The notes under the pieces are model-generated. The model saw only the letters and a list, made by a program, of their open reading frames with translations. It did no database searches and was not told the origin of the DNA. 64,000 nt of DNA, from contig JAFCMP010000423.1 of NCBI GenBank assembly GCA_017506865.1, positions 496,001 to 560,000 of the forward strand. The letters are read 5' to 3'. Origin of the DNA: Tribonema minus. Taxonomy: Eukaryota; Sar; Xanthophyceae; Tribonematales; Tribonemataceae. The position numbers and the translations under genes are program-made. Below are positions 1 through 64,000 of this stretch, piece after piece; position 1 is the stretch's first letter, and each line of letters begins with the position of its first letter.

Positions 1-221
1 GAAAAACGACACCGGCAACCTCTTGCTCCTCTTGCCCGCCTCGACATCTCGCGGTGGAACAGCGTCTGTGCCTGCCGCTTGGCCCTGCCTCTTGGTGGTT
101 ATTACCGCCGACTGGCATGCTCCGCATGCCTCGCATGCGCCTTTGTTGCCGATGTTGACGAGAGTGCAGCACCCACAAGTCCACAGCGCAAAACGCGCAA
201 TGGCAGCGGCGGCGGCGTATG

Positions 222-974
222 CTATTGTGCTGGAAGTTCCCGGCGCACTGTCACGTCCGGGGGCGGTGGCCGTGAAGGAAGTAGCGCTTGTGCAGTGCAG
301 GACTTGCTCTGCCTGTGCGTCATTACGTCTGTCTGACCCACACCTGTCTTGCGCATCTTGTGGGCTCTGCCCTGCAGTGCCTCGGCGGTCCTAGACTTCT
401 TGTGGCCGCAGGTGTCGACTGTTGCCTCTACCTTCTCCTTTGGCTGCACCGCAGCCTTCGTGTGGCCTGCATGACGCGCAATTTTGGGTGTAGCCTTCCA
501 TGGTAGCAAAGCCTTCTTCCTAGTGGACTTGATTGAGGCTGCCACCCTGTCGATGTTGCTGGGGCCCTTCGCCTCAAGTTGCTGGTGCGTCCCTGTGGCG
601 CGAGGAAGAGCGTGGGGCTTCGCCGTAGCGACAACACCGCGGGACGCAGCAGCCCCTAAGGCAGGTGCCTCAATGGCAGCGTCAGCGTTGGGCTCATCTT
701 CAACACTCCTTGTGCGGACTTGAGAGCTCCGTGCATCTCTGGCCTGCTGTACTCCAGCTTCCCGACGCTTCTGCTGCTCGACGGCCAGTTTGAAAAGCTC
801 GTAGTTACGCTTGGCGGTACGGTACTGCCCGTACAGCCGCTTGCGCTCTGCTTCGCGCAGCCAAGGGTGCTGGATGATCATCTGATGCCGACGCATCGCT
901 GGTGTCGGCAACTCGGCGGCAGTGTATGTGTGGCCCTGAGCAGACGGACTGTCCTCGTCTCGATCGTCTGCCAT
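222..974 (-). CDS. PWLRE/RTAKR-motif protein, basic tail (no zinc finger)
   Basis: This 250-residue protein of unknown function shares a block at about residues 27-71 with two other genes of the window, at 6.2-6.8 kb and 10.9-11.6 kb. The block reads roughly M-R-x-H-Q, then PWLRE, ER-x-RLY and RTAKR, and ends in QKRRE; it is probably helical and strongly charged. The remaining 180 residues are rich in Ala, Lys and Arg with basic clusters such as HKKSR and HKMRKT, so a nuclear or nucleic-acid-binding role is possible but only inferred. The start is set at the ATG at 974, which opens with MADDRDEDSP; the frame stays open upstream but becomes low-complexity. Unlike its paralogues it has no C-terminal RanBP2-type zinc finger. 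Its orientation and distance to unit A suggest it is the minus-strand half of a further duplication unit cut by the window edge. Confidence 0.55.
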   Translation of the reverse strand: MADDRDEDSPSAQGHTYTAAELPTPAMRRHQMIIQHPWLREAERKRLYGQYRTAKRNYELFKLAVEQQKRREAGVQQARDARSSQVRTRSVEDEPNADAAIEAPALGAAASRGVVATAKPHALPRATGTHQQLEAKGPSNIDRVAASIKSTRKKALLPWKATPKIARHAGHTKAAVQPKEKVEATVDTCGHKKSRTAEALQGRAHKMRKTGVGQTDVMTHRQSKSCTAQALLPSRPPPPDVTVRRELPAQ

Positions 975-2126
975 CGTGGAGGTCTTGATGGCCTTGATGG
1001 CCCGCGCGCTGATCGATCTTCTTCTGCAGTGACTCTCCAGTTCAACTGCAACTGAAGGAAGGAGGTGGAAGGGCGAAGGTGCATCGTTGCGCAGCAATAG
1101 ACAGCACTTTTGATGCTGCGCTAACTTCTGGCATCTAGCCAAATGTGGTATGCGTACAACACAATCGCACTTGTTCAGGGTGTTTTTGTTGAGTTGATGG
1201 CAACTTGATGCACTCTCATGTTTCACGGCAGCTCCGGTGGTATGCGTACAACACAATCGCACAGGTTTGAGGTTGCCAACCAGCGTGTTTTTTTTTTTTT
1301 TTAAGTATAATGCGTACAATGTATATCAACAATGTATATACAAGAAAGCACCCCCTCACAAGGGAATGGGGGGCGAGCGACCCGAAACAGACAGCCTCTT
1401 CTGTAAGTTGCACTTAAAGCAGGTCAGACACCATCACCTCAGCATTTGCTTGACTCTGAAACGATGAACACTGCTTCAGATTATCCCTCATGTTCTATGT
1501 TCAGTTGGAAACGGGTTGCGCGCATGCTACGGGAGTACATCTTTATTGCCATTGAACTGCGCTGCCACCACGCTTAGCACATCAACACCATGCGCTGGCG
1601 ATCAATGCCAGTTAACACAAATGAACAGCAAACTTCAAAGCTGTTTCGTGCAGCTTCCGAGTGTGTGCGGCGAACTTGAAAGTGGCGAGACTCTGAGCCC
1701 GATGTAGGCCACGAAGCGTGGCCGCAGGCTTGAGACTGCAGTACGATACGTGCTTAGCGCCGCACCGCTGCATGCGGTCAGCGCCGCCTTTGCAGCAACA
1801 CCTCGAATAAGCCCGCAGCTTCCTGGGTGTTGCCATTTACAAGCGGCAACAGCGCGCTGACTGGTGAACGGTTGTAGCGATGCGCACGTACGCACACCAC
1901 ACCTCAAAAATTAGCACGCCCAGATGCATCGGTAACCCTAACCCAAAGTAGTGTGGAGACGTGTGCGCGCCATGACTTAAGAAGGCTCGCGCTCTGAAGG
2001 GTCCCTCGCGTATAATGTATACTGCGTATGCCAGCGTGAATTAGTTCGCCAAATTCTGACGAGAAACTCCGACTGATATTTTTTTCTTCATGCCTCATCG
2101 CAAGTGTCTGTCTCAGCTGCCCATAC
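975..2126. other. Intergenic, no gene seen
   Basis: No coding segment is supported here. The stretch holds a run of about 18 T at 1284-1302, two near-identical 20-base segments reading ggtatgcgtacaacacaatc (near 1147 and 1239), and a short CCCTAA-type motif near 1934. The promoter of the minus-strand gene at 222-974 should lie in its left part, but no clear core element is visible. Confidence 0.5.
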
Positions 2127-2643
2127 CGCCCGTCACCTTCTACTCATGCAAGCATAGAAGGCAATCTTGCAGCATCGCCGGTTGGTTGTTCAACTTTGAG
2201 CCAACCTGAAGGCAAAATATCCATTCATGTGGGACATCCGTGCATGCGATACAGCGAGTTCCCTGATTTCAACTTGCTGGCCTTCTTTTCATGGATAGTG
2301 CACAACCAGTGGTGCTGCATGTGTCATGGCATAGCAGTTGCTGATACAAACGGAGCACTCAGGTGCTCACACCCAGTTACCAGCAGCGTTCAAACACCAA
2401 GTGTCAGCTGCAGTGCATGCGCAACATATTGATCCTCTCAACAATCTTCACCAAGCACCAAGCGCGACCTCAGAATCAATTCTACCACCACTCGTTGTCG
2501 TTTACAGAACAAGCAGCTCCCCAGAGGTGTCGCAACTCATTTGCTCGTCTCATGTTCAACATCGGAAGTTCTCGGAAGTTCGAGGTTGAAGTGCACAATC
2601 TATCGCACTGCAACTGCACGCACACACGTTGCACATTGAAAAA

Positions 2644-3711
2644 ATGGTGGAGCTACCCATTGGCAAGGCCCGGCGCACGGCAAACAGTGCTGCAGCAGAA
2701 CATCCAGTGCTCACGCTGGGTTCGCACATCCTTGCCTTCCTGGATCCCTCGATCATGATCAGGAGCGCCTGCCGCGGTTTCCATGACATTATAGAGCAGA
2801 TTCACGTTGCCGAGAGGCGACACAGCACCGTAGCAGTGGAAGCTGCCGCCAGCGCCAGCCTGCTTGGGTGGGCCGTGGAGAAAGGTCTGCAGCCCGACAT
2901 AGCTCTCACATCGTGCATACGAAGCGGCGAGGTCAAGGGCTTGTGCTTGGTCCACAGCACATACGGCCTGCCTCTGACAACGCGTCACTGTTTTGTAGCA
3001 GCTCGCGAAGGGCACCTCGAGGTAATGCAGTGGCTGCGGGGCCACGGTTGCCCCTGGGATAGTATTTCCACGTGCTCAATCGCTTCGGGCTGCGGGCACC
3101 TGGAGCTGTTGCAGTGGGTGCAAGCCAATGGGTGCCCATGGAACAAGTACACCTTCGTTTGTGCCGCAGCCCTTGGTCATCTCAACCTGGTGCAGTGGGC
3201 ACATGCAAACGGGTGCCCAGGGCGCGACAGCATTTGTGACGCTGCTGCAGGGGGTGGGCAACTGCACATCCTGCAGTGGGCGCGCTCAAATGATGTTCCT
3301 TGGAGCAGCGCCACGTGCGCTGCCGCCGCCACATTGGGGCGCCTTGAGGTGCTGCGCTGGCTGCACGCCAATGGGTGCCCTTGGGATGAGGAGACCTGCT
3401 CTGGCGCTGCGGGTAGCGGGCACCTCGAGGTGCTACAGTGGGCATTTGCCAACGGGTGCCCATGGGACAGCGGCACTTGCAGCGACGCTGCCGGTGACGG
3501 GAGTCTGGAGGTGCTGCAGTGGGCCCGCGAACACGGATGTCCGTGGGATGAAGAGACGTGCGCCAGTGCCGCACAGTGGGGCCATCTCGAGGTGCTGCAG
3601 TGGGCCCACTCAAATGGGTGCCCCTGGGACAGGCGCACCTGCGGCTGGGCCGCAGAGCGCGGGCATCAGGAGGTGCTGGAGTGGGCGCGCGCGCATGGAT
3701 GCCCGGAGTGA
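2644..3711 (+). CDS. F-box-like/ankyrin-like repeat protein, copy 1
   Basis: This 355-residue protein starts at the ATG of MVELPIGKARRT, a start kept in all five paralogues of the window. Residues about 20-60 read HILAFLDPS followed by IRSACRGFH, which resembles an F-box, so a role as substrate receptor of an SCF-type ubiquitin ligase is possible but inferred. From about residue 100 to the end run ankyrin-like repeats of 27 residues, typically GHLEVLQWARANGCPWD plus TCSxAA. One degenerate first unit, eight clear units and a closing half repeat ending in AHGCPE can be counted. The period is shorter than the canonical 33-residue ankyrin repeat; repeats of this W-x7-GCPWD type are common in algae, other protists and giant viruses. 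A poly-G tract follows the stop closely. Partner proteins are unknown. Confidence 0.85.
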   Translation: MVELPIGKARRTANSAAAEHPVLTLGSHILAFLDPSIMIRSACRGFHDIIEQIHVAERRHSTVAVEAAASASLLGWAVEKGLQPDIALTSCIRSGEVKGLCLVHSTYGLPLTTRHCFVAAREGHLEVMQWLRGHGCPWDSISTCSIASGCGHLELLQWVQANGCPWNKYTFVCAAALGHLNLVQWAHANGCPGRDSICDAAAGGGQLHILQWARSNDVPWSSATCAAAATLGRLEVLRWLHANGCPWDEETCSGAAGSGHLEVLQWAFANGCPWDSGTCSDAAGDGSLEVLQWAREHGCPWDEETCASAAQWGHLEVLQWAHSNGCPWDRRTCGWAAERGHQEVLEWARAHGCPE

Positions 3712-3744
3712 CCAACGCTTGGCGCTTTGCGGAGGACGGAGGGC

Positions 3745-3771
3745 GGGGGGGGGGGGGGGGGGAGGAGGGGG
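3745..3771 (+). repeat. Poly-G tract after ankyrin-like copy 1
   Basis: A run of 18 G (3745-3762) followed by GA-rich sequence lies 34 bases after the stop codon. A G-rich tract sits in the same place after all five family members. It could form a G-quadruplex in the 3' UTR; this is inferred from composition only. Confidence 0.9.
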
Positions 3772-6163
3772 CACATGGCACATTGGAGAGCGTAAAACTG
3801 GAGCACGCAGTTGCAGGGCAGCGACAGCAGTCAGGAGGCGCAGGACATGATATTTGAGGCTGCTGATGCAGGTATGGTAAATTGTCTACCTGTTTGATTA
3901 ATTGATTAGTGGGGTGCAAGCCTGCGCGCCGCGCGCAGTGCGCATAGCCGCTGTAGGAGAGACTGGTACAAGGCCGCTGTGCCGTCATGACAGTATGATA
4001 CCTGTTACACACCAAGCCCCCCCCCTCCCAGGCTGCACAGCTGCGGTGAGCTTCGAGATCAAATGCACATGCTGTCAGCGGACGAGCCTCGTGCAACAAT
4101 GACTTCCAGTGTCTCCTGTCCGCTGTTAGATGTTGGCATTTGTGCTCAGATGCATGCAGTACAAACTGCTAGTACATGATCGTACACTGTAGTTGTACAT
4201 TCCAGTACACATGCGTGCTCGCGCACGGCGCAGCACTGCATGCTTCACTATTCTATCATGCATGCGCCAGAATCACTCGAAAGCCGGCCAATGCACGATG
4301 CGCGCGTCCACTCACGTCGCTCTTGCGCTTGAGTGCGCGAGCAGAACATAAACTGTTGCATGCCCACTTGCACGCACACTTGCACTTATACGACCACCAC
4401 AGCTCTCAGGAGTCTGCGCGGTGTTGCAGTCCATACTTGTCTTGCTGTCAAGTAAGCGGCGCCTGCATGTTCACGTCCTTTCCTACTAGGCATGACATCG
4501 AGCGCTGTAATATGCGATACACACCGTGCTGGAGGATCCGCCCTCTCCCCTTGAATGCATTGGCGCAGCACATAGTCCTCTTCTATGGTGACAGCGCTGT
4601 TTTGCAGGCGCTGTTTTGCAGCCCTGCTATAAATTGAGTGCATGACACAAAGTGCTGCATTTAACACGATCATCATATTGTGATGATCACAATGACGATG
4701 GCGGCATCGTCGTGTCATGAATGAGTCAGGAAGACACATTACAAAATGTTCCATGACGCTGAAATGCCACTGGGACTTCTGAGTGACTCGCCATTTCAAA
4801 CTTACAAAACCCGAGGTGTACTGTTCATGAAGGGGGCAACGCATCGGTTTGTTGCGCAACGATGATATGCTCACTTTTGGCATGAAGGCAAGCATATGAC
4901 ACAATCGCACATGTTCCGGCGCATAGTTAAGGTGATGCACTTTCATGTTCAACTTTTTCATTGTTAAAATATTCCAGTACTGTCATGATGCACTCGTTCA
5001 ATGCATGATTTCGGCACAACGCTTGCATGAAGCTTGCAAGTATAAGGATGCAACAGACATCCGAAGGGTCGTTAGAAATAGGTATATAGAAGTAGTAAAG
5101 CATGTAACAGCTTGCAACCGGCTGCATACATAAAGTGTGCAGTGCACGCCGGTTGACCATCCTCTCTTGACGGTCTGCAAAGATCTTGCAGGCTTAAGCA
5201 ATTGCATCTTTAAGTACCTGCAGCCTGCACGTAACAACGCTAAGTACTACTCTCAGGCCAGCGAATTGTGCAATGAGCGCTTTGCATGTAAACACGAGCA
5301 GCGATGCCGACGATTGGCGACTGTGAGCGTACTAGTAGGGCAAGCCTTGAAGCAGCCAACACTACTCACCTATTCACAGCAATCCGCAGGAGCAAGCGCA
5401 GCAAGCGCGCACAGTTCAGAGACACTGAAAACCAGACCATGTACAACATTGTGCACAAGGGTTTAGGTTGCGCACCACAGAAGGGTATCATCATGTAATC
5501 ACATGATTCCATGATAAAAATACATCTGTCCACACACAAGGTGCACACAGTTGTCGCGTTGATCTGTGCCATGTGAATGTCCTTGAAGTGCAGCAGGTGC
5601 GGTGAGTGGGGCTGGAGTCAACCTGCCACCGTGGCTGCAGCTCAGCAAACCAACTTGAAGTACTACGCACCGAACATCATGCATGTGCTCTTGCGCCGAA
5701 TATTGACGACATACTCAATGCACCATTGACTGCCTTCTACGCCAGCGTAGGCTGATGCTGCAGGCTCACATATGCTTTGTGCCAGAAACATTGGTCACAA
5801 AAAGGACCCTGCACAGCTCTGAGCAATACTTCACCCTTCTTGCGCATGCGCGCCTATATGCAGACTGGGCGGCAGCGCGCCATTGCGTGAAGGCTGATGC
5901 GGTACATCCATACATACCCGCCCACATACTGATGCATGACCCTTTCTTTTGACAATACACCTTGAAATGTAATGTCCGCACAAACAGCGGGCTGACAGCG
6001 ACAACACCGCGCTTACTGGTATGTCATACTCCTGCTGCTGACAAGCCGCTGACTGCGCATTGCACGGCCAAGCGACTGAACTCTCCTCCAATTCGCCTCA
6101 AATTAGCCTCGACCCTGGGCCAGCAGCTGAAAGCCGCTGCCGATACCTGATGATGTGCCGCGC
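3772..6163. other. Non-coding spacer of unit A
   Basis: No gene is supported. The first 0.5 kb is a 3' flank shared with the other ankyrin-like copies (around gtatggtaaattgtctacc and gagagactggtacaaggcc). The rest matches the spacer of unit B in order, for example 4650-4960 with 9430-9760 and 5755-5952 with 10489-10700. Short open frames are shared between the units but are interrupted by indels, so selection for protein is not evident. Confidence 0.6.
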
Positions 6164-6763
6164 TCACTCGAACAGCGCCCGTAGGAGCGCATCCTTCTTG
6201 TCACTTTCAATGTTCATCGCCAGAATGGTGTCTGCTGCTGCGGCCTGGCGCTGTGTCCTGGCGGCATCTGCCGTTTGAAGTTCCCCACAGGCGGCGCAGG
6301 TGCCGGTGATGTCATCGTTGACGAGACTGCAGTAATCGCACGCCCACTGTGTGCGTGCAGGGTCTGCAGCCGCTGCGGCAGCGGCGGGCCCGCTTGCACC
6401 GGTGCCCGCTGCACTGGTGCAAGCGGGGGGGGCAGTGGTAGAATTGGATGCACTCAGTCTGGCAGGCATATCTGCCAGTCGGGCACGGGGCGCGGCCGCT
6501 GCAGCAAAAGCGCTGCATGCTGCAGCAGCCACTGCGGCAACAGCTCTGACAGCAGCGTCAGCTGCTGAACTTGAATTGTTTTGGCCAATGTCATCAGCTG
6601 GGGTTTCCTCAGCACTGTCATTCTCCTCTCGACGCTTTTGAAGCTGAACGGCGTGATTGAAATTCTCAAATTTCCGCTTCGCGGTGCGCTGCTGATTATA
6701 GAGTCGGGTACGCTCTAGCTCTCGCAGCCAGGGGTACTGCACGATTCTCTGATGCTGGCGCAT
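6164..6763 (-). CDS. PWLRE-motif protein with RanBP2-type zinc finger, unit A copy
   Basis: This protein has about 199 residues from the first in-frame ATG (MRQHQ). It starts with the block shared by the family (PWLRELERTRLY, RTAKRKFE, QKRRE), continues through an Ala-rich low-complexity middle, and ends with a RanBP2-type zinc finger: W-x-C-x2-C, Asn, then C-x2-C in WACDYCSLVNDDITGTCAAC. A charged tail with SDKKDALLRALFE follows. RanBP2-type fingers bind ubiquitin or single-stranded RNA in known proteins; which applies here is unknown. The frame and the similarity to the unit B copy extend to 6859, where that copy has its ATG but this one reads GTG. The start may therefore be lost, shifted, or supplied by an unseen exon. 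It is convergent with the ankyrin-like gene of the same unit. Confidence 0.6.
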   Translation of the reverse strand: MRQHQRIVQYPWLRELERTRLYNQQRTAKRKFENFNHAVQLQKRREENDSAEETPADDIGQNNSSSAADAAVRAVAAVAAAACSAFAAAAAPRARLADMPARLSASNSTTAPPACTSAAGTGASGPAAAAAAADPARTQWACDYCSLVNDDITGTCAACGELQTADAARTQRQAAAADTILAMNIESDKKDALLRALFE

Positions 6764-7549
6764 CGATCGCGTGTGCAGCTCCTCAGCATCGATGCTGGGC
6801 ACTACGCTGGGGCGAGCATTATGCTCAGGCGATGAGGGATTTCGATGCTCTTCGCTCACCAAGCGACGACCTGTTGGTTCGCTATTTGTCGGAGGCACTC
6901 GGCTGCCTGCGGCGCTCGTCTGCGGCCATAATTTCACGCCGTACAAGTGCCGCCACAGCCAGACAAGTGCAAGCAGCAGCTGCTAGTGACTCGCCGCCCA
7001 GGTTCAAGTTCAAGCTTGCTCCCAGCTCTCTGTTCTCAGATGTTAACAACGCCCGCCATCTTCTACTCATGCAAGCATAACATTTTGTAGCATCGCCAGT
7101 TGTTCATCTTTGATGCCGCATGAAACGAAATGCATTCATTCATGCAGCCCTGCGCATCTGATTCAGTGCATGCGCTAGGAGTTCCTGATTTCAACATGTA
7201 GCTAGGCTTGGTTTCATGGATAGTACACAAACAGTGGTGCTGCACATGTCATGGCATAGCGATTGCTATTGCAAACGGTAACACTCACACTAGCAGTTCG
7301 AAGTTTCAAACACAAAGAGAGTGTGTCAGGCAGTACATGCGCAACATAGGTATGTAGTTGATCCGTCTCAACAGTATTGTCACCAAGCATCAAGCGTGAC
7401 CTCAGAACCAAACTCTGCAACTCCTTTTTTGCCGTTCACAAGCCCAGAGTCGCGATGCGGTTGTCATGTTCAACATCGGATGTTCTGGAAGTTCAAGTTG
7501 AAGTGCACGAAAAATCCAAACCAATAAACACACGCTGCACATTGAGACG
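6764..7549. other. Junction of units A and B
   Basis: This stretch contains the 5' flank of the zinc-finger gene (with a residual coding-like stretch to about 6930, including a short frame opening MAADERRR) and the 5' flank of ankyrin-like copy 2. The unit boundary lies near 7045, judged by the return of the ctactcatgcaagcata segment first seen near 2140. Confidence 0.5.
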
Positions 7550-8527
7550 ATGGTAGAGCCACTTATTGGCAATGCAAGGCGCACCGCAAGCAGCGCAGAA
7601 CATCCAGTGCTCACGCTGGGTCCGCACATCCTTGCCTTCCTGGCTCCCTCGATCATGATCAGGAGCGCCTGCCGCGGCTTCAATGACATTATAGAGCAGA
7701 TTCACGTTGCCAAGAGGCGGCACAGCACCGTGGCGGCGGAAGCTGCCGCCAGCGCCAGCCTGCTTGGGTGGGCGGTGGAGGGAGGATTGCAGCCCGAAAT
7801 CGCCTTCAAGTCCTGCATCCGTAATGGCGAGGTCAAGGGCCTGCGTTTGGTCCACAGCACATACAACCTGCCCCTGCAACACTTCCACTGTGAGCTAGCA
7901 GCTCGCAAAGGGCACCTCGAGGTGATACAGTGGCTGCGGGGACACGCTTGCCCGTGGGACACTCCTACGTGCTCAAGCGCTGCGGCCAGCGGGCACCTGG
8001 AGCTCTTGCAGTGGGCGCGAGCCAATGGCTGCACATGGAACGTGTACACTTGCTTCAGTGCAGCGCAGCATGGGCATGTCGAGGTGCTGCAGTGGGCAAT
8101 CTCAAACGGGTGCCCAGGGAGCGACCGCATCTGTGAAGCTGCTGCAAGGGGCGGGCACCTGTACATGCTGCGGTGGTTGCATGCCAATGGGTGCCCGTGG
8201 GACGAGAGGACCTGCTTCGGCATTGCCGCTCGCGGGGACGTCGAGATGCTACATTGGGCACGCGCAAATGGGTGCCCCTGGGACAGCCGCACCTGCAGCT
8301 GTGCTGCCCGCAATGGGCACCTGGAGATGCTGCAGTGGGCCCGCGAACACGGATGTCCGTGGGACGAGGAGACCTGCGCATACGCCGCACTCTTTGATCA
8401 TCTCGAGGTGCTGCAGTGGGCGCACGCAAATGGGTGCCCCTGGGACAGCCGCACCTGCCACTGGGCTGCGGAGTGCGGGCATGAAGAGATGCTGGAGTGG
8501 GCACGCGCGCATGGATGCCCGGAGTGA
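7550..8527 (+). CDS. F-box-like/ankyrin-like repeat protein, copy 2
   Basis: This 325-residue protein starts at the family ATG (MVEPLIGNARRT). The N-terminal F-box-like block (HILAFLAPS, IRSACRGFN) is followed by a degenerate first repeat, seven full 27-residue repeats with GCPWD-type cores, and the closing half repeat AHGCPE. Aligned repeat by repeat with copy 1, it lacks exactly one unit, the odd fifth one that reads LHILQWAR with PWSSATC. In its place the sequence passes from the unit with CPGSDRIC directly to HLYMLRWLHANGCPWD. Repeat number is thus changing by whole units. The role is inferred to be protein binding through the repeats, possibly with ubiquitin-ligase recruitment through the N-terminus. 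Confidence 0.85.
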   Translation: MVEPLIGNARRTASSAEHPVLTLGPHILAFLAPSIMIRSACRGFNDIIEQIHVAKRRHSTVAAEAAASASLLGWAVEGGLQPEIAFKSCIRNGEVKGLRLVHSTYNLPLQHFHCELAARKGHLEVIQWLRGHACPWDTPTCSSAAASGHLELLQWARANGCTWNVYTCFSAAQHGHVEVLQWAISNGCPGSDRICEAAARGGHLYMLRWLHANGCPWDERTCFGIAARGDVEMLHWARANGCPWDSRTCSCAARNGHLEMLQWAREHGCPWDEETCAYAALFDHLEVLQWAHANGCPWDSRTCHWAAECGHEEMLEWARAHGCPE

Positions 8528-8544
8528 CCAATGCTAGCTGCGTT

Positions 8545-8581
8545 GGGGCGGGGGCGGGGGGGGGAATTGGGGGAGGGGGGG
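8545..8581 (+). repeat. G-rich tract after ankyrin-like copy 2
   Basis: Several G runs broken by C, A and T lie 18-54 bases after the stop codon, in the same position as in the other copies. Confidence 0.85.
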
Positions 8582-10879
8582 CATCAAGGAACGCAAAAGT
8601 GGAGCACGCAGCTGCGGCGGCAGCAACAGTCAGGAAGTTCAGGGCAAAATAGCTGAGGGCTGCCAATACAGGTATGGTTACTTGTCTACCAGTCTGTTTC
8701 GGGGGGTGCAAGCGTGCGCAGTGCACAGTGCACATACCCGATGTAAGAAGCGACTACTAGCAGTACCAGGCCTTTCGGCCGTCATTGCAGTTCGATGACC
8801 GTCACGCACCGTTTCCCGAGCTTCACAGCTGCGTTTTGCTGTTAGTTTGAATGCACATGCGCTCAGTGGATGACCTTGGTGCAATGATGACTCCCGGTGT
8901 CTCCTGTCCGCTGTCAGAGGTTGGTGCTTGTGCCGAGATGCATGCAGTACATGCTAGTGGTGCATGATAGTACATGCCAGTATGTGTATGCGCGCCCGCC
9001 GCACACATGGCGCAGCACTGCATGCTTCACCGTTGTGTCATGCACGCACCAGGATTTCTCAAAGGTTGGCCAACGCGTGAATGCAAGCATCCAATCGCTC
9101 TTGCGCGCAAGTGCGCAAGCAGACCGTTGACTGTCGCATGCCCACTTGCACGCACCCTTGCACATATGTACGCCACAACCACAGCGCTCAGGAGACTGCG
9201 CTGTGTTGCAGCCCATACTTGTCTTGCTGTCAGGTAAGTGGCCCCTGCGTATTTGCGTTCGTTCCTATGCATGACACAGGGCGCTGTAGTATGTGATGAA
9301 CACATGCTGCAGGATACGCCCTCTCACGGTGTCTCACCTTGAATGCATTTGTGCAGCACACAGTCCTCTAAGGTGGTGACGGCGCTGTTTTGCAGCCCTG
9401 CTATCAAGTGCATGATACAAAGTGCTGTATTACGCGATCATCATTGTGATAATCACAATCGTCTCCGTCATTATGACAGAGACGTCACCATCGTCACGGC
9501 GTTGAGTTATACATGAGCCAGAACGACACATTACAATATGCTCCATGATGCTGAAATGCCACTGGGACTTCTTAGTGACTCGCCATTTCAAACTTACAAA
9601 ACCCGAGGTGTACTGTTCATGAAGGGAGCAAGGCATCGGTTTGTTGCGCAACGATGATCTGCTCACTTTTGGCATGAAGGCATGCATATGACACAATCGC
9701 ACATGTTCCGACGCACGGTGGAGTTGATGCACTTTCATGTTCAAATTTTCCAGCACTGTCATGATGCCCCCGTTCGATGAATGATTCTGGCACAATGCTT
9801 GCATGACGCTTCCAAGTATACGGATGTAACGGATGTCCGAAGGGTTGTTGGACAGGGGCAGTACAGCAGGTAACAGCTTGCAACAGGCTGCATACATAGA
9901 GTGCAGTGCACATGTGCACCGGTTGATCATCCTCTCTTGACGGTCTGCAATTTTCTTGTAGGCTTGCATCATTGAAGCACAATCTCAGGCCAGCGAAATG
10001 TGCAAGGAGCGCTCTTTATGAAAACAGCAGCAATGCCGACGGTTGACGACTGTGAGCGTGCTAGTAGGGCAAGCAGCCACCGCTACTCACCAATAACAGC
10101 AACCCGCAGGGGCAAGCGCAGCAAGCAGGCACAGTTCTTAGACACTGAAACCAGACCATGTACACCATGTGCACAAGGGTTTAGGTTGCGCAGAAGGGTA
10201 TCATCATGTAATCACATGTTTCCATTATAAAATATTCCTGTCCACGCAAAGTGCACACAGTTGTCGCGTTGATCTGTGCCATATGGATATCCTTGAAATG
10301 CAGCAGGTGCGGTGAGTGGCTGTAGTCAACCTGCCCCCGTGACTGCTACACCTCAACTTGAACTTGAAGTACTACGCACCGAACATCATGCATGTGCTCT
10401 TGCGCCGAATATTGACGACATACTCAATGCACCATCGACTGCCTTCTACAGTAGTGCAGGCTGATCTTGCAGGCTCACATAGTATGCTTTGCGCCAGAAA
10501 CATTGGTCACAAAAAGGGATTATGCACAGCTCTGAGCGATACTTCTCCCTTCGTGCGCACGCACGCCTATATGCAGACTGGGCGGCAGCGCGCCATTGCG
10601 TCGAGGCTGATGCGGTACATCCATACATACCCGCCCACATACTGGTGCATGACCTTTTTTTTGCGAAAATACACCTTGAAATGTATTCACCGCATGAATA
10701 GCGGACTGGTAGCGCCAATACCGTGCTTACTGGTATGTCATACTCTTACCAATGACAAGCCGCTGACTACGCATTGCACTGCCAAGCAGCTGAACTCTTC
10801 CTCCCATGCGCCTCAAATTTGCCTCGACTCAGCAGCTGAAAGCCGCTGCAGGTAGTACCTGACGATGCGCCCGCCGCGC
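8582..10879. other. Non-coding spacer of unit B
   Basis: This spacer is collinear with that of unit A and has no supported gene. Conserved stretches include the 3' flank of the ankyrin-like gene and the region 9430-9760. The short open frames present are not kept intact between units. Confidence 0.6.
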
Positions 10880-11563
10880 TCACTCGCACAGCGCCCACAG
10901 GAGCGCATCCTTCTTGTCGCTTTCAATGTCCATTGCCAGAATTGCATCCGCGGCTGCGGCCTGGCGCTGTGTCCTGGCGGCATCCGCCGTCTGGAATTCC
11001 CCGCAGGCGTCACAGGTTCCGCTGTCGCTGTCATTGATGAGAGTGCAGTTTTCACAGGCCCACTGCGTGCGTGCAGGTGCTGCGGCTGCTGTGGCAGCGA
11101 CGGGCCCGTTTGCGCTGGTGTCCGCTGCACTGGCGCGAGCAGGGGAGGCAGTCGTAGCCGATGCAGGATTATCTGGGGCGCGGCGGGCCCCGGGCGCGGC
11201 AGCTGCAGTAAAAGCGCTGCATGCTGCAGCAGCCACTGCGGCAACAGCCCTGACAGCAGCGTCAGCTGCTGAACTTGAATTGTTCTGGCCAATGTCATCA
11301 GCTGGGGTTTCCTCAGCACTGGCATTCTCCTCTCGACGCTTTTGAAGCTGAACTGCGTGGTTGAAGTTCTCGAATTTCCGCTTCGCGGTGCGCTGCTGAT
11401 TATAAAGGCGGGTACGCTCTAGCTCTCGCAGCCAGGGGTCCTGCACGATTCTCTGATGCTGGCGCATCAAAGGCGTGGGCAAATCCTCAGCATCGATGCT
11501 GGGCACTACGCTGGGGCGAGCATTATGCTCAGGCGATGAGGGATTTCGATGCTCTTCGCTCAT
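10880..11563 (-). CDS. PWLRE-motif protein with RanBP2-type zinc finger, unit B copy
   Basis: This 227-residue protein starts at the ATG of MSEEHRNPSSPEH. Residues about 40-85 hold the family block (MRQHQRIVQDPWLRELERTR, RTAKRKFE, QKRRE). An Ala/Ser-rich middle follows, then a RanBP2-type zinc finger near the C-terminus (WACENC, Asn, then TCDAC) and a charged tail with ESDKKDALLWALCE. It is the best preserved member of the family because start, block and finger all sit in one frame. It is convergent with ankyrin-like copy 2. Function is unknown; a ubiquitin- or RNA-binding role for the finger is inferred from the family only. Confidence 0.65.
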   Translation of the reverse strand: MSEEHRNPSSPEHNARPSVVPSIDAEDLPTPLMRQHQRIVQDPWLRELERTRLYNQQRTAKRKFENFNHAVQLQKRREENASAEETPADDIGQNNSSSAADAAVRAVAAVAAAACSAFTAAAAPGARRAPDNPASATTASPARASAADTSANGPVAATAAAAPARTQWACENCTLINDSDSGTCDACGEFQTADAARTQRQAAAADAILAMDIESDKKDALLWALCE

Positions 11564-11715
11564 CAAGCGACGACCTTTTGGCTCGCTATTTATCGGAGGC
11601 ACTGATGGCGGCCTGCGGCGCTAGTCGTCGGCCATGATTTCACGCCGTACAAGTGCCGCTGCTGCAGCGCGCGCTGGTAGAATTTCGTGACTCGCCACCC
11701 AGGTTCAAGTTGAAG

Positions 11716-12736
11716 CCAAAGCTCCAAGTATATTTATAGATGTTGAGTTGCCAATGTGCTATTACACAGCACGTCGCAGTGTGTATATTGCAGGAAGCAC
11801 AGAATACTGTGTTGCTATTGGGTGTAAGCACATATATGTAACGGAAAACAAGCAATTTGAAGTCCATGGTCTTGACCTTCATGAGGGAGACCTCCGCCCC
11901 GGAGTTTCATGCTGCATCAAGCTGCAAGGTTGCCAACAAAACGTATTTGGCCACACATATACGGCGTATTTAGGGCGTATTTGGGGTGTATTTGGCAACC
12001 AGGAATACGTCGTGAGCAAACTGCAACATTATATCATGCTGCGTGAAGGGCGTATTTGTGGGGCATGCGGTGAGTCTGCTCAATTCCGAGCATACAGTCT
12101 GCCACAAAAGGGGCACTTAAACTCCGAAATAAACTTCAAAATACGCCTTTGTGCAACCCTAAGAATTTCATGCAGCTACGAACACATGCAAATCAATCAC
12201 GAGCCGTGCATGCCTGATTTGCCAAACCTTCAAATAGACTGAATGTGAAGGGCAGGGTTGTAGCCACCCAGACCGCATGCTACAAATTTTGTTACAGTTG
12301 TTCAGTCTCAGAGTCCGTTGTCATCAAAGTATTTCATCGACGTTCATCGACTTTTATCATGGACTGCATCTTTACACATTTAATGCCCCATCACAGGCCA
12401 GCTGTTAGGCGCACACTTACCGCCGAAGTGCTCCTAACGTGTGACACACAATGCCCCCACAGCCCTTACTTCGGCTGTGCTATAGTATATTAGCACAGAT
12501 GCACCGCAGAGGCTGATCAGCTCCTCCCGCTGCATACCATCGATCATGACATGGCGTGCTATAGGAGTGACATGCAGCACGCTCTGCAAGCTCAAGTTCT
12601 TACGCCAGGGGCACGCTGAAAGTCTTATAGCCATCTGTACTTTTATTAGTTCTCGCTCAGGGCGCAAAAAAGCCCATATGATGATGGTCTAACTTGAAGC
12701 TGCTGTACGGAATCTACATGTCGTGTGACAGTCTGA
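11716..12736. repeat. Decayed repeat block, copy 1, left part
   Basis: There is no supported gene, although frames of up to 164 codons are open. Short segments recur in the same order at 13.7-14.8 kb (for example aacacatgcaaa and agccacccagaccgcatg near 12190-12280, matching 13800-13900). Parts return again near 36.4-36.6 kb and, inverted, near 50.8 kb. This is an old dispersed and tandem repeat family. Confidence 0.5.
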
Positions 12737-13423
12737 TCAACGGCAACCAGCCACACGCCGCCGCCGCCAAATGGCAGCTCGGGATCCTCCCCTACTCCTC
12801 CATGTGCCCCCCCCCCTTGATTCTGCCATGTGTGTCATGACACGGCCAGAGTACGCCATGTGGAGCGCTGCCGACAGTGCCGAGCGTAAGCGCGCCAGGG
12901 CGATGCCCGTAAGAGCTTTAGGGCGCGCTCCTCCGGGCACTGACATCCTGCTGGCATACTCCGTCGCCACAGCCTCCAGCAGCTTCCACCCCTGCTCCCC
13001 GATGCTGCCAAATGACCCGATTGCCAAAGTGGCAGGCTTGTAGCAATTCTGATCATAATGACCAGAATAGTGGGTACTTTTGGCGGCCTCTTGGTCGCGG
13101 CAGCAACGCTCGGGGCCTGCTGCAGTCTTCTGCGCCCGCGACGCCACCTGTGCCTCGAAGCAGGTGACGTCCATCATGATCAGTAGTTGACGTGTTGGGT
13201 CGTTGTAGCCGGTCACCGGGAAGGCGTCGGCAGGCAGCACGATGTCCATCCTGCGATTCGCTGGCGGCCCGGCCGATCCCAGAAACGGCGTGTGGTCCTC
13301 GTCCACCAGTCCCGTTTTGAGGTATTGCCGCAGGATGCGCTGCGTGGCCCTCTTGATGTTATTGTGGACAATGGTGTCATGCGCCTTGACGCGTGGCGCT
13401 TGACACAGCCGCGCACCTGTACA
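12737..13423 (-). pseudogene. Retroelement-like fragment (possible non-LTR C-terminal region)
   Basis: A minus-strand frame open for 228 codons without an ATG at its head. It has a protein-like composition with elements HDTIVHNNIKRA, RRMDIVLPADAFP, LLIMMDVTCF, STHYSGHYDQNCYKP and LEAVATEYASRM. The order Arg-x-Asp, a hydrophobic strand ending Asp-Val-Thr, then a charged helix with Tyr resembles the conserved tail of many non-LTR and related retroelement proteins of microbial eukaryotes. That assignment is tentative and rests on pattern only. The lack of a start and a second, broken copy at 14175-14460 mark it as a remnant. Confidence 0.4.
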
Positions 13424-13719
13424 TCAAAGCGTCTGTGAAGAATTTCTTTTTCTACCTCAGCGCGGCAGCGGCGCCATCACCTGGGCTTGCTACATCGTGA
13501 TGACGACGGCGAATTCCAGCTACTGCCCTGGAACTATCCCCACCCCTGGAAGATTCGTGACTCGCCGCCGCAGGTTCAAGTTGAACTCATTTCCTGAAGG
13601 ATGTGAAATGTTTGCCGACATGCATGCACAGCGCTTGTCACACTGCATGCATTGCAGGAAGCACAGTTTTTGTTGCACTGCCATTGTGCGGCGTAGACAC
13701 GTGTAAACGGACAAGCAAC

Positions 13720-14760
13720 TTGGAGTCCATGACATTTGGCTTTGCTAGGACGCCTCATAAGGGGGGCGCCCGCCCCCGGGCCAAAGTTTCAGCTAGGAAC
13801 ACATGCAAAGTTCCAAGCTGCGACTGCATGTTGTGTCAGATGTGTCAAAGCTTTAGAAAACCGAATGTGAATTGCCTGGATGCAACCACCCAGACCACTT
13901 CAAGTTGCTGCAGCAGCTGTTGTCCAAAGGTTCAACATGTATTCAAATACTTCCAAAAAATCTTCATTGGTACTCATCAAGAACTGCATGCAGATGTGCT
14001 TTTTGTTACTCACTCAGGCGCAGAAGAGCTCAGATCATGGATGTCCATGGAGTTGCAATCATAATCTACATGTGCCTTTGTGAACTTCGGACCACCTTGA
14101 CAGTGTCTCAATGCGCATTGCCGATCACTTTAAAACGACATTGCCATATACCAGTGGCATCTCCCCCCCTCAAAGTCCTCGTCCATCTGGCCCCCCTTAC
14201 ACTCCGCCATGTGCGTCATAACACGCGAAGCGCACGGCATGTGGAGCCCTGCCAACAGAGCTGAGCGGATGCGCGCCAGCCTGAGCCGCTAACTGCCGTA
14301 TATGCCTTTTAGGGCTAGATGCCATGTCAGTGACTGGCTGCTCCAGGCACCGACATCCTGTTCACATACTCCGTGGCGACAGCCTCCAGCGGCTTCCGCC
14401 CCTGCGCCCCGATGCTGCCAAATGACCCATTTGCCAAAGTGGCAAGTTTGTAGCATAGTGTCACTGACCAGAAGTACATCTACAGTCCCAATACAGGCCA
14501 GCTAGCTGTTAGACGCACATGTGCCCGCAGATCGCACCTTAATTGAACTTGAACTTGTGGCGCGCCATACCCACACAGCCCTCATTTCAGCTATATCTCA
14601 AAGTACTACACAGCCCGCGGGCTTCGTCCCGCCATTGTAGCCACTGGCATGCAGCACGCTCCACATCTTACTGCGCCAGGGACACGCTGAAACTTTGAAG
14701 CCTTGAGGTCACTTACACATCAAAGCTGTTATACAAGGATTCCTTTTCCTTCCTCAGCAC
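13720..14760. repeat. Decayed repeat block, copy 2
   Basis: A diverged copy of the block at 11.8-13.1 kb. Matching segments include agccacccagaccgcatg-type sequence near 13890, the aaatgacccatttgccaaag segment near 14430 (its partner near 13010), and cagccctcatttcagctat near 14577 (its partner near 12460). It has no intact gene. Confidence 0.55.
14175..14460 (-). pseudogene. Second, broken copy of the retroelement-like fragment
   Basis: The sequence is clearly related to 12770-13040 (shared around gccacagcctccagc and gatgctgccaaatgaccc), but insertions and stops break the frame. It is recognised by nucleotide similarity to the better copy only. Confidence 0.5.
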
Positions 14761-17700
14761 GGTGCTCAGTGCTCTGCCAACTCCTTCGCTGTATCACACG
14801 GTGCCAGTGTCACAACATCGGTCACAACATCGGACTCTGGATTTCTCGCGCCATGAATGTCTGCACTTAATTCGGATATTGTCAAGATGCGACGTCTTCA
14901 ATATCCTCACGTTCAAGTTGGTGAGCAAAGCGTGTGGGAATGTGCGGCACATGAAAAGCCTTTTGTTGCCGAGTGCACGACAACTCTAGTCAGCCTGTAT
15001 GGACACTCCACAGTGACATACTTTGAGTTAAAACATACTATTAGCATTGCGCTTAAAAAATTACATGCATGAAACGCGAGCCTTCAAGTTGTCTTGGAAA
15101 GACTCATTGACAAGTCTGCCTTAGTCACCTGATTGACGCACCTACGGTCGGCGAGCAACACGGCATTGTGTTTTTCAAGTTCAAAGCAAACAGCATGACA
15201 GCCTTAGCGCATGTAACTGATTATAATAATTTTCTCCAAAATCCACTAGCGTAAGCATTGACTCTCACTGACAACCACCCCACCTCATGAGCATTGCAAC
15301 TGCAAAGCACCTGGTGATTGCAAAGCTCACTTCTCGAGAAGCACACAGGCAGACTCAAAGAATATATTGTATGGGTTAACCAGCAATTGCCTGGGCCCCA
15401 TGAGCACTGCTGCAGCGTATGTGTCACAGTCACTGTGCATGCCGGCTCCATCCCTTGTGCTAGCTACAGATCAAGTTTTTCGCAGCCAGTCACTCAGGCG
15501 CATGCATGCATCCATCTTGCGGACAGTCTCTTGCTTGCAGCGGATCGAGTGCTACACTGTCAGCCTGAGCCGTGTGCAAGTTCAAACGCGTTGCAGGCAG
15601 GCAAACCATTAATCTACTTTGTCTTCAAGGTCTATAAGTATAGCTTGTGCCTCCTGGTCGACTAGTGCGCAGCTGGCAATTGCTAATTCAAAAGAGGAGC
15701 ACTGTCACGGTGTATGTTATGCAGTGCCTTCACATGAGTACTCCATGACGCCGCGCTGCACGTGTGGGGCAGTAGGTCACAATGATGTATCGAGTCAAAA
15801 AGCAAAATAACAAAAGCCTTTCCTGAACGGATAGCGGGGTGAAGGACTCGATTGAACACATGTTAAGACGGTGGTGGAATGCTTACACAGGTGCTTGCAG
15901 CGCTGTTGTGTATGCAGGTTTTGCTGCATCGCTTTGGCCACGGTGCACGTCAACGTCAATATGCTTGAAGCAGTGTGACAAGAGAGATTTGGTGCGCCCA
16001 GGTGTTGTCAATACAACGCATCGCGATACCTGCACAACACCAGATTTTGTCCATACATCGCATCTCGGTACCTGTACGACACAGTGTCTGACACAATATC
16101 TGGTGTCGTTCAGGTATAGTGTCTGGCCTGGGTTTCGTACTGGTACGACACAGTGTCTGACACAGTGTCTGGTGTCGTACAAGTATAGTGTCTGGTGTTG
16201 TGCACGTACCGAGATGCGTTGTATCAGCAACATCTGAGTGCACAATCCCACTGGCAGGCTATCACTGGTATGCAAACCTGTGAGACATGGAGTTTTACCA
16301 AGAGCATGCTGCAGTTACATGCAGCGCGCGTCATGCAACAGCCGCTGCCCGCACGGCTGCTATGCCATGCTCTGACGACGCTGGTGCTGTCACTGCATTT
16401 TGATCAGTATTGACAGTTTGTGGATGCATCGGCGCTCCACCGCAGCCCCGCATGTTGCATTGTTATTGTGAGCACGTGCGTGCTGCGCCACAGCCACCGC
16501 TGCCTTCCACGTTACACCGTGTTATGCGCGTTGGCAGCGGCACGATGAGCCGCTGCACCTGCAGTCGCCAATGGCGCTGTCACCTGCTGCATCTACTAGT
16601 ACTCCAGCTGCTGTTGTCTCCAGGACCTGCTGCGTCCCCATATGCGCAGACGCAAACAATCAGTCGTCACTTCAAGTTCCTGTGCACCACAGTGACTCAT
16701 GGCACGTCGCATCAATTGCACAAGTGCGGTCACCGGATCATCACAATGATTTTGCTAATTGCGCGATATCATTGCGATTGCTGCATCACCCAACAAGCAT
16801 GATTGATGGCTGCCTGAGCACTGTTGAGACCTCATCCAGGCCGCAGCCATCCCATGGGATCCCAACTGGTCAAACCCTCAATCACTGCATGATCACGGTG
16901 TGCACATGCTGCAGCCGTCGCACTGTCTGTGCAATCAAGCACATATCCTGTGGAGCTGCCGCACAACGGCGGGGCGCATGGCGCCGGCCCGTCGACAATT
17001 TTGATGCTGGCACTTGTATGGCAACGCCGCCGTATGAGCTGAGCTCGCCAACGCCGCCTTGCAGACTGCAAATCTCATCTAATTCATGAGAATTCTTAAG
17101 CAGATTCGAAGAAAGAAACTGCATGTATTGCCAGGGCCCCATGGGCACGGCAGCATATGTGCCACAGTGCATGCCGGCTTATCCTCTGTGCTGCAGAAAA
17201 AAATTGTCGCAGAGAGTTACTCTGCAGGTACATGTACACTCATCACGCAGATGGGTACCCTCTTGCAGCGGATGAGGTGCTACTGCCAGTGATGCCGGCA
17301 TGCAAGTTTCAAGGCATCAGGCAGGCGAGTCTATTTATTTTTCCAGATTCTACTTCAGCTTGTGCCTCAACGCGTGCACAGCCGGCAAGAGAAACGTTGC
17401 CATGGTATATGTGTCGACTTCATAAAATTACTCAGTTACCTCATAATGCGCGCTGCAGTAGGGCAGTTGCATCTGTGCGGCCATATGGTATCATGATGGT
17501 CATTGCTGATTACGCGCAATCATTGCGATTGGTGCATCACCCAACAAGCATGATGATTGATAACGATGACGCGCATTCGCAAGCCTACTGCGTAGTAAGC
17601 GCCGCGGCCACCGAGACCTCGAGCATCCATGGCTGCAGCTGCAGCACAACTGTTGAAACTCTAGATGACTGTGGCACTGCATGGTCACGGTGTGCACATT

Positions 17701-18178
17701 GATGCCGCAGCTGTCGCGCTGGCTACTGGTACGCAATCACAAGCACAGCGCTCTATGGAGGTGCACAATAGCGGTGGACATGGTGCCGGCCTGCTGACGA
17801 GTCGGACGCCTACAAGATGCTGCTGGCACGCGTGTAACTCAAGCGCCAACGCCGCTGACGCGGTCTGCACACGCGTCCGTAAGTGCGTCGCCACCAGAGC
17901 TCTGCTGCGAATTGGGGCGCGCCCGGTCCCCGCCTGCACCATCATGATTTGCACTGCATGATTTCAGCAACAATCTCAGCAACAAAACAGGGCGCATGCG
18001 GATGCACCGCGCCGCACTTTCAAAGTCCATGGTTGCTCCAGCGCGTACTCCTTGCCAACGGGCTGCGCTGGAACCAGTTGCAGCCATCAATTTCATGACC
18101 TGAATAGGCAATTGATGCCGCCAACCAAAGCCCCATCGTGCCCAGCAGTGTGCCGAACACGTCGACAACGGCCAACCT
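14761..18178. other. Gene-poor region with diverged duplications
   Basis: No gene is recognised. Sequence at about 15.36-17.0 kb is partly repeated at 17.1-17.9 kb: attgcctgggccccatgagc matches attgccagggccccatgggc, and the segment ttgcgattgctgcatcaccc occurs near 16771 and 17522 with two changes. Open frames of 172 and 181 codons at 16.57 and 17.16 kb overlap this duplication but their reading frames are not conserved. Confidence 0.5.
16005..16230. repeat. Fold-back element with nested repeats
   Basis: Terminal arms of 40 bases (16005-16044 and 16191-16230) are inverted copies with 34 of 40 positions matching. Between them lie two direct copies of a roughly 50-base segment around tacgacacagtgtctgacac, each itself carrying an internal inverted repeat. 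The whole could fold into a long branched hairpin. It may be a small non-autonomous element; no target duplication is evident. Confidence 0.7.
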
Positions 18179-18408
18179 CAGTACACGAGGGCTGGCCCCC
18201 AGCAGAGCTGCTCCCTCGAGGGCGAGCAGGCGCAACCGAAGCAGTTGACAGATTTAGCGCCTGCACCGGTAGAGGTGCAGCTCAATCGTTACTGGCGCCG
18301 GCGCCTCGCGCTACCTGGGGCCGCTCTCGAAGTGGAGCAAGATTCCCGGGACAGTTCCTGTTCCCGGTGTTTTATTCATGCTTTGTTGTTCACTGCTTTG
18401 TTGTTCGT
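18179..18408 (+). CDS. Possible exon, unassigned
   Basis: The open segment follows an acceptor-like ccaacctcag and ends before a donor-like gtgaag. It has a protein-like composition with AQPKQLTDLAPAPVEVQL and NRYWRRRLALPGAALEVEQ. It could be an upstream exon of the kinase gene or part of another gene. No domain is recognised, and neither boundary is confirmed. Confidence 0.25.
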
Positions 18409-18778
18409 GAAGCAGCGCCGACGTCCACTGCGCTCAGCTGGCGACGCTATCCACTGCGAAGCATGACAGCACCGCAGCCCCGTTGTCTGTGATCACTTGC
18501 GATCGTTGAAGCTGCACGCTCACAACAAGGCGCGCGGGGACAGACACCATGGAGAGTGCAGGTGAAGGCAGAGGCATGTGCGCTTGGCTCAGCGAAGTCT
18601 TCTGCTGCAGCATGCACTTTGTTTTTGCAATGAGAGCCCTAGCTTCAGCACTCGTGGCTTGTGAAGCCCAGTGGGCACGGTTTGACAGTTGTCGGCGCCT
18701 GTCAGCTTCGTCGGCGGAGTGATCACAGCGAATGCCCTTGCACGCACCCACCTGCTGCTCTTACCCTCCTGTGTGCAG

Positions 18779-18847
18779 GCAGCAGCAGCAGCAGCACAGG
18801 TGCCGCGGGCGGTGATGTACCCCAGGCAAGCGATGGCACTCAAGCAG
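18779..18847 (+). CDS. Possible 69-base exon upstream of the kinase gene
   Basis: Flanked by a good pyrimidine-rich acceptor (ctcctgtgtgcag) and a gtacac donor. It is in phase 0 at both ends, like most exons of the kinase gene, and would encode six Ala followed by QVPRAVMYPRQAMALKQ. Its link to the kinase is inferred from strand, phase and proximity. Confidence 0.35.
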
Positions 18848-19900
18848 GTACACACTAAGTATGCTACTGTAGGCTGCACAGTGCACAAAGTTCAACTTGC
18901 TGTTCCGCCACAAACTGAACCCAACTACTACACTACAGAAGCTGCGGGCAGCCAGTAGTGTTAGTTTGCAAGTCAAATCTGGGGTTGCGTACTTCATGAC
19001 GGTGCTTGCTGTTGTCTTGCTGGAGCCCTCGTTCAAGTTGATGAACTATGCACGCAGCTGAAGCGTGCTGACACGAGACCGCAGCTGCTGCAGAGCATTG
19101 TTTCAGGCTGGGCTAACAGTCATCACCATGCATTCCGGCACTGGCAGCTTCAAGCTCTGCCAGGATGTTCCTGGCAGAGCTAGAAAGCTGATTGTTGCCA
19201 TCATGCATTGCGCCATGCCAGCCAAGCAGCAGGCTTCCTTCGAAGCACCGTTGCCCCTACACGCTCTCACTGGCATAAGCTCTGAGTCAGCCTGACTCAT
19301 GAATCAGATGTGCATCGCACGGACATCCAATAGTGAGGTGCCTTAATTGCAAGCACATGATACAGTGCGTCCTAGCCCTTTCTTTTACAGTGTACCCCAT
19401 GATGCGGAAGTTTAACTGTGCTGTACACAGAATCTCGCTACTCGGAATCTTTGTTTTGTCATGCGCTCTCAGACTCGCTGCTAGTGATATATATCTAGGC
19501 TATAGCTGCATAATCATCTCAAGGCCTGCATGATCATCTCACACACTGGCAGTTTTCAATACCCATGATGGCGCTTTCAAGGCCAAACATGCAGTACACT
19601 GAGGATTTCAACATTGCGGCTCCGACGGGCTGCACTCTAACGAAATCATACGCTCCGCACGTTTCGGCTTTGGGAATTGGCTGCAAGCATTCGACCTCGT
19701 GTGCGTGTCCACAAACCGACAGCATATAACTCTGACGCTGCAGGCAAGCACCGGGAAACTGTTGGTTCATGATTCAGATGTGATGCACTCCCAATTGACA
19801 TACTTGACTTCAACTGTTTTGCGTGCACATCCGTCCTCCAAAATCTGATCTGATGCTGACATCTGTGTGGTTATCTCGACTGCCTCTCGCCTCCACGCAG

Positions 19901-20271
19901 CGCCGGCAGTGGCGCCGTCCGCCGCTGAGATTGTGCAGTCACAAGAGCTCTCAGGCTGGCGCGAGAAGATACTCTCTCTGCAGCGCAACATGCAGGCTTT
20001 GAATGACGCCCACAAAAGGCAGCAGGAGCAACTACAGAGCCAGCGCGTTACGTATACGCTCGTGCCCGAATCCATGGCCGTCTACGAGAGGGGCAGTGCC
20101 GTGCTGAGCAGATGCTGCAACACGGCGAGCGCTGTCACCGAGGTTCTGAGCACTGCTGCTGCTGATGGAGGAGGGGTCTTCAAGTTGAACCTGGAGGGAT
20201 TGGCGGAGAGAGCCATCACTGCAATGGGTGTAAACGGGTGGCCTTCACAGCTCAATGCGTACGCCCCACAG
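19901..20271 (+). CDS. Kinase exon 1 (visible)
   Basis: Begins after ctccacgcag and ends at CAG before gtgcca, in phase 0. It encodes a coiled-coil-like segment (WREKILSLQRNMQALNDAHK) and then VTYTLVPESMAVYERG. The 5' boundary is uncertain. Confidence 0.5.
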
Positions 20272-23200
20272 GTGCCATTCAAGCTCTGATCATGATGCGA
20301 TGGGCATTGCACGTGCATCATTGATGGCGCGCAAGCACCTGGTATGTGTTTGCATTGCGCTGATCGCATCTGAGACGTGCTGGATTTATGATATGACATG
20401 AGCTTGGCCCTGAAATTGTTTGCGGTGCAGGTGCTCAATAATGATACCTGTGGCTCACGATGCAGCAGCCTGCCTTTTTTAGCACTCTAGGATTCTGAGG
20501 TTCCTGATGATCGCAGGGTGCAAGCTACAAGCACACAACACGATAGTGGCAGCATTCGAAGTCCCCTGTGCTGCATTGCAACTGCACCTCTAAGTAGCTG
20601 CACAATTTCAAGTGCCTGAACCTCCAACTCTTGCAGTGCAAACGGCGTCAAGCGTGAAGTTGGGGACGCCATTGGCTCGACCACGATGCACTTGTATGAT
20701 CTTGAACGTCGTTCTTGTCTGCCATGAAGTACTGCTGTGTTCCCAAGCAGCAACACCGAAGCAGATTTTGGGCTTGCCTGCATGGGGGCGGACAAACCTT
20801 GTCTGATTTTTGCTTCAAGTACAGCAGGGTACAGCGCAGTACAGTAGCACAGAACCACATGCGCACTTGTGCATGCCCACAAGCCCAAGGATAGACCACA
20901 CAGATCAGCGTTTGCAGCGCGTCTGCAGCTGCTGCGCGTGCGGTTTTGGTAAGGGTCGCGCATGCAACTTGTGCAAGCATCTGCGCTGCCAACGACTGGT
21001 GAGCCTGCCAACGCGACTACCTTATTTCACTGACAGATGACTGTCTCTTCTCCATGATACCCCTCCTGCACCCGATACCTACATACCGCCCGTGCACACA
21101 CAGTACGAGGCGCAGGTGCAGGCCGCGCTGCTTGCAGCATGCGCTGCGATGCTCTCCGCTGCCGCAAGTCAGCGCTCTGCCGCCACAACTCAAGGCGGAA
21201 GTGGTGCAAGTCAGTGCTCAACTGGGTCGGACCAGGGCGCCACCGAGCTGCAGCAATGCTTCCTTCTCAACACACGAGAGCAGGACTTCAGGCGTTGCAA
21301 TGCTGATATGGTGCTGTCGCTGTCAGACAAGGTGAGAGCACTCTCATTAGCATGATGTTCTGGAAGTGCATGGCTGAGCACTGCTTAGACAGCGCATCAG
21401 CACTGCTCAGCAGAGGCAGCAAGACCAGGGCGAGAGCACTCTAGTTAGCGTGTTCTGGAAGTGCGTGGCTGATTACTGTCCAACAGCGTGTTGGCAGAGA
21501 CACCAAAATCCGGGCAGGCCAGATGTCATGACTCAGGCTGCCAGTGGCGGTATGGCAGAAATTCGTGATTCGACGAACACATACTTGTCTGAAATAAAAA
21601 TAAATCAGCATAGATAAGTAGACTCGGCGGTGCTACGGCCTGTGGCTGTTGACTGGTGCTGCACGGACCTGCAAGCGCTTGCAGTGATTTGGTGATTAAC
21701 TATGCCGCACATTGGTCAATCATCATCCGCTGCATGTAAGTTGATCCCTGCTCTGAGACAGCACAAGAAGTCGCAGTGCTAGCAGCGGTGGTGGACGGTA
21801 CAGCTGTTTTTCATGCTCAAGCGGCTTTCCTTCACCCTGTACATTTCCTCCCTCATCTGCTTGTATTGATGTACTGCCCTAAGGCTTGGTGCTGTTTCTG
21901 TACTCAGTGAGCTTGGGGAAGGCCCCTTGCGCTGTTCAGAACGATGAGGGCACAAGGCTGCTGAACGTCAATAGTATTGTATCAAAAGTGACGGCACCGC
22001 CCGCAGGGCGGTCATCACTGATGCTAACCCTAACCCTAACCCTAACCCTAAATCACTGTCGTGACAACACTCACACACTGCGCATGTTGTCTGCACAGGC
22101 GCTGTGGGCAAGCTTTGTTTCTCCGCTCCAGCTGTCCGTGTATGACGAAAATTCAGCAGTGGGACAGGTAGGTGCCCAGCAATCAAAATTGCGGAGTACC
22201 CTTTATGCATATTTGATACGTCAGAAAACCGTTGAACAAGACTTTTCTGCTGACAGGTGTCCACGCACAGTGATGAACAAAGACACTCTTCGTGATCCAT
22301 GTACACTTTCAACTGAAAGTGTACATGTGTGATCTGATGGTGATGTCTTAAAAACTTGACTCAGATTCCGCTGACTACCAGTGCGCAGCATCAAGAAGAC
22401 CTTCAACAATGCGCTTGCACCCTCATCAATTCTTAAAAGTGGTCCCTTAATTGGAGAACTCTTAAAGTGCATCGCGCATTGTTGCAGCCATTTACCGTCA
22501 CATGTGGCTCTCAAATGAATGTCAGTGTGGCTGCTCCTCATGTAGGGTGGTGTTGTACAGGCGCGTGCTGAGATGCTCGTAGTTGTACGGACTGTAACTG
22601 GACACACAAAGGCACCCACATGCGCTTTTGCGTACTGACCTGGTGCATGCGCATTCCTCTGCGTGGGTTGCTTTGTAAACGTGAAGCGCTGGGGGGGGGG
22701 GGGGGCAGAAGGAGGAGGGCTGAATGCACAGCACCACCACATTTGGGGGCTGAAGTAGAAACAGCTGCAGCTATTAACAAGTGCGTCTAAGAACCAGTGC
22801 AACTAACAGCCGAAAAACAAGATCACAACTTCACAGTGCAACCCGCACAACAACTTGAAAACAGTAACAAAAAAAACACGCGCCAGCATATGATCATACT
22901 AGTTCGTCTACGTTGAAAATATTTGGTCTTCGGATGATACGAGAGAACAATGATCATCGGCATAGGCGGGACTGGCAGACAGTGATAGTGGGTCTCGTCC
23001 TGACAAGCCATAGGCATGTATACCCTCTGCGTGGCTTGCATCCGATCCCCACACTCTGAACATGTAGACTCAGGAATGTGTCCAGCTGCACTCACAAATG
23101 CGTGAGAGCACACGCTTGATGCGACAAGCTGCATATCGTGTAACTCTTCATAGGGTTTCCGCCCCTCGAGCAGGAGTAAATTACTATAGTATGCACAACT

Positions 23201-26200
23201 TGAAGGAAAGATACAAGCACGTTACCCTGGACAAGTAGGTCCTGCTGCCTATCAGTTGCCATCACGTGACGTCACCTCTTTGGACTGTCGCATTGCTGTT
23301 GGTGTCCTCGACAGATTCATGTTGCACCTGGTGCACCTGACAGAATGTGCAAGAAGGAGCCTAGTGGCATCACCTTAGATCAAACAATGATGGCACTGTT
23401 TGACTCGTGGCCAGAGAATGCAACAGCGGCGATCACGGTTATTGGTGGAAGGCACTTGCGGCTAACCACTCCTTGTCACCTAGAGCTCTACGATCTTTTG
23501 ATTCGTTTCCATCAACCGCCTTTGGCCAAAGTCCCGCCTTAGGCTGCGCCCAACAGTCACAGTTAATAAGGTGACGGCAACCGCACAGCCACGCAGTGGC
23601 GCTCTCCTGTACCTCAGTGCACAATGCATCATTATGAAGCACGCTGAAAAAGGCGTTCATTGGTGCCAAATGGTTTTGCACAATCACCCCAAGTGCCTCG
23701 ATGTGCTCAAAGCCAGTGCTCACAATCGCCGCCTGCGCAGATGGCAGCCACTTTTGACACAGTGTGTTACAAGCAGCCGCACAGGGAGTTCATGGTCGGG
23801 GCCTACTTGAACCCGGTCAGAGGCGTGGTCGAGCTCATCCGCATGATGCGCCAAGAGTCTGGCATGACCACAATCAGGAGCGGTCGTATACCCTTTGAGT
23901 GGTCTGCGTCCAACAAGGGCTTTCAGGTCAGACGACACTGTGAGTGTGGTAGCTCACTGTGCTATCTGTGTGGACAGCTAGGATTAGGTTTAGGGCTAGC
24001 CAGAGCAGAGTTTTATGATAAAGGCGCTAGTGCACCATTGGCAAGCTTCGAGGGGGGGGGGGGGGGGGGGCGCTCATGGCTCATGTGCTACCCAGCAGCA
24101 GTACATCCAGCTTTGAGCGCCTCTCTGGCGCATAAACCTGCAATATGGTTTTGGTGCATGCTAAGAATTATGTACATGCCTTGACAGGGAGTGCTGGTGA
24201 TGGCAACACACAGCCAGGTTGTGGCCTACTAGGCCACTGAAGCGGCTGCAGCGACGGCACACATTGCTACAGTGTATACGCATGCGATCAGCAACTGCAC
24301 CTGCCCTTCATGTGGCCTGCGCAGTTCACATCTGTGCAGCAGTTTGGCATCAAATGGTGTGAACCATATACAGTAGGTATGTCAACTTGGAAATAGCAAG
24401 CTTTGAATTTGGCTTAATAGAGATGTTTAGTTGTGATGACACCAAATTGGTGAAACATGGAGCGGACTGGTGAAACATGGAGCGGACAACTTCAACGTCA
24501 ACTACATGAGTTTGAAGCTTGTGTTGACGCTGCATCCCGTGCAAGAACTTTGCGTGATCAGACCTGGAGCACACTCGCAGGCCTTTCAATGCACTACGGC
24601 TTGCGCTGTAAACTCAGCACCACCAAAGCCATGCACTGAAGGATGCAAACCTCCAATGCGCCTTGCCCATGGGCAGGTAGAGGTCACCCGGTTAAGCTGA
24701 GATCGGCCTATAGCTTTCAAAGTCTGTAGAGTCTGTCGTCGTATACTTTCCTGGGTGCTTACCTGCATGCTGAGTCTGCAATGACATGTCCATGAACATC
24801 TCGTTTGTCATGCTCATGGCCTCCGAAGTGCACCACATGACTTCACTGACTCGCATGCTGCAGCGGCCATGCGGCACAATAACTTGAACTCTGCTGTGCA
24901 GATGTGCAGCGACCTTTGCCACCTTCAAATTGCCGCAAGTTGCGCTGACTAACAGAATGTATGCATGCACAAACAACACAACACCATGTGACACATGCCT
25001 GCCCCAGAATCAAGACATAGCATGGCCTGACTGTGTCATAATTTAAGCAATTGCTTGCAATTCCCATGTGCAGGCACTGGCGGCGTTCATCACGTCGCCA
25101 CCCGCGGCCCTTGGCTACAACCTGACTGTCATACCACGCGCGCTCAAGCTCCACGACGGCCGTGAACTCAAAGGTTTCACTCCGCTGGCGTATGTGGACC
25201 ACGACGGTTGTCCTGTAACTGCCGTGTACCAGACACACCTGCAGGACAAGGAGACAGGGGAGTGGCAGACTGTGGCCCTGAAGATTGCGCCTGAGGCGCT
25301 GGCAGAGAATGAGGTGGGTACATATCTACCCTACATACACTTCGCCTACCCTGCATACCTACCCTACATGCCTACATAGCCACCCTACATACCTACATAC
25401 CCTGATCTTGCTCGTGTACGCGGGCCTTAGCCATTGTACACAAGTACTTGGATACACAAGTTAATGAGTCTATCAGCTGAGCAATGTTTATTCAACATGC
25501 AGTTTGGCGCGATATCGACGCTTGCATGCAGGCCATGTGCGTTACAGCTGCTACAGAGTGGGGAGTATCTATGTTGTAGTTTGAATTTGGCAGTTTGAAT
25601 ACATGTTGGAATGCTTGAACCAGGTACTACAAAGTATATGCTGTTGAACTAGCCCTTCACTGAGCAGAATACTGCCATGCAGGTCAAAGTAAGCCTCAGG
25701 TGTCCACTGCTGCAACGCTGCTCTTCTTTACTGTTTAATGAACAAGTTTGTGCTATGGTGAAATATAGTCTACAACACTGCTCACCATGGCAGTTTGCAG
25801 AGCTTCTCATTGCTGTCACCATGCACGGCGCAGTTGAATCCCTTCAGTACCGCCGTTGCTGCTCATGTGTGGTGTGCTCTTGAAGAAATATGACAGCATC
25901 ACTTGAGGGGCATTTGGCAGCTCTGTCTTGATGTCATCGCTTCACGTCACCGATTTGATAATCAGCTATTACTACAAAAATGCACCACATACGCAACGAA
26001 AACAATGCATGCACTTCAGTGTTTACACAGGCTCAAAGAGGTGCTAGCGGCACACGCAATGCAGCAACTCAAGCATCATTACTGAGTGAAGTATATACAA
26101 TGTATCACTGCCTGTGTAGTACCAAGCATGCATATGCCATGGTGCCTTCTGCAGGGTTGTTGGGGGGCATACTCAAACTCAAAGAGTTTTGCAACAAGCG

Positions 26201-28178
26201 ACTGGGCAACCGCATACCTCAAAATATATGTCCCCACTTCCTTTTTTTCAGTACAGGGGGTCAGTGCGTGGCCGGGCCACATACCGTTTGGTCTGCATTC
26301 TCCACCGCCATTGCGGCCGCTGCTAACATATATTTTGAAGTAGGCTCAAGTAGTTATCACTGCGCATTCAGGCACTCTATGTCATATGAAATGCATCTAC
26401 TCTATGTCATACATTGAATGCACATTCTGGCAGCAAGGTCGACATAAGCCAACTGGGCAGTTCACGTCCTGAGTGACAACGCACACACTGTCGGGTCAAG
26501 ACCCCCAAGTTTTTTCTGTGTTCTGCGGTTGGGCGCCTCTGCGTGCAATCACCTCACCCCGAAATGGCCCGTGCTGTGTGCTGCCCCGGCTCAGCCCATG
26601 TACCTTCATATCCTCAATGGGCATGGCATGAAGCACATCCCCCAGGTGCTCGGCCACGGCAGAATGCCCGACGGCGACGACGTCATGGCCTATCTGGTGA
26701 CGTCCCCTGTAGGGCACCACATCGGCAAGGGTGCCGATCACCGCCTGATCCTACAGGTCGACCGTGACGTTGCATCTGTCATCGGCGCGATGGAGTCTGT
26801 TGGCTATGTGCACAGGCAAGTGGCCGCTGTGAAAAACCCGACCTCAGTTTATTTCAATTAATCAACATGCTGAAGCTTCAGTAGACAAACCACCCGATGG
26901 CAAGGCGACTCACAATGACTTCAGCTGATTTTTAAGGGGCCGTGTGTGCTTCCGCAAGGCAAGCACTGCTGCATAGCTTTTTATGGCCCAACGTATACTG
27001 TAACAGCCGCTGCGCACGCGTTGCGCACAGCTGCGCTCCAGGTTGCAAAAAATCACTCTCGACGTCAGCAAATGTCAGCCTGCAGCACTCATGCACTGCG
27101 ACATATGCAGCCTCGTGAATGCTGCTGGAATACTGATGTAGGCATTTTGTCAGGGATTGTGGACTATGGCGCAAGCGCCGCTGTGGCCTGTGCACATGTG
27201 TCGCTTGGTGCACAAATACGGCAGTACCCGCTGCCTTAGCACAGGCCGTAAACTGCAAGTATGACGCAGTTTGACGCTTGCATGCGCGCTGCTTGCCATG
27301 AGGATGTAAGGGGCCACTAATCTCATACTTCAAGTGCTTGACCCAGTGCATATGCCACATGCTGAAATGGTGCTAAAGTTTGTTGTGCAGCCGCACGTTG
27401 TGCGAGCAGGCTGCCAACACGTCTACACGTTAAAAGCACACAGTTCAGTCTACCTGCCACTGGTCAGTCAGTGCTACATATGAGCTGCAACTGACAAGCT
27501 TGCTATAGCTGCGCATTCTGTCATGTACTTGAAACTTTTGCACGGCATGATGCTACCATATCATAGATTGCGTGCGTATAGATCATGACATGGGTTACAT
27601 GTGTGACCCGCCAACACTGCTTGCCCTGCAGGGACATATCGCCGTGCAATGTCATCATCCACAGCGGCCGCGGCATTCTCATTGACTTCCACGCGGCGAT
27701 CAGCATCTCCAAAACCCCCCGAGTCGGCGGCAAATACGTCTACAATGCGCTGTCGCTGCACTATGGGTTTTGGTCGGGGGAGGTCGCCCGGTGTCACTGC
27801 ACCGCAACCGACCTGGAGTCGCTGTTCTACACGCTGCTGCACTTTGCGAGCGGCGGCGGCGCGGTGCGCTGGCGGCACATGGGAGACCTCACAATGCAGG
27901 GCACCAAGTGGGCGAGCATGACGAATCAGGCGCTGTGGCAGGCGAAGGTGCTGGACCGCTGCCAGCCAGAGCTGAGGCCCGTAGTACAGGAGCTGCACGA
28001 GCTGTTTTTTGAGCCATTTGCCGGCGGCGCTGCGGTGAGGTACCGCGGCCCGGAGGCCACATTCGAGAAGTTCAACACTGTGCTCGAGAAGCACGGGGCG
28101 GAATGGATGCTGAGGGAGCCCAACACAGCGCTCACAGATGCTGAATACTGGCGGAGTCTGACGGCGGCGTCACGGTAG
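19901..28178 (+). CDS. FunK1-like protein kinase, 7 exons visible
   Basis: The gene is assembled from exons at 19901-20271, 21104-21331, 22099-22167, 23741-23926, 25074-25313, 26595-26815 and 27632-28178, giving about 550 residues. Phases agree at every junction. Kinase features appear in order: beta-3 lysine in TVALKIA, a following Glu-rich helix (EALAENE), hinge YLVTSPVG, catalytic loop VHRDISPCN with Asp and Asn present, the metal-binding motif changed to DFH, and TDLESLFYTLLHF. The last element and the long N-terminal part with QPHREFMVGAYL match the pattern of FunK1 kinases, known mainly from fungi and some protists. The true start is not found: an upstream exon is expected because the first exon has no good ATG. 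Substrates are unknown. The DFH change may alter metal handling, but the family tolerates variation here. Confidence 0.8.
21104..21331 (+). CDS. Kinase exon 2
   Basis: Begins after the acceptor gtgcacacacag, preceded by a pyrimidine-rich stretch, and ends at AAG before gtgaga. It is 76 codons, phase 0 at both ends, and rich in Ala, Ser and Gln. Another frame reaching further upstream is closed by a stop at 21038, which supports this acceptor. Confidence 0.65.
22025..22050. repeat. Interstitial telomeric-type repeat in a kinase intron
   Basis: About four perfect CCCTAA units lie inside the intron between kinase exons 2 and 3, about 50 bases before the exon 3 acceptor. Confidence 0.95.
22099..22167 (+). 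CDS. Kinase exon 3
   Basis: A 69-base exon between the acceptor ttgtctgcacag and the donor gtaggt, in phase 0. It encodes ALWASFVSPLQLSVYDENS followed by AVGQ. Confidence 0.7.
22298..22327. repeat. Perfect 14-base inverted repeat
   Basis: The arms catgtacactttca and tgaaagtgtacatg are separated by two bases, a near-perfect 30-base palindrome in a kinase intron. It could extrude as a cruciform; no function is evident. Confidence 0.9.
22691..22705 (+). repeat. Poly-G tract (15) in a kinase intron
   Basis: Homopolymer run. A longer one of 19 G lies at 24052-24070 in the next intron. Confidence 0.95.
23390..23515. repeat. Dispersed repeat, copy 1 (partner at 30590-30710)
   Basis: About 120 bases around ttgtcacctagagctctacg are shared at high identity with 30.6-30.7 kb. 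This copy lies in the intron before kinase exon 4, the other in the region downstream of the kinase gene. Confidence 0.8.
23741..23926 (+). CDS. Kinase exon 4
   Basis: 62 codons between the acceptor gcctgcgcag and a gtcaga donor, phase 0. It encodes CYKQPHREFMVGAYLNPV and RSGRIPFEWSASNKGFQ, typical of the FunK1 N-terminal region. Confidence 0.75.
24052..24070 (+). repeat. Poly-G tract (19) in a kinase intron
   Basis: Uninterrupted run of 19 G in the intron between exons 4 and 5. Confidence 0.95.
25074..25313 (+). CDS. Kinase exon 5 (beta-3 lysine)
   Basis: 80 codons, phase 0 at both ends, between an acceptor ending gtgcag and a gtgggt donor. It carries LGYNLTVIPRALKLHDGREL, the strand TVALKIA with the ATP-binding lysine, and the start of helix C. 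Confidence 0.8.
25319..25400 (+). repeat. Minisatellite of ACCTACCCTACAT-type units
   Basis: Imperfect copies of taccctacatac and related units begin a few bases after the donor of kinase exon 5. Confidence 0.8.
26595..26815 (+). CDS. Kinase exon 6 (hinge to HR of HRD)
   Basis: Begins after ccccggctcag in phase 0 and ends after two bases of the Arg codon of the HRD motif. The next bases are gcaagt, so this intron uses a GC donor. It encodes YLHILNGHGMKHIPQVLGHG and the hinge YLVTSPVGHHIGKG. Confidence 0.8.
27632..28178 (+). CDS. Kinase exon 7 (catalytic loop to stop)
   Basis: Begins after the acceptor ttgccctgcag. Its first base completes the Arg codon, giving HRDISPCNVII. It contains DFH in place of DFG, TDLESLFYTLLHF and the C-terminal lobe, and ends at TAG. 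Confidence 0.85.
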
Positions 28179-29311
28179 ACCTGCACTTGGAGCTTTCACT
28201 CGCACCCCGATGAGGCTGCAAGTCGTCAATGACACTTGCAACAGCAGCAGCAGCGTCACAGCAGTGGGGCTGGAAAGAAGCTCACAACTATTCAACCAAG
28301 TTTGTGCACATAAGCCATGTTTTGGCAATTGAAGCTTTTTATAAAACTCTGGTGCCGCTCCGTTGGTGCTTTGAACTTCAAGGTGAACTTGTTTGGCAAT
28401 TGAAGCTTTTTATAAAACTCTGGTGCCGCTCCGTTGGTGCTTTGAACTTCAAGGTGAACTTGTCATTGTTTTGTTTCCTGTGGACAGCTCTGATACCAGC
28501 ATGATGTGAACACCAGATACGGTACATCTAAAACTGTGCATTGCGTACTCAACGGCTTTCTGCCAGCACTTATAGCAGGCACGTGCTATTGCACCAGCTG
28601 GTTGAACAATCCATTCTAGTCAGAAGACAATGCTCTCAGCTAAGTGCATGCATTCATGATTTGGAACCACAAATATGGTGTCTGCGTGCGCAACCCTCCC
28701 TTATTGTACGCTTCTCTGTACGCTTTTCAGTCATTTCACATCTCCTTCCACCGTGCACAAATCAGTTTGTGAAGACATGTCATGCACAGCCAACGCCATG
28801 GCAGTCTCAGAAAGTTTACAACATGTATGTCACACACGGTGACAACACCCACAGTAAGTGACTGTGTCAGGTCTTGCACTTCAAGAGACATTACACTGAA
28901 GTATATGCAGCACGTTCGAGCACAATTGAACTTTGCTCTTAGGTTCAATGAAGTTTTGTTACTGCAGTGCCTGGACGCAGTGATCCTTACATCAGACACG
29001 CATGCTACTTTGAAGTATCACATTACCAATTGGCAATATATCCGTGAGGCCACTGACAGAACGGGGGTCACGATCGCAATTGATTCATTGACATCATCAT
29101 GATTACAGCGGTGTCCGAGCTCTTGAACAATTGTATACATGTGCAACATTTTCTTTGCCGAGCGCAGGCTGCAGTGTGACAGGCAACTTCAGCTTCGGCA
29201 ACCTCTGCATAGTGGTCCATGTACGTATCAGCACCTCAATGGTAAGCCCAACAGGTTGAGGCTGTCAGGGGTTATATGCTAATTGAGTTGCTGCAGCAGG
29301 CAATTGCCGCT
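28179..29311. other. Intergenic downstream of the kinase gene
   Basis: No gene is seen. It contains the perfect tandem duplication at 28321-28462; the rest is AT-richer unique-looking sequence. Confidence 0.5.
28321..28462. repeat. Perfect tandem duplication of 71 bases
   Basis: Two adjacent copies (28321-28391 and 28392-28462) are identical at every base, so the duplication is recent or the region is assembly-sensitive. Confidence 0.95.
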
Positions 29312-29445
29312 CTAATGTTCAGACACAGTGACACTGACGTGGTTTGCTTGTTGAAGGGAAGCACTAGTGAGTGCGCGACGGAGGACCTGCGGGAGGAATG
29401 GCTCGCCTGTGAGCCTCTCTGCAGGTCCGCACATGCACGAGACAG
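29312..29445 (-). pseudogene. Fragment of the UFL1 last exon
   Basis: The minus strand reads AERLTGEPFLPQVLRRALTS and QQANHVSVTV, which matches the start of the UFL1 terminal exon at 40804 (AERLKEERSPPQVLRLALTA, QQANHAIVTV). It is truncated, with stops nearby. Together with the fragment at 30.0-30.1 kb it forms a partial copy in the same exon order and orientation as the real gene. Confidence 0.7.
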
Positions 29446-30004
29446 ATCTGAGGGGGTCAGGAGCCTGAGGGATGAGAAGGAAGCCGTAGGACTCCACTGT
29501 AGAGCAGTACCTTGGAGGCAGCACCGCAACAAGATGCTCACCATGGGTCTATTAAGGTAGATTATGAGACATTGTTGCCGTCAGCTGCAGGTGCAAACCA
29601 TTGCTATTTTGGAAGAAGTGCTCAACACCGGTCATGCGCGCTGAGCTTCTGATACATTCGTTAAGCTTGCCACCCTCGGAAACTGACATTATCGTGCAGT
29701 ATCTGTCTCCCAGCTTGGAGAAGCGCTCATCACGCGCGGTTGTACGCTGTGATTATGCCAGTAGCATACATGTATACTCGGCCAAGCAAACGATATCACG
29801 CCACTGGCACACACCAGGTCATGCATGGTGCGTTACCTGCCAGACCACCTTTTCTGAGTGCACCATGATGGTGCTGCAGTGACAGCCGCTGTGGCAGTGC
29901 TCATAGTCTGATTCTGAGCACTGGGCAATTGACGCGCTTCGCACGATTGCCCACACTGAGTGCCCCTACGCCACACAGCATTGCTACTGAGTGAGTGTTG
30001 CTGC

Positions 30005-30105
30005 AACAGCAGTGCTCATCACCTGCTTGTGAGCGCTCAGCATCTGGACCAGGTGTGCGACGCTCGTGTCCATGTGGCACACCAGCACGCCGCACACTGT
30101 GGCAT
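30005..30105 (-). pseudogene. Fragment of the UFL1 penultimate exon
   Basis: The minus strand reads CGVLVCHMDTSVAHLVQ followed by SAHKQ and then gtgatgagcactgctgt. It resembles the end of the UFL1 exon at 41560 (CGVVAHRIDKRAERQML, AEKQ, then gtgatg) and its intron start, where the tandem copies at 41.3 kb carry the same gtgatgagcactgctgt. It is degraded and non-functional on its own. Confidence 0.55.
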
Positions 30106-30589
30106 GATGTTCGATGGTTGAGAGTTGCCTTGGGTGCCCATCACCTGCAGGTGAGCACCGAGCATAGTATCATCACGATGTCGTTCTGTACGCCTGTTCT
30201 CGCAGCGTGCAGCCAAGGTGCACAACATGATGTCTTGCAGCTGCCAGAGCATTGCCCACTGGATGCCTTTGCATCCAGATCATATAAAGATAAGACTCCT
30301 CCACCTGCTACGCTACTGCTCGTAAGTGAGGAAATGAGAACGCTACGGATAGTTCAAGGTAAACAGCCTGGAGCCTTCGTCTCGCCGCACGTTGGTTCAA
30401 ACCCGCTCACCACCTTTCACTACGCGCATTCAAGAGTACTGTGAGTAGCTGCTGCACCTCCTGTGTTGGGCTACCAGCTGGAGCTGGCCTACCGAACACG
30501 TGAGACCTTTTCATACTGAATACCCATGCCCTCGAACGCTAAACAGCTTGCACACAGAAGTCTTTTCACTACTGTGGATATGATGGCTT

Positions 30590-30710
30590 TGTTTGACTCG
30601 TGGCCAATGACTGCAACAGCGGCAACCACATATTGGTGGCAGGCACTTGCGGCTACCCACTCCTTGTCACCTAGAGCTCTACGATCTTTGGATTCGTTTC
30701 CATGTTTCCA
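30590..30710. repeat. Dispersed repeat, copy 2 (partner at 23390-23515)
   Basis: High identity to the segment in the kinase intron, around cttgtcacctagagctctac. Direct orientation. Confidence 0.8.
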
Positions 30711-31004
30711 TAAATGTGGTGTAAGCGCATTGCGCACGTCTCAATTGACCGGACGTTGGGACCATCACCCATTGTTGCACGCCAAATGCCACCGAGGCTG
30801 CACCACAACAAGCTCAAAGATGCCATGTGGGGCAGAAAGTCAGCTGTCACAACGGTTCTTGCAGCAACAACCTTAAGGGCACGATTGCGTGCATGCTACA
30901 CTCGCCACTGGCATCGCCTCAAGTAACAAACTGAGGGCTGCTGGTACTTCAACAGCAACTTCAACTTTTGGAGAAACTGTGAAAAAGCTGTTGCAACGGT
31001 GGTG

Positions 31005-31991
31005 CCGATGGCAGAGCTACGAATTGGCAAGGCCAGGCGCACAGGACGCAGCGCTGCTGCAGCACATCCAGTCCTTACGCTGGCTTCGCACATCCTTGTC
31101 TTCCTGAATCCCTCAGTTATGATCAGGTGCGCCTGCCGCTGTTTTCATGGCACTATAGAGGAAATTTACGAGGCCAAGAAGCGACACTTGACCGTGGCAG
31201 CGGATGCTGTCGCCAGCGTCAGCCTGCTTGGGTGGGCCGTAGAGGAAGATTTGCAGCCCGAAATGGCCTTGAAGTCCTGCATCCGTACCGGCGAGCTTAC
31301 GGGCCTGCGTCTGGTCCACAGCACATACGGTGTGCCTCTGACAACGTATCATTGTGATTTAGCAGCTCGCAAAGGGCACCTCGGGGTAGTACAATGGCTG
31401 CGGGGCCATGGTTGTCCATGGGACACTTTCACGTGCTCTAGCGCTGCGGACTGCGGGCACCTAGAGCTGTTGCAGTGGGCACGAGCCAATTGCTGCCCAT
31501 GGGACACGTACACCTGCTCCAGCGCTGCGCGGCATGGACATCTTCAGTTGCTGCAGTGGGCACACGCAAACGGGTGCCCGGGGAACGACAGCATTTGCAA
31601 TGCTGCTGCAAATGGCGGGCAGCTGCACATCCTGCAGTGGGCACGGGATAGTAATCTCCCTTGGAGCCGTACCACGTGCGCTGCGGCCGCCACATACGGG
31701 CACCTCGAGGTGCTCCGGTGGCTGCATGCCAATGGGTGCCCCTGGGACAGCCGCACCTGCAGAGGTGCTGCCCGCAGCGGCAACCTGGAGATGCTGCAGT
31801 GGGCCCGCGAACGCGGATGCCCCTGGGACGCGGATACCTGCGCCTACGCCGCCGTCGATGGTCACCTCGAGGTGCTGCAGTGGGCGCGCGCAAACGGGTG
31901 CCCCTGGGACAGGCGCACCCGCAGCTGGGCTGCGCTCGGCAGGCATGAAGAGATGCTGGAGTGGGCGCGCGCGCAAGGATGCCCGGAGTAA
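31005..31991 (+). CDS. F-box-like/ankyrin-like repeat protein, copy 3
   Basis: This 328-residue protein starts at the ATG of MAELRIGKARRT and ends at TAA, unlike the TGA of the other copies. It has the F-box-like N-terminus (HILVFLNPSVMIRCACRCFH), a degenerate first repeat, seven full 27-residue repeats and the half repeat AQGCPE. The odd fifth repeat is present (LHILQWARDSNLPWSRTTC). The unit before it lacks the Trp of the GCPWD core (GCPGNDSIC), as it does in the other copies. No zinc-finger partner gene follows it. The frame is intact, so it is probably expressed; the role is inferred as for copy 1. Confidence 0.85.
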   Translation, partial: PMAELRIGKARRTGRSAAAAHPVLTLASHILVFLNPSVMIRCACRCFHGTIEEIYEAKKRHLTVAADAVASVSLLGWAVEEDLQPEMALKSCIRTGELTGLRLVHSTYGVPLTTYHCDLAARKGHLGVVQWLRGHGCPWDTFTCSSAADCGHLELLQWARANCCPWDTYTCSSAARHGHLQLLQWAHANGCPGNDSICNAAANGGQLHILQWARDSNLPWSRTTCAAAATYGHLEVLRWLHANGCPWDSRTCRGAARSGNLEMLQWARERGCPWDADTCAYAAVDGHLEVLQWARANGCPWDRRTRSWAALGRHEEMLEWARAQGCPE

Positions 31992-32011
31992 CGGATGCTA
32001 GCCGCTCCAGA

Positions 32012-32041
32012 GGGGGCGGCGGGGCGGTGGGGGGGGGGGGG
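32012..32041 (+). repeat. G-rich tract after ankyrin-like copy 3
   Basis: Broken G runs ending in 13 consecutive G lie 21-50 bases after the stop codon. Confidence 0.9.
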
Positions 32042-33560
32042 CGCATTGAGGAGCGCAAAGTGGAGCACGCAGCTGCGGCGGCAGCGAACGGCAGTCAGGA
32101 GGCTCAGGGCAAAATAGCTGAAGGCTGCCGGTACAGGTATGGTAAACTGTCTATCTTTCTAGCTGATTGAACAAGGGGGCGTAAGCCTCCGCACAGTGTG
32201 CAGCACGCATACTATTAGCTGCTGTAGGAGAGACTGGTACAAGGCCTTTGGGCCGTCATTGTAGGCCTATATTAACTGTCACACACCGTGGCCCCTTGCC
32301 AAGCTTCACAGCTGCGGTTAGCGCTGAGTTTGAATGCACATGCACTCAGCGGATGACCTTGGTGCAATGTTGGCTTCCGGTGTCTCTGTCCGCTGTTGGA
32401 CGTTGGCGTTTGTGCTGAGATGCATGCAGTAATGCTAGAACATGATACCTGATAGTACCATACCAATACACATGGCGCACGCACCACAGCGCAGCTGCAT
32501 GCTTTACTGTTGTGTCTCTCGCGCACCATAATTTCTCGAAGCGTGGCCAAAGCGCATGCATCCACTTGCTCTTGCGCTTGAGTGCGCGAGCAGAACATTG
32601 ACTGTTGCATGCACACTTGCACTTTTGCGACCACCACAGCGCTGCAACGAAGGTGACGGCGCTGTTCCGCAGCCGATACTTGTCATGCTGCCGAATGCAT
32701 GACACATGACACAAAGCTCTGCATTACATGATCCCAACACAATGGCACAGGCGTCGCCGTCTTGACATGAATGACACAGTATAAAGCGCTCAATTACGCT
32801 TTCATGTGGTTTTGGTGCAGCGGCTTGCTTGCCGCAAGTGCCTTTGTCCTCGTGTCTACACCCTGCTGGCTATGCTATGCGCGGTTTTGGCCGCAGTTGA
32901 AGGATGCCATGTATATAGGGTGCTGCACTTGGAGCTTAGTGTACGAAAGAAGAATCATAATCATTGCTGCTAATTGAGGTATATAGCCTTTAATACAACG
33001 TACATCCACACATGTAGCCTGCATGATGGTTGATGAGTGGATATTTGCATTCGATCTTTCGCAGAGCGCGAGGCCTACACATCAAACCTCAAACTGCTGC
33101 CGTGCAACGGTTTGCTACGTAGTGTTTGTCCGTCTGGCACAGCGAGTTACAATTTTTACAGATTACCAAGGCATGATGATCCTACGCGCTTTACCAACGA
33201 AGCTTGTTCACACGTACCGTGCTCCATGAAGCGATTCACAAGCATAAAAGGTTCAATTACAACACACCAAGAGGCCACTCAACAACACATCCAGGTATGG
33301 GCGATGCATCAAAGCTGATCAATGCCGTGCTCGATCAGCGAGAATAGGCAAACTGTGTGTTACCATGGTTGCACGCGCTACCCTGCCCACTTGCGCCTAT
33401 CTGGAATGTTTTACCCCACTTATTTTATAACACCACTAGTGCCACTACTGTCCTGCTGCTGTCGCTGTCGCTGTCGCTGTCAGTGAATTAATTAGTTTCG
33501 TCTGCACTTTAAGTACTTGAAGTGCAACAAATCTTTTCCCGACGTAAGCAGATCGAAAGG
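32042..33560. other. 3' flank of copy 3 and spacer
   Basis: The first 0.7 kb is homologous to the 3' flanks of copies 1, 2 and 5 (around gagagactggtacaaggcc and tgcacatgcactcagcggat). A short gctgtc microsatellite lies at 33457-33481. No gene is seen. Confidence 0.55.
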
Positions 33561-34789
33561 ATGGTAGAGCTGCCTGGTGGCAAGGCGAAGCGCACGGCAA
33601 GCAGCACAGCAGAATATGCAGTGCTCACGCTGGCTTCGCACGTCCTTGCCTACCTGGCTCCCTCGGTCATGATCAGGTGCGCCTGCCGTGGCTTCCATGA
33701 CATGATAGAGCAGATTCACGATGCCAAGAGGCGACACAGGACCGTGGCAGCGGAAGCTGCCGCCAGCGCCAGCCTGCTTCGGTGGGCCGTGGAGGAAATC
33801 TTAGGTTTGCAGCCCGAAATGGCCTTCAGGTCCTGCATCCGTAGCGGCGAGCTATCGGGCCTGCGTCTGGTTCACAGCACATACGAACTGCCCCTGCAAC
33901 AGTTCCACTGTGATTCAGCAGCAAACAGAAGGCACCTCGAGGTAATACAGTGGCTGCGGGGCCACGCTTGTCCGTGGGACACTCCTACGTGCTCAAGCGC
34001 TGCGGGCTGCGGACACCTGGAGCTCTTGCAGTGGGCGCGAGCCAATGGCTGCCCATGGGACGCAGGCACCTGCTACGGCGCCACGCTGCATGGACATCTG
34101 GAGGTGCTGCAGTGGGCCCACGCAACGGGTGCCCAGGAAGCGATTTCATTTGCAGCACTGCTGCAGGGAGTGGGCAGCTGCACATCCTGCAGTGGGCACG
34201 GGCTAATGATTTCTCGTGGAGCAGTGCCACGTGCGCTGGCGCCGCCACATGGGGGCGCCTTGAGGTGCTGCGGTGGCTGCACGCCAATGGGTGCCCTTGG
34301 GATGAGGAGACCTGCTCTGGCGCTGCCGCTGGCGGGAACCTCGAGGTGCTGCAGTGGGCACACACTACTGGGTGCCCCTAGGACAGCAGCACCTGCAGCG
34401 GCGCTGCCCGCAGCGGGAAACTGGAGATGCTGCAGTGCGCACGCGACCACGGATGTCCATGGGACGAGGAGACCTGCTTTAGGGCTGCCGCTCGCGGGGA
34501 CCTCGAGATGCCGCAGTGGGCACGTGCAAATGGGTGCCCCTGGGATGGGGAGACCTGCAGCGGCGCTGCCTGCAGCGGAAACCTCGAGATGCTGCAGTGG
34601 GCCCGCGAACACGGATGTCCGTGGGGCGAGGACACCTGCGCCAGCGCCGCACTAAATTGTCATCTTGAGGTGCTGCAGTGGGCACACGCAAACGGGTGCC
34701 CCTGGGACAGGCGCACCTGTAGCTTGGCTGCGCTGTACGGGCATCAGAAGGTGCTGGAGTGGGCGCGCGCGCATGGATGCCCGGAGTGA
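33561..34789 (+). pseudogene. F-box-like/ankyrin-like repeat gene, copy 4 (broken)
   Basis: It starts like its paralogues (MVELPGGKAKRT). The frame is lost near 34124, where one A of the cacgcaaacgggtgc core found in other repeats is missing. The sequence then continues in another frame with intact 27-residue repeats until a TGG-to-TAG change at 34379, in a GCPWD core. After that the same frame runs on to the family stop at 34787-34789 (AHGCPE). With both breaks ignored it would hold about eleven repeats, more than copies 1-3. The two clean lesions point to recent loss. A sequencing error could explain the indel but hardly both lesions. Confidence 0.85.
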
Positions 34790-34810
34790 CTAATGCAACA
34801 TAGCGGCGTT

Positions 34811-34852
34811 GGAGGGGGGGGGGGGGGGGTCGGAAGGGCGGGGGGGGGGGGG
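34811..34852 (+). repeat. Poly-G tracts after ankyrin-like copy 4
   Basis: Two long G runs, of about 16 and 13, separated by tcggaagggc, start 22 bases after the stop. Confidence 0.95.
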
Positions 34853-37319
34853 CTGCGGTGAGGGGCGGAAAAGAGGAGCACGCTGCTACGGCGGCAGCAA
34901 CGACGGTCAGGAGGCTCAGGGCATAATAGCTGAGGGCTGCCGGTACAGGCACAGGTATGATTACTGTGTCTGCTAGTATCTTTCTGCTTAACTGATGCGT
35001 GGGGTGGAAGCTTGTGCCTCGGGCCAGTGCACAGCGTGCATAGGCGTTGTAGAAGAGACTGGCAAGATGCCGTCGCACTGAATCATTGCATTTTAATAGC
35101 TATCATACCTCTGTCCCCTGCTTCACATGGGGCAGCTTTTTTTGTTGAGTGCAAAGAACCTGCACACGGCGGATGAGCTTGGTTTTACTTCCCACTTCTC
35201 CTGTATGTTGTTGTATGTTGATGTCTGTGCTGAGAGAGTACACAAGCTGTCCGCGTGCACATGGCTCGGCACCACGAGGTTCACTGTTGTGTCATGCACG
35301 CATCAGAAAGTTGGCCAGCGTGCGAGACACGCATCCGCTTGCGTGCGCTACATCACATGTGTCATGCAGGCCTGCAAGTACTTTATGTTTCAACATCTTG
35401 GTGAGGGCGTAAAAAGCTCACATGATTGATGTCAGGCTTGCTACGAGGTCTGCATATATACCCTTGTCACGAAGTGTCTCAGTGTGCAGTGAGGATTACT
35501 ACACGACACCGCATATGGCATCTCCACTGGCATGCATGCCTGTGCTTCACTTTGAGGTACTTCCTTTTGCGACCACCACAGCGCTGCAGTTTAGTTGACA
35601 TTGCTGTGCCGCAGACCATACTTGTCATGCTATCGGTCGAGGTGATGGTCCCTGCGCATTCGCGTCCAACCCGGAGTCCGCTAATGAGTGTGCCATGTGG
35701 AGTGCTAGCAGCTGCACCTGGAGCATAGTATACCCAACTCGAATCGTGCATGGCTTGCTTGATGGTAGATGAATAACTCTCTGCGCGCGGTTTTTAAAAT
35801 TGGCAACGCACATCTGTGAGATTCTGAAGCAGGTTTGTTAGTCGCAGCATCGAGGTAGTTGCTTACGCGTAACTAGATGCGTCACTCTGTAAGCCTTACC
35901 TATGGCATGACAACTACGGCCAAACCTCAAAAGCAACCTTTGTTGAAGTTGAGCTACACACCCAAAAAACTTTGATGGAGTTTGACTTCAACACCTTCAA
36001 TTTCAAATATTTATAAAACGTCAAACTGTATTTTTTGTGGCGGTGGTCTCGCTATCGCGCCCTCCAACAACAGCAGCTTGTCTGCCGATAGCAATCAATA
36101 TATGTATATACTTTATGGACTATATGTATCTGGCACGAGTCACTGTGACTGTACTTGCCACTGGCGTGGAGAAGTGCCAGAATGGAACGGTTCTGTGCAA
36201 ACACGGAGTTGGGCTGGGCATGATGGTTGCGCACCTCGCCAAGGTGGCTTGCGCAATTTGCAACAATGCCCTTTCTGCAGAGGTGCAGAGACCTTCTGCA
36301 TGGCGCCAAACTGGCAAAGCGCAGCAAGACCGCAGCCGTGCGTGCACACTTAGTGTAGTATCTGCCACTGCTAGGCAGGCGCATTGCATTGCACGTTTTG
36401 CATTTCAAATTCTCGCTTGGGGGACGCGAAAAAAGCCCAGATGGTACAGATGTCCAGCTTGCTACCAGAATCCCACACCTGTCTTGTGGAAACTCAAAAG
36501 TGTCTCATTGCGCATTGTCGATCACTTGTAAACGACATTGCTTTATGACTTCTCTCACCCCATTGTACGTGTATGAAATGCATGCATTATGCAACAACCC
36601 AAGCTGATGTTGAAGTATGTGAAAGCTCAGCTTGAAGTCTGCCATCATTTGCCCGGACTTCAGGAATTTGCAGTAGCTTACTAATAATACTTACTAATAA
36701 TACTTACTGCTGGTTTTGACGTAATTGGCACCATTCAAATGCATCAACACTAAATGCATCAACACTAATACTTACTGCTGGTTTTGACGTAATTGGCACC
36801 ATTCAAATCATCAACACATGTGAGGGGAGTGCAATTATGCCAACAGGTTTGAGAACACATGTCAAATTATGTGTTACCGGTTGTGGTTGTATGCGTTTAA
36901 CGCCTAGGCCCGCGCACGCGTGCACACAGCAATAAAAAAACTGGACCCACTTCAACGAGAAGTCCGCATACTTTCAAAGAAGCTTGCGCTCGCAGCCCCA
37001 CAAGGGTACAGTACAAATCAACAGGGTACAGTGCAAGCTCCGAGTTCTGGCTCGGGAGTTTCAGGAAGAGTTCAAGTAGTTCGGGGCCGTGACTGGGTTG
37101 TAGCCGTAACCTCCGGAACTGAAAACGCTCGCAACGTCACAAGGTAGCACCGTAAGCCTGCTGCAGCAGCTCACACGCCTGTGAAGCCAATCAAGGCTTG
37201 AAAGTAGGTGGGGTAGGGTTGAACTACTTACTCAGCGTCAACAACTTCAAAGTTGACGTGCAGTTCAGGGATAGCAAACTCGAAATCACTCAGGATCACC
37301 CACACTGCAGATCAAAAGC
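34853..37319. other. Spacer between copies 4 and 5
   Basis: The left part is 3' flank related to the other copies. Sequence at 36.40-36.56 kb belongs to the dispersed repeat family of 12.4-14.1 kb (around cgatcacttgtaaacgacat). No gene is supported, although a 164-codon frame is open at 36.04-36.53 kb. Confidence 0.5.
36697..36808. repeat. Local direct repeats
   Basis: A segment of about 43 bases around ttactgctggttttgacgta occurs twice. Between the copies lies a duplicated gcatcaacactaa and before them a duplicated taatacttac. Confidence 0.9.
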
Positions 37320-38702
37320 ATGGTAGAGTCACTTATTGGCAAGGCCAGGCGCACCGCCGGCAGCGCAGAACATCCAGTGCTCACGCTGGGTTCGCATATC
37401 CTTGCCTTCCTGGAGCCCTCGGTCATGATCAGGAGCGCCTGCCGCAGCTTTCACAGCATCATACAGCAGACTCACGAGGCCAAGAGGCGGCACAAGACCG
37501 TGGCAGCGGAAGCTGTCGCCAGCGCCAGGCTGCTTGGGTGGGCCGTCAAGGGAGGATTGCAGCCCGAAGTAGCTCTCATAGCGTGCGTACACAGTGGCGA
37601 GCTCAAGGGCCTGCGTCTGGTCTACAGTACATACAGACTGCCCCTGAAACAGCTCCACTGCAACGCAGCAGCTTGCGCCGGGCACCTCGACGTAATGCAG
37701 TGGCTGCGGGGGCACGGTTGCCCATGGGATAGTTCCACGTGCTCTGACGCTGCGCGCCTCGGGCGTTTAGAGCTGTTGCAGTGGGCGCGAGCCAATGGCT
37801 GCCCATGGGACGAGCGCACCTGTTCAAGAGCAGCACTCGATGGACATCTCGAGCTGCTGCAGTGGGCCTACGCAAATGGGTGCCCAGCTGACGACAGCAC
37901 TTGTAACGCTGCTGCGGAGGGCGGGCACCTGCGCATCCTGCAGTGGGCACAGGCTAATGCCATCCCCTGGAGCAGTGCCGCGTGCACTGGCGCAGCCAGA
38001 TTTGGGCACGACGACGTGCTGCGGTGGCTGCATGCCAATGGGTGCCCCTGGGACGAGGAGACCTGCTGCAGCATTGCCCTTGGCGGGGACCTCGAACTGC
38101 TTCAGTGGGCACTTACCAATGAGTGCCCATGGGATGAGGAGACCTGCGCCAACGCTGCCTTTGGTGACAGCCTCGAAATGCTGCAGTGGCTGCGTGCCGC
38201 TGGGTGCCCATGGGACGAGGACACCTGCTCTAGCGCTGCCAGTAGCGGAAACCTCGAGCTGCTGCAGTGGGCACGCTCAAATGGGTGCCCCTGGGACAGC
38301 GGCACCTGCAGCGACGCTGCCGGTAGCGGGAGCCTGGAGATGCTTCAGTGGGCCCGTAAACACGGATGCCCATGGAACGAGAAGACCTGCGCCAGCGCCG
38401 CAGAGGACGGTCATCTCGAGGTGCTGCAGTGGGCACGCTCAAATGGGTGCGCCTGGGATAGCCGCACCTGCAGCGGCGCTGCCCAATGCGGGAACCTGGA
38501 GATGCTGCAGTGGGCCCGCCACCACGGATGTCCGTGGGACGAGGAGACCTGCGCCAGCGCCGCAGGGAGAGGTAATCTCGAGGTGCTGCAGTGGGCGCGC
38601 GCGAATGGCTGCCCCTGGGACAGTCGCACCTGCAGGGGCGCTGCGGGTTGGGGACACTTGGAGGTGCTGGAGTGGGCGCGCGCGCATGGATGCCCGGAGT
38701 GA
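37320..38702 (+). CDS. F-box-like/ankyrin-like repeat protein, copy 5 (longest)
   Basis: This 460-residue protein starts at the family ATG (MVESLIGKARRT). The F-box-like N-terminus (HILAFLEPSVMIRSACRSFH) is followed by a degenerate first repeat, twelve full 27-residue repeats and the half repeat AHGCPE. It has four or five more repeats than the intact copies 1-3. The extra ones are in the second half, where neighbouring units are alike (GCPWDEETC, GCPWDEDTC, GCPWDSGTC), as expected from recent unequal crossing over. The odd fifth unit (LRILQWAQANAIPWSSAAC) keeps its place. No zinc-finger partner gene lies nearby. The intact frame suggests a working gene. Confidence 0.85.
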   Translation: MVESLIGKARRTAGSAEHPVLTLGSHILAFLEPSVMIRSACRSFHSIIQQTHEAKRRHKTVAAEAVASARLLGWAVKGGLQPEVALIACVHSGELKGLRLVYSTYRLPLKQLHCNAAACAGHLDVMQWLRGHGCPWDSSTCSDAARLGRLELLQWARANGCPWDERTCSRAALDGHLELLQWAYANGCPADDSTCNAAAEGGHLRILQWAQANAIPWSSAACTGAARFGHDDVLRWLHANGCPWDEETCCSIALGGDLELLQWALTNECPWDEETCANAAFGDSLEMLQWLRAAGCPWDEDTCSSAASSGNLELLQWARSNGCPWDSGTCSDAAGSGSLEMLQWARKHGCPWNEKTCASAAEDGHLEVLQWARSNGCAWDSRTCSGAAQCGNLEMLQWARHHGCPWDEETCASAAGRGNLEVLQWARANGCPWDSRTCRGAAGWGHLEVLEWARAHGCPE

Positions 38703-38721
38703 CCATTCATGCTAGCTGCGT

Positions 38722-38759
38722 TGGGGGGAGCGGGGAGGGGCGGGTGGGGGGCGGGGGTG
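38722..38759 (+). repeat. G-rich tract after ankyrin-like copy 5
   Basis: G runs broken by single A, C or T lie 20-57 bases after the stop, as in the other copies. Confidence 0.85.
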
Positions 38760-40510
38760 CAGTGAGGGGCGGAAAAGAGGAGCACGCAGCTGCAGCGGCA
38801 GCAATGACGGTCAGGAGCTGAGGGCATAATAGCTGAGGGCTGCCAACGCAGGTACCATTGATTTGTCTCCTACTGTAGTACCTTTCCGGTTGGTTGACCA
38901 GTGGGCTGCGAGCTGGTGCGCAGTGCGCAGCACGCATGGCCTGTGTAGAAGAGACTGGTACTATGCCTTTGCACTGAGTCATTGCGTTCAATAGCTACAA
39001 GACCCTTTTCCCCTGCTTCACATGGGGCAGCTGTTAGCCCTGAGTTTAAATACACATGCGCTCAGCGGACGATCTTGGTTCAAGGACTTCCGTGTGTCCT
39101 GTCCGTTGTTGGAAATTGTGCTGAGAAGTGTGCAGCACATGCTAGTACATGATAGTGCATGCCGGTACACGTGCGCCCCCACGGTGCAGCACTGTATGCT
39201 TCATTGTTGTGTGATGCACTCACCAGCGCTTTTTGATTGAAGGTTGCCCAATGCGCAACGCATGCATCCACTTGCTCGTGCTTGAGTGCGCGAGCAATGC
39301 ATCAACTGTTGCATGCACACTTGCACTTGTGCAAGCACCACAGCGCCACGACCAAAGGTGACAGCGCTGTGTCGCAGTTTATACTTGTCTTGCTGTCAAG
39401 CGAATCGTTAGTGTGCACTCACATCCGCTCCTATGCATATGCACGACACAGAGCGCAGTATACATGATCAATGCAATGCTAGAGGATTTGCCATGTCATC
39501 ACGGAAAACTGACATGGTCGATGCAAAATGCTCCATCAGGCTGCCATGTCACGCTGAAACAGCGCCTCGCCTGCCGCAACAGCTTCTGTTTTACTATGCC
39601 AAGCAGGTTCTTGCCCGCAAATATAGAGTACTTCGAAGTATATATATATGCCATGTGGAGCGCTGCAGCTGGAGCGTAGTGTATGCAAGGCGAATCATCA
39701 TGACCATAGCTGCCAGTAAAGGTGCGTGGCCTGCTTGATGGATGGTTTTCCGATGTCTGCATACGAGTTGGCAACGGAGCTCTGCGAGGAAATACAGGTT
39801 TGTCAACAGATCCGATTGTTGCCCAACTCATAATCATCGTCATGGGTGGTTGCAGTAACTGAGAGTTTCAGAAAATATGGGGCATATCATATGCTGCATA
39901 TGGATCTTCAGCCTGTTGTCGTCGAGATTTTCAACTGATATGTTACAAGGTGAGGGCAAACCTCCATTTGTCAAATGTCCAAGCGTCGCCGTGACGCCTA
40001 ACATGTGGCTGCTTGACATGCTGTGTGCAGCACTTCTGCCTGGCACAGCAACTTGCAGTTTACACTGAGACAAGACACTGAGGTCCCCACGCGGTCACCA
40101 CCAGACCTCTTGCCAACGGTGTTTTTGATGCACATCAAGCACCACGGTGCAACACACATTCAAAGCGTGAACAATTTATCTGTATGTTCTACTTCTAGTT
40201 CTACAATGCGACCAAAGCCTACCCAATGGACTTGATGTCATCATGACGAGAAGTGCAAGAAAATGTGCTGCGCGTTCAAAATGGCTTCGGAGTTGTTGGC
40301 AGTGTGCACCCAGGCATTGTTGGGCTACAGACCAGCCTCTCAAACCCGTAATCCAGCTGTAAAACAATCCCGCATGTAGATGAATGATAGTTTGTACCTG
40401 GCTTCATTGACGAAAATCTTCATCATCAAGCCACCAAAAATGAGCAAGTCAAGACCGCAAATGGCAACAATGTGGATATCATGTATTCAAATACACCACT
40501 GCAGCAGTTC
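38760..40510. other. 3' flank of copy 5 and intergenic region before the UFL1 end
   Basis: The first kilobase is family 3' flank. The remainder lies between two convergent genes (ankyrin-like copy 5 and UFL1). No gene is supported and no clear polyadenylation signal stands out. Confidence 0.5.
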
Positions 40511-40804
40511 TCAGGCTGTGTGCAGGGGATCCTTGACCAGGCACAAGGTGCGCAACGTGTCACATGCAACTTCAACTTCAGCAGCCTCAGCACCAGCACC
40601 CTCCAGGCATGCCATTAACGCTTCAACAGCGACAGCAACAGGCTGGGGAAGGCTGTCAACGAGGTGCCGAAGCAGCAGGCGATCACCCGACAGGCCTTTG
40701 GGCACTGTCACGATGGCGTGGTTTGCCTGCTGAAAGAGGGCAGTGAGTGCCAGTCGCAGAACTTGTGGGGGGGATCGCTCCTCCTTGAGTCGCTCTGCAA
40801 GCCT
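40511..40804 (-). CDS. UFL1: UFL1 terminal exon
   Basis: 97 codons plus TGA after the acceptor tcatgcag. It encodes RLAERLKEERSPPQVLRLAL, FQQANHAIVTVPKGLSGDRL and LLRHLVDSLPQPVAVAVEAL, which match the C-terminal helices of UFL1. Confidence 0.88.
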   Translation of the reverse strand, partial: RLAERLKEERSPPQVLRLALTALFQQANHAIVTVPKGLSGDRLLLRHLVDSLPQPVAVAVEALMACLEGAGAEAAEVEVACDTLRTLCLVKDPLHTA

Positions 40805-43800
40805 CTGCATGAGGGGAAGGGGGGGGGGGGAGAGGGGAGGGGGGGGGGGGGGGGGGTCATATCAAAGACCTGTGATGAGGGGCGAAAATGCGCAACAAAC
40901 GACAGGCAGCCAACTTTAAATGCATGCAGGTACATGGGCGATCAGAGTCAGGCGCTTCCCTGCTGCGGGCGTACAGACGTATCTGCAGTCAAACCGGAGT
41001 AAAACAACGCACATGCACATGCACAGTGAGCATGCGACATGCTGCACGCCTGTCTGTTCAGCCTGCCACCAACAGACGATGTGAGCATTTCTGTCGTTGC
41101 CTTCAAAAGTACTGCTGGCCTGCGTGCTTGTGGGCACCAAACTTATGATGCTTGCGCACACTGCTGCGCATTGCGCCACACATCGAACCTGCAGCTCACC
41201 GTGCGCCAGTTCCCAACCACTGCTCTCAATAGCGCATAGCATCTGCTGCGCCGTGCAAATGACCGCACAGCACGCCACTACGGCGCACATCACAACTTCT
41301 GAGCGTTGCCATGACAGCAGTGCTCATCAGTGCCTGTATCTGACCGTGCGGCATCTGACGCTCTGCACGCTTGTCCACATGGTGTGCAACCACACAGCTC
41401 ATCACCGTTCCTGAGCATTGCCATGGCAAAGCAGTGCTCAACAGCTCTTAAGTCTGAGCACTGATCACCTGATGCTCTGTGCGCTGGTCGACACGGCGCG
41501 CCGCGACAGCGCCAATCATCACTCCTCAGCATTGCCATGACAAATGAGATTAGCATCACCTGTTTCTCGGCAGCGAGCATCTGCCGCTCGGCGCGTTTGT
41601 CGATACGGTGCGCCACCACGCCACATGCCGGCAGCGCCTTCGTCTCCGCATGCGACAGGAAGGCGGGCACATCCGGGTGTTCTGACTGCACCATGCGCCT
41701 GCCAGCAGAAGCGATGTGTTCGAAACCATTGCTAAGTGTCTGCAACTGGTGCGCATCTGGTAGTAGTACAGCTGCAGTGCGCTATGGGGGACAGCTCAAC
41801 ATGTGCAGATGCAGCCGTACAACACATTATACAAGCACTGACTGCATCACGCGCCTGCCAGCAGATGCGATGCGTTCGAAACCAGTACGTGAGTGTCTGA
41901 AATTGGTGGGTGTCTGGTAATAGTAGGGCTGCAGTGCGTGCTATGGGGGTCGGTGTGGTTCCAGAGCAGAGTGCAGCGAGGGCAACTGTGGACTCAGAAA
42001 CCTTCCTATGCGGGCGTACATCACACTATACGAGTTCTGACTGCACCGTGCGCCTGCCAGCAGATGTGATGTTTACGGCATTGGTGCATGGGTGTCTGCA
42101 GATGGCGGGCGGCGGGTGTCGGGTAGCAGCGGAGCGGCAGTGCGTTGCCAGGTCAGTGCTCCCAGGCAGCGAGCAGTGGAGGCTAGCGTGGGCGCAAATG
42201 TGCGAATGCGCACGTACAGCACACAGCGCAGGGGCTACCAGTAGCCAGGGTGTTGTGGCATGCGCACTGGCGAGGGGCATGAAGTGCGGAGGCGACAAGG
42301 TAGGTCAACTTCACCCTCACCCTAACCCTGACACTAACCGTGACAAAAAAAAAGAAAAAAAGGCTCATGCATCAGTCACCTCTTTGATGAAGCCATTTCT
42401 GAAAGGTCACTCTCTCGTGTGCGCACACGGCATGGCGAAGCTCGTGCAGCCACATACCGGCGCAAGCCTAACCCTAACCCCTGGGTGCATCGCGCTTATT
42501 CTGCACGAGCAAGCCGCAGTGGCACTGTGAGGCAGAGCGCCTGAGCCTGGATTGACCACATAGGTGCAAATGCGCTGCACAGACAAATCTGACTGCATTA
42601 GTGTCATGTGCCTGACATGACAGGAGGTCGGTGTTGACAACGTACGAGCCAGCTATGGGGTGAACAACAAGGACAGAGCGGAAGCCCGCTGCGGCTGTGG
42701 CGATGCAATGTCAGTACTTCATGTCAGTGCCGTTGGAGATCAGATTTCATGACAATCTGTTTTGTCATGAGCTGGTTTTCTATCAACATGTCGACTTGAG
42801 CCGAAGTAAGGCGGCGAAAACGGGTACAACGGCAGCGTTTTTCTCGTAATCACTCTCAGCAACCAACTGATGTTGGGGCCTCAAGTGTCAGTTGTGATGA
42901 ACGTAAACAGCGACATGTAAACTTCAAATGTCAACTTCAACTCACCATGCTTCAGCCAGCGGTGGGCCGACGTCCCATGCCAGTTCCTTCTGAATGTATT
43001 GCAGCACCGCGTCGCTGCATTGTGGGCAGGTTCAAAGGAAGTGGACAGCAAGTTGGTTGAGCAAGTTGGTTGAGAAACTGCACATAAGTTTTGATCTAGA
43101 AGTATGTCAATTTGAGTTTGATGATGCCGACAACACACTGCCCCTACCAATGCGTTACACTTCAAGTTCACTCCTTCCCGCAGTGCTCATCACCTGACAG
43201 TTAGGGTCTCCGCCTGCTCTGCGCCGCCTTCCCACGCCCAGTCCACTTCCGCATCCAGGAACGCGCGTTCCGTGAGAGAACGCGCCAGGCGCGCGCCGCA
43301 GCTGCGCAAGAGGTGCCTGTTGACAGCCAAGAGGTCATCTGCGTGCTCATCGCTCGCTGCACTGTCTGCAGAAGAGCGTCTGCGCAGGTGATGGTGACGG
43401 GTGCCGGGGTCGCTGCCGCCGATGCACGCTGCGCCTTTCGCCAGTAGCTGGGGGGCGAGGGTGGGGTAGGTACAGAAATGGTGAGAAAGTATAGTTGAGG
43501 TTGGGTCAAAACACTCCTCAGTGTAAGAGCTTGAGGCAGCTGAACGGTTTCTGTGGGGGGGGGGGGGGGGGGGGCGGGGGGATACGTACAGCAGAGAGAA
43601 AGAATGAAGTGGGTGAGAGTTGCATCAAAAGTGGGCACTTGTCAGCGTGAAAGCTTCAGGCAGCTAAACAGGTTTCTGTCTATCTGACAGGTGATAAGGT
43701 TGGTAATACGATGGCAGTATTCATCTGCACGAGGATCGCAGGGGTTAACTAACAGGGGGTGCACAGAGAATGCGAATCATGATGCTGCAACACTGTATTC

Positions 43801-46800
43801 GCAACGGTGCACGAACTTATGTAAGGAATGGCTTCAACAGCACGCAGGGCCATCAGCCCAGAACTTCCGCGAAACGTCAAGCAGTGACACACCTACTGTG
43901 AGAAGCTCGTGTAAATGATGCTTACATACAACTAAACCTCCAGAGTCACCTCAACCCTGAAGTCCACCAGAAGATTTGGCTACTGCTCAAATGGTTTGCC
44001 TAGGCGCCTGCTTTGGTGGTGTCGATGGTGAGTTGCCAGTGCTTCAAATGCAAATAACACTAATGTATTTACATGAGGAAAACTTGCTTCAAACTACCTC
44101 TATTTTTTAAAACGGTGCTTCCAAGTATCTCTGTTTCTTGTGTGCTTTAAGGATTTGCTGCACTGCACACAGCTCATTTGCAGACTGCTCGGAAGCTCAC
44201 CTACCCCTGCTATCCTCTATACGTTAAGTACTTAAAACTACAGAACACGCAGCGATGTACTTCGGCGTACTTCGAAAGCGCCAGTCCTGCAAACGCATTG
44301 ACGCGACTTGAGTACTCAGAGGCATGCATAGCTAGCCTTACGTGTAGCATTGCCCACTGCTGCAGCACAGACTTCTCGAATGCCTCCTGGGCTCTGTGGT
44401 GTGCTGCCAGTTCTCCATCAAATACAGTAGTGGTGGTGGCAGCGGCGGCAGCGGCTGCCTCCATGTGCGCTTCCAAAACTGGCCTGCAGTCAGCAAGGTG
44501 CGCAGAGAGGGGGCAACTGGTCACTACAACTACATTACTGGTTGCGTGTCCCACTGATGGTGGTCCTAGTAGTTGTGGCATTTACAGCCTGAGCAAAGCA
44601 GAGAGGGACAACTGATCACTACATCTAAATTCTTGGTCGTGAGCCTCATGCAAGCTCCCACTCATGTTGCTGACACTAGTGGCGGCAGCTTGTGTTGCCG
44701 GTACTGGTGGTGGCCGTTACAGCTGACCCTAACCCTAACCCTAACCCTAACTCTAACCCTAAGTGCTGAATGAACTCCTGTACACCACCGATGTTATGAG
44801 TTCAATAACTTACTTACTCCACAGGCGACGCCAGGGTTGATGGAAGCAACAGCAGCTGCCTCCGTGCGCACGTAATAAGTTGGCCCGAGAAATCAAGAGC
44901 TTACACGCTACATACCACCGAACAAGCCCCAATGGTGTGTCCCCCACACTACTCAACAGCATAGAGCGTACCTATGTAGGTAAGCAGCGAGGGCCTCAGA
45001 GAGGTCAGGGAGCTCCTGCAAGTCCGGGTAATCTTCTTGCAGCTGCAAGCAGATGTCAGCGGCTGAAATGTGTGCTTCCTCCACCGTCGAGGCCTGCAGG
45101 GCGGCAATTGCGACGGCACCATCATTGCATTACTACACATAGAGCAATACCGATGGTAAAGTATTCTGGGATGAAACATTGAAAGTGGCATGGCTACTTC
45201 AGGAACAGGTTGCCTTGCGTGTTGCACAGTGTGTAAACCATGGTTGCTTGACAGATGACTTCAACCAGCAGTGCACACCGAAGCTAAGTGCCCGCGTTGC
45301 CTTGTACGTGGATGGAAGCAGTGCATAAGCTGTATGAATGAGCTACGATTAAACTACAAACAGATACTTTTAATTTTAAGCATGTGATGATTATCAGCAG
45401 AAGCAGCGCAGTCCTCAGGAATGTTAGGGTAGGTACGCAAGTATCGTGGCCTGGCTTGAATGGCAAGTGCTTTATGCAAGGCACGCTGCAAAACGGATAG
45501 TAAGCGCCCTCTTTGCCCTGTACTTCAACTGCACATAGTACTTGTGATTTGCCCACACTTGGGTAGCAGGCCATACAGCCACAGAGCTGCTCAGGTGCTG
45601 AAGTACACAGAGCACTGATCCCGAGTATGTGATAGTTTTCAGCAAAGAGGCAGCATTTTCTTCAGCAACTAAGGACAGTTGCATTCTTCATGAACACTTA
45701 GAGAATAGAAGTACATGCATCTGTGGCACCTTTCAAAAGAGAAGCAGAGGTCGCTAGTGTATAAACACGGCAGTGGACCACCAAGCATTACACAATGTCA
45801 TTTGCAACGGCCAAATTTTTTGCTACAAAGAACAGCATCGCTTACTTACACATGCAACTTCAATATCTGCACCAGCAGCCAACGCTCTGCTAGCAACCAG
45901 CTTTGCCAGTGTCAGGCTGCTCTTCTGACCTGCTGAAGCCGACAAATCGCACTGCTATGCCCGCCATGCAAATGCGCTGAGGAGGCACTTCAACATTAAA
46001 GCTGCCTTTCTCACCTTCTTGCTGCCTTTTCGCGCCCTCTCCTCTTTCTTGCTCTTGGCAGAACTGTACAGCACGATGATCACAGAGCAGGCATGCCACA
46101 CTTAAATTGCTGCCGCCAAACCTTCAAGAGCAGCTCATGACGTGCTTGCGGCTTGGCTTTGCCCCGTTGGACTCCTTGAGATTTTCTCAAATTGATTTGT
46201 TTGTGTAGAAGCATTTGGCAGTTACATCCTCATTCCTAAGGTTAGGGTCAGCCCTAAGTACATATCACTAGACAGACAACACTACATTCACTTCTAGCAG
46301 CCCACGACTGGCGTCGGTCTTCTGTTGCATTGATCACCATGATATCTGCCTCTGCCAGTGTGGAGCAACAGGGTAGTGAGCAACAGCACTCTACGTTGAC
46401 TCAGTTTGAAAGCGACTATTTATGAGTGCACTTGCTTGTAGAGTAAGTGCAGGCCTACTAAGATATCACCATGATGGACACTTGCGTATCTTGCACCATA
46501 GATTTGGGATGGAGCTAGCCATTGAGCACGTGATGGTCAACTTGTTAACATGGATGCGGACTAGACTGTGAATTGCAACACACATACTGATATGCTGACG
46601 ACTCGCACAACGCACGGTTCACGGAATTGCGGCGGTGTGCCAAATCTTAGGGTTAGGGTTAGGTTCAGAAAATGACGCGGGGTGCAGTAGCTGTTCCACG
46701 CACCTGGTACTCTGCGCTGTATTCTTGGGGGCAGTTGCGCTGGCGACAGCATTCCTGGTGACACTCTTGACCTGCATGCATGCACGCAAAGCACAAAGCT

Positions 46801-49785
46801 GGCATGGGTCAACGTGCCTCAAAATGTTCATGAAAGTATATGAGTGCGTATGATTGCTGTGGCGCTTAGTCTGCCCTTGGTGCATCAACAAGCAGCGCAT
46901 ACCAACTTCTGCCATATGGTAACTGATGTGCGGATGGCAGATATGCTCCGCACGCTTTTCACAAAAGCAACCTTTTCAAAGAATATGACACCCCTGTTTA
47001 TTTCCCTGCTTTCATAGGACACATCACCCGTGACCGCCTGTGCATGCCTTTGGACCACCCCCTTTGAGCCGCCACCACCAGCATCTTCTCTCACCGACCG
47101 CTCTGGCGGATCAGAAACACGCTGAGAAGGTGGTGGAGGCTCATTATATGACTGGATAGGTGATGGGGAAGACACTCGCACTGACGGCAGATGCCTACAA
47201 GAGCCCCTAGCCCTAACCTAAACGCCAGCAGCGCAGGCGCATAACAGCTCCCGTTCGCACTTTCTCCGCCTACCAGTGCTTCTCAATACTCACCTTAAAG
47301 GTGCACCACCTCATCACCAGCCAGACACCGATGCGGACATATTGCACAAATCACAGCCAAGGTGATTGAAGTACCTCAGCAAGAGCGTCTTCCAGAAAAT
47401 TCTTGCTGACGCCATACACCTCCGCCATCGCGACAGCCACAACGGCAGCGCACGAGCGTTCCAGCAACGCCCCCACAACCTCCGTCGGCAACGCGGGCGG
47501 CAGCGACTCCGTGGCGTCGCACCACCAGCGTCGCTGTGCGGCCTCTTCGAGCGCTGCCGCGACCGCTGCTGGCAGCGGCGGCGCTATGTAGTAGCTGGCC
47601 ACAAGTTGTGTGCCGGGGCACCTTGCGAGGATGGCGTCTTGTGTAAGGCCCCACTGCGCGTCGTGTCGCGTGCGGCGGCGGCAGAGGGAGATGCATGTTG
47701 CACGATGACCGCCAGTCGAGGCAGATTTTTGAGATGTGTGGCGGTGTTGGGCCGCATCATGTAGCGTACGGCGAGAAAGGAAGACAAGTAGTGCGCAATG
47801 TCTGTGTGTATGTATGTAATATGCAATCGTGTGGGGTGCTGGCGCCACTACCGTAGCTACAGCTCGCGAGATGCAACAGTGTCCCAAGTAGGCATGATGC
47901 TCTCGAGCACGTTGAGGAGAGTGAATACCCAAGCTGCAAAGATGTGCACAGTGGAGAAGTGCAGTAGTACCAACTGTGCAACATAGCCTCAACACGCGCG
48001 TGTGCATAGAGCGCTGGACGATACTATGATGATGTGCCACTCGGAATATCCCGCAAGAGATGAGGTCCTCAGTCAGGCAGCACTGCGCAATTGTGGGACC
48101 CAGCAATGACAGAAAATACTAGTAGGGTTTCAGGACCCTGACCCTCCAACGCCAACCAAAATTGGTACTGTTCATGTTCACACTCATCTGATGTACTTTC
48201 TGGAGGTTATTGGTTTACTTTGAGGCATATCGCGCAGATGAGGCTGCAGATTATGTGAGCGCAGCTGCAGCTGCTGTAGTCATGTTGAGTCTGGGGCCTG
48301 TTGAGCACTGACGCGGCTGTTGATGTTTGCCTTCTAGTTCTCAGGTGCCACCTCTATGTAGTGACACATGCACTTGCCGCGAGTCTTGTGTCTGCTTGAG
48401 TCCCTTGATTGTCCATATCTGGCACAGTGGTGAACTATACGCTTTTACTGAGCACTGCTGCTACTGCTGCAGTCACAGCTGGCTTTCGTCTCCTGACGCT
48501 CCCCTCTACATACCCCCCTCTCAAGGTTCGCAAAAAGGGGGGAGGGGAGCGGTCACGGGGACAAAGCTGGCAAATTGCACTTGCCATCAGGATTCAACTC
48601 CAAACTAAATTACCTTGGCAGCTCGAGCTTGGTCCAAGTAGTTGTTTGCTGACAGGAATGCAATGGCAGCCTCCTGCTGTGCCTCCTTGTACGCGTCCGG
48701 CACGTACTCCCTTGAAGTTACGGTTCCGCTGACAAGCTTTTGCGCCACGAGCGCTCGGAGCACCTGAGAAGAGCAGCAGGGCATCAAGACCTACTGTAAT
48801 CAGTTTCTCTGTTGCGTGCACACAAGCAGGGACATGTGCCACAGGGTTACATTTAGGGTGAGGGTTACGGCTAAGTTGTATATGACAAGCACAGTACGGT
48901 TGGGGTTACTGTTAGTCAGAGGGGGGACAATTGCATGCACGTGTAAACCAGTTCTAACTCTAACCCTAATGCACAGGAGCAGTGCATCTGCTGTTTTTTT
49001 ATACAACAAGGAGGGAGGGGCGGAAGCGCGGTACTCATTTCCGGGGAAAACCAAGCCTCTCTGCTGATCTTAACCCTAACCCCAACCCCAACCCTAACCC
49101 TAACCCTTAACCCCTCCATCCATCACGTACGACTTTGGTACTTGACCAGCAAGATCGTCTCTAATGCACATGTGCTGAACATGTTCGATGTGTTTTTGTG
49201 ATAAAAAATACAAGGGTTATGGCTAGGGGTAGGCTGACATCAAATGTTAGACACGACGTGTGGTCTCACAAGGTGCTTCAGGGAGTAAAGCGCCTTGCAA
49301 AAACTGGAGGCCCGCTTGCTCAATGATACGGGGGGCGGGGGAGAGCAGGAGCATCACACACGCCTTTGATCACAGATGGCATTGCTGATGGACCAACGAG
49401 GCAGTGTAGAACAACATTTTGTGTGTGTGCGGTGTCTGGCCGTCAGGCGCGGAAGCGCAAATGAGACCATGCACGACGGCAAACGAAGGTGTGAGCGTCG
49501 GGTGCGGAAGCGCAACTGAGACACTGCAACTGGGAGCTCACCCCCGCAGCGGCTGATGTTGAGCGTGCTGGCAAGAGGGCCAGGGGCAGTAGCGAGGCCC
49601 AGGGCGTGCCAGTTGCTGCATCTACGGGAAGCTCTGTCATGAGTGCGCTACTCACGCGCAGCGGTGAGGCAGCAAGCGCAGACAACGTGGCGGCTTTATT
49701 CATTGGCAAGCAGGCCGCGCGGAGAAGCAGGTGCCGCACCCAAAAAAGTGGCAGAGGCTGCCACAGAAATTGAAACGAAAGCACA

Positions 49786-49836
<51 letters not shown>

Positions 49837-52800
49837 TTGCCGTTGGTGCTGCTGCTTCTGCTTTCATTTCAGCATCTGTGGCTGCTGCTTTTTCTGCTGC
49901 GGCACCTGCTTCTCCTTCGCGCCCGCTTGACGTGGAGCCGCCACGTCACAGTCTTCTGCGCTTGCTGTCTCATCGATGCGCATGCCGCGGCGCACTCATG
50001 GCAGAGCTTCTGGATGATGAAGTGGCTAGCGCGCCCTGGGCCTTGCCACTCATCCTGGCCCTCTTGCCAGCACGCTCAACACCAGCCGCGGGGGGGTGAG
50101 CTCCCACTTGCGGTGGTGTCATGTGCGCTTCCGCGCCCAAAAACAACACCTTCGTCTGCCATCGTGCGTGCTCGCAGAGGCACGATTCACAGGGTGCAGC
50201 TTTGTTCGGCGCCTGTGTAAGCGAGGCTATAATCTTGCAAGTATTTCTGCACTCAAACGCATGAGCCCCAGTTTTCTGCCATTACAGCCATGATTCAGTC
50301 CGAAAATAGCACAGACGCCAAGCATCAAGGCCGCCGTGCATAGCATGCCACCTCCTGCCTTTGATGCAGCATCCGCTATCCAGGTCAGCACCAACGGAGA
50401 CATCAATGCAGGGCAGATTGAACAGGCCAAGACCACGTACATCATGTTTCATCGGAACAACTCTTTAGCTGGAGCACACGCAAATGACTTGTTGCTTCAT
50501 TGCATCAGCCATATAATAGAGACTCCTTCAGCAGTCATGCCTTCGCACACATGCGCGCAACAGTCGGTGAAGGGCCATGCGTGTCATGTTTCATTACCCT
50601 GCTCCTGCACTGTCACCGACATAGTCTACGACTGTTGCAGCCCCTGCCGTGCTTGCTGCTCCGCTAGTCTTCATACTGAACTTCCCAATCGGTACATGTA
50701 CTACAGTCAGGCAAGCTGTATAAATCACATACTTCGAGTACATTGCTACGACAGGGTTTTGCTGCTCAGAAAGGAAGTGCTTGGCCACGAGGTGATGTCG
50801 TTCAGAAGTGATCGTCAATGCACGTTGAGACACTTTACTGTTGTTGCAAGCTAGCTGCATGCAGATTCTGGTAGCAGGCTTGACAGTAACCGTGTCCATG
50901 CTTTTCGCGCCACAAGCAAGAATCAGTAAACAAGTATATCAAGGACCAACAGACATAGTATCATCAAACATGTCCGCAACAAAACAAGTTGAAGATGTTG
51001 CGTACCTCAACTAGTCGCCTGTCGTCGACGCCATGCGCTGCGGCAAGATCCGAAACAGCCAGGACACTTGATGTCGCTGAGCACTGCTGCTGCAAAGCCT
51101 GGCTGAGCTGCTGCTGATACTGGTCCGTCTCGATGGCCCCGCGGCACAGCGTGGCAGCGATCCGACCATCCGCCAGCCATGCTGTGACGCACTCCTCGAT
51201 GACCTGAAGGTGGGGACAAGAGGGTTAGGGTTAATAATGAAGTTGGGGGTTAACCTTCCCTTAACCCTAACCCTATGCTAACCCCTAACGCTAACCCTTG
51301 CCCTAATCCTGATCCTAAGACAGTCGCTACGCTTAATGATATACTCTATGCGAAGGCGATGCTTGCAGAGGCGCGAGAGTGCGGTAGTCAGGGTTAGGGT
51401 TAGGGTCTGGGATCATGATGGTACAGGGAATGGCGCAACAGTGGTACGTGCCCTAAGAGCATGCAGGCGCTGAGCGTAAAGGGCTTAGGGTTAGGGGTAG
51501 ATCTGAGGTTAGGTCATATTGGTGACGCGACCCTTCATAACCTGCAGTCGACGAAAGCCAGCCACAGATGATGTGTGTTGATGTCGGTGTATGTTTGCAA
51601 CGCAATTGTGCGGTACTGGCAAGCACCAGTGTGTTCGTGTGCTGGTGGTGGAGCGGCTGCACGTGCGCCATTAAACCTGCAGCAAGCGCAATCTAACCCT
51701 AATACTAACTGTGGCAACGTAGAGAGCGACATACCCTGTTGCACCACACCGGCAGAGGCCGACATCAAGGTGACCAATGCAACAGACGACCGACGCCAGT
51801 CGTGTGCTGCTAGAAGTGAATGTTTTGTAGTCTGTCTAGCAGTACGTACCTAGGGATAACCCTAACCCTAGTATTGAGCATGTTACTGCCATATGCTCCA
51901 ACACTAACTTTACCCCGAAACTCGCATCCGAAGGCGCAACATCTGATTCAACAAACCAGCATGCTTCCATACATACATATATGCATGTGTGACACCAGGC
52001 CTCAACAAAAGTGTGGAGGATCTTGTCCGCTTCTTCCCTCGGCCAAAAGCATCGTTGTTGCGGCCAAGCGAAACTGCAGAGCGCATTCAGCTGCAGCCAG
52101 TGCGCCAAGCAGTAGGTCTGATGTGGCAAACCCGCCTTGGGCCCCGGTGCCGTTGGTGGTTATCCAGCAGCACTTGTGGTGTGTGCTTTGTACTCATGCA
52201 GTAATTCTGGCTTGCAGCGCCAATAGACCCAGATGATCACCATGACGCTTGCTTCGAGTGAAGCCAATGTCGTCTCCCGCGTAACACAAGCATCAAACTC
52301 GCTTTGCAGATGAATTTGAGTTACTAAGGTCGGCAGTGCTCACGCCGGGTGCGAGCCGCTGTGCACCTGCGGCTTAGGACAAGAGTCGGGGTTAGAGCTG
52401 GGGTCAACTGTTGCAGTGATGAAGTTCGTGCATCCCACGGGTTACACAAAGGCATGTATGAGAAAAGAAACGGATTAACTATGCAATAATGGTGAACACG
52501 TAGAAGCACTACAGTACATAGAGCATTGTTATCAAGCATAGCGCGTGCGTCAGTTGTTGCACTCGTGCTGAGCTCGGTGTCCCAGGAAACTAGGGGGAAA
52601 ATGATATTTCTCAGTCATTGATAATAAGGAAAGGCACGCACTTTACAACTTCAATATGTGACGCACCTCGAGGGGCAGGTCGTGCTCGCTGGCCAGTCCC
52701 GCAACTGTGAGCCTTCCCAGTTGCGAGAGCTTCTCCTGTGTGCTGCTGCCCAACCCATCCAGATATGTCTGAGTGATGAGCTCGCCTTTTATGAGCCGCA

Positions 52801-55723
52801 CCTGCAGTTCTCAGCAGCAGCAGAAAGGGAACTTCACCATTACTTTACCACGGAGTTCCAGTGTGTGACTTTAACCCTCACCCCCTGACATTGTAGGTGG
52901 AGAACAGCTCGAGCTCTGACTGGCCCTAACCCTGGCCCTCGCCAAGCGCATACAGCTGATGCGAGAGCGACCCCAGGTGCAACTAGCTTGGACACATAAA
53001 TACCACTTGATTCAAGAATGAGACACGATCACAGACGAAGCGCCCTTTTTTGTACAGATTTGATTCGATTGTGAATGCACGAGTTCACAACTGCTGCCGC
53101 TGCAATTCTCCTGAAGTCAACCTCTTCACCCAAGTCCGCAGCCACAGGTGCAGCCATGGTCTCTACATGTTCATAGGCAAATCGTACTGCATTGTGCCCC
53201 TGTTTCTGCAGCCATGACCTCTACTGTAGATGGTCACGTGCCACACCTACTGCATCGCGCGAACGCTGTAGTGAGGCATGCTTTGTCAACGCGTTTATGA
53301 GGCAAATATCCCTTCAGCCAGCTACTACTTGACATGTATACTTCTATATATATCAAAAGGAGCCGTCAGCAGTTACTACCATGTATTTAGAATTACATGG
53401 TAGGTGCCAGCAGTATACTACCAGCCTACACATACGAAAGTATTTAGTACATGCCAGCAGTGCCTGTGCCCCTGGCTCTGCAGCCACAGCTGCAGTGCAG
53501 CTCTCGACATGTTCACGGGCCATGCCTACTGCATCACCCGACTGCCGCATAAAGTGAGACCTGATTCACTCATGTACGAATGAGTGTGATATCGCTACGG
53601 AACAGCAGATGCCCGGCAGTCACCTGTGCGCCCGGCTCTGCAGCCACAGCTGCAGCGCACGTCTGGACATGATCATGTGCCGCATATACTGCATTGCTCA
53701 ATCGCTGTAGTGAGGCATGCTTTGCTCATGAATGGACGAGTCAAGTACACCTTCAGCCAGTTACTGTTACTACTTTACACATGTACTTCTATACAGTAGA
53801 TGCCAGCAGTACCTGTGCCCCCGCCACCGCAGCCACAGCTGCAGCGCAGGTCTGGACATGTTCACGAGCCACGCCTACAGCATCGCTCAGGTGCTCAAGA
53901 GAGGCGCGTCCGGAAGCGTTGTTGAGCGCTGCTTTGATGTCAGCGCTCAGGCGCTGCTCCGTGACAAACTCGCCCTCGGGATGCTGCGTGGGCACCGCCT
54001 GAGTACAGTTACGCAGCGAATGAGTGAGTGAGTTAAGTGAAGTCGCTCGAGTACAGTTGTGAAGCGCAACGTGCACGGTGCAACCAGGAACCAAGAGATT
54101 GAATGAGGGAGTGAATGAGTGAGTGAGTAAGTGAGTGTTCCAACATCAGCGCTTCGACAAAGGCGCATGCTCTTGTGGGGGTGAAAGCGCTTTTCACAGC
54201 AGTGCCTGAGACAGGTAGCATACAGACAGATGATTTCATACATCAAGAGGTACACATATTCAGAGGTATGTTGCAGCAATACATGTAGGGCCAGCGCAAC
54301 GGGTGCAGAAAGCGGTTAGCTGGGCCTCTGCTTGTGCGGAGCACCGCCTTAACGTCAGAGCGCACCTGCTGCTTTATTTGTAGGCAGACCAGCTGATGGC
54401 TGGGGGGCCCTGCATGGGAGCCTTTTAAAGAATTGTTTCGTTGCAAAAGGTATGCCAGAGACAAATGGGCATGACGCACGCGCAACTATGCCAGAACCGC
54501 AAGGGCACAACAACAAATTGAATGGAGCGCTGCCATGCATCGTCCATACTGGAGTTGGTCCCAGGAGGACAGCAACGCGAATATAGAAATATGCAGAACA
54601 CATGGGCTCCAGCAGGGCTCAGCAAGAACTGTGCTGAGGGGCATGCTTTGTGTCACGAATGCGGTACTGGCTACCCCCTTTCTGCTCCTCCACTCAGCAT
54701 ATACTTTGAGGCATCTACTGGTACAGTGTATGCTTGTTCATCGCAGCGACAACCCTTAACTTCATGAACGCAGATATGCACCAGGATGTGAATTATAATG
54801 GCAGCGGCTCACCTTCACCAGGCCACGCCTGATGAGCTCCGCCATGATGTGCTGAGCATCCAACACACTGTACTGTGCAGCAGCGCCATCCTGACAATCG
54901 CCACCACCGTCAGCGCATTCGACGTCCACCATTGGCGTATTCCTGCAGATGAACTCCGACCCTGCCCCCCCCGCCTTTGCCGTGCAACATCAAAGCCCCG
55001 GTAAAGTGCGGCGCAGAAAGGAGACAGGTGATAACGTCAACGTCTGAGGAAGAGGGCCGTGGGGAGAAGGAATTTTGGTGTTGAGGTTGGGATGAACTTG
55101 CTGAACGTGCACGTCTACGCATTTGTATCAGTAGCAATAGACTTATTTGTGTATGAATCAGAGCATGTAGTCATGGGTCCACTGACGGTAATTGTGACGG
55201 CGCAGGGCGCAGAGTGCAGACCAGGTGCTGTCAAAATTGTGCCATGAGGGAGCGGGACGGAGATACTGACCTAAGCGATTATCTGGTATGCTGAAGCAGT
55301 TCTGACCGAGACTGGGTAAGCCTAGAGGCAACTCAACGACATCCATTCCAACTGTCGTGGGCTAGCTGCAGCCTTCAACAGTTATTTTCAATCAACTCAA
55401 CTATGTACTTCTTTGTACGGCCAACTTGAAGTATGTGATGTTTACTGCGCTGAACAAATGTGTAACGCTATGAATCCGTTTGAAAAAGAATCAATACATT
55501 GTCTCAAGGTGAACTGCTGCAGAAGATGTACTGCTGGCTGATAGGCAGCGGCACATCGGCTACGACAGAAGGCCGAAGATAGCGTCATGAGGCACATGAT
55601 TAAATCTGACGTCTGGTAGAATGAACGCGATCTTCACACGCGATGATTACCTGTGCACAATCCAAAGCTCCACTACACTGCTGTCTTCGCCACACCAAAG
55701 CTCTCGCTTGACCTCGACCTTCG
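40511..55723 (-). CDS. UFL1: UFM1-protein ligase 1 (UFL1), 15 exons visible
   Basis: The E3 ligase that moves the ubiquitin-like modifier UFM1 to targets, acting at the ER membrane in known organisms. Exons, in gene order: 55651-55723, 54813-54942, 53813-53998, 52667-52801, 51006-51203, 48614-48763, 47375-47653, 47035-47151, 46015-46053, 44972-45093, 44342-44483, 43194-43447, 42946-43014, 41560-41698 and 40511-40804. They add up to about 775 codons with matching phases; human UFL1 has 794 residues. Family landmarks include VVEL near the start, GELITQTYLDGL with LTVAGLASEHDLP, VLRALVAQKLVSGTV with YVPDAYK, a Gly/Lys-rich linker, LSEALAAYL, HLLRSCGARLARSLTE, DKRAERQM and AERLKEERSPPQVLRLALTA. 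A short first exon with the ATG is not found. Introns reach about 2 kb and are full of repeats. Confidence 0.88.
40812..40857. repeat. G tract (C tract on the UFL1 strand)
   Basis: 46 bases that are almost only G on the plus strand, ending 7 bases from the last UFL1 exon. On the minus strand it is a very long pyrimidine tract before the acceptor tcatgcag, so it probably serves as the polypyrimidine tract of the last intron. Confidence 0.85.
41226..41559 (-). repeat. Tandem copies (about 112 bases) of a UFL1 exon 3' end
   Basis: Units beginning near 41298, 41410 and 41525 (the last entering the real exon) share ttgccatgacagcagtgctc-type sequence and a DKRAERQM-like reading on the minus strand. 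They include the donor and the first intron bases. Confidence 0.8.
41560..41698 (-). CDS. UFL1: UFL1 exon (penultimate)
   Basis: 139 bases between ttctgctggcag and gtgatg. The first base completes Trp, then RMVQSEHPDVPAFLSHAE and VVAHRIDKRAERQMLAAEKQ follow, equivalent to the KKRERQ segment of UFL1. Confidence 0.85.
41840..42110 (-). repeat. Two partial copies of a UFL1 exon 5' end
   Basis: Segments near 41850 and 42050 repeat the intron-exon boundary of the exon at 41698, around gcctgccagcagatg. Each includes the acceptor and the first few codons. Confidence 0.8.
42310..42490. repeat. Degenerate telomeric-type units in a UFL1 intron
   Basis: CCCTAA-like units at 42313-42345 and 42465-42482, with an A-rich run at 42343-42361. 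Confidence 0.8.
42946..43014 (-). CDS. UFL1: UFL1 exon (69 bases)
   Basis: Between cacaatgcag and gtgagt. It completes a Ser codon and encodes DAVLQYIQKELAWDVGPPL followed by AEA, ending with two bases of a Trp codon. Confidence 0.8.
43194..43447 (-). CDS. UFL1: UFL1 exon
   Basis: 254 bases between gccccccag and gtgatg. It encodes HADDLLAVNRHLLRSCGARL and SLTERAFLDAEVDW, equivalent to the helical region around HLLK in known UFL1. Confidence 0.82.
44342..44483 (-). CDS. UFL1: UFL1 exon
   Basis: 142 bases between tgctgactgcag and gtaagg. The first base completes an Arg codon, giving RPVLEAHMEAAAAAAA, then FDGELAAHHRAQEAFEKSVL. Confidence 0.85.
44727..44762. repeat. Telomeric-type repeat in a UFL1 intron
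   Basis: Six CCCTAA-type units, one of them CTCTAA; the longest interstitial tract of the window. Confidence 0.95.
44972..45093 (-). CDS. UFL1: UFL1 exon
   Basis: 122 bases between gccgccctgcag and gtacgc, ending in phase 2. It encodes EEAHISAADICLQLQ and LPDLSEALAAYLH. Confidence 0.85.
46015..46053 (-). CDS. UFL1: UFL1 micro-exon (basic linker)
   Basis: 13 codons, SKKEERARKGSKK, before gtgaga. The acceptor ttctgccaag is chosen because it keeps phase 0. A longer version starting after ctgtacag is possible but changes the phase. Confidence 0.5.
46645..46662. repeat. Telomeric-type repeat in a UFL1 intron
   Basis: Two to three TTAGGG units, in the opposite orientation to the tract at 44727. 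Confidence 0.9.
47035..47151 (-). CDS. UFL1: UFL1 exon (linker)
   Basis: 39 codons in phase 0 between cacctatccag and gtcacg. Rich in Pro and Gly (NEPPPPSQRVSDPPERS, DAGGGGSKG). It fits the low-complexity linker of UFL1. Confidence 0.6.
47375..47653 (-). CDS. UFL1: UFL1 exon (largest internal)
   Basis: 93 codons in phase 0 between gacgcgcag and gtactt. It encodes WGLTQDAILARCPGTQLVAS and ends with EVYGVSKNFLEDALAE, equivalent to the V-S-x-x-F segment of UFL1. Confidence 0.88.
48614..48763 (-). CDS. UFL1: UFL1 exon
   Basis: 50 codons in phase 0 between tgctcttctcag and gtaatt. It encodes VLRALVAQKLVSGTVTS, YVPDAYKEAQQEAA and SANNYLDQARAAK, closely following the UFL1 pattern. Confidence 0.9.
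49071..49109. repeat. Telomeric-type repeat in a UFL1 intron
   Basis: A run of CCCTAA and CCCCAA units. Scattered single or double units also occur between 48845 and 48970. Confidence 0.9.
49441..50195. repeat. Long inverted repeat around a CAG microsatellite
   Basis: The arms (about 49441-49690 and 49952-50195) are diverged inverted copies. On the minus strand the left arm reads LPLALLPARSTSAA, and on the plus strand the right arm reads LILALLPARSTPAA, each followed by gtgagctccca. The spacer holds the CAG tract. It lies inside a UFL1 intron that needs no further exon, so it is an insertion. Confidence 0.75.
49786..49834 (+). repeat. CAG microsatellite
   Basis: About 16 CAG or CAA triplets in the spacer of the inverted repeat. 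It would encode poly-Gln or poly-Ala on the plus strand, but no gene containing it is supported. Confidence 0.95.
51006..51203 (-). CDS. UFL1: UFL1 exon
   Basis: 66 codons in phase 0 between ccaccttcag and gtacgc. It encodes ECVTAWLADGRIAATLCRG and SDLAAAHGVDDRRLVE. TTAGGG-type repeats begin right beside it, in the intron upstream. Confidence 0.88.
51215..51500. repeat. Degenerate telomeric-type repeats in a UFL1 intron
   Basis: Several CCCTAA or TTAGGG units in both orientations (51220-51235, 51260-51310, 51392-51409, 51485-51520), mixed with variants such as CCCCTAA and CGCTAA. Confidence 0.9.
52667..52801 (-). CDS. UFL1: UFL1 exon
   Basis: 45 codons in phase 0 between agaactgcag and gtgcgt. 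It encodes GELITQTYLDGLGSSTQEKL and LTVAGLASEHDLP, one of the most family-diagnostic segments. Confidence 0.9.
53130..53720 (-). repeat. Partial copies of the neighbouring UFL1 exon
   Basis: At least three degenerate copies (about 53130-53290, 53460-53560 and 53610-53720) of the 3' half of the exon at 53813-53998, including its donor region. One still reads DAVGMAREHVESCTAAVAA on the minus strand. They are recognised by cagccacagctgcag and gacatgttca-type segments. A further remnant (QQVRSDVKAVLRTSRGPAN) lies near 54290-54390. Confidence 0.75.
53813..53998 (-). CDS. UFL1: UFL1 exon
   Basis: 62 codons in phase 0 between an acceptor ending actcag and a gtactg donor. It encodes SADIKAALNNASGRASLEHL and DAVGVAREHVQTCAAAVA. 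Degenerate partial copies of this exon lie on both sides. Confidence 0.8.
54813..54942 (-). CDS. UFL1: UFL1 exon
   Basis: 130 bases between ttcatctgcag and gtgagc. It encodes MVDVECADGG and QYSVLDAQHIMAELIRRGLV, equivalent to the part of UFL1 with the tissue-wide conserved 'YIT' segment and following helix. Confidence 0.8.
55651..55723 (-). CDS. UFL1: UFL1 exon (N-terminal, VVEL)
   Basis: 73 bases after gaggatttcag, ending in AG before gtaatc. Joined to the next exon it gives SVVELWIVHR followed by NTPMVDVE, the same spacing as in the N-terminus of known UFL1 proteins. It needs a preceding exon ending with one base of a codon. Confidence 0.55.
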
Positions 55724-57522
55724 CTGAAATCCTCCAGTGTGAGCGTGTTGCGCCGTGGCAGTATGAAATTGCGTCCACCTTTGTCGTGCTGAGGAAAGCA
55801 CTGAGCGCTAAACTGCCCTGGCTCCAGCTCTCATTCGTTGGTGGTGCGTGCGCTCTCTTGATCGACTATGTGTGGATCTTGAAGGCAGCCAAGATCTTGT
55901 CTTGCGATTGAGAATGCAGAGACTGTATGGCACGGCTTTGGCTGTAGCGGTAGCTTGGCTAAGCGTGGAGATGATGCATCTCCAGCTATGCTTGCCACTA
56001 CAGCAGCAAAGGTAGTTCTCCCTCTCAATTGCAGAACTTAAATTGCGGGAGAGGACCCACTGCGAGTGGGTCGAGTCCTGGGTACGTGAACGGACGTGAA
56101 CGTGCAAGATGGAACAACAGTTCTCTTTCTCTGATCTTCACTTACCAATGTGATTACGCTTGGGTGATGTACACAGCAGATTCATTCGCTCACGTCATTG
56201 AGTCACCGTAAACTCGTGATTTAAATTGCAGCGTCTGCCCGCTGGTGCCCCCCCCCCCCCCCCCCTCCGGACGGGGGGGGGGAACGTTCACGTAGCTCGC
56301 CTGCGCTTTACCTGAACCTTTAGATATACTATCCACCAATCAGCTGTCAAGAATTAGGTTTGGCCTGTACAACAGCAGCACCTGCTCTTATCCACCAAAA
56401 CAGATTGCAAACGAATGCGTATTTGACCGTTCAAAAGTTTAGCCGCCTTGAAGTCAGATGTGCTGTTGATACAAGTTCTCTGTTTTATGCTACAAGTAGC
56501 ATGAAATGCCAGGAGCTCTGGAAGGGGGAGACCGTTCTCTGGACCGGTACTTCAACTTCAAGCCCTGTGCCAGCAACTAGGAGGAAGGCTCTTTTTCGCT
56601 TCAACAACAAGTGCTCAAGGCACCTACAAGGCAAGCAACAAGAGGCCATCCTGGCTGGGAGACAGCAAGACCTCTGGAGCTGAGCCATATCCATTGGGCT
56701 CACTCTCCTTCTTCAGTCATGTCTACACAGGTGTGTCTTTGTTTGCCCCACTGATGTTTGCCCTGCAAGTTGGTTGCACTTTGATGTCACTAGCAGCTCA
56801 GCAGCTCTATTGCTCAAGAACATAGACTCCAGGCTGCTTTGCTGTATCATGGCTCAGCTCCACTTGCCGGCGACAACATCGGTGCTAGACTTTGAAGACT
56901 CTGTCGATTACTCCGACACAGTTTAATGCCGTGCACTTAGGCCACGAAGGTGTTCTGAAGTACTGCGTCCGCGACGGGGTCGCGTTGGCGGTGCAACAGA
57001 CACATAGGGACGCTGCTATGTACTAAGACTGCCCAGCGTCTATCAGTTGCTCGCATGCTATGGCAAGTCCGTGCTGTTTAGTCCTGCAGACGACAGCATG
57101 CGATCAACGAAGCTCACGGTGTTTCCCTTCCAGCACACGGCTGCTAGGCACAACTGGCTATACTGTCAGACTAGGTGCTCCAGCTACTTTGAGGAATCCG
57201 TGAGCATGGACACGCAACCATGCAACAGCGTTTTCCGTCAGTTAGTGTGAGCGCCGCTAACTGATTCGTGCACCTCGGCACAATGTTGCGTGCAGCGTGA
57301 AAACTCATGTATGCAACGGGACTGATCACCCCGACGCATTTTGAGTTGACAATGTGGAGTTGTCCACACGCTGGCTAGACTCGCCTAGGCCGACCCTGGC
57401 ACGCTTTTTCAAGTGGAAAGGGGAATTATCGGCTTCTGCATAACCTCTGAGCAGATTGCATAAACTTTGAGCACTTTGAAAATCTTGAGCGCTCTGGCAC
57501 GCCGTCGACGCGCACATTTTGA
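55724..57522. other. Region between UFL1 and the retrotransposon coding part
   Basis: It should hold the UFL1 first exon and promoter (on the minus strand) and, to the right, the 5' LTR and leader of the retrotransposon. No LTR ends can be fixed because the 3' LTR lies outside the window. A run of about 18 C followed by tccggac and 10 G at 56248-56282 forms a C/G hairpin. Confidence 0.5.
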
Positions 57523-58203
57523 GCGTTTGCCCGCTCTACACAGAAGTGCGTACTAGCGACGAGTTGCCAACTTTGTCGTGTGTCTCAGGGAGGAAGTGCT
57601 ATCCACACTGGCAACGCCGAACAGCCTGCGACGGCCTTAGCCTCCGTTGGGGAAACGGGTGGCGCGGGAACCGGCGGTGAGAGTAGCGGTGGCGGTGCGG
57701 ATCCGCAGGCACAGCCCCCCCCTGTGCACCCTGTGTCGGCGCCTCCTGCCGATCAGGGCGGCATGTCGGCTGCGGTCGCCTCGATCCCCGCGAGCGCTGG
57801 GACTGCACCGACTGCCACTCCGCCTGTCACTGCCGCTCAAGCTCAAGGTCCCCCCGCGTCCTCCGGAAACCTGCCGGTCGCGACATCCGCCGCACCTGCC
57901 CCGGCTTCCGGTGATGGTCGAGAGCAGATGGACGACATTGTTCGAGGACTTCGCGCTGCTCTCCCCGCTATAAGCGACGAGGCTCTGCGCCGTGCTGCAG
58001 AGCGCGTGAGCGCTTCGGTGCGTCCAGCTGCTAGTACCACTGCTAGCCTCGACCCAGCCATACTCTTCAGCGCCGGCACCGCTGCAACTCCAAGCGTCGC
58101 CGCCGTCCCCCCGACCTCTTCTGGGGACGTCGAACGCGTCGCCCTCCAACCGCATGACGCAGCCCCTTCGCCAAGACTTCCGCAAGGAGCGCCTTATACT
58201 TGA
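57523..58203 (+). CDS. Retrotransposon Gag-like N-terminal open frame
   Basis: The frame is open from 57523 to a TGA at 58201, with no ATG before 57763. It is Ala/Pro/Gly-rich at first (ADPQAQPPPVHPVSAPPAD), then has a helical segment with EQMDDIVRGLRAALPAISDE and ALRRAAERVSASV, as expected for a structural protein. No capsid domain can be named. The main polyprotein frame overlaps its end in the next frame (+1). Gag and Pol may therefore be joined by programmed +1 frameshifting, by an intron, or this copy may have an indel. The missing early ATG suggests an upstream exon, a non-AUG start, or a start at 57763. Confidence 0.55.
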   Translation, partial: AFARSTQKCVLATSCQLCRVSQGGSAIHTGNAEQPATALASVGETGGAGTGGESSGGGADPQAQPPPVHPVSAPPADQGGMSAAVASIPASAGTAPTATPPVTAAQAQGPPASSGNLPVATSAAPAPASGDGREQMDDIVRGLRAALPAISDEALRRAAERVSASVRPAASTTASLDPAILFSAGTAATPSVAAVPPTSSGDVERVALQPHDAAPSPRLPQGAPYT

Positions 58204-61200
58204 AGACTGGAACGCCATGGTCGACCGCACCGAGGACTTTTACAAAGCCATGCGTCCCCAACAGCTCGCAGACTTCAAGCGCAACCTCAAAGAGGCAGCT
58301 GAGCGGCAGGGCATGGCGCTCGCTATCGTCAACGAGGGCGCCAAGGCCAAGACTAGCGCCATGCGCGGCAGCGCCGCTATGGACACTTCGGACGAGGGCC
58401 ACCCTAGGGCTGCGGCGATGGCTCCCGCCAAGCCTGCCAAGCAGCCGGCCAAGCCCAAGAGCGACAAGGCCAGGGCTTCCAGCAGCGACGAGTGCTTCGG
58501 GTGCCACAAGCACTTTGGTGGAGAGAACAAGCTCCGGGAGCACTGCCAAGAGTGCCCGGAATGGTACGAGCACCGCATCGAGCGCCTGAAGGCCGCCAAG
58601 AGGCCCCACGACAAGCTGGAGAAGCGCCGCGACGAGCTGCGCGCCAAGCGCGCCAAGACAAGTGAGTGTTCGCTCACCGCTTTCCACACCTTGCCTAGTG
58701 CACTCATGGATGTTGACGCGCCAGTGCAACTTGGGCACAGCGGTCATTGCACTAGCTCCACGCAAGATGTGCTAGAAGCGCTAGATGTGCAACCAGCGGC
58801 GACTGAGGCCGGCACACAAGTCACTACACGCATGCTTGACAAGACCGTTGGCACTTGCATGTTAGCCACATTCTTGTATGCGCATAGTGAGCTAGCAGTA
58901 CGCGCACTTGACACCAGCGCACCTTTGACTGCTCCAGATGCCAGTGACGCTCCAGCAGTATGCGCACCTGACACTAGCGCACCCTTGACTGCTTTGGGCA
59001 CCAGTGACACAACCAGTTGCGCGCCGCTTGCAGCGCAAGATGTCGCTCATGATGTTGCTACTCCGCAGCCAGGTAAGACCGACGTTTCTGACTCTGACCC
59101 CAGATGCGTTGCACCTACTTCCACCACTTCGCCCGTGTCATATCCGCAGACTAAGGAGGCGTCTGATGCCGACGCGGGGCGTTCGGACAGAAGGCGGCTG
59201 CGGGTGGCAGAGTTGTGCTGTGGAATAGGGGGTGTACATAGGGGGTTGCAGGAGTTCGCACGTGCAGCAGACGTTGACGTGCAGGTGGTCTTAGCGGTAG
59301 ACAACTGCAAGCGTACATGTGAGGAGTACAGCAAACTCTTCCCTGACACCGAGGTCATATGTGCAGATGTATCTAGCCCCCAAGTTCGCGAGAGGCTCAA
59401 GCACCTCAAGCCAGACGCGATTTGGAATACATCTTCTTGTGTTGAGTTTTCCCCTGCGGGAATGGGGATTGAAGGCGATGCAGCACGCACGCTTGTACAT
59501 GTTGCGGAGATTGCTGCCGATTGCCTGCCAGCTCTAGTCATCAACGAAAACGTGCCTAGGATGCTCCTATCAAGCTCATGGCGTGACTTCTGCCGCGTCG
59601 TGGGTACAAAGGGGTACTCCACCTATGAGGTGCAGTTTCGTGGGACCGACGTCAATGGTGCATCTTCACGCGAGCGCATCTATACTGTGTCAGCTGCAAA
59701 TGCTGCTCGGTTGCCTGAACGATTTGCACGCTTGAATGCAATTCTCAATGAGCGCTTTCGCACCAGCAAGCCACGTACGGTCCGTGAACATCTTGGTTGC
59801 TCCCATGACACGTTTTATTGGGACCCGAGGCAACCCACGACGCAAGGCGTGCTGTCTACTGACATGCCGCTCCCTAGCCCTGTTACTCGCCAGCCTGGGC
59901 GGGGCCCCTCCTCGTCTTATCAGCCACGTGAGAAAGACGCGGGACCGGTTAATAAGGCCCTTGTCTTGACTGTTGATCAGGTCATGAACTTGCTGGGCTA
60001 CTTTGAGCCACATCCTTCCGGGACCATCACTCAGATGAAGCGCTGGGCTGCAAACTTAGTGCAACCCAATTGCGTGTCAGCGCTCATGCTTGCCTTGCAC
60101 GCGGTCGCCGCCTTGCCGGAGGAGTGGCCAAGCCCTCGTGATGCCACTGGCGTCTCACCAGGTGAGGTTGTAGTGCATGATCGCACTTCTCCCCCGCCAG
60201 AATGGATGGTAGACTCCAGCCCTGATCTGCCTGTAATACTGCGCCTAGCTAGTACTTGCGTGCGGAACTTCCAGCGTTTTACACGCAATGTAGGCCAAGC
60301 CATACTTGCATCATTTCGGCCTGGAAGTGATGCACCGGTTTCGCAGACGCCTTGGACGTACGGTGAAGATGAGGAAGAGCCTTTGACTCCTCATGCTTCT
60401 CATGCGCCGCATGTCGAGACGCCACGTGCTGTTGCAATGCGAGAAATGAGCGACATTGACAGCGATGCAGATGCTCAGCAGCCTAGTGCTAGTAGCATTG
60501 CTACCGATGTTTTCAAGGCTCAACCCAGGCGCATAGCACGTGACAAGCCTCCCAAGATTCTACATAGGGCACGTGCAGTCGGCAGACCTAAGAAGAATGG
60601 CTTTGTGCACATGCCAATACGCACACAAGTTGGTAACGGCATACAAGAACTGGTACTTGACGCGTTAGTGGACAACGGCGCCGAGGCCGAGTTCATTAAC
60701 ACAGAACGCGCACACCAGTTGCCGCCGGGTTCAATTTGCCCGCTGTCCGAGGGTGATTTTACCACGGTTGAACTTGCAGACGCCAAGAAGTCTGTGCCAA
60801 TTTCAGGTGTAGTGCACGCCCAGGTGCGCTTCAAAGACACCATATTCACACACGCTTTTTACGTGGTGGACCTGCCTTACGAGGCAATCTTGGGGTCACA
60901 TTTCTTTGGCAAATTTGGCTCGTCCATCACCTATGAACATGGCATGCGATTCCACCCCGCTGGATCCGCTGGACCTGCCGTTGCCATGCATGAACAAGCT
61001 AAGTTGGGGACTCTAGACCCCCCAGCTGCCAACACGATCAAGGTGGGTGTTACAAGAGCCAAGTCTTCTCAGAGGCCCACTTTGCCTAGTCGCACTTATT
61101 TGCTGCGTACAACGTGTGACCAGGTGCTTAAAGCTGACACCGCTAAAACCATTGAAGTAGTGTCACATCCACCAGTACAGTGCACAGGCCCTGTTGAAGT

Positions 61201-64000
61201 GCTACTCACCCCTGACGCGCCAGAGGCGTCAGTGATGGCAAACAGGCTGGCCGCCAGAGGTGCCGTTCTCATGGATACGGTGGGCTTTGTAGCACCTAAC
61301 AAGCCACTAGGGATGTTAGTCGAGAACACTTCCACTGCGCCAGTGTTTGTGCCTAGAGGTGCAGTGCTAGGCGTCATTGAGGCCCCTGACATGATCTGCA
61401 GCCTAGACATTGGCAAAGAGGAGCTTGTGGCTAACTTGACAAGAATTGCGTTGAGACACCTTGGGCAAAACGCACCAGATACACCTGCTGTAAACAGATC
61501 AAGACCTGTGCAGCAGCCAGACCCCTCGTGTGTGCCAGAACACGACTCGCCAAGACCAGACCCTGCCATGCGCGCTGAGGCGGAACGAGCCGCATTCAGA
61601 CACAAGGTGGCAGAGGAGCACAATGCCTCGCTGGGAACTTGCACAGACGAGGAGCTACGTGAAGTGCTGTGTGACAAGAACGGGGAGATCTTCAACATCC
61701 TCAAGCAACGCGATCGACACGGCGTCACCTATTATGACCGCGCCATGGAGGTGCTTCGCCGGCGACGAGGCGCCTTTGCCAAGGACCCCAAGAACCCCAA
61801 GGTGACGGACCGTTTTGACGTGGACATTGACACAGGCGACGCAGCGCCCATCGCCGACAGGGCACGCAGGTGGGCTGAACGCGAAGCTAAAATCATATTT
61901 GAAGCCATTGAAAATGAGCGCAAACGCGGACAGATCAGACCTGCCAATGGTCCTTGGGCTAGCAATCCAGTGCTGGTGACTCAGAAGGACAAGGTCCGTT
62001 TCTGCGTTGACTATAGGCCGCTCAACAGAGTTACACGCCGTGATGAGTATGGGCTTGGCAATATGGACGACTTGGTTCAGAAATGCTCGGGCTCACGCAT
62101 ATTCTCGGCACTAGACTTTGCTTCTGGTTACAGGCAAATACCTATGACTAGAGAATCAACCTGCAAGACGGCATTCCGGGCACCTGATGGCTCACTCTGG
62201 GAGTACAAGGTCGCGCCGTTTGGGTTGGTGTGCCTGCCAAGTATATTCACCAGATGCATGCATGAGCTCCTAGGCTCAGCCAGGCAAACGCATGCGTGCG
62301 TGTACGTTGATGATGTGCTCGTACACAGCAAGAATCTAGAAGACCATATAGCTCACTTGGACGATGTACTTCGACGCGTGGAAGAGTACGGCATGAGTGT
62401 GTCTAGACACAAGTGCCAACTCTTTGCCGAAGAAGTTACATACCTAGGCCACAAGGTGGGCAAGTATGGAATCAAGCCATGTGAGGACAAAGTAAAAGCC
62501 ATGGTCGACATGATGCCACCCGTAGGCAAGGACGGCAAGGTAGATAAACGGCTAATGCAAGTCCTCATGGGGTGCTTCAATTACTATAGGCGCTACATAC
62601 ATCGGTTCGCGCATATTGCAGCTCCCCTAGTCGAGTGTACGCGTGATGGCGCTGACATGTCGTGGACCAAACGCCGCCAAGAGGCGCTGGCCAAACTCAA
62701 GCACACCATGTCAAACGCTCCTGTGATCATGCACCCAGACTTTGACCTACCTTTTATAGTACATACAGACGCAAGCAAGCTAGCCGTTGCTGGTGTTCTA
62801 TCTCAATTCGTGCCACTAGACAAATTACGTGAACGGCACAAGGACTTCCCCTGGGCCAGCACGCGCCGTGTCAACACAGTTGACGGCAAACCTGCCAGAG
62901 AGGTAGTTGTGGCATTTTTCAGCAAGATTAACTCAGTGCAGGACGCAAAACTTGGTGCTACTGCACTAGAGTGTCTGGCTGTAGTGCTAGCTTTGAACAA
63001 CTTCCGCGGTTACATTTGGGGCAGACCTGTAACCGTCGTAACCGACGCGTCTGCGCTTCGCTGGCTCTTGACCTTGAACAATCACAATAGCAAGCTGCTA
63101 CATTGGGCCATGCGTCTCCAGGAATACGACATCATGGTCGTACACAGGCCTGGCAAAGACAATGGCAATGCAGACTGCCCTTCACGCATGCCTCAGATGA
63201 CGGAGATCATCGGACCTAGGCAGTACGAGCACGCCGACGAGCAGTGGCCCGACTGCACCGATGCTGGACCTGCACCTCCGTCTGGGGTACGTTTTGATGA
63301 TGAACAACTGCAAGACTCACCAGCATTTCTAGGCCGTATAGGTGCTTATACGGCATCCCCAGGAGCCACGGCTTTTAAATTTAACAAACCTGCACAAATA
63401 TCTACAAAACTGAGCAACTGCATGGGTACATTGACACCTCAGGAGGTACATGACCTCAGTGATACCATGCACGAGAGCGCGTGCGTGCACACCGCGCTTT
63501 TCAAAGAAGAGGGAGGTGAACCAGAACTAGAAAACACTCCCCTCGTTTCCATGCTTTGCAGCATGAAATTGGGCTCGTATTCTGAGCACATTTGGGACAG
63601 CTGCGCTGCGATACTCTCGCCGCTTAGAGATGCAACTGCTCCAACCGAAACTAGCGAAATCACTGACCTTGCCCTTGGAGCTGAAGACGCTGAAGCAGAT
63701 ACTTCAGATGACAATATGTCAACCCAGACTGGAGAGTCTGACTCACGCCTAGAGTCTTCACCTGCTATGCTGGAACGCAAAAACTTTGTGCGTTGGCAGG
63801 AAAGTGACCATTTCTGTTCATCTGTGAAGCACTATCTGGAAACACAAGGCCAGACCCCTGACCCTAGCCTTGCCAAATTTGTCAGCCAGAACCAAGAGTT
63901 TTTCACAGTTGAACCTGACGGTTTACTCGTGCACTTCATGGCAAGTCGGTCAAAGAAGGGCACCTTAATTACTCAGTGGGTGGTCCCCGACGCTTTGAAG
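58154..64000 (+). CDS. Ty3/gypsy-type polyprotein with DNA methyltransferase (partial)
   Basis: One frame open for 1949 codons to the window edge; the first ATG in the frame is at 58154. Domains in order: a helical segment (LILEDWNAMVDRTEDFYKAM), a Cys/His finger near 58493-58555, a basic coil, a spacer with repeated SAPLTA elements, a cytosine-C5 methyltransferase (59200-60110), an aspartic protease (about 60640-60910), a linker with a beta-rich LVENTSTAPVFVPRG segment, reverse transcriptase (about 61740-62600) with YVDD, and RNase H (about 62740-63160). Integrase is expected beyond the end, because no zinc-binding HHCC is seen before RT and the frame ends in a segment like the one before it. 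The RT-RNase H order with integrase last is that of Ty3/gypsy. No stop or frameshift is present, so the copy may be young. Confidence 0.9.
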   Translation, partial: MTQPLRQDFRKERLILEDWNAMVDRTEDFYKAMRPQQLADFKRNLKEAAERQGMALAIVNEGAKAKTSAMRGSAAMDTSDEGHPRAAAMAPAKPAKQPAKPKSDKARASSSDECFGCHKHFGGENKLREHCQECPEWYEHRIERLKAAKRPHDKLEKRRDELRAKRAKTSECSLTAFHTLPSALMDVDAPVQLGHSGHCTSSTQDVLEALDVQPAATEAGTQVTTRMLDKTVGTCMLATFLYAHSELAVRALDTSAPLTAPDASDAPAVCAPDTSAPLTALGTSDTTSCAPLAAQDVAHDVATPQPGKTDVSDSDPRCVAPTSTTSPVSYPQTKEASDADAGRSDRRRLRVAELCCGIGGVHRGLQEFARAADVDVQVVLAVDNCKRTCEEYSKLFPDTEVICADVSSPQVRERLKHLKPDAIWNTSSCVEFSPAGMGIEGDAARTLVHVAEIAADCLPALVINENVPRMLLSSSWRDFCRVVGTKGYSTYEVQFRGTDVNGASSRERIYTVSAANAARLPERFARLNAILNERFRTSKPRTVREHLGCSHDTFYWDPRQPTTQGVLSTDMPLPSPVTRQPGRGPSSSYQPREKDAGPVNKALVLTVDQVMNLLGYFEPHPSGTITQMKRWAANLVQPNCVSALMLALHAVAALPEEWPSPRDATGVSPGEVVVHDRTSPPPEWMVDSSPDLPVILRLASTCVRNFQRFTRNVGQAILASFRPGSDAPVSQTPWTYGEDEEEPLTPHASHAPHVETPRAVAMREMSDIDSDADAQQPSASSIATDVFKAQPRRIARDKPPKILHRARAVGRPKKNGFVHMPIRTQVGNGIQELVLDALVDNGAEAEFINTERAHQLPPGSICPLSEGDFTTVELADAKKSVPISGVVHAQVRFKDTIFTHAFYVVDLPYEAILGSHFFGKFGSSITYEHGMRFHPAGSAGPAVAMHEQAKLGTLDPPAANTIKVGVTRAKSSQRPTLPSRTYLLRTTCDQVLKADTAKTIEVVSHPPVQCTGPVEVLLTPDAPEASVMANRLAARGAVLMDTVGFVAPNKPLGMLVENTSTAPVFVPRGAVLGVIEAPDMICSLDIGKEELVANLTRIALRHLGQNAPDTPAVNRSRPVQQPDPSCVPEHDSPRPDPAMRAEAERAAFRHKVAEEHNASLGTCTDEELREVLCDKNGEIFNILKQRDRHGVTYYDRAMEVLRRRRGAFAKDPKNPKVTDRFDVDIDTGDAAPIADRARRWAEREAKIIFEAIENERKRGQIRPANGPWASNPVLVTQKDKVRFCVDYRPLNRVTRRDEYGLGNMDDLVQKCSGSRIFSALDFASGYRQIPMTRESTCKTAFRAPDGSLWEYKVAPFGLVCLPSIFTRCMHELLGSARQTHACVYVDDVLVHSKNLEDHIAHLDDVLRRVEEYGMSVSRHKCQLFAEEVTYLGHKVGKYGIKPCEDKVKAMVDMMPPVGKDGKVDKRLMQVLMGCFNYYRRYIHRFAHIAAPLVECTRDGADMSWTKRRQEALAKLKHTMSNAPVIMHPDFDLPFIVHTDASKLAVAGVLSQFVPLDKLRERHKDFPWASTRRVNTVDGKPAREVVVAFFSKINSVQDAKLGATALECLAVVLALNNFRGYIWGRPVTVVTDASALRWLLTLNNHNSKLLHWAMRLQEYDIMVVHRPGKDNGNADCPSRMPQMTEIIGPRQYEHADEQWPDCTDAGPAPPSGVRFDDEQLQDSPAFLGRIGAYTASPGATAFKFNKPAQISTKLSNCMGTLTPQEVHDLSDTMHESACVHTALFKEEGGEPELENTPLVSMLCSMKLGSYSEHIWDSCAAILSPLRDATAPTETSEITDLALGAEDAEADTSDDNMSTQTGESDSRLESSPAMLERKNFVRWQESDHFCSSVKHYLETQGQTPDPSLAKFVSQNQEFFTVEPDGLLVHFMASRSKKGTLITQWVVPDALK
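58493..58555 (+). other. Cys/His zinc-finger-like motif of the polyprotein
   Basis: C-x2-C, twelve residues, then H-C-x2-C (CFGCHKH, REHCQEC). This is not the classical CCHC knuckle C-x2-C-x4-H-x4-C. A strongly basic helix (HDKLEKRRDELRAKRAK) follows, so nucleic-acid binding is likely. Confidence 0.65.
59195..60110 (+). other. Cytosine-C5 DNA methyltransferase domain in the polyprotein
   Basis: Motif I is RVAELCCGIGGVHRGL (59201 on; S-adenosylmethionine binding). The catalytic motif IV reads NTSSCVEFSPAG with Cys at 59438-59440, where most enzymes have Pro-Cys. Motif VI is ENVP (Glu at 59546). Motif VIII keeps R-x-R in ASSRERIYTV. After a target-recognition-like stretch of about 80 residues come motif IX/X counterparts: LTVDQVMNLLGYF, then ANLVQPNCVSALMLAL. 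All main motifs are in order in about 300 residues. The likely reaction is transfer of methyl to C5 of cytosine in DNA. The target may be the element's own cDNA or host DNA; this is inferred. Confidence 0.9.
60640..60910 (+). other. Retropepsin-like aspartic protease domain
   Basis: The active-site loop reads ALVDNGAEAEFI, with Asp at 60671. Asn stands where Thr or Ser is usual. The second conserved element is YEAILGSHFF (ILG at about 60887). Length and spacing fit a retropepsin. It should cut the polyprotein. Confidence 0.8.
61740..62600 (+). other. Reverse transcriptase domain
   Basis: Conserved elements: ANGPWASNPVLVTQKD, VRFCVDYRPLNRVT (61994 on), FSALDFASGYRQIPM, APFGLVCLPSIFTRCM and the catalytic YVDDVLVHS (62303 on), then VTYLGHKVG. 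Both active-site Asp of YVDD and the Asp of ALDFASGY are present. Confidence 0.95.
62740..63160 (+). other. RNase H domain
   Basis: Asp of VHTDASKLAVAGVLSQ (62768), Glu of TALECLAVVLAL and Asp of VTDASALRWLL are present. It ends with VVHRPGKDNGNADCPSR, typical of gypsy elements. Confidence 0.92.

Follow-up and report, generated by a model that had tools for sequence, protein, structure and literature searches.

The window, by which we mean the whole stretch of 64,000 nucleotides analysed here, corresponds to positions 496001-560000 of contig C423 in the 158-Mb Tribonema minus assembly. The host is T. minus (Xanthophyceae): the T. minus protein P0168 (JKP88DRAFT_249838) aligns with contig C540 of this assembly at 100% identity over its residues 13-262 and at 99% over 258-483, the latter piece having two stops in the raw frame. 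A Ty3/Gypsy LTR retrotransposon of approximately 10.2 kb runs from window position 56467 to C423:562661 and is flanked on both sides by CTGT; its integrase and 3' LTR lie outside the 64-kb window (Table 1). An LTR pair was recovered for this copy: the repeats are a simple direct pair, identical at 382 of 383 bases with the sole difference at base 2, and the 3' LTR occupies C423:562279-562661 (L010 2279-2661). A purine tract, AAAGAAGAGGGA, was found by eye immediately before the 3' LTR. The near-identity of the LTRs and the matching CTGT flanks indicate that the insertion was recent.

Table 1. Features of the retrotransposon in the window (window coordinates unless prefixed C423)
Feature	Position	Strand	Remark
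Putative 4-bp target site duplication CTGT	56463..56466	+	repeated after the 3' LTR, C423:562662-562665
5' LTR, TGATACA...TGTATCA	56467..56849	+	383 bases
Putative self-primer TGGAGCTGAGCCA, inside the 5' LTR	56675..56687	+	perfectly complementary to the PBS
Primer binding site (PBS) TGGCTCAGCTCCA, directly 3' of the 5' LTR	56850..56862	+	kept in subfamily A2 (L039)
N-terminal Gag remnant	57580..58203	+	frame differs from Pol; middle of Gag missing
Pol-type open frame	58154..64000	+	2623 aa, of which 1949 lie in the window; ends at C423:562025
C2HC finger, C-x2-C-x12-H-x3-C	58493..58555	+	frame residues 114-134; printed sequence
C5-cytosine methyltransferase domain (DNMT)	59192..60124	+	Pfam match, motifs, predicted fold
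DNMT catalytic Cys	59438-59440	+
DNMT motif ENV	59546-59554	+
DNMT motif RxR	59669-59677	+
Aspartic protease	60653..60904	+	weak Pfam match, VDNGA active-site motif
Reverse transcriptase (RT)	61988..62458	+	RVT_1
RNase H	62663..63127	+	Pfam match

The domain order of the element is C2HC finger, DNMT, protease, RT, RNase H and H2C2 finger/integrase. In the window part of the frame Pfam matched RVT_1 (E = 4e-32), RNase H (3.2e-22) and, at residues 350-540, DNA_methylase (1.1e-14); the protease match is weak (E = 0.08, under the curated cut-off). The frame extends 2025 bases beyond the window, into L010, and there matches Integrase_H2C2 (3.4e-15) and rve (3.4e-07, just under its curated cut-off), with a weak Tudor match at the C-terminus (E = 0.0014, below cut-off). 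The initial annotation had described a Gypsy-type element with a finger, a complete DNMT, RT and RNase H in one open frame, and the Pfam matches and printed motifs bear this out. Its placement of the DNMT upstream of the protease within Gag-Pol also holds, and the catalytic residues are intact. The Pol frame is uninterrupted as claimed, but it does not begin at 57523: it is open from 58010 and its first ATG is at 58154. Assignment to Ty3/Gypsy is supported by the paired LTRs, the PBS and purine tract, the order protease-RT-RNase H-integrase and the nearest RTs; among the 120 RT relatives listed of 449 matches all carry RVT_1, most have RT_RNaseH and rve as well, and several of the named ones are called Gypsy.

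The window copy is damaged in Gag. Over 188 residues its Gag start has 97% identity with that of a copy on C257 (L041), whose Gag frame runs past the break at 58144 in the window copy, and its Pol frame restarts at the equivalent of residue 547 of the related sequence P0001. Single frames elsewhere in the genome reach 3177 aa in five rows and 3180 aa in one, with Gag and Pol together in the 3177-aa frames; by comparison with these and with P0001, an estimated 350 or so residues are missing from the middle of Gag, so the window copy is unlikely to be autonomous. P0001, which may come from the same species, shares 99% identity with L029 of the T. minus genome.

Two other features of the assembly were observed. 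Diverged repeats at window positions 2127-11716 and 31006-39395, 72-86% identical, encode ankyrin repeats in all four frames tested, one of them weakly, and on this evidence the cluster appears to be an expanded ankyrin-repeat gene family. Broken pieces of the rubisco large subunit (L011, L012), which by eye we take to be of red-lineage type, stand in the nuclear assembly and are likely to be plastid DNA inserts.

Copies, lineages and a self-priming signature

The genome yielded 123 scored PF00145 matches from 378 candidates; they lie in open frames of at least 1000 aa in 88 of the 123 cases, at least 2000 aa in 48 and at least 3000 aa in 16, and they include at least three viral-type DNMTs and one Dnmt2. 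With the window DNMT as query there were 120 genome matches, of which 23 (the window copy included, and one with a stop) are full length at 98% identity or more. Among 44 RT rows of at least 87% identity, a count that leaves out a 45th row representing the second piece of the C81 copy, 43 have a same-strand DNMT upstream at a distance of no more than 7 kb; the remaining row is the C257 copy discussed below. The DNMT is far from the RT (3.6-5.7 kb) in five of these 43, and three of the five (C216, C427 and C521) look like duplicates of one stretch. Conversely, an RT is present in 19 of the 20 loci around DNMT matches (L013-L032), the other, L017, being a 5.4-kb contig end.

The possibility that the window copy alone carries the domain, through a one-off insertion, an assembly chimera or a host gene fragment, is rejected by the copy number and by the 43 of 44 RT rows, and we regard its probability as negligible. 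No support for it was found, the damage to Gag in the window copy itself notwithstanding, and the same order recurs in dozens of copies spread over different contigs, as well as in P0002-P0004. The recurrence of this order in several families and in P0002-P0004 excludes chance. The outcomes that the initial annotation had named as fatal to a captured DNMT, namely DNMT-less copies with a one-off junction, a chimera or a host gene in one copy, were not found. The C257 copy was considered as an ancestral DNMT-free form and rejected: it matches window positions 56467-58144 and 60624-61750, but the intervening 58145-60623 is gone from that site, and the copy also contains a piece of LTR in inverted orientation along with further displaced stretches. 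It is thus a rearranged derivative that lost finger and DNMT by deletion and rearrangement. The 3129-aa group (C352) was likewise rejected as DNMT-free, its DNMT being present (PF00145, 1e-13). No DNMT-free sister emerged among the near RT relatives P0005, P0006, P0007 and P0010, from whose listed frames the domain is absent: P0005 is a near-twin of L014, whose DNMT sits in an upstream frame, P0010 ends inside the RT, and P0006 and P0007 begin approximately 185 and 50 residues from the protease. The family is real, abundant and recently active in Tribonema minus.

Three DNMT-bearing lineages with Gypsy-type RTs are found in this one genome. Lineage A, with the DNMT before the protease, comprises subfamilies A1 (the window), A2 (L029), A3 (L027, L028, L031, L032), A4 (L014, L023, L030) and A5 (L042), and has P0002-P0004 and P0008 as further members; fingers similar by eye to the window C2HC finger occur in P0001-P0004. 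Lineage B consists of B1 (L020) and the broken copies B2 (L013, L015, L021) and B3 (L026), and lineage C (L022, L024, L025) is broken, with its protease not located. In B1 a single frame encodes Gag, protease (DTGA near residue 625, Pfam 0.19), DNMT, RT, RNase H, integrase and chromodomain; the Chromo match behind the integrase (1.1e-6) contrasts with the window lineage, where only the weak Tudor match is seen. The DNMT therefore occupies two positions in A and B, the two lineages with the protease located.

The RT tree resolves A, B and C as clades at 100/100 each, A including four rows in which the DNMT was unseen, and AU tests reject no union of them (A+B+C, p = 0.427; A+B, 0.44; A+C, 0.298; B+C, 0.545). 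In the DNMT tree support is 97/90 for A+C, 100/99 for B and 67/65 for A+B+C. Two to three captures are possible, as is one capture plus shuffling; that the DNMT sits elsewhere in B than in A speaks for multiple events. Three further observations concern these and related elements. An A5-type RT at C311:6490-7962 (G000) lies in a single 6208-aa open frame, roughly double the normal size, which may reflect two tandem elements. The B2 copies have tandem repeats of approximately 99 bases near the Gag start, with related repeats further downstream. Precomputed domains place PF00856 in the Gypsy polyprotein P0066 and PF00692 in P0088, other captured enzymes that we take to be a SET domain and a dUTPase, respectively.

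The 13 bases behind the 5' LTR of the window copy are an exact complement of bases within that LTR (Table 1). In A1 the pairing covers 13-14 nt; in A2, whose LTR otherwise barely aligns with that of A1, it reaches 15 nt. None of 2000 letter shuffles of the LTR held the 12-mer. Such pairing was absent from three Copia elements and from one B1 copy (L016), the latter rearranged and so a weak control. The complementarity suggests that the window family is a putative self-priming element of the Tf1 type, a mode of priming described in the available text of PMC4600332. The self-priming chromoviruses, Tf1/Tf2, Tj1 and the Sushi group, resemble the window family in having a PBS complementary to their own 5' region and in carrying Gag and Pol in one frame, as the 3177-aa copies do. 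To our knowledge a DNMT is not among the parts of any of these elements.

The methyltransferase domain

The motifs and predicted fold identify the window domain as a C5-cytosine methyltransferase: motifs I, IV (Cys), VI (ENV) and VIII (RxR) are present, and structure prediction models the domain as a full M.HaeIII/M.HhaI fold. It has the whole catalytic fold and the C5 motifs in common with M.HhaI, M.HaeIII and DNMT2, but is only 16-22% identical to those chains over VIA-align alignments, and motif IV is altered in the window subfamily, where SSCVEFS replaces the Pro and Gln of PCQ. That replacement argues against an enzyme that methylates new cDNA, the function we propose below, and would suit a folded yet non-catalytic domain that binds nucleic acid or plays a structural role in Gag. 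We consider a non-catalytic role quite unlikely given that the catalytic Cys, ENV and RxR are invariant in all eight representatives, that A2 has APCVDF and A3 PPCTDF at motif IV, and that dN/dS of the DNMT is low (0.09-0.20, copies against the window copy). The domain is under purifying selection. Two further facts weigh against the cDNA proposal: one of the six copies compared (L036) has a stop codon and ETV instead of ENV, and the domain changes faster than the RT (62-64% identity against 90-91%).

DNMT2, a tRNA enzyme, tops both the phmmer search against solved sequences (2.9e-8) and the Foldseek ranking. The phmmer result counts against DNA as the substrate and, with the Foldseek rank and the apparent priming of the element by its own RNA, in favour of an enzyme acting on RNA, either the genomic RNA of the element or tRNA in the particle, where it might aid priming, stability or evasion of RNA-based silencing. 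Structural Z scores point the other way, M.HaeIII (27.5) and M.HhaI (26.7) standing above DNMT2 (24.3 and lower), and the host Dnmt2 fragment L004, a short row on a long branch, does not join the window domain in the tree. An RNA substrate is in our judgement unlikely.

A profile search matched 53 PDB sequences, including DNMT1, DNMT2 and HhaI, with no chain named DNMT3, and no DNMT3 appeared among the VIA-align and Foldseek matches shown; the DNMT tree was built without any DNMT3 row. Searches with patterns from the window sequence alone confirmed no relative of the domain in viral or genome contigs. Viral comparisons gave one weak phage match at 24.8%, and the best viral structure was a phage enzyme at 23% identity. 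Stand-alone DNMT genes of 354-367 aa with the motif FPCVGLS also occur in the genome (L001, L002, L003); L001 and L002 group together in the DNMT tree, and a frame beside L001 resembles by eye a phage-type deoxynucleotide kinase. These three may be endogenous viral genes.

CpG content and the proposed role of the enzyme

The LTRs of lineage A are extremely poor in CpG, with an observed/expected ratio of 0.13 in both A1 (3 seen, 23.8 expected) and A2 (3 seen, 23.9 expected); no value that low came up among 685 overlapping windows of comparable GC from the host or among 136 internal windows. TpG and CpA are near host level in these LTRs, which favours avoidance of CpG over its decay. Each of the few families examined has CpG-poor LTRs: the ratio is 0.42 in the B1 repeat and 0.36, 0.46 and 0.63 in those of three Copia elements (L043, L044, L045), whose internal parts stand at 0.89-0.93. 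No DNMT was found in any of the three Copia loci, so low LTR CpG need not involve one, although it is less pronounced there; avoidance of CpG in LTRs may be general in T. minus. The Copia result weighs against linking LTR composition to the DNMT. The coding body is not depleted, with ratios of 0.81 and 0.90 compared with 0.74 in the remainder of the window; a family-wide depletion of CpG in coding parts as a scar of self-methylation was therefore rejected. Any past self-methylation has left no mutational scar, a point that weighs against the cDNA reading set out next.

Structure, copy number, catalytic residues, predicted fold and purifying selection make up the observed part of the reading towards which we lean, by a little better than even chances: a Ty3/Gypsy family of T. 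minus whose Gag-Pol DNMT methylates new cDNA before integration. The DNMT would be made as part of Gag-Pol, between Gag and protease, packaged in the particle and cut out of the polyprotein by the protease. The element transcript would prime its own reverse transcription, as in Tf1, and the enzyme would modify fresh double-stranded cDNA, probably at CpG sites. Each new copy would thereby arrive bearing the mark of the host's own DNA, and its promoter would stay open thanks to the scarcity of CpG in the LTR. The target could instead be the host genome or rival elements, through a broad de novo methylation that favours the element or silences its competitors. The 123 DNMT matches in the genome fit such a role, as does the reported lack of DNMT1 in T. 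minus alongside DNMT5 and a DNMT4-clade protein; the same survey lists HELLS and CDCA7 as present (PMC10538959, available text). The place of the DNMT within Gag-Pol argues for packaging and a cDNA target, and we think host or rival targets improbable.

Retrotransposons bearing a DNMT are already known. The available parts of de Mendoza et al. 2018 (PMC5890265) describe SymbioLINE-Dnmt and SymbioDIRS-Dnmt3 in Symbiodinium and KnitGypsy-Dnmt3 in the charophyte Klebsormidium nitens, and name no Tribonema host. The Symbiodinium elements, like the window family, carry cytosine DNMTs at high copy number, and the SymbioDIRS domains methylate CG in yeast; they are LINE and DIRS elements, however, the latter using a tyrosine recombinase where the window family has a Gypsy integrase (PMC5890265). 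The initial annotation had placed the known cases in different element classes, which does not stand: KnitGypsy-Dnmt3 is termed a Gypsy element by its authors, although in the text seen of a 2025 paper (PMC12344493) it is called Copia and the known cases are given as Copia and DIRS. KnitGypsy-Dnmt3 shares with the window family Gypsy-type domains, a DNMT in the Pol frame, several copies and purifying selection. It differs in repeats arranged as in DIRS, where the window family has a simple direct pair, and in having a DNMT3, to which the window domain gave no match (PMC5890265). The place of the window DNMT before the protease may set the two further apart. Its domain showed no activity in yeast, a result that its authors call inconclusive and that tells against our reading (PMC5890265).

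In general terms, DAM- and DCM-encoding Gypsy/DIRS elements have been found in stramenopiles among others, with no Tribonema case named in the portions of PMC6338049 available, and the corresponding portions of PMC9998398 do not mention Tribonema. Gypsy-10_Ec32, a Tudor-domain Gypsy of Ectocarpus, has a homologue in Tribonema minus (PMC12477816) and, given the weak Tudor match, possibly belongs to the same broad lineage as the window element; a DNMT goes unmentioned for it in the available text of that paper. No title or abstract opening announcing DNMT-bearing retrotransposons in Tribonema was found in a search that mostly left subscription papers outside. What is new is this host, the self-priming signature, and a DNMT that lies ahead of the protease and matched no DNMT3.

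Our findings document a stramenopile LTR retrotransposon family that is abundant and carries a DNMT. A transformation paper is listed for T. minus (PMC7139823), and with the near-identical young copies this makes self-methylation of cDNA directly testable; the three DNMT lineages of this genome, two of which (A and B) differ in where the enzyme sits, are natural replicates. It is conceivable, if decidedly doubtful, that most new cytosine methylation in T. minus originates from retrotransposons: several Gypsy lineages that acquired DNMTs at least twice, at differing points of the polyprotein, would lay down the initial marks on incoming copies, LTRs purged of CpG would let the promoters escape, and the host DNMT5 would copy the marks on. 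In a yeast, DNMT5 is known only to maintain methylation. The family lends weight to the idea that transposons benefit, time and again, from carrying an enzyme that is usually used to silence them.
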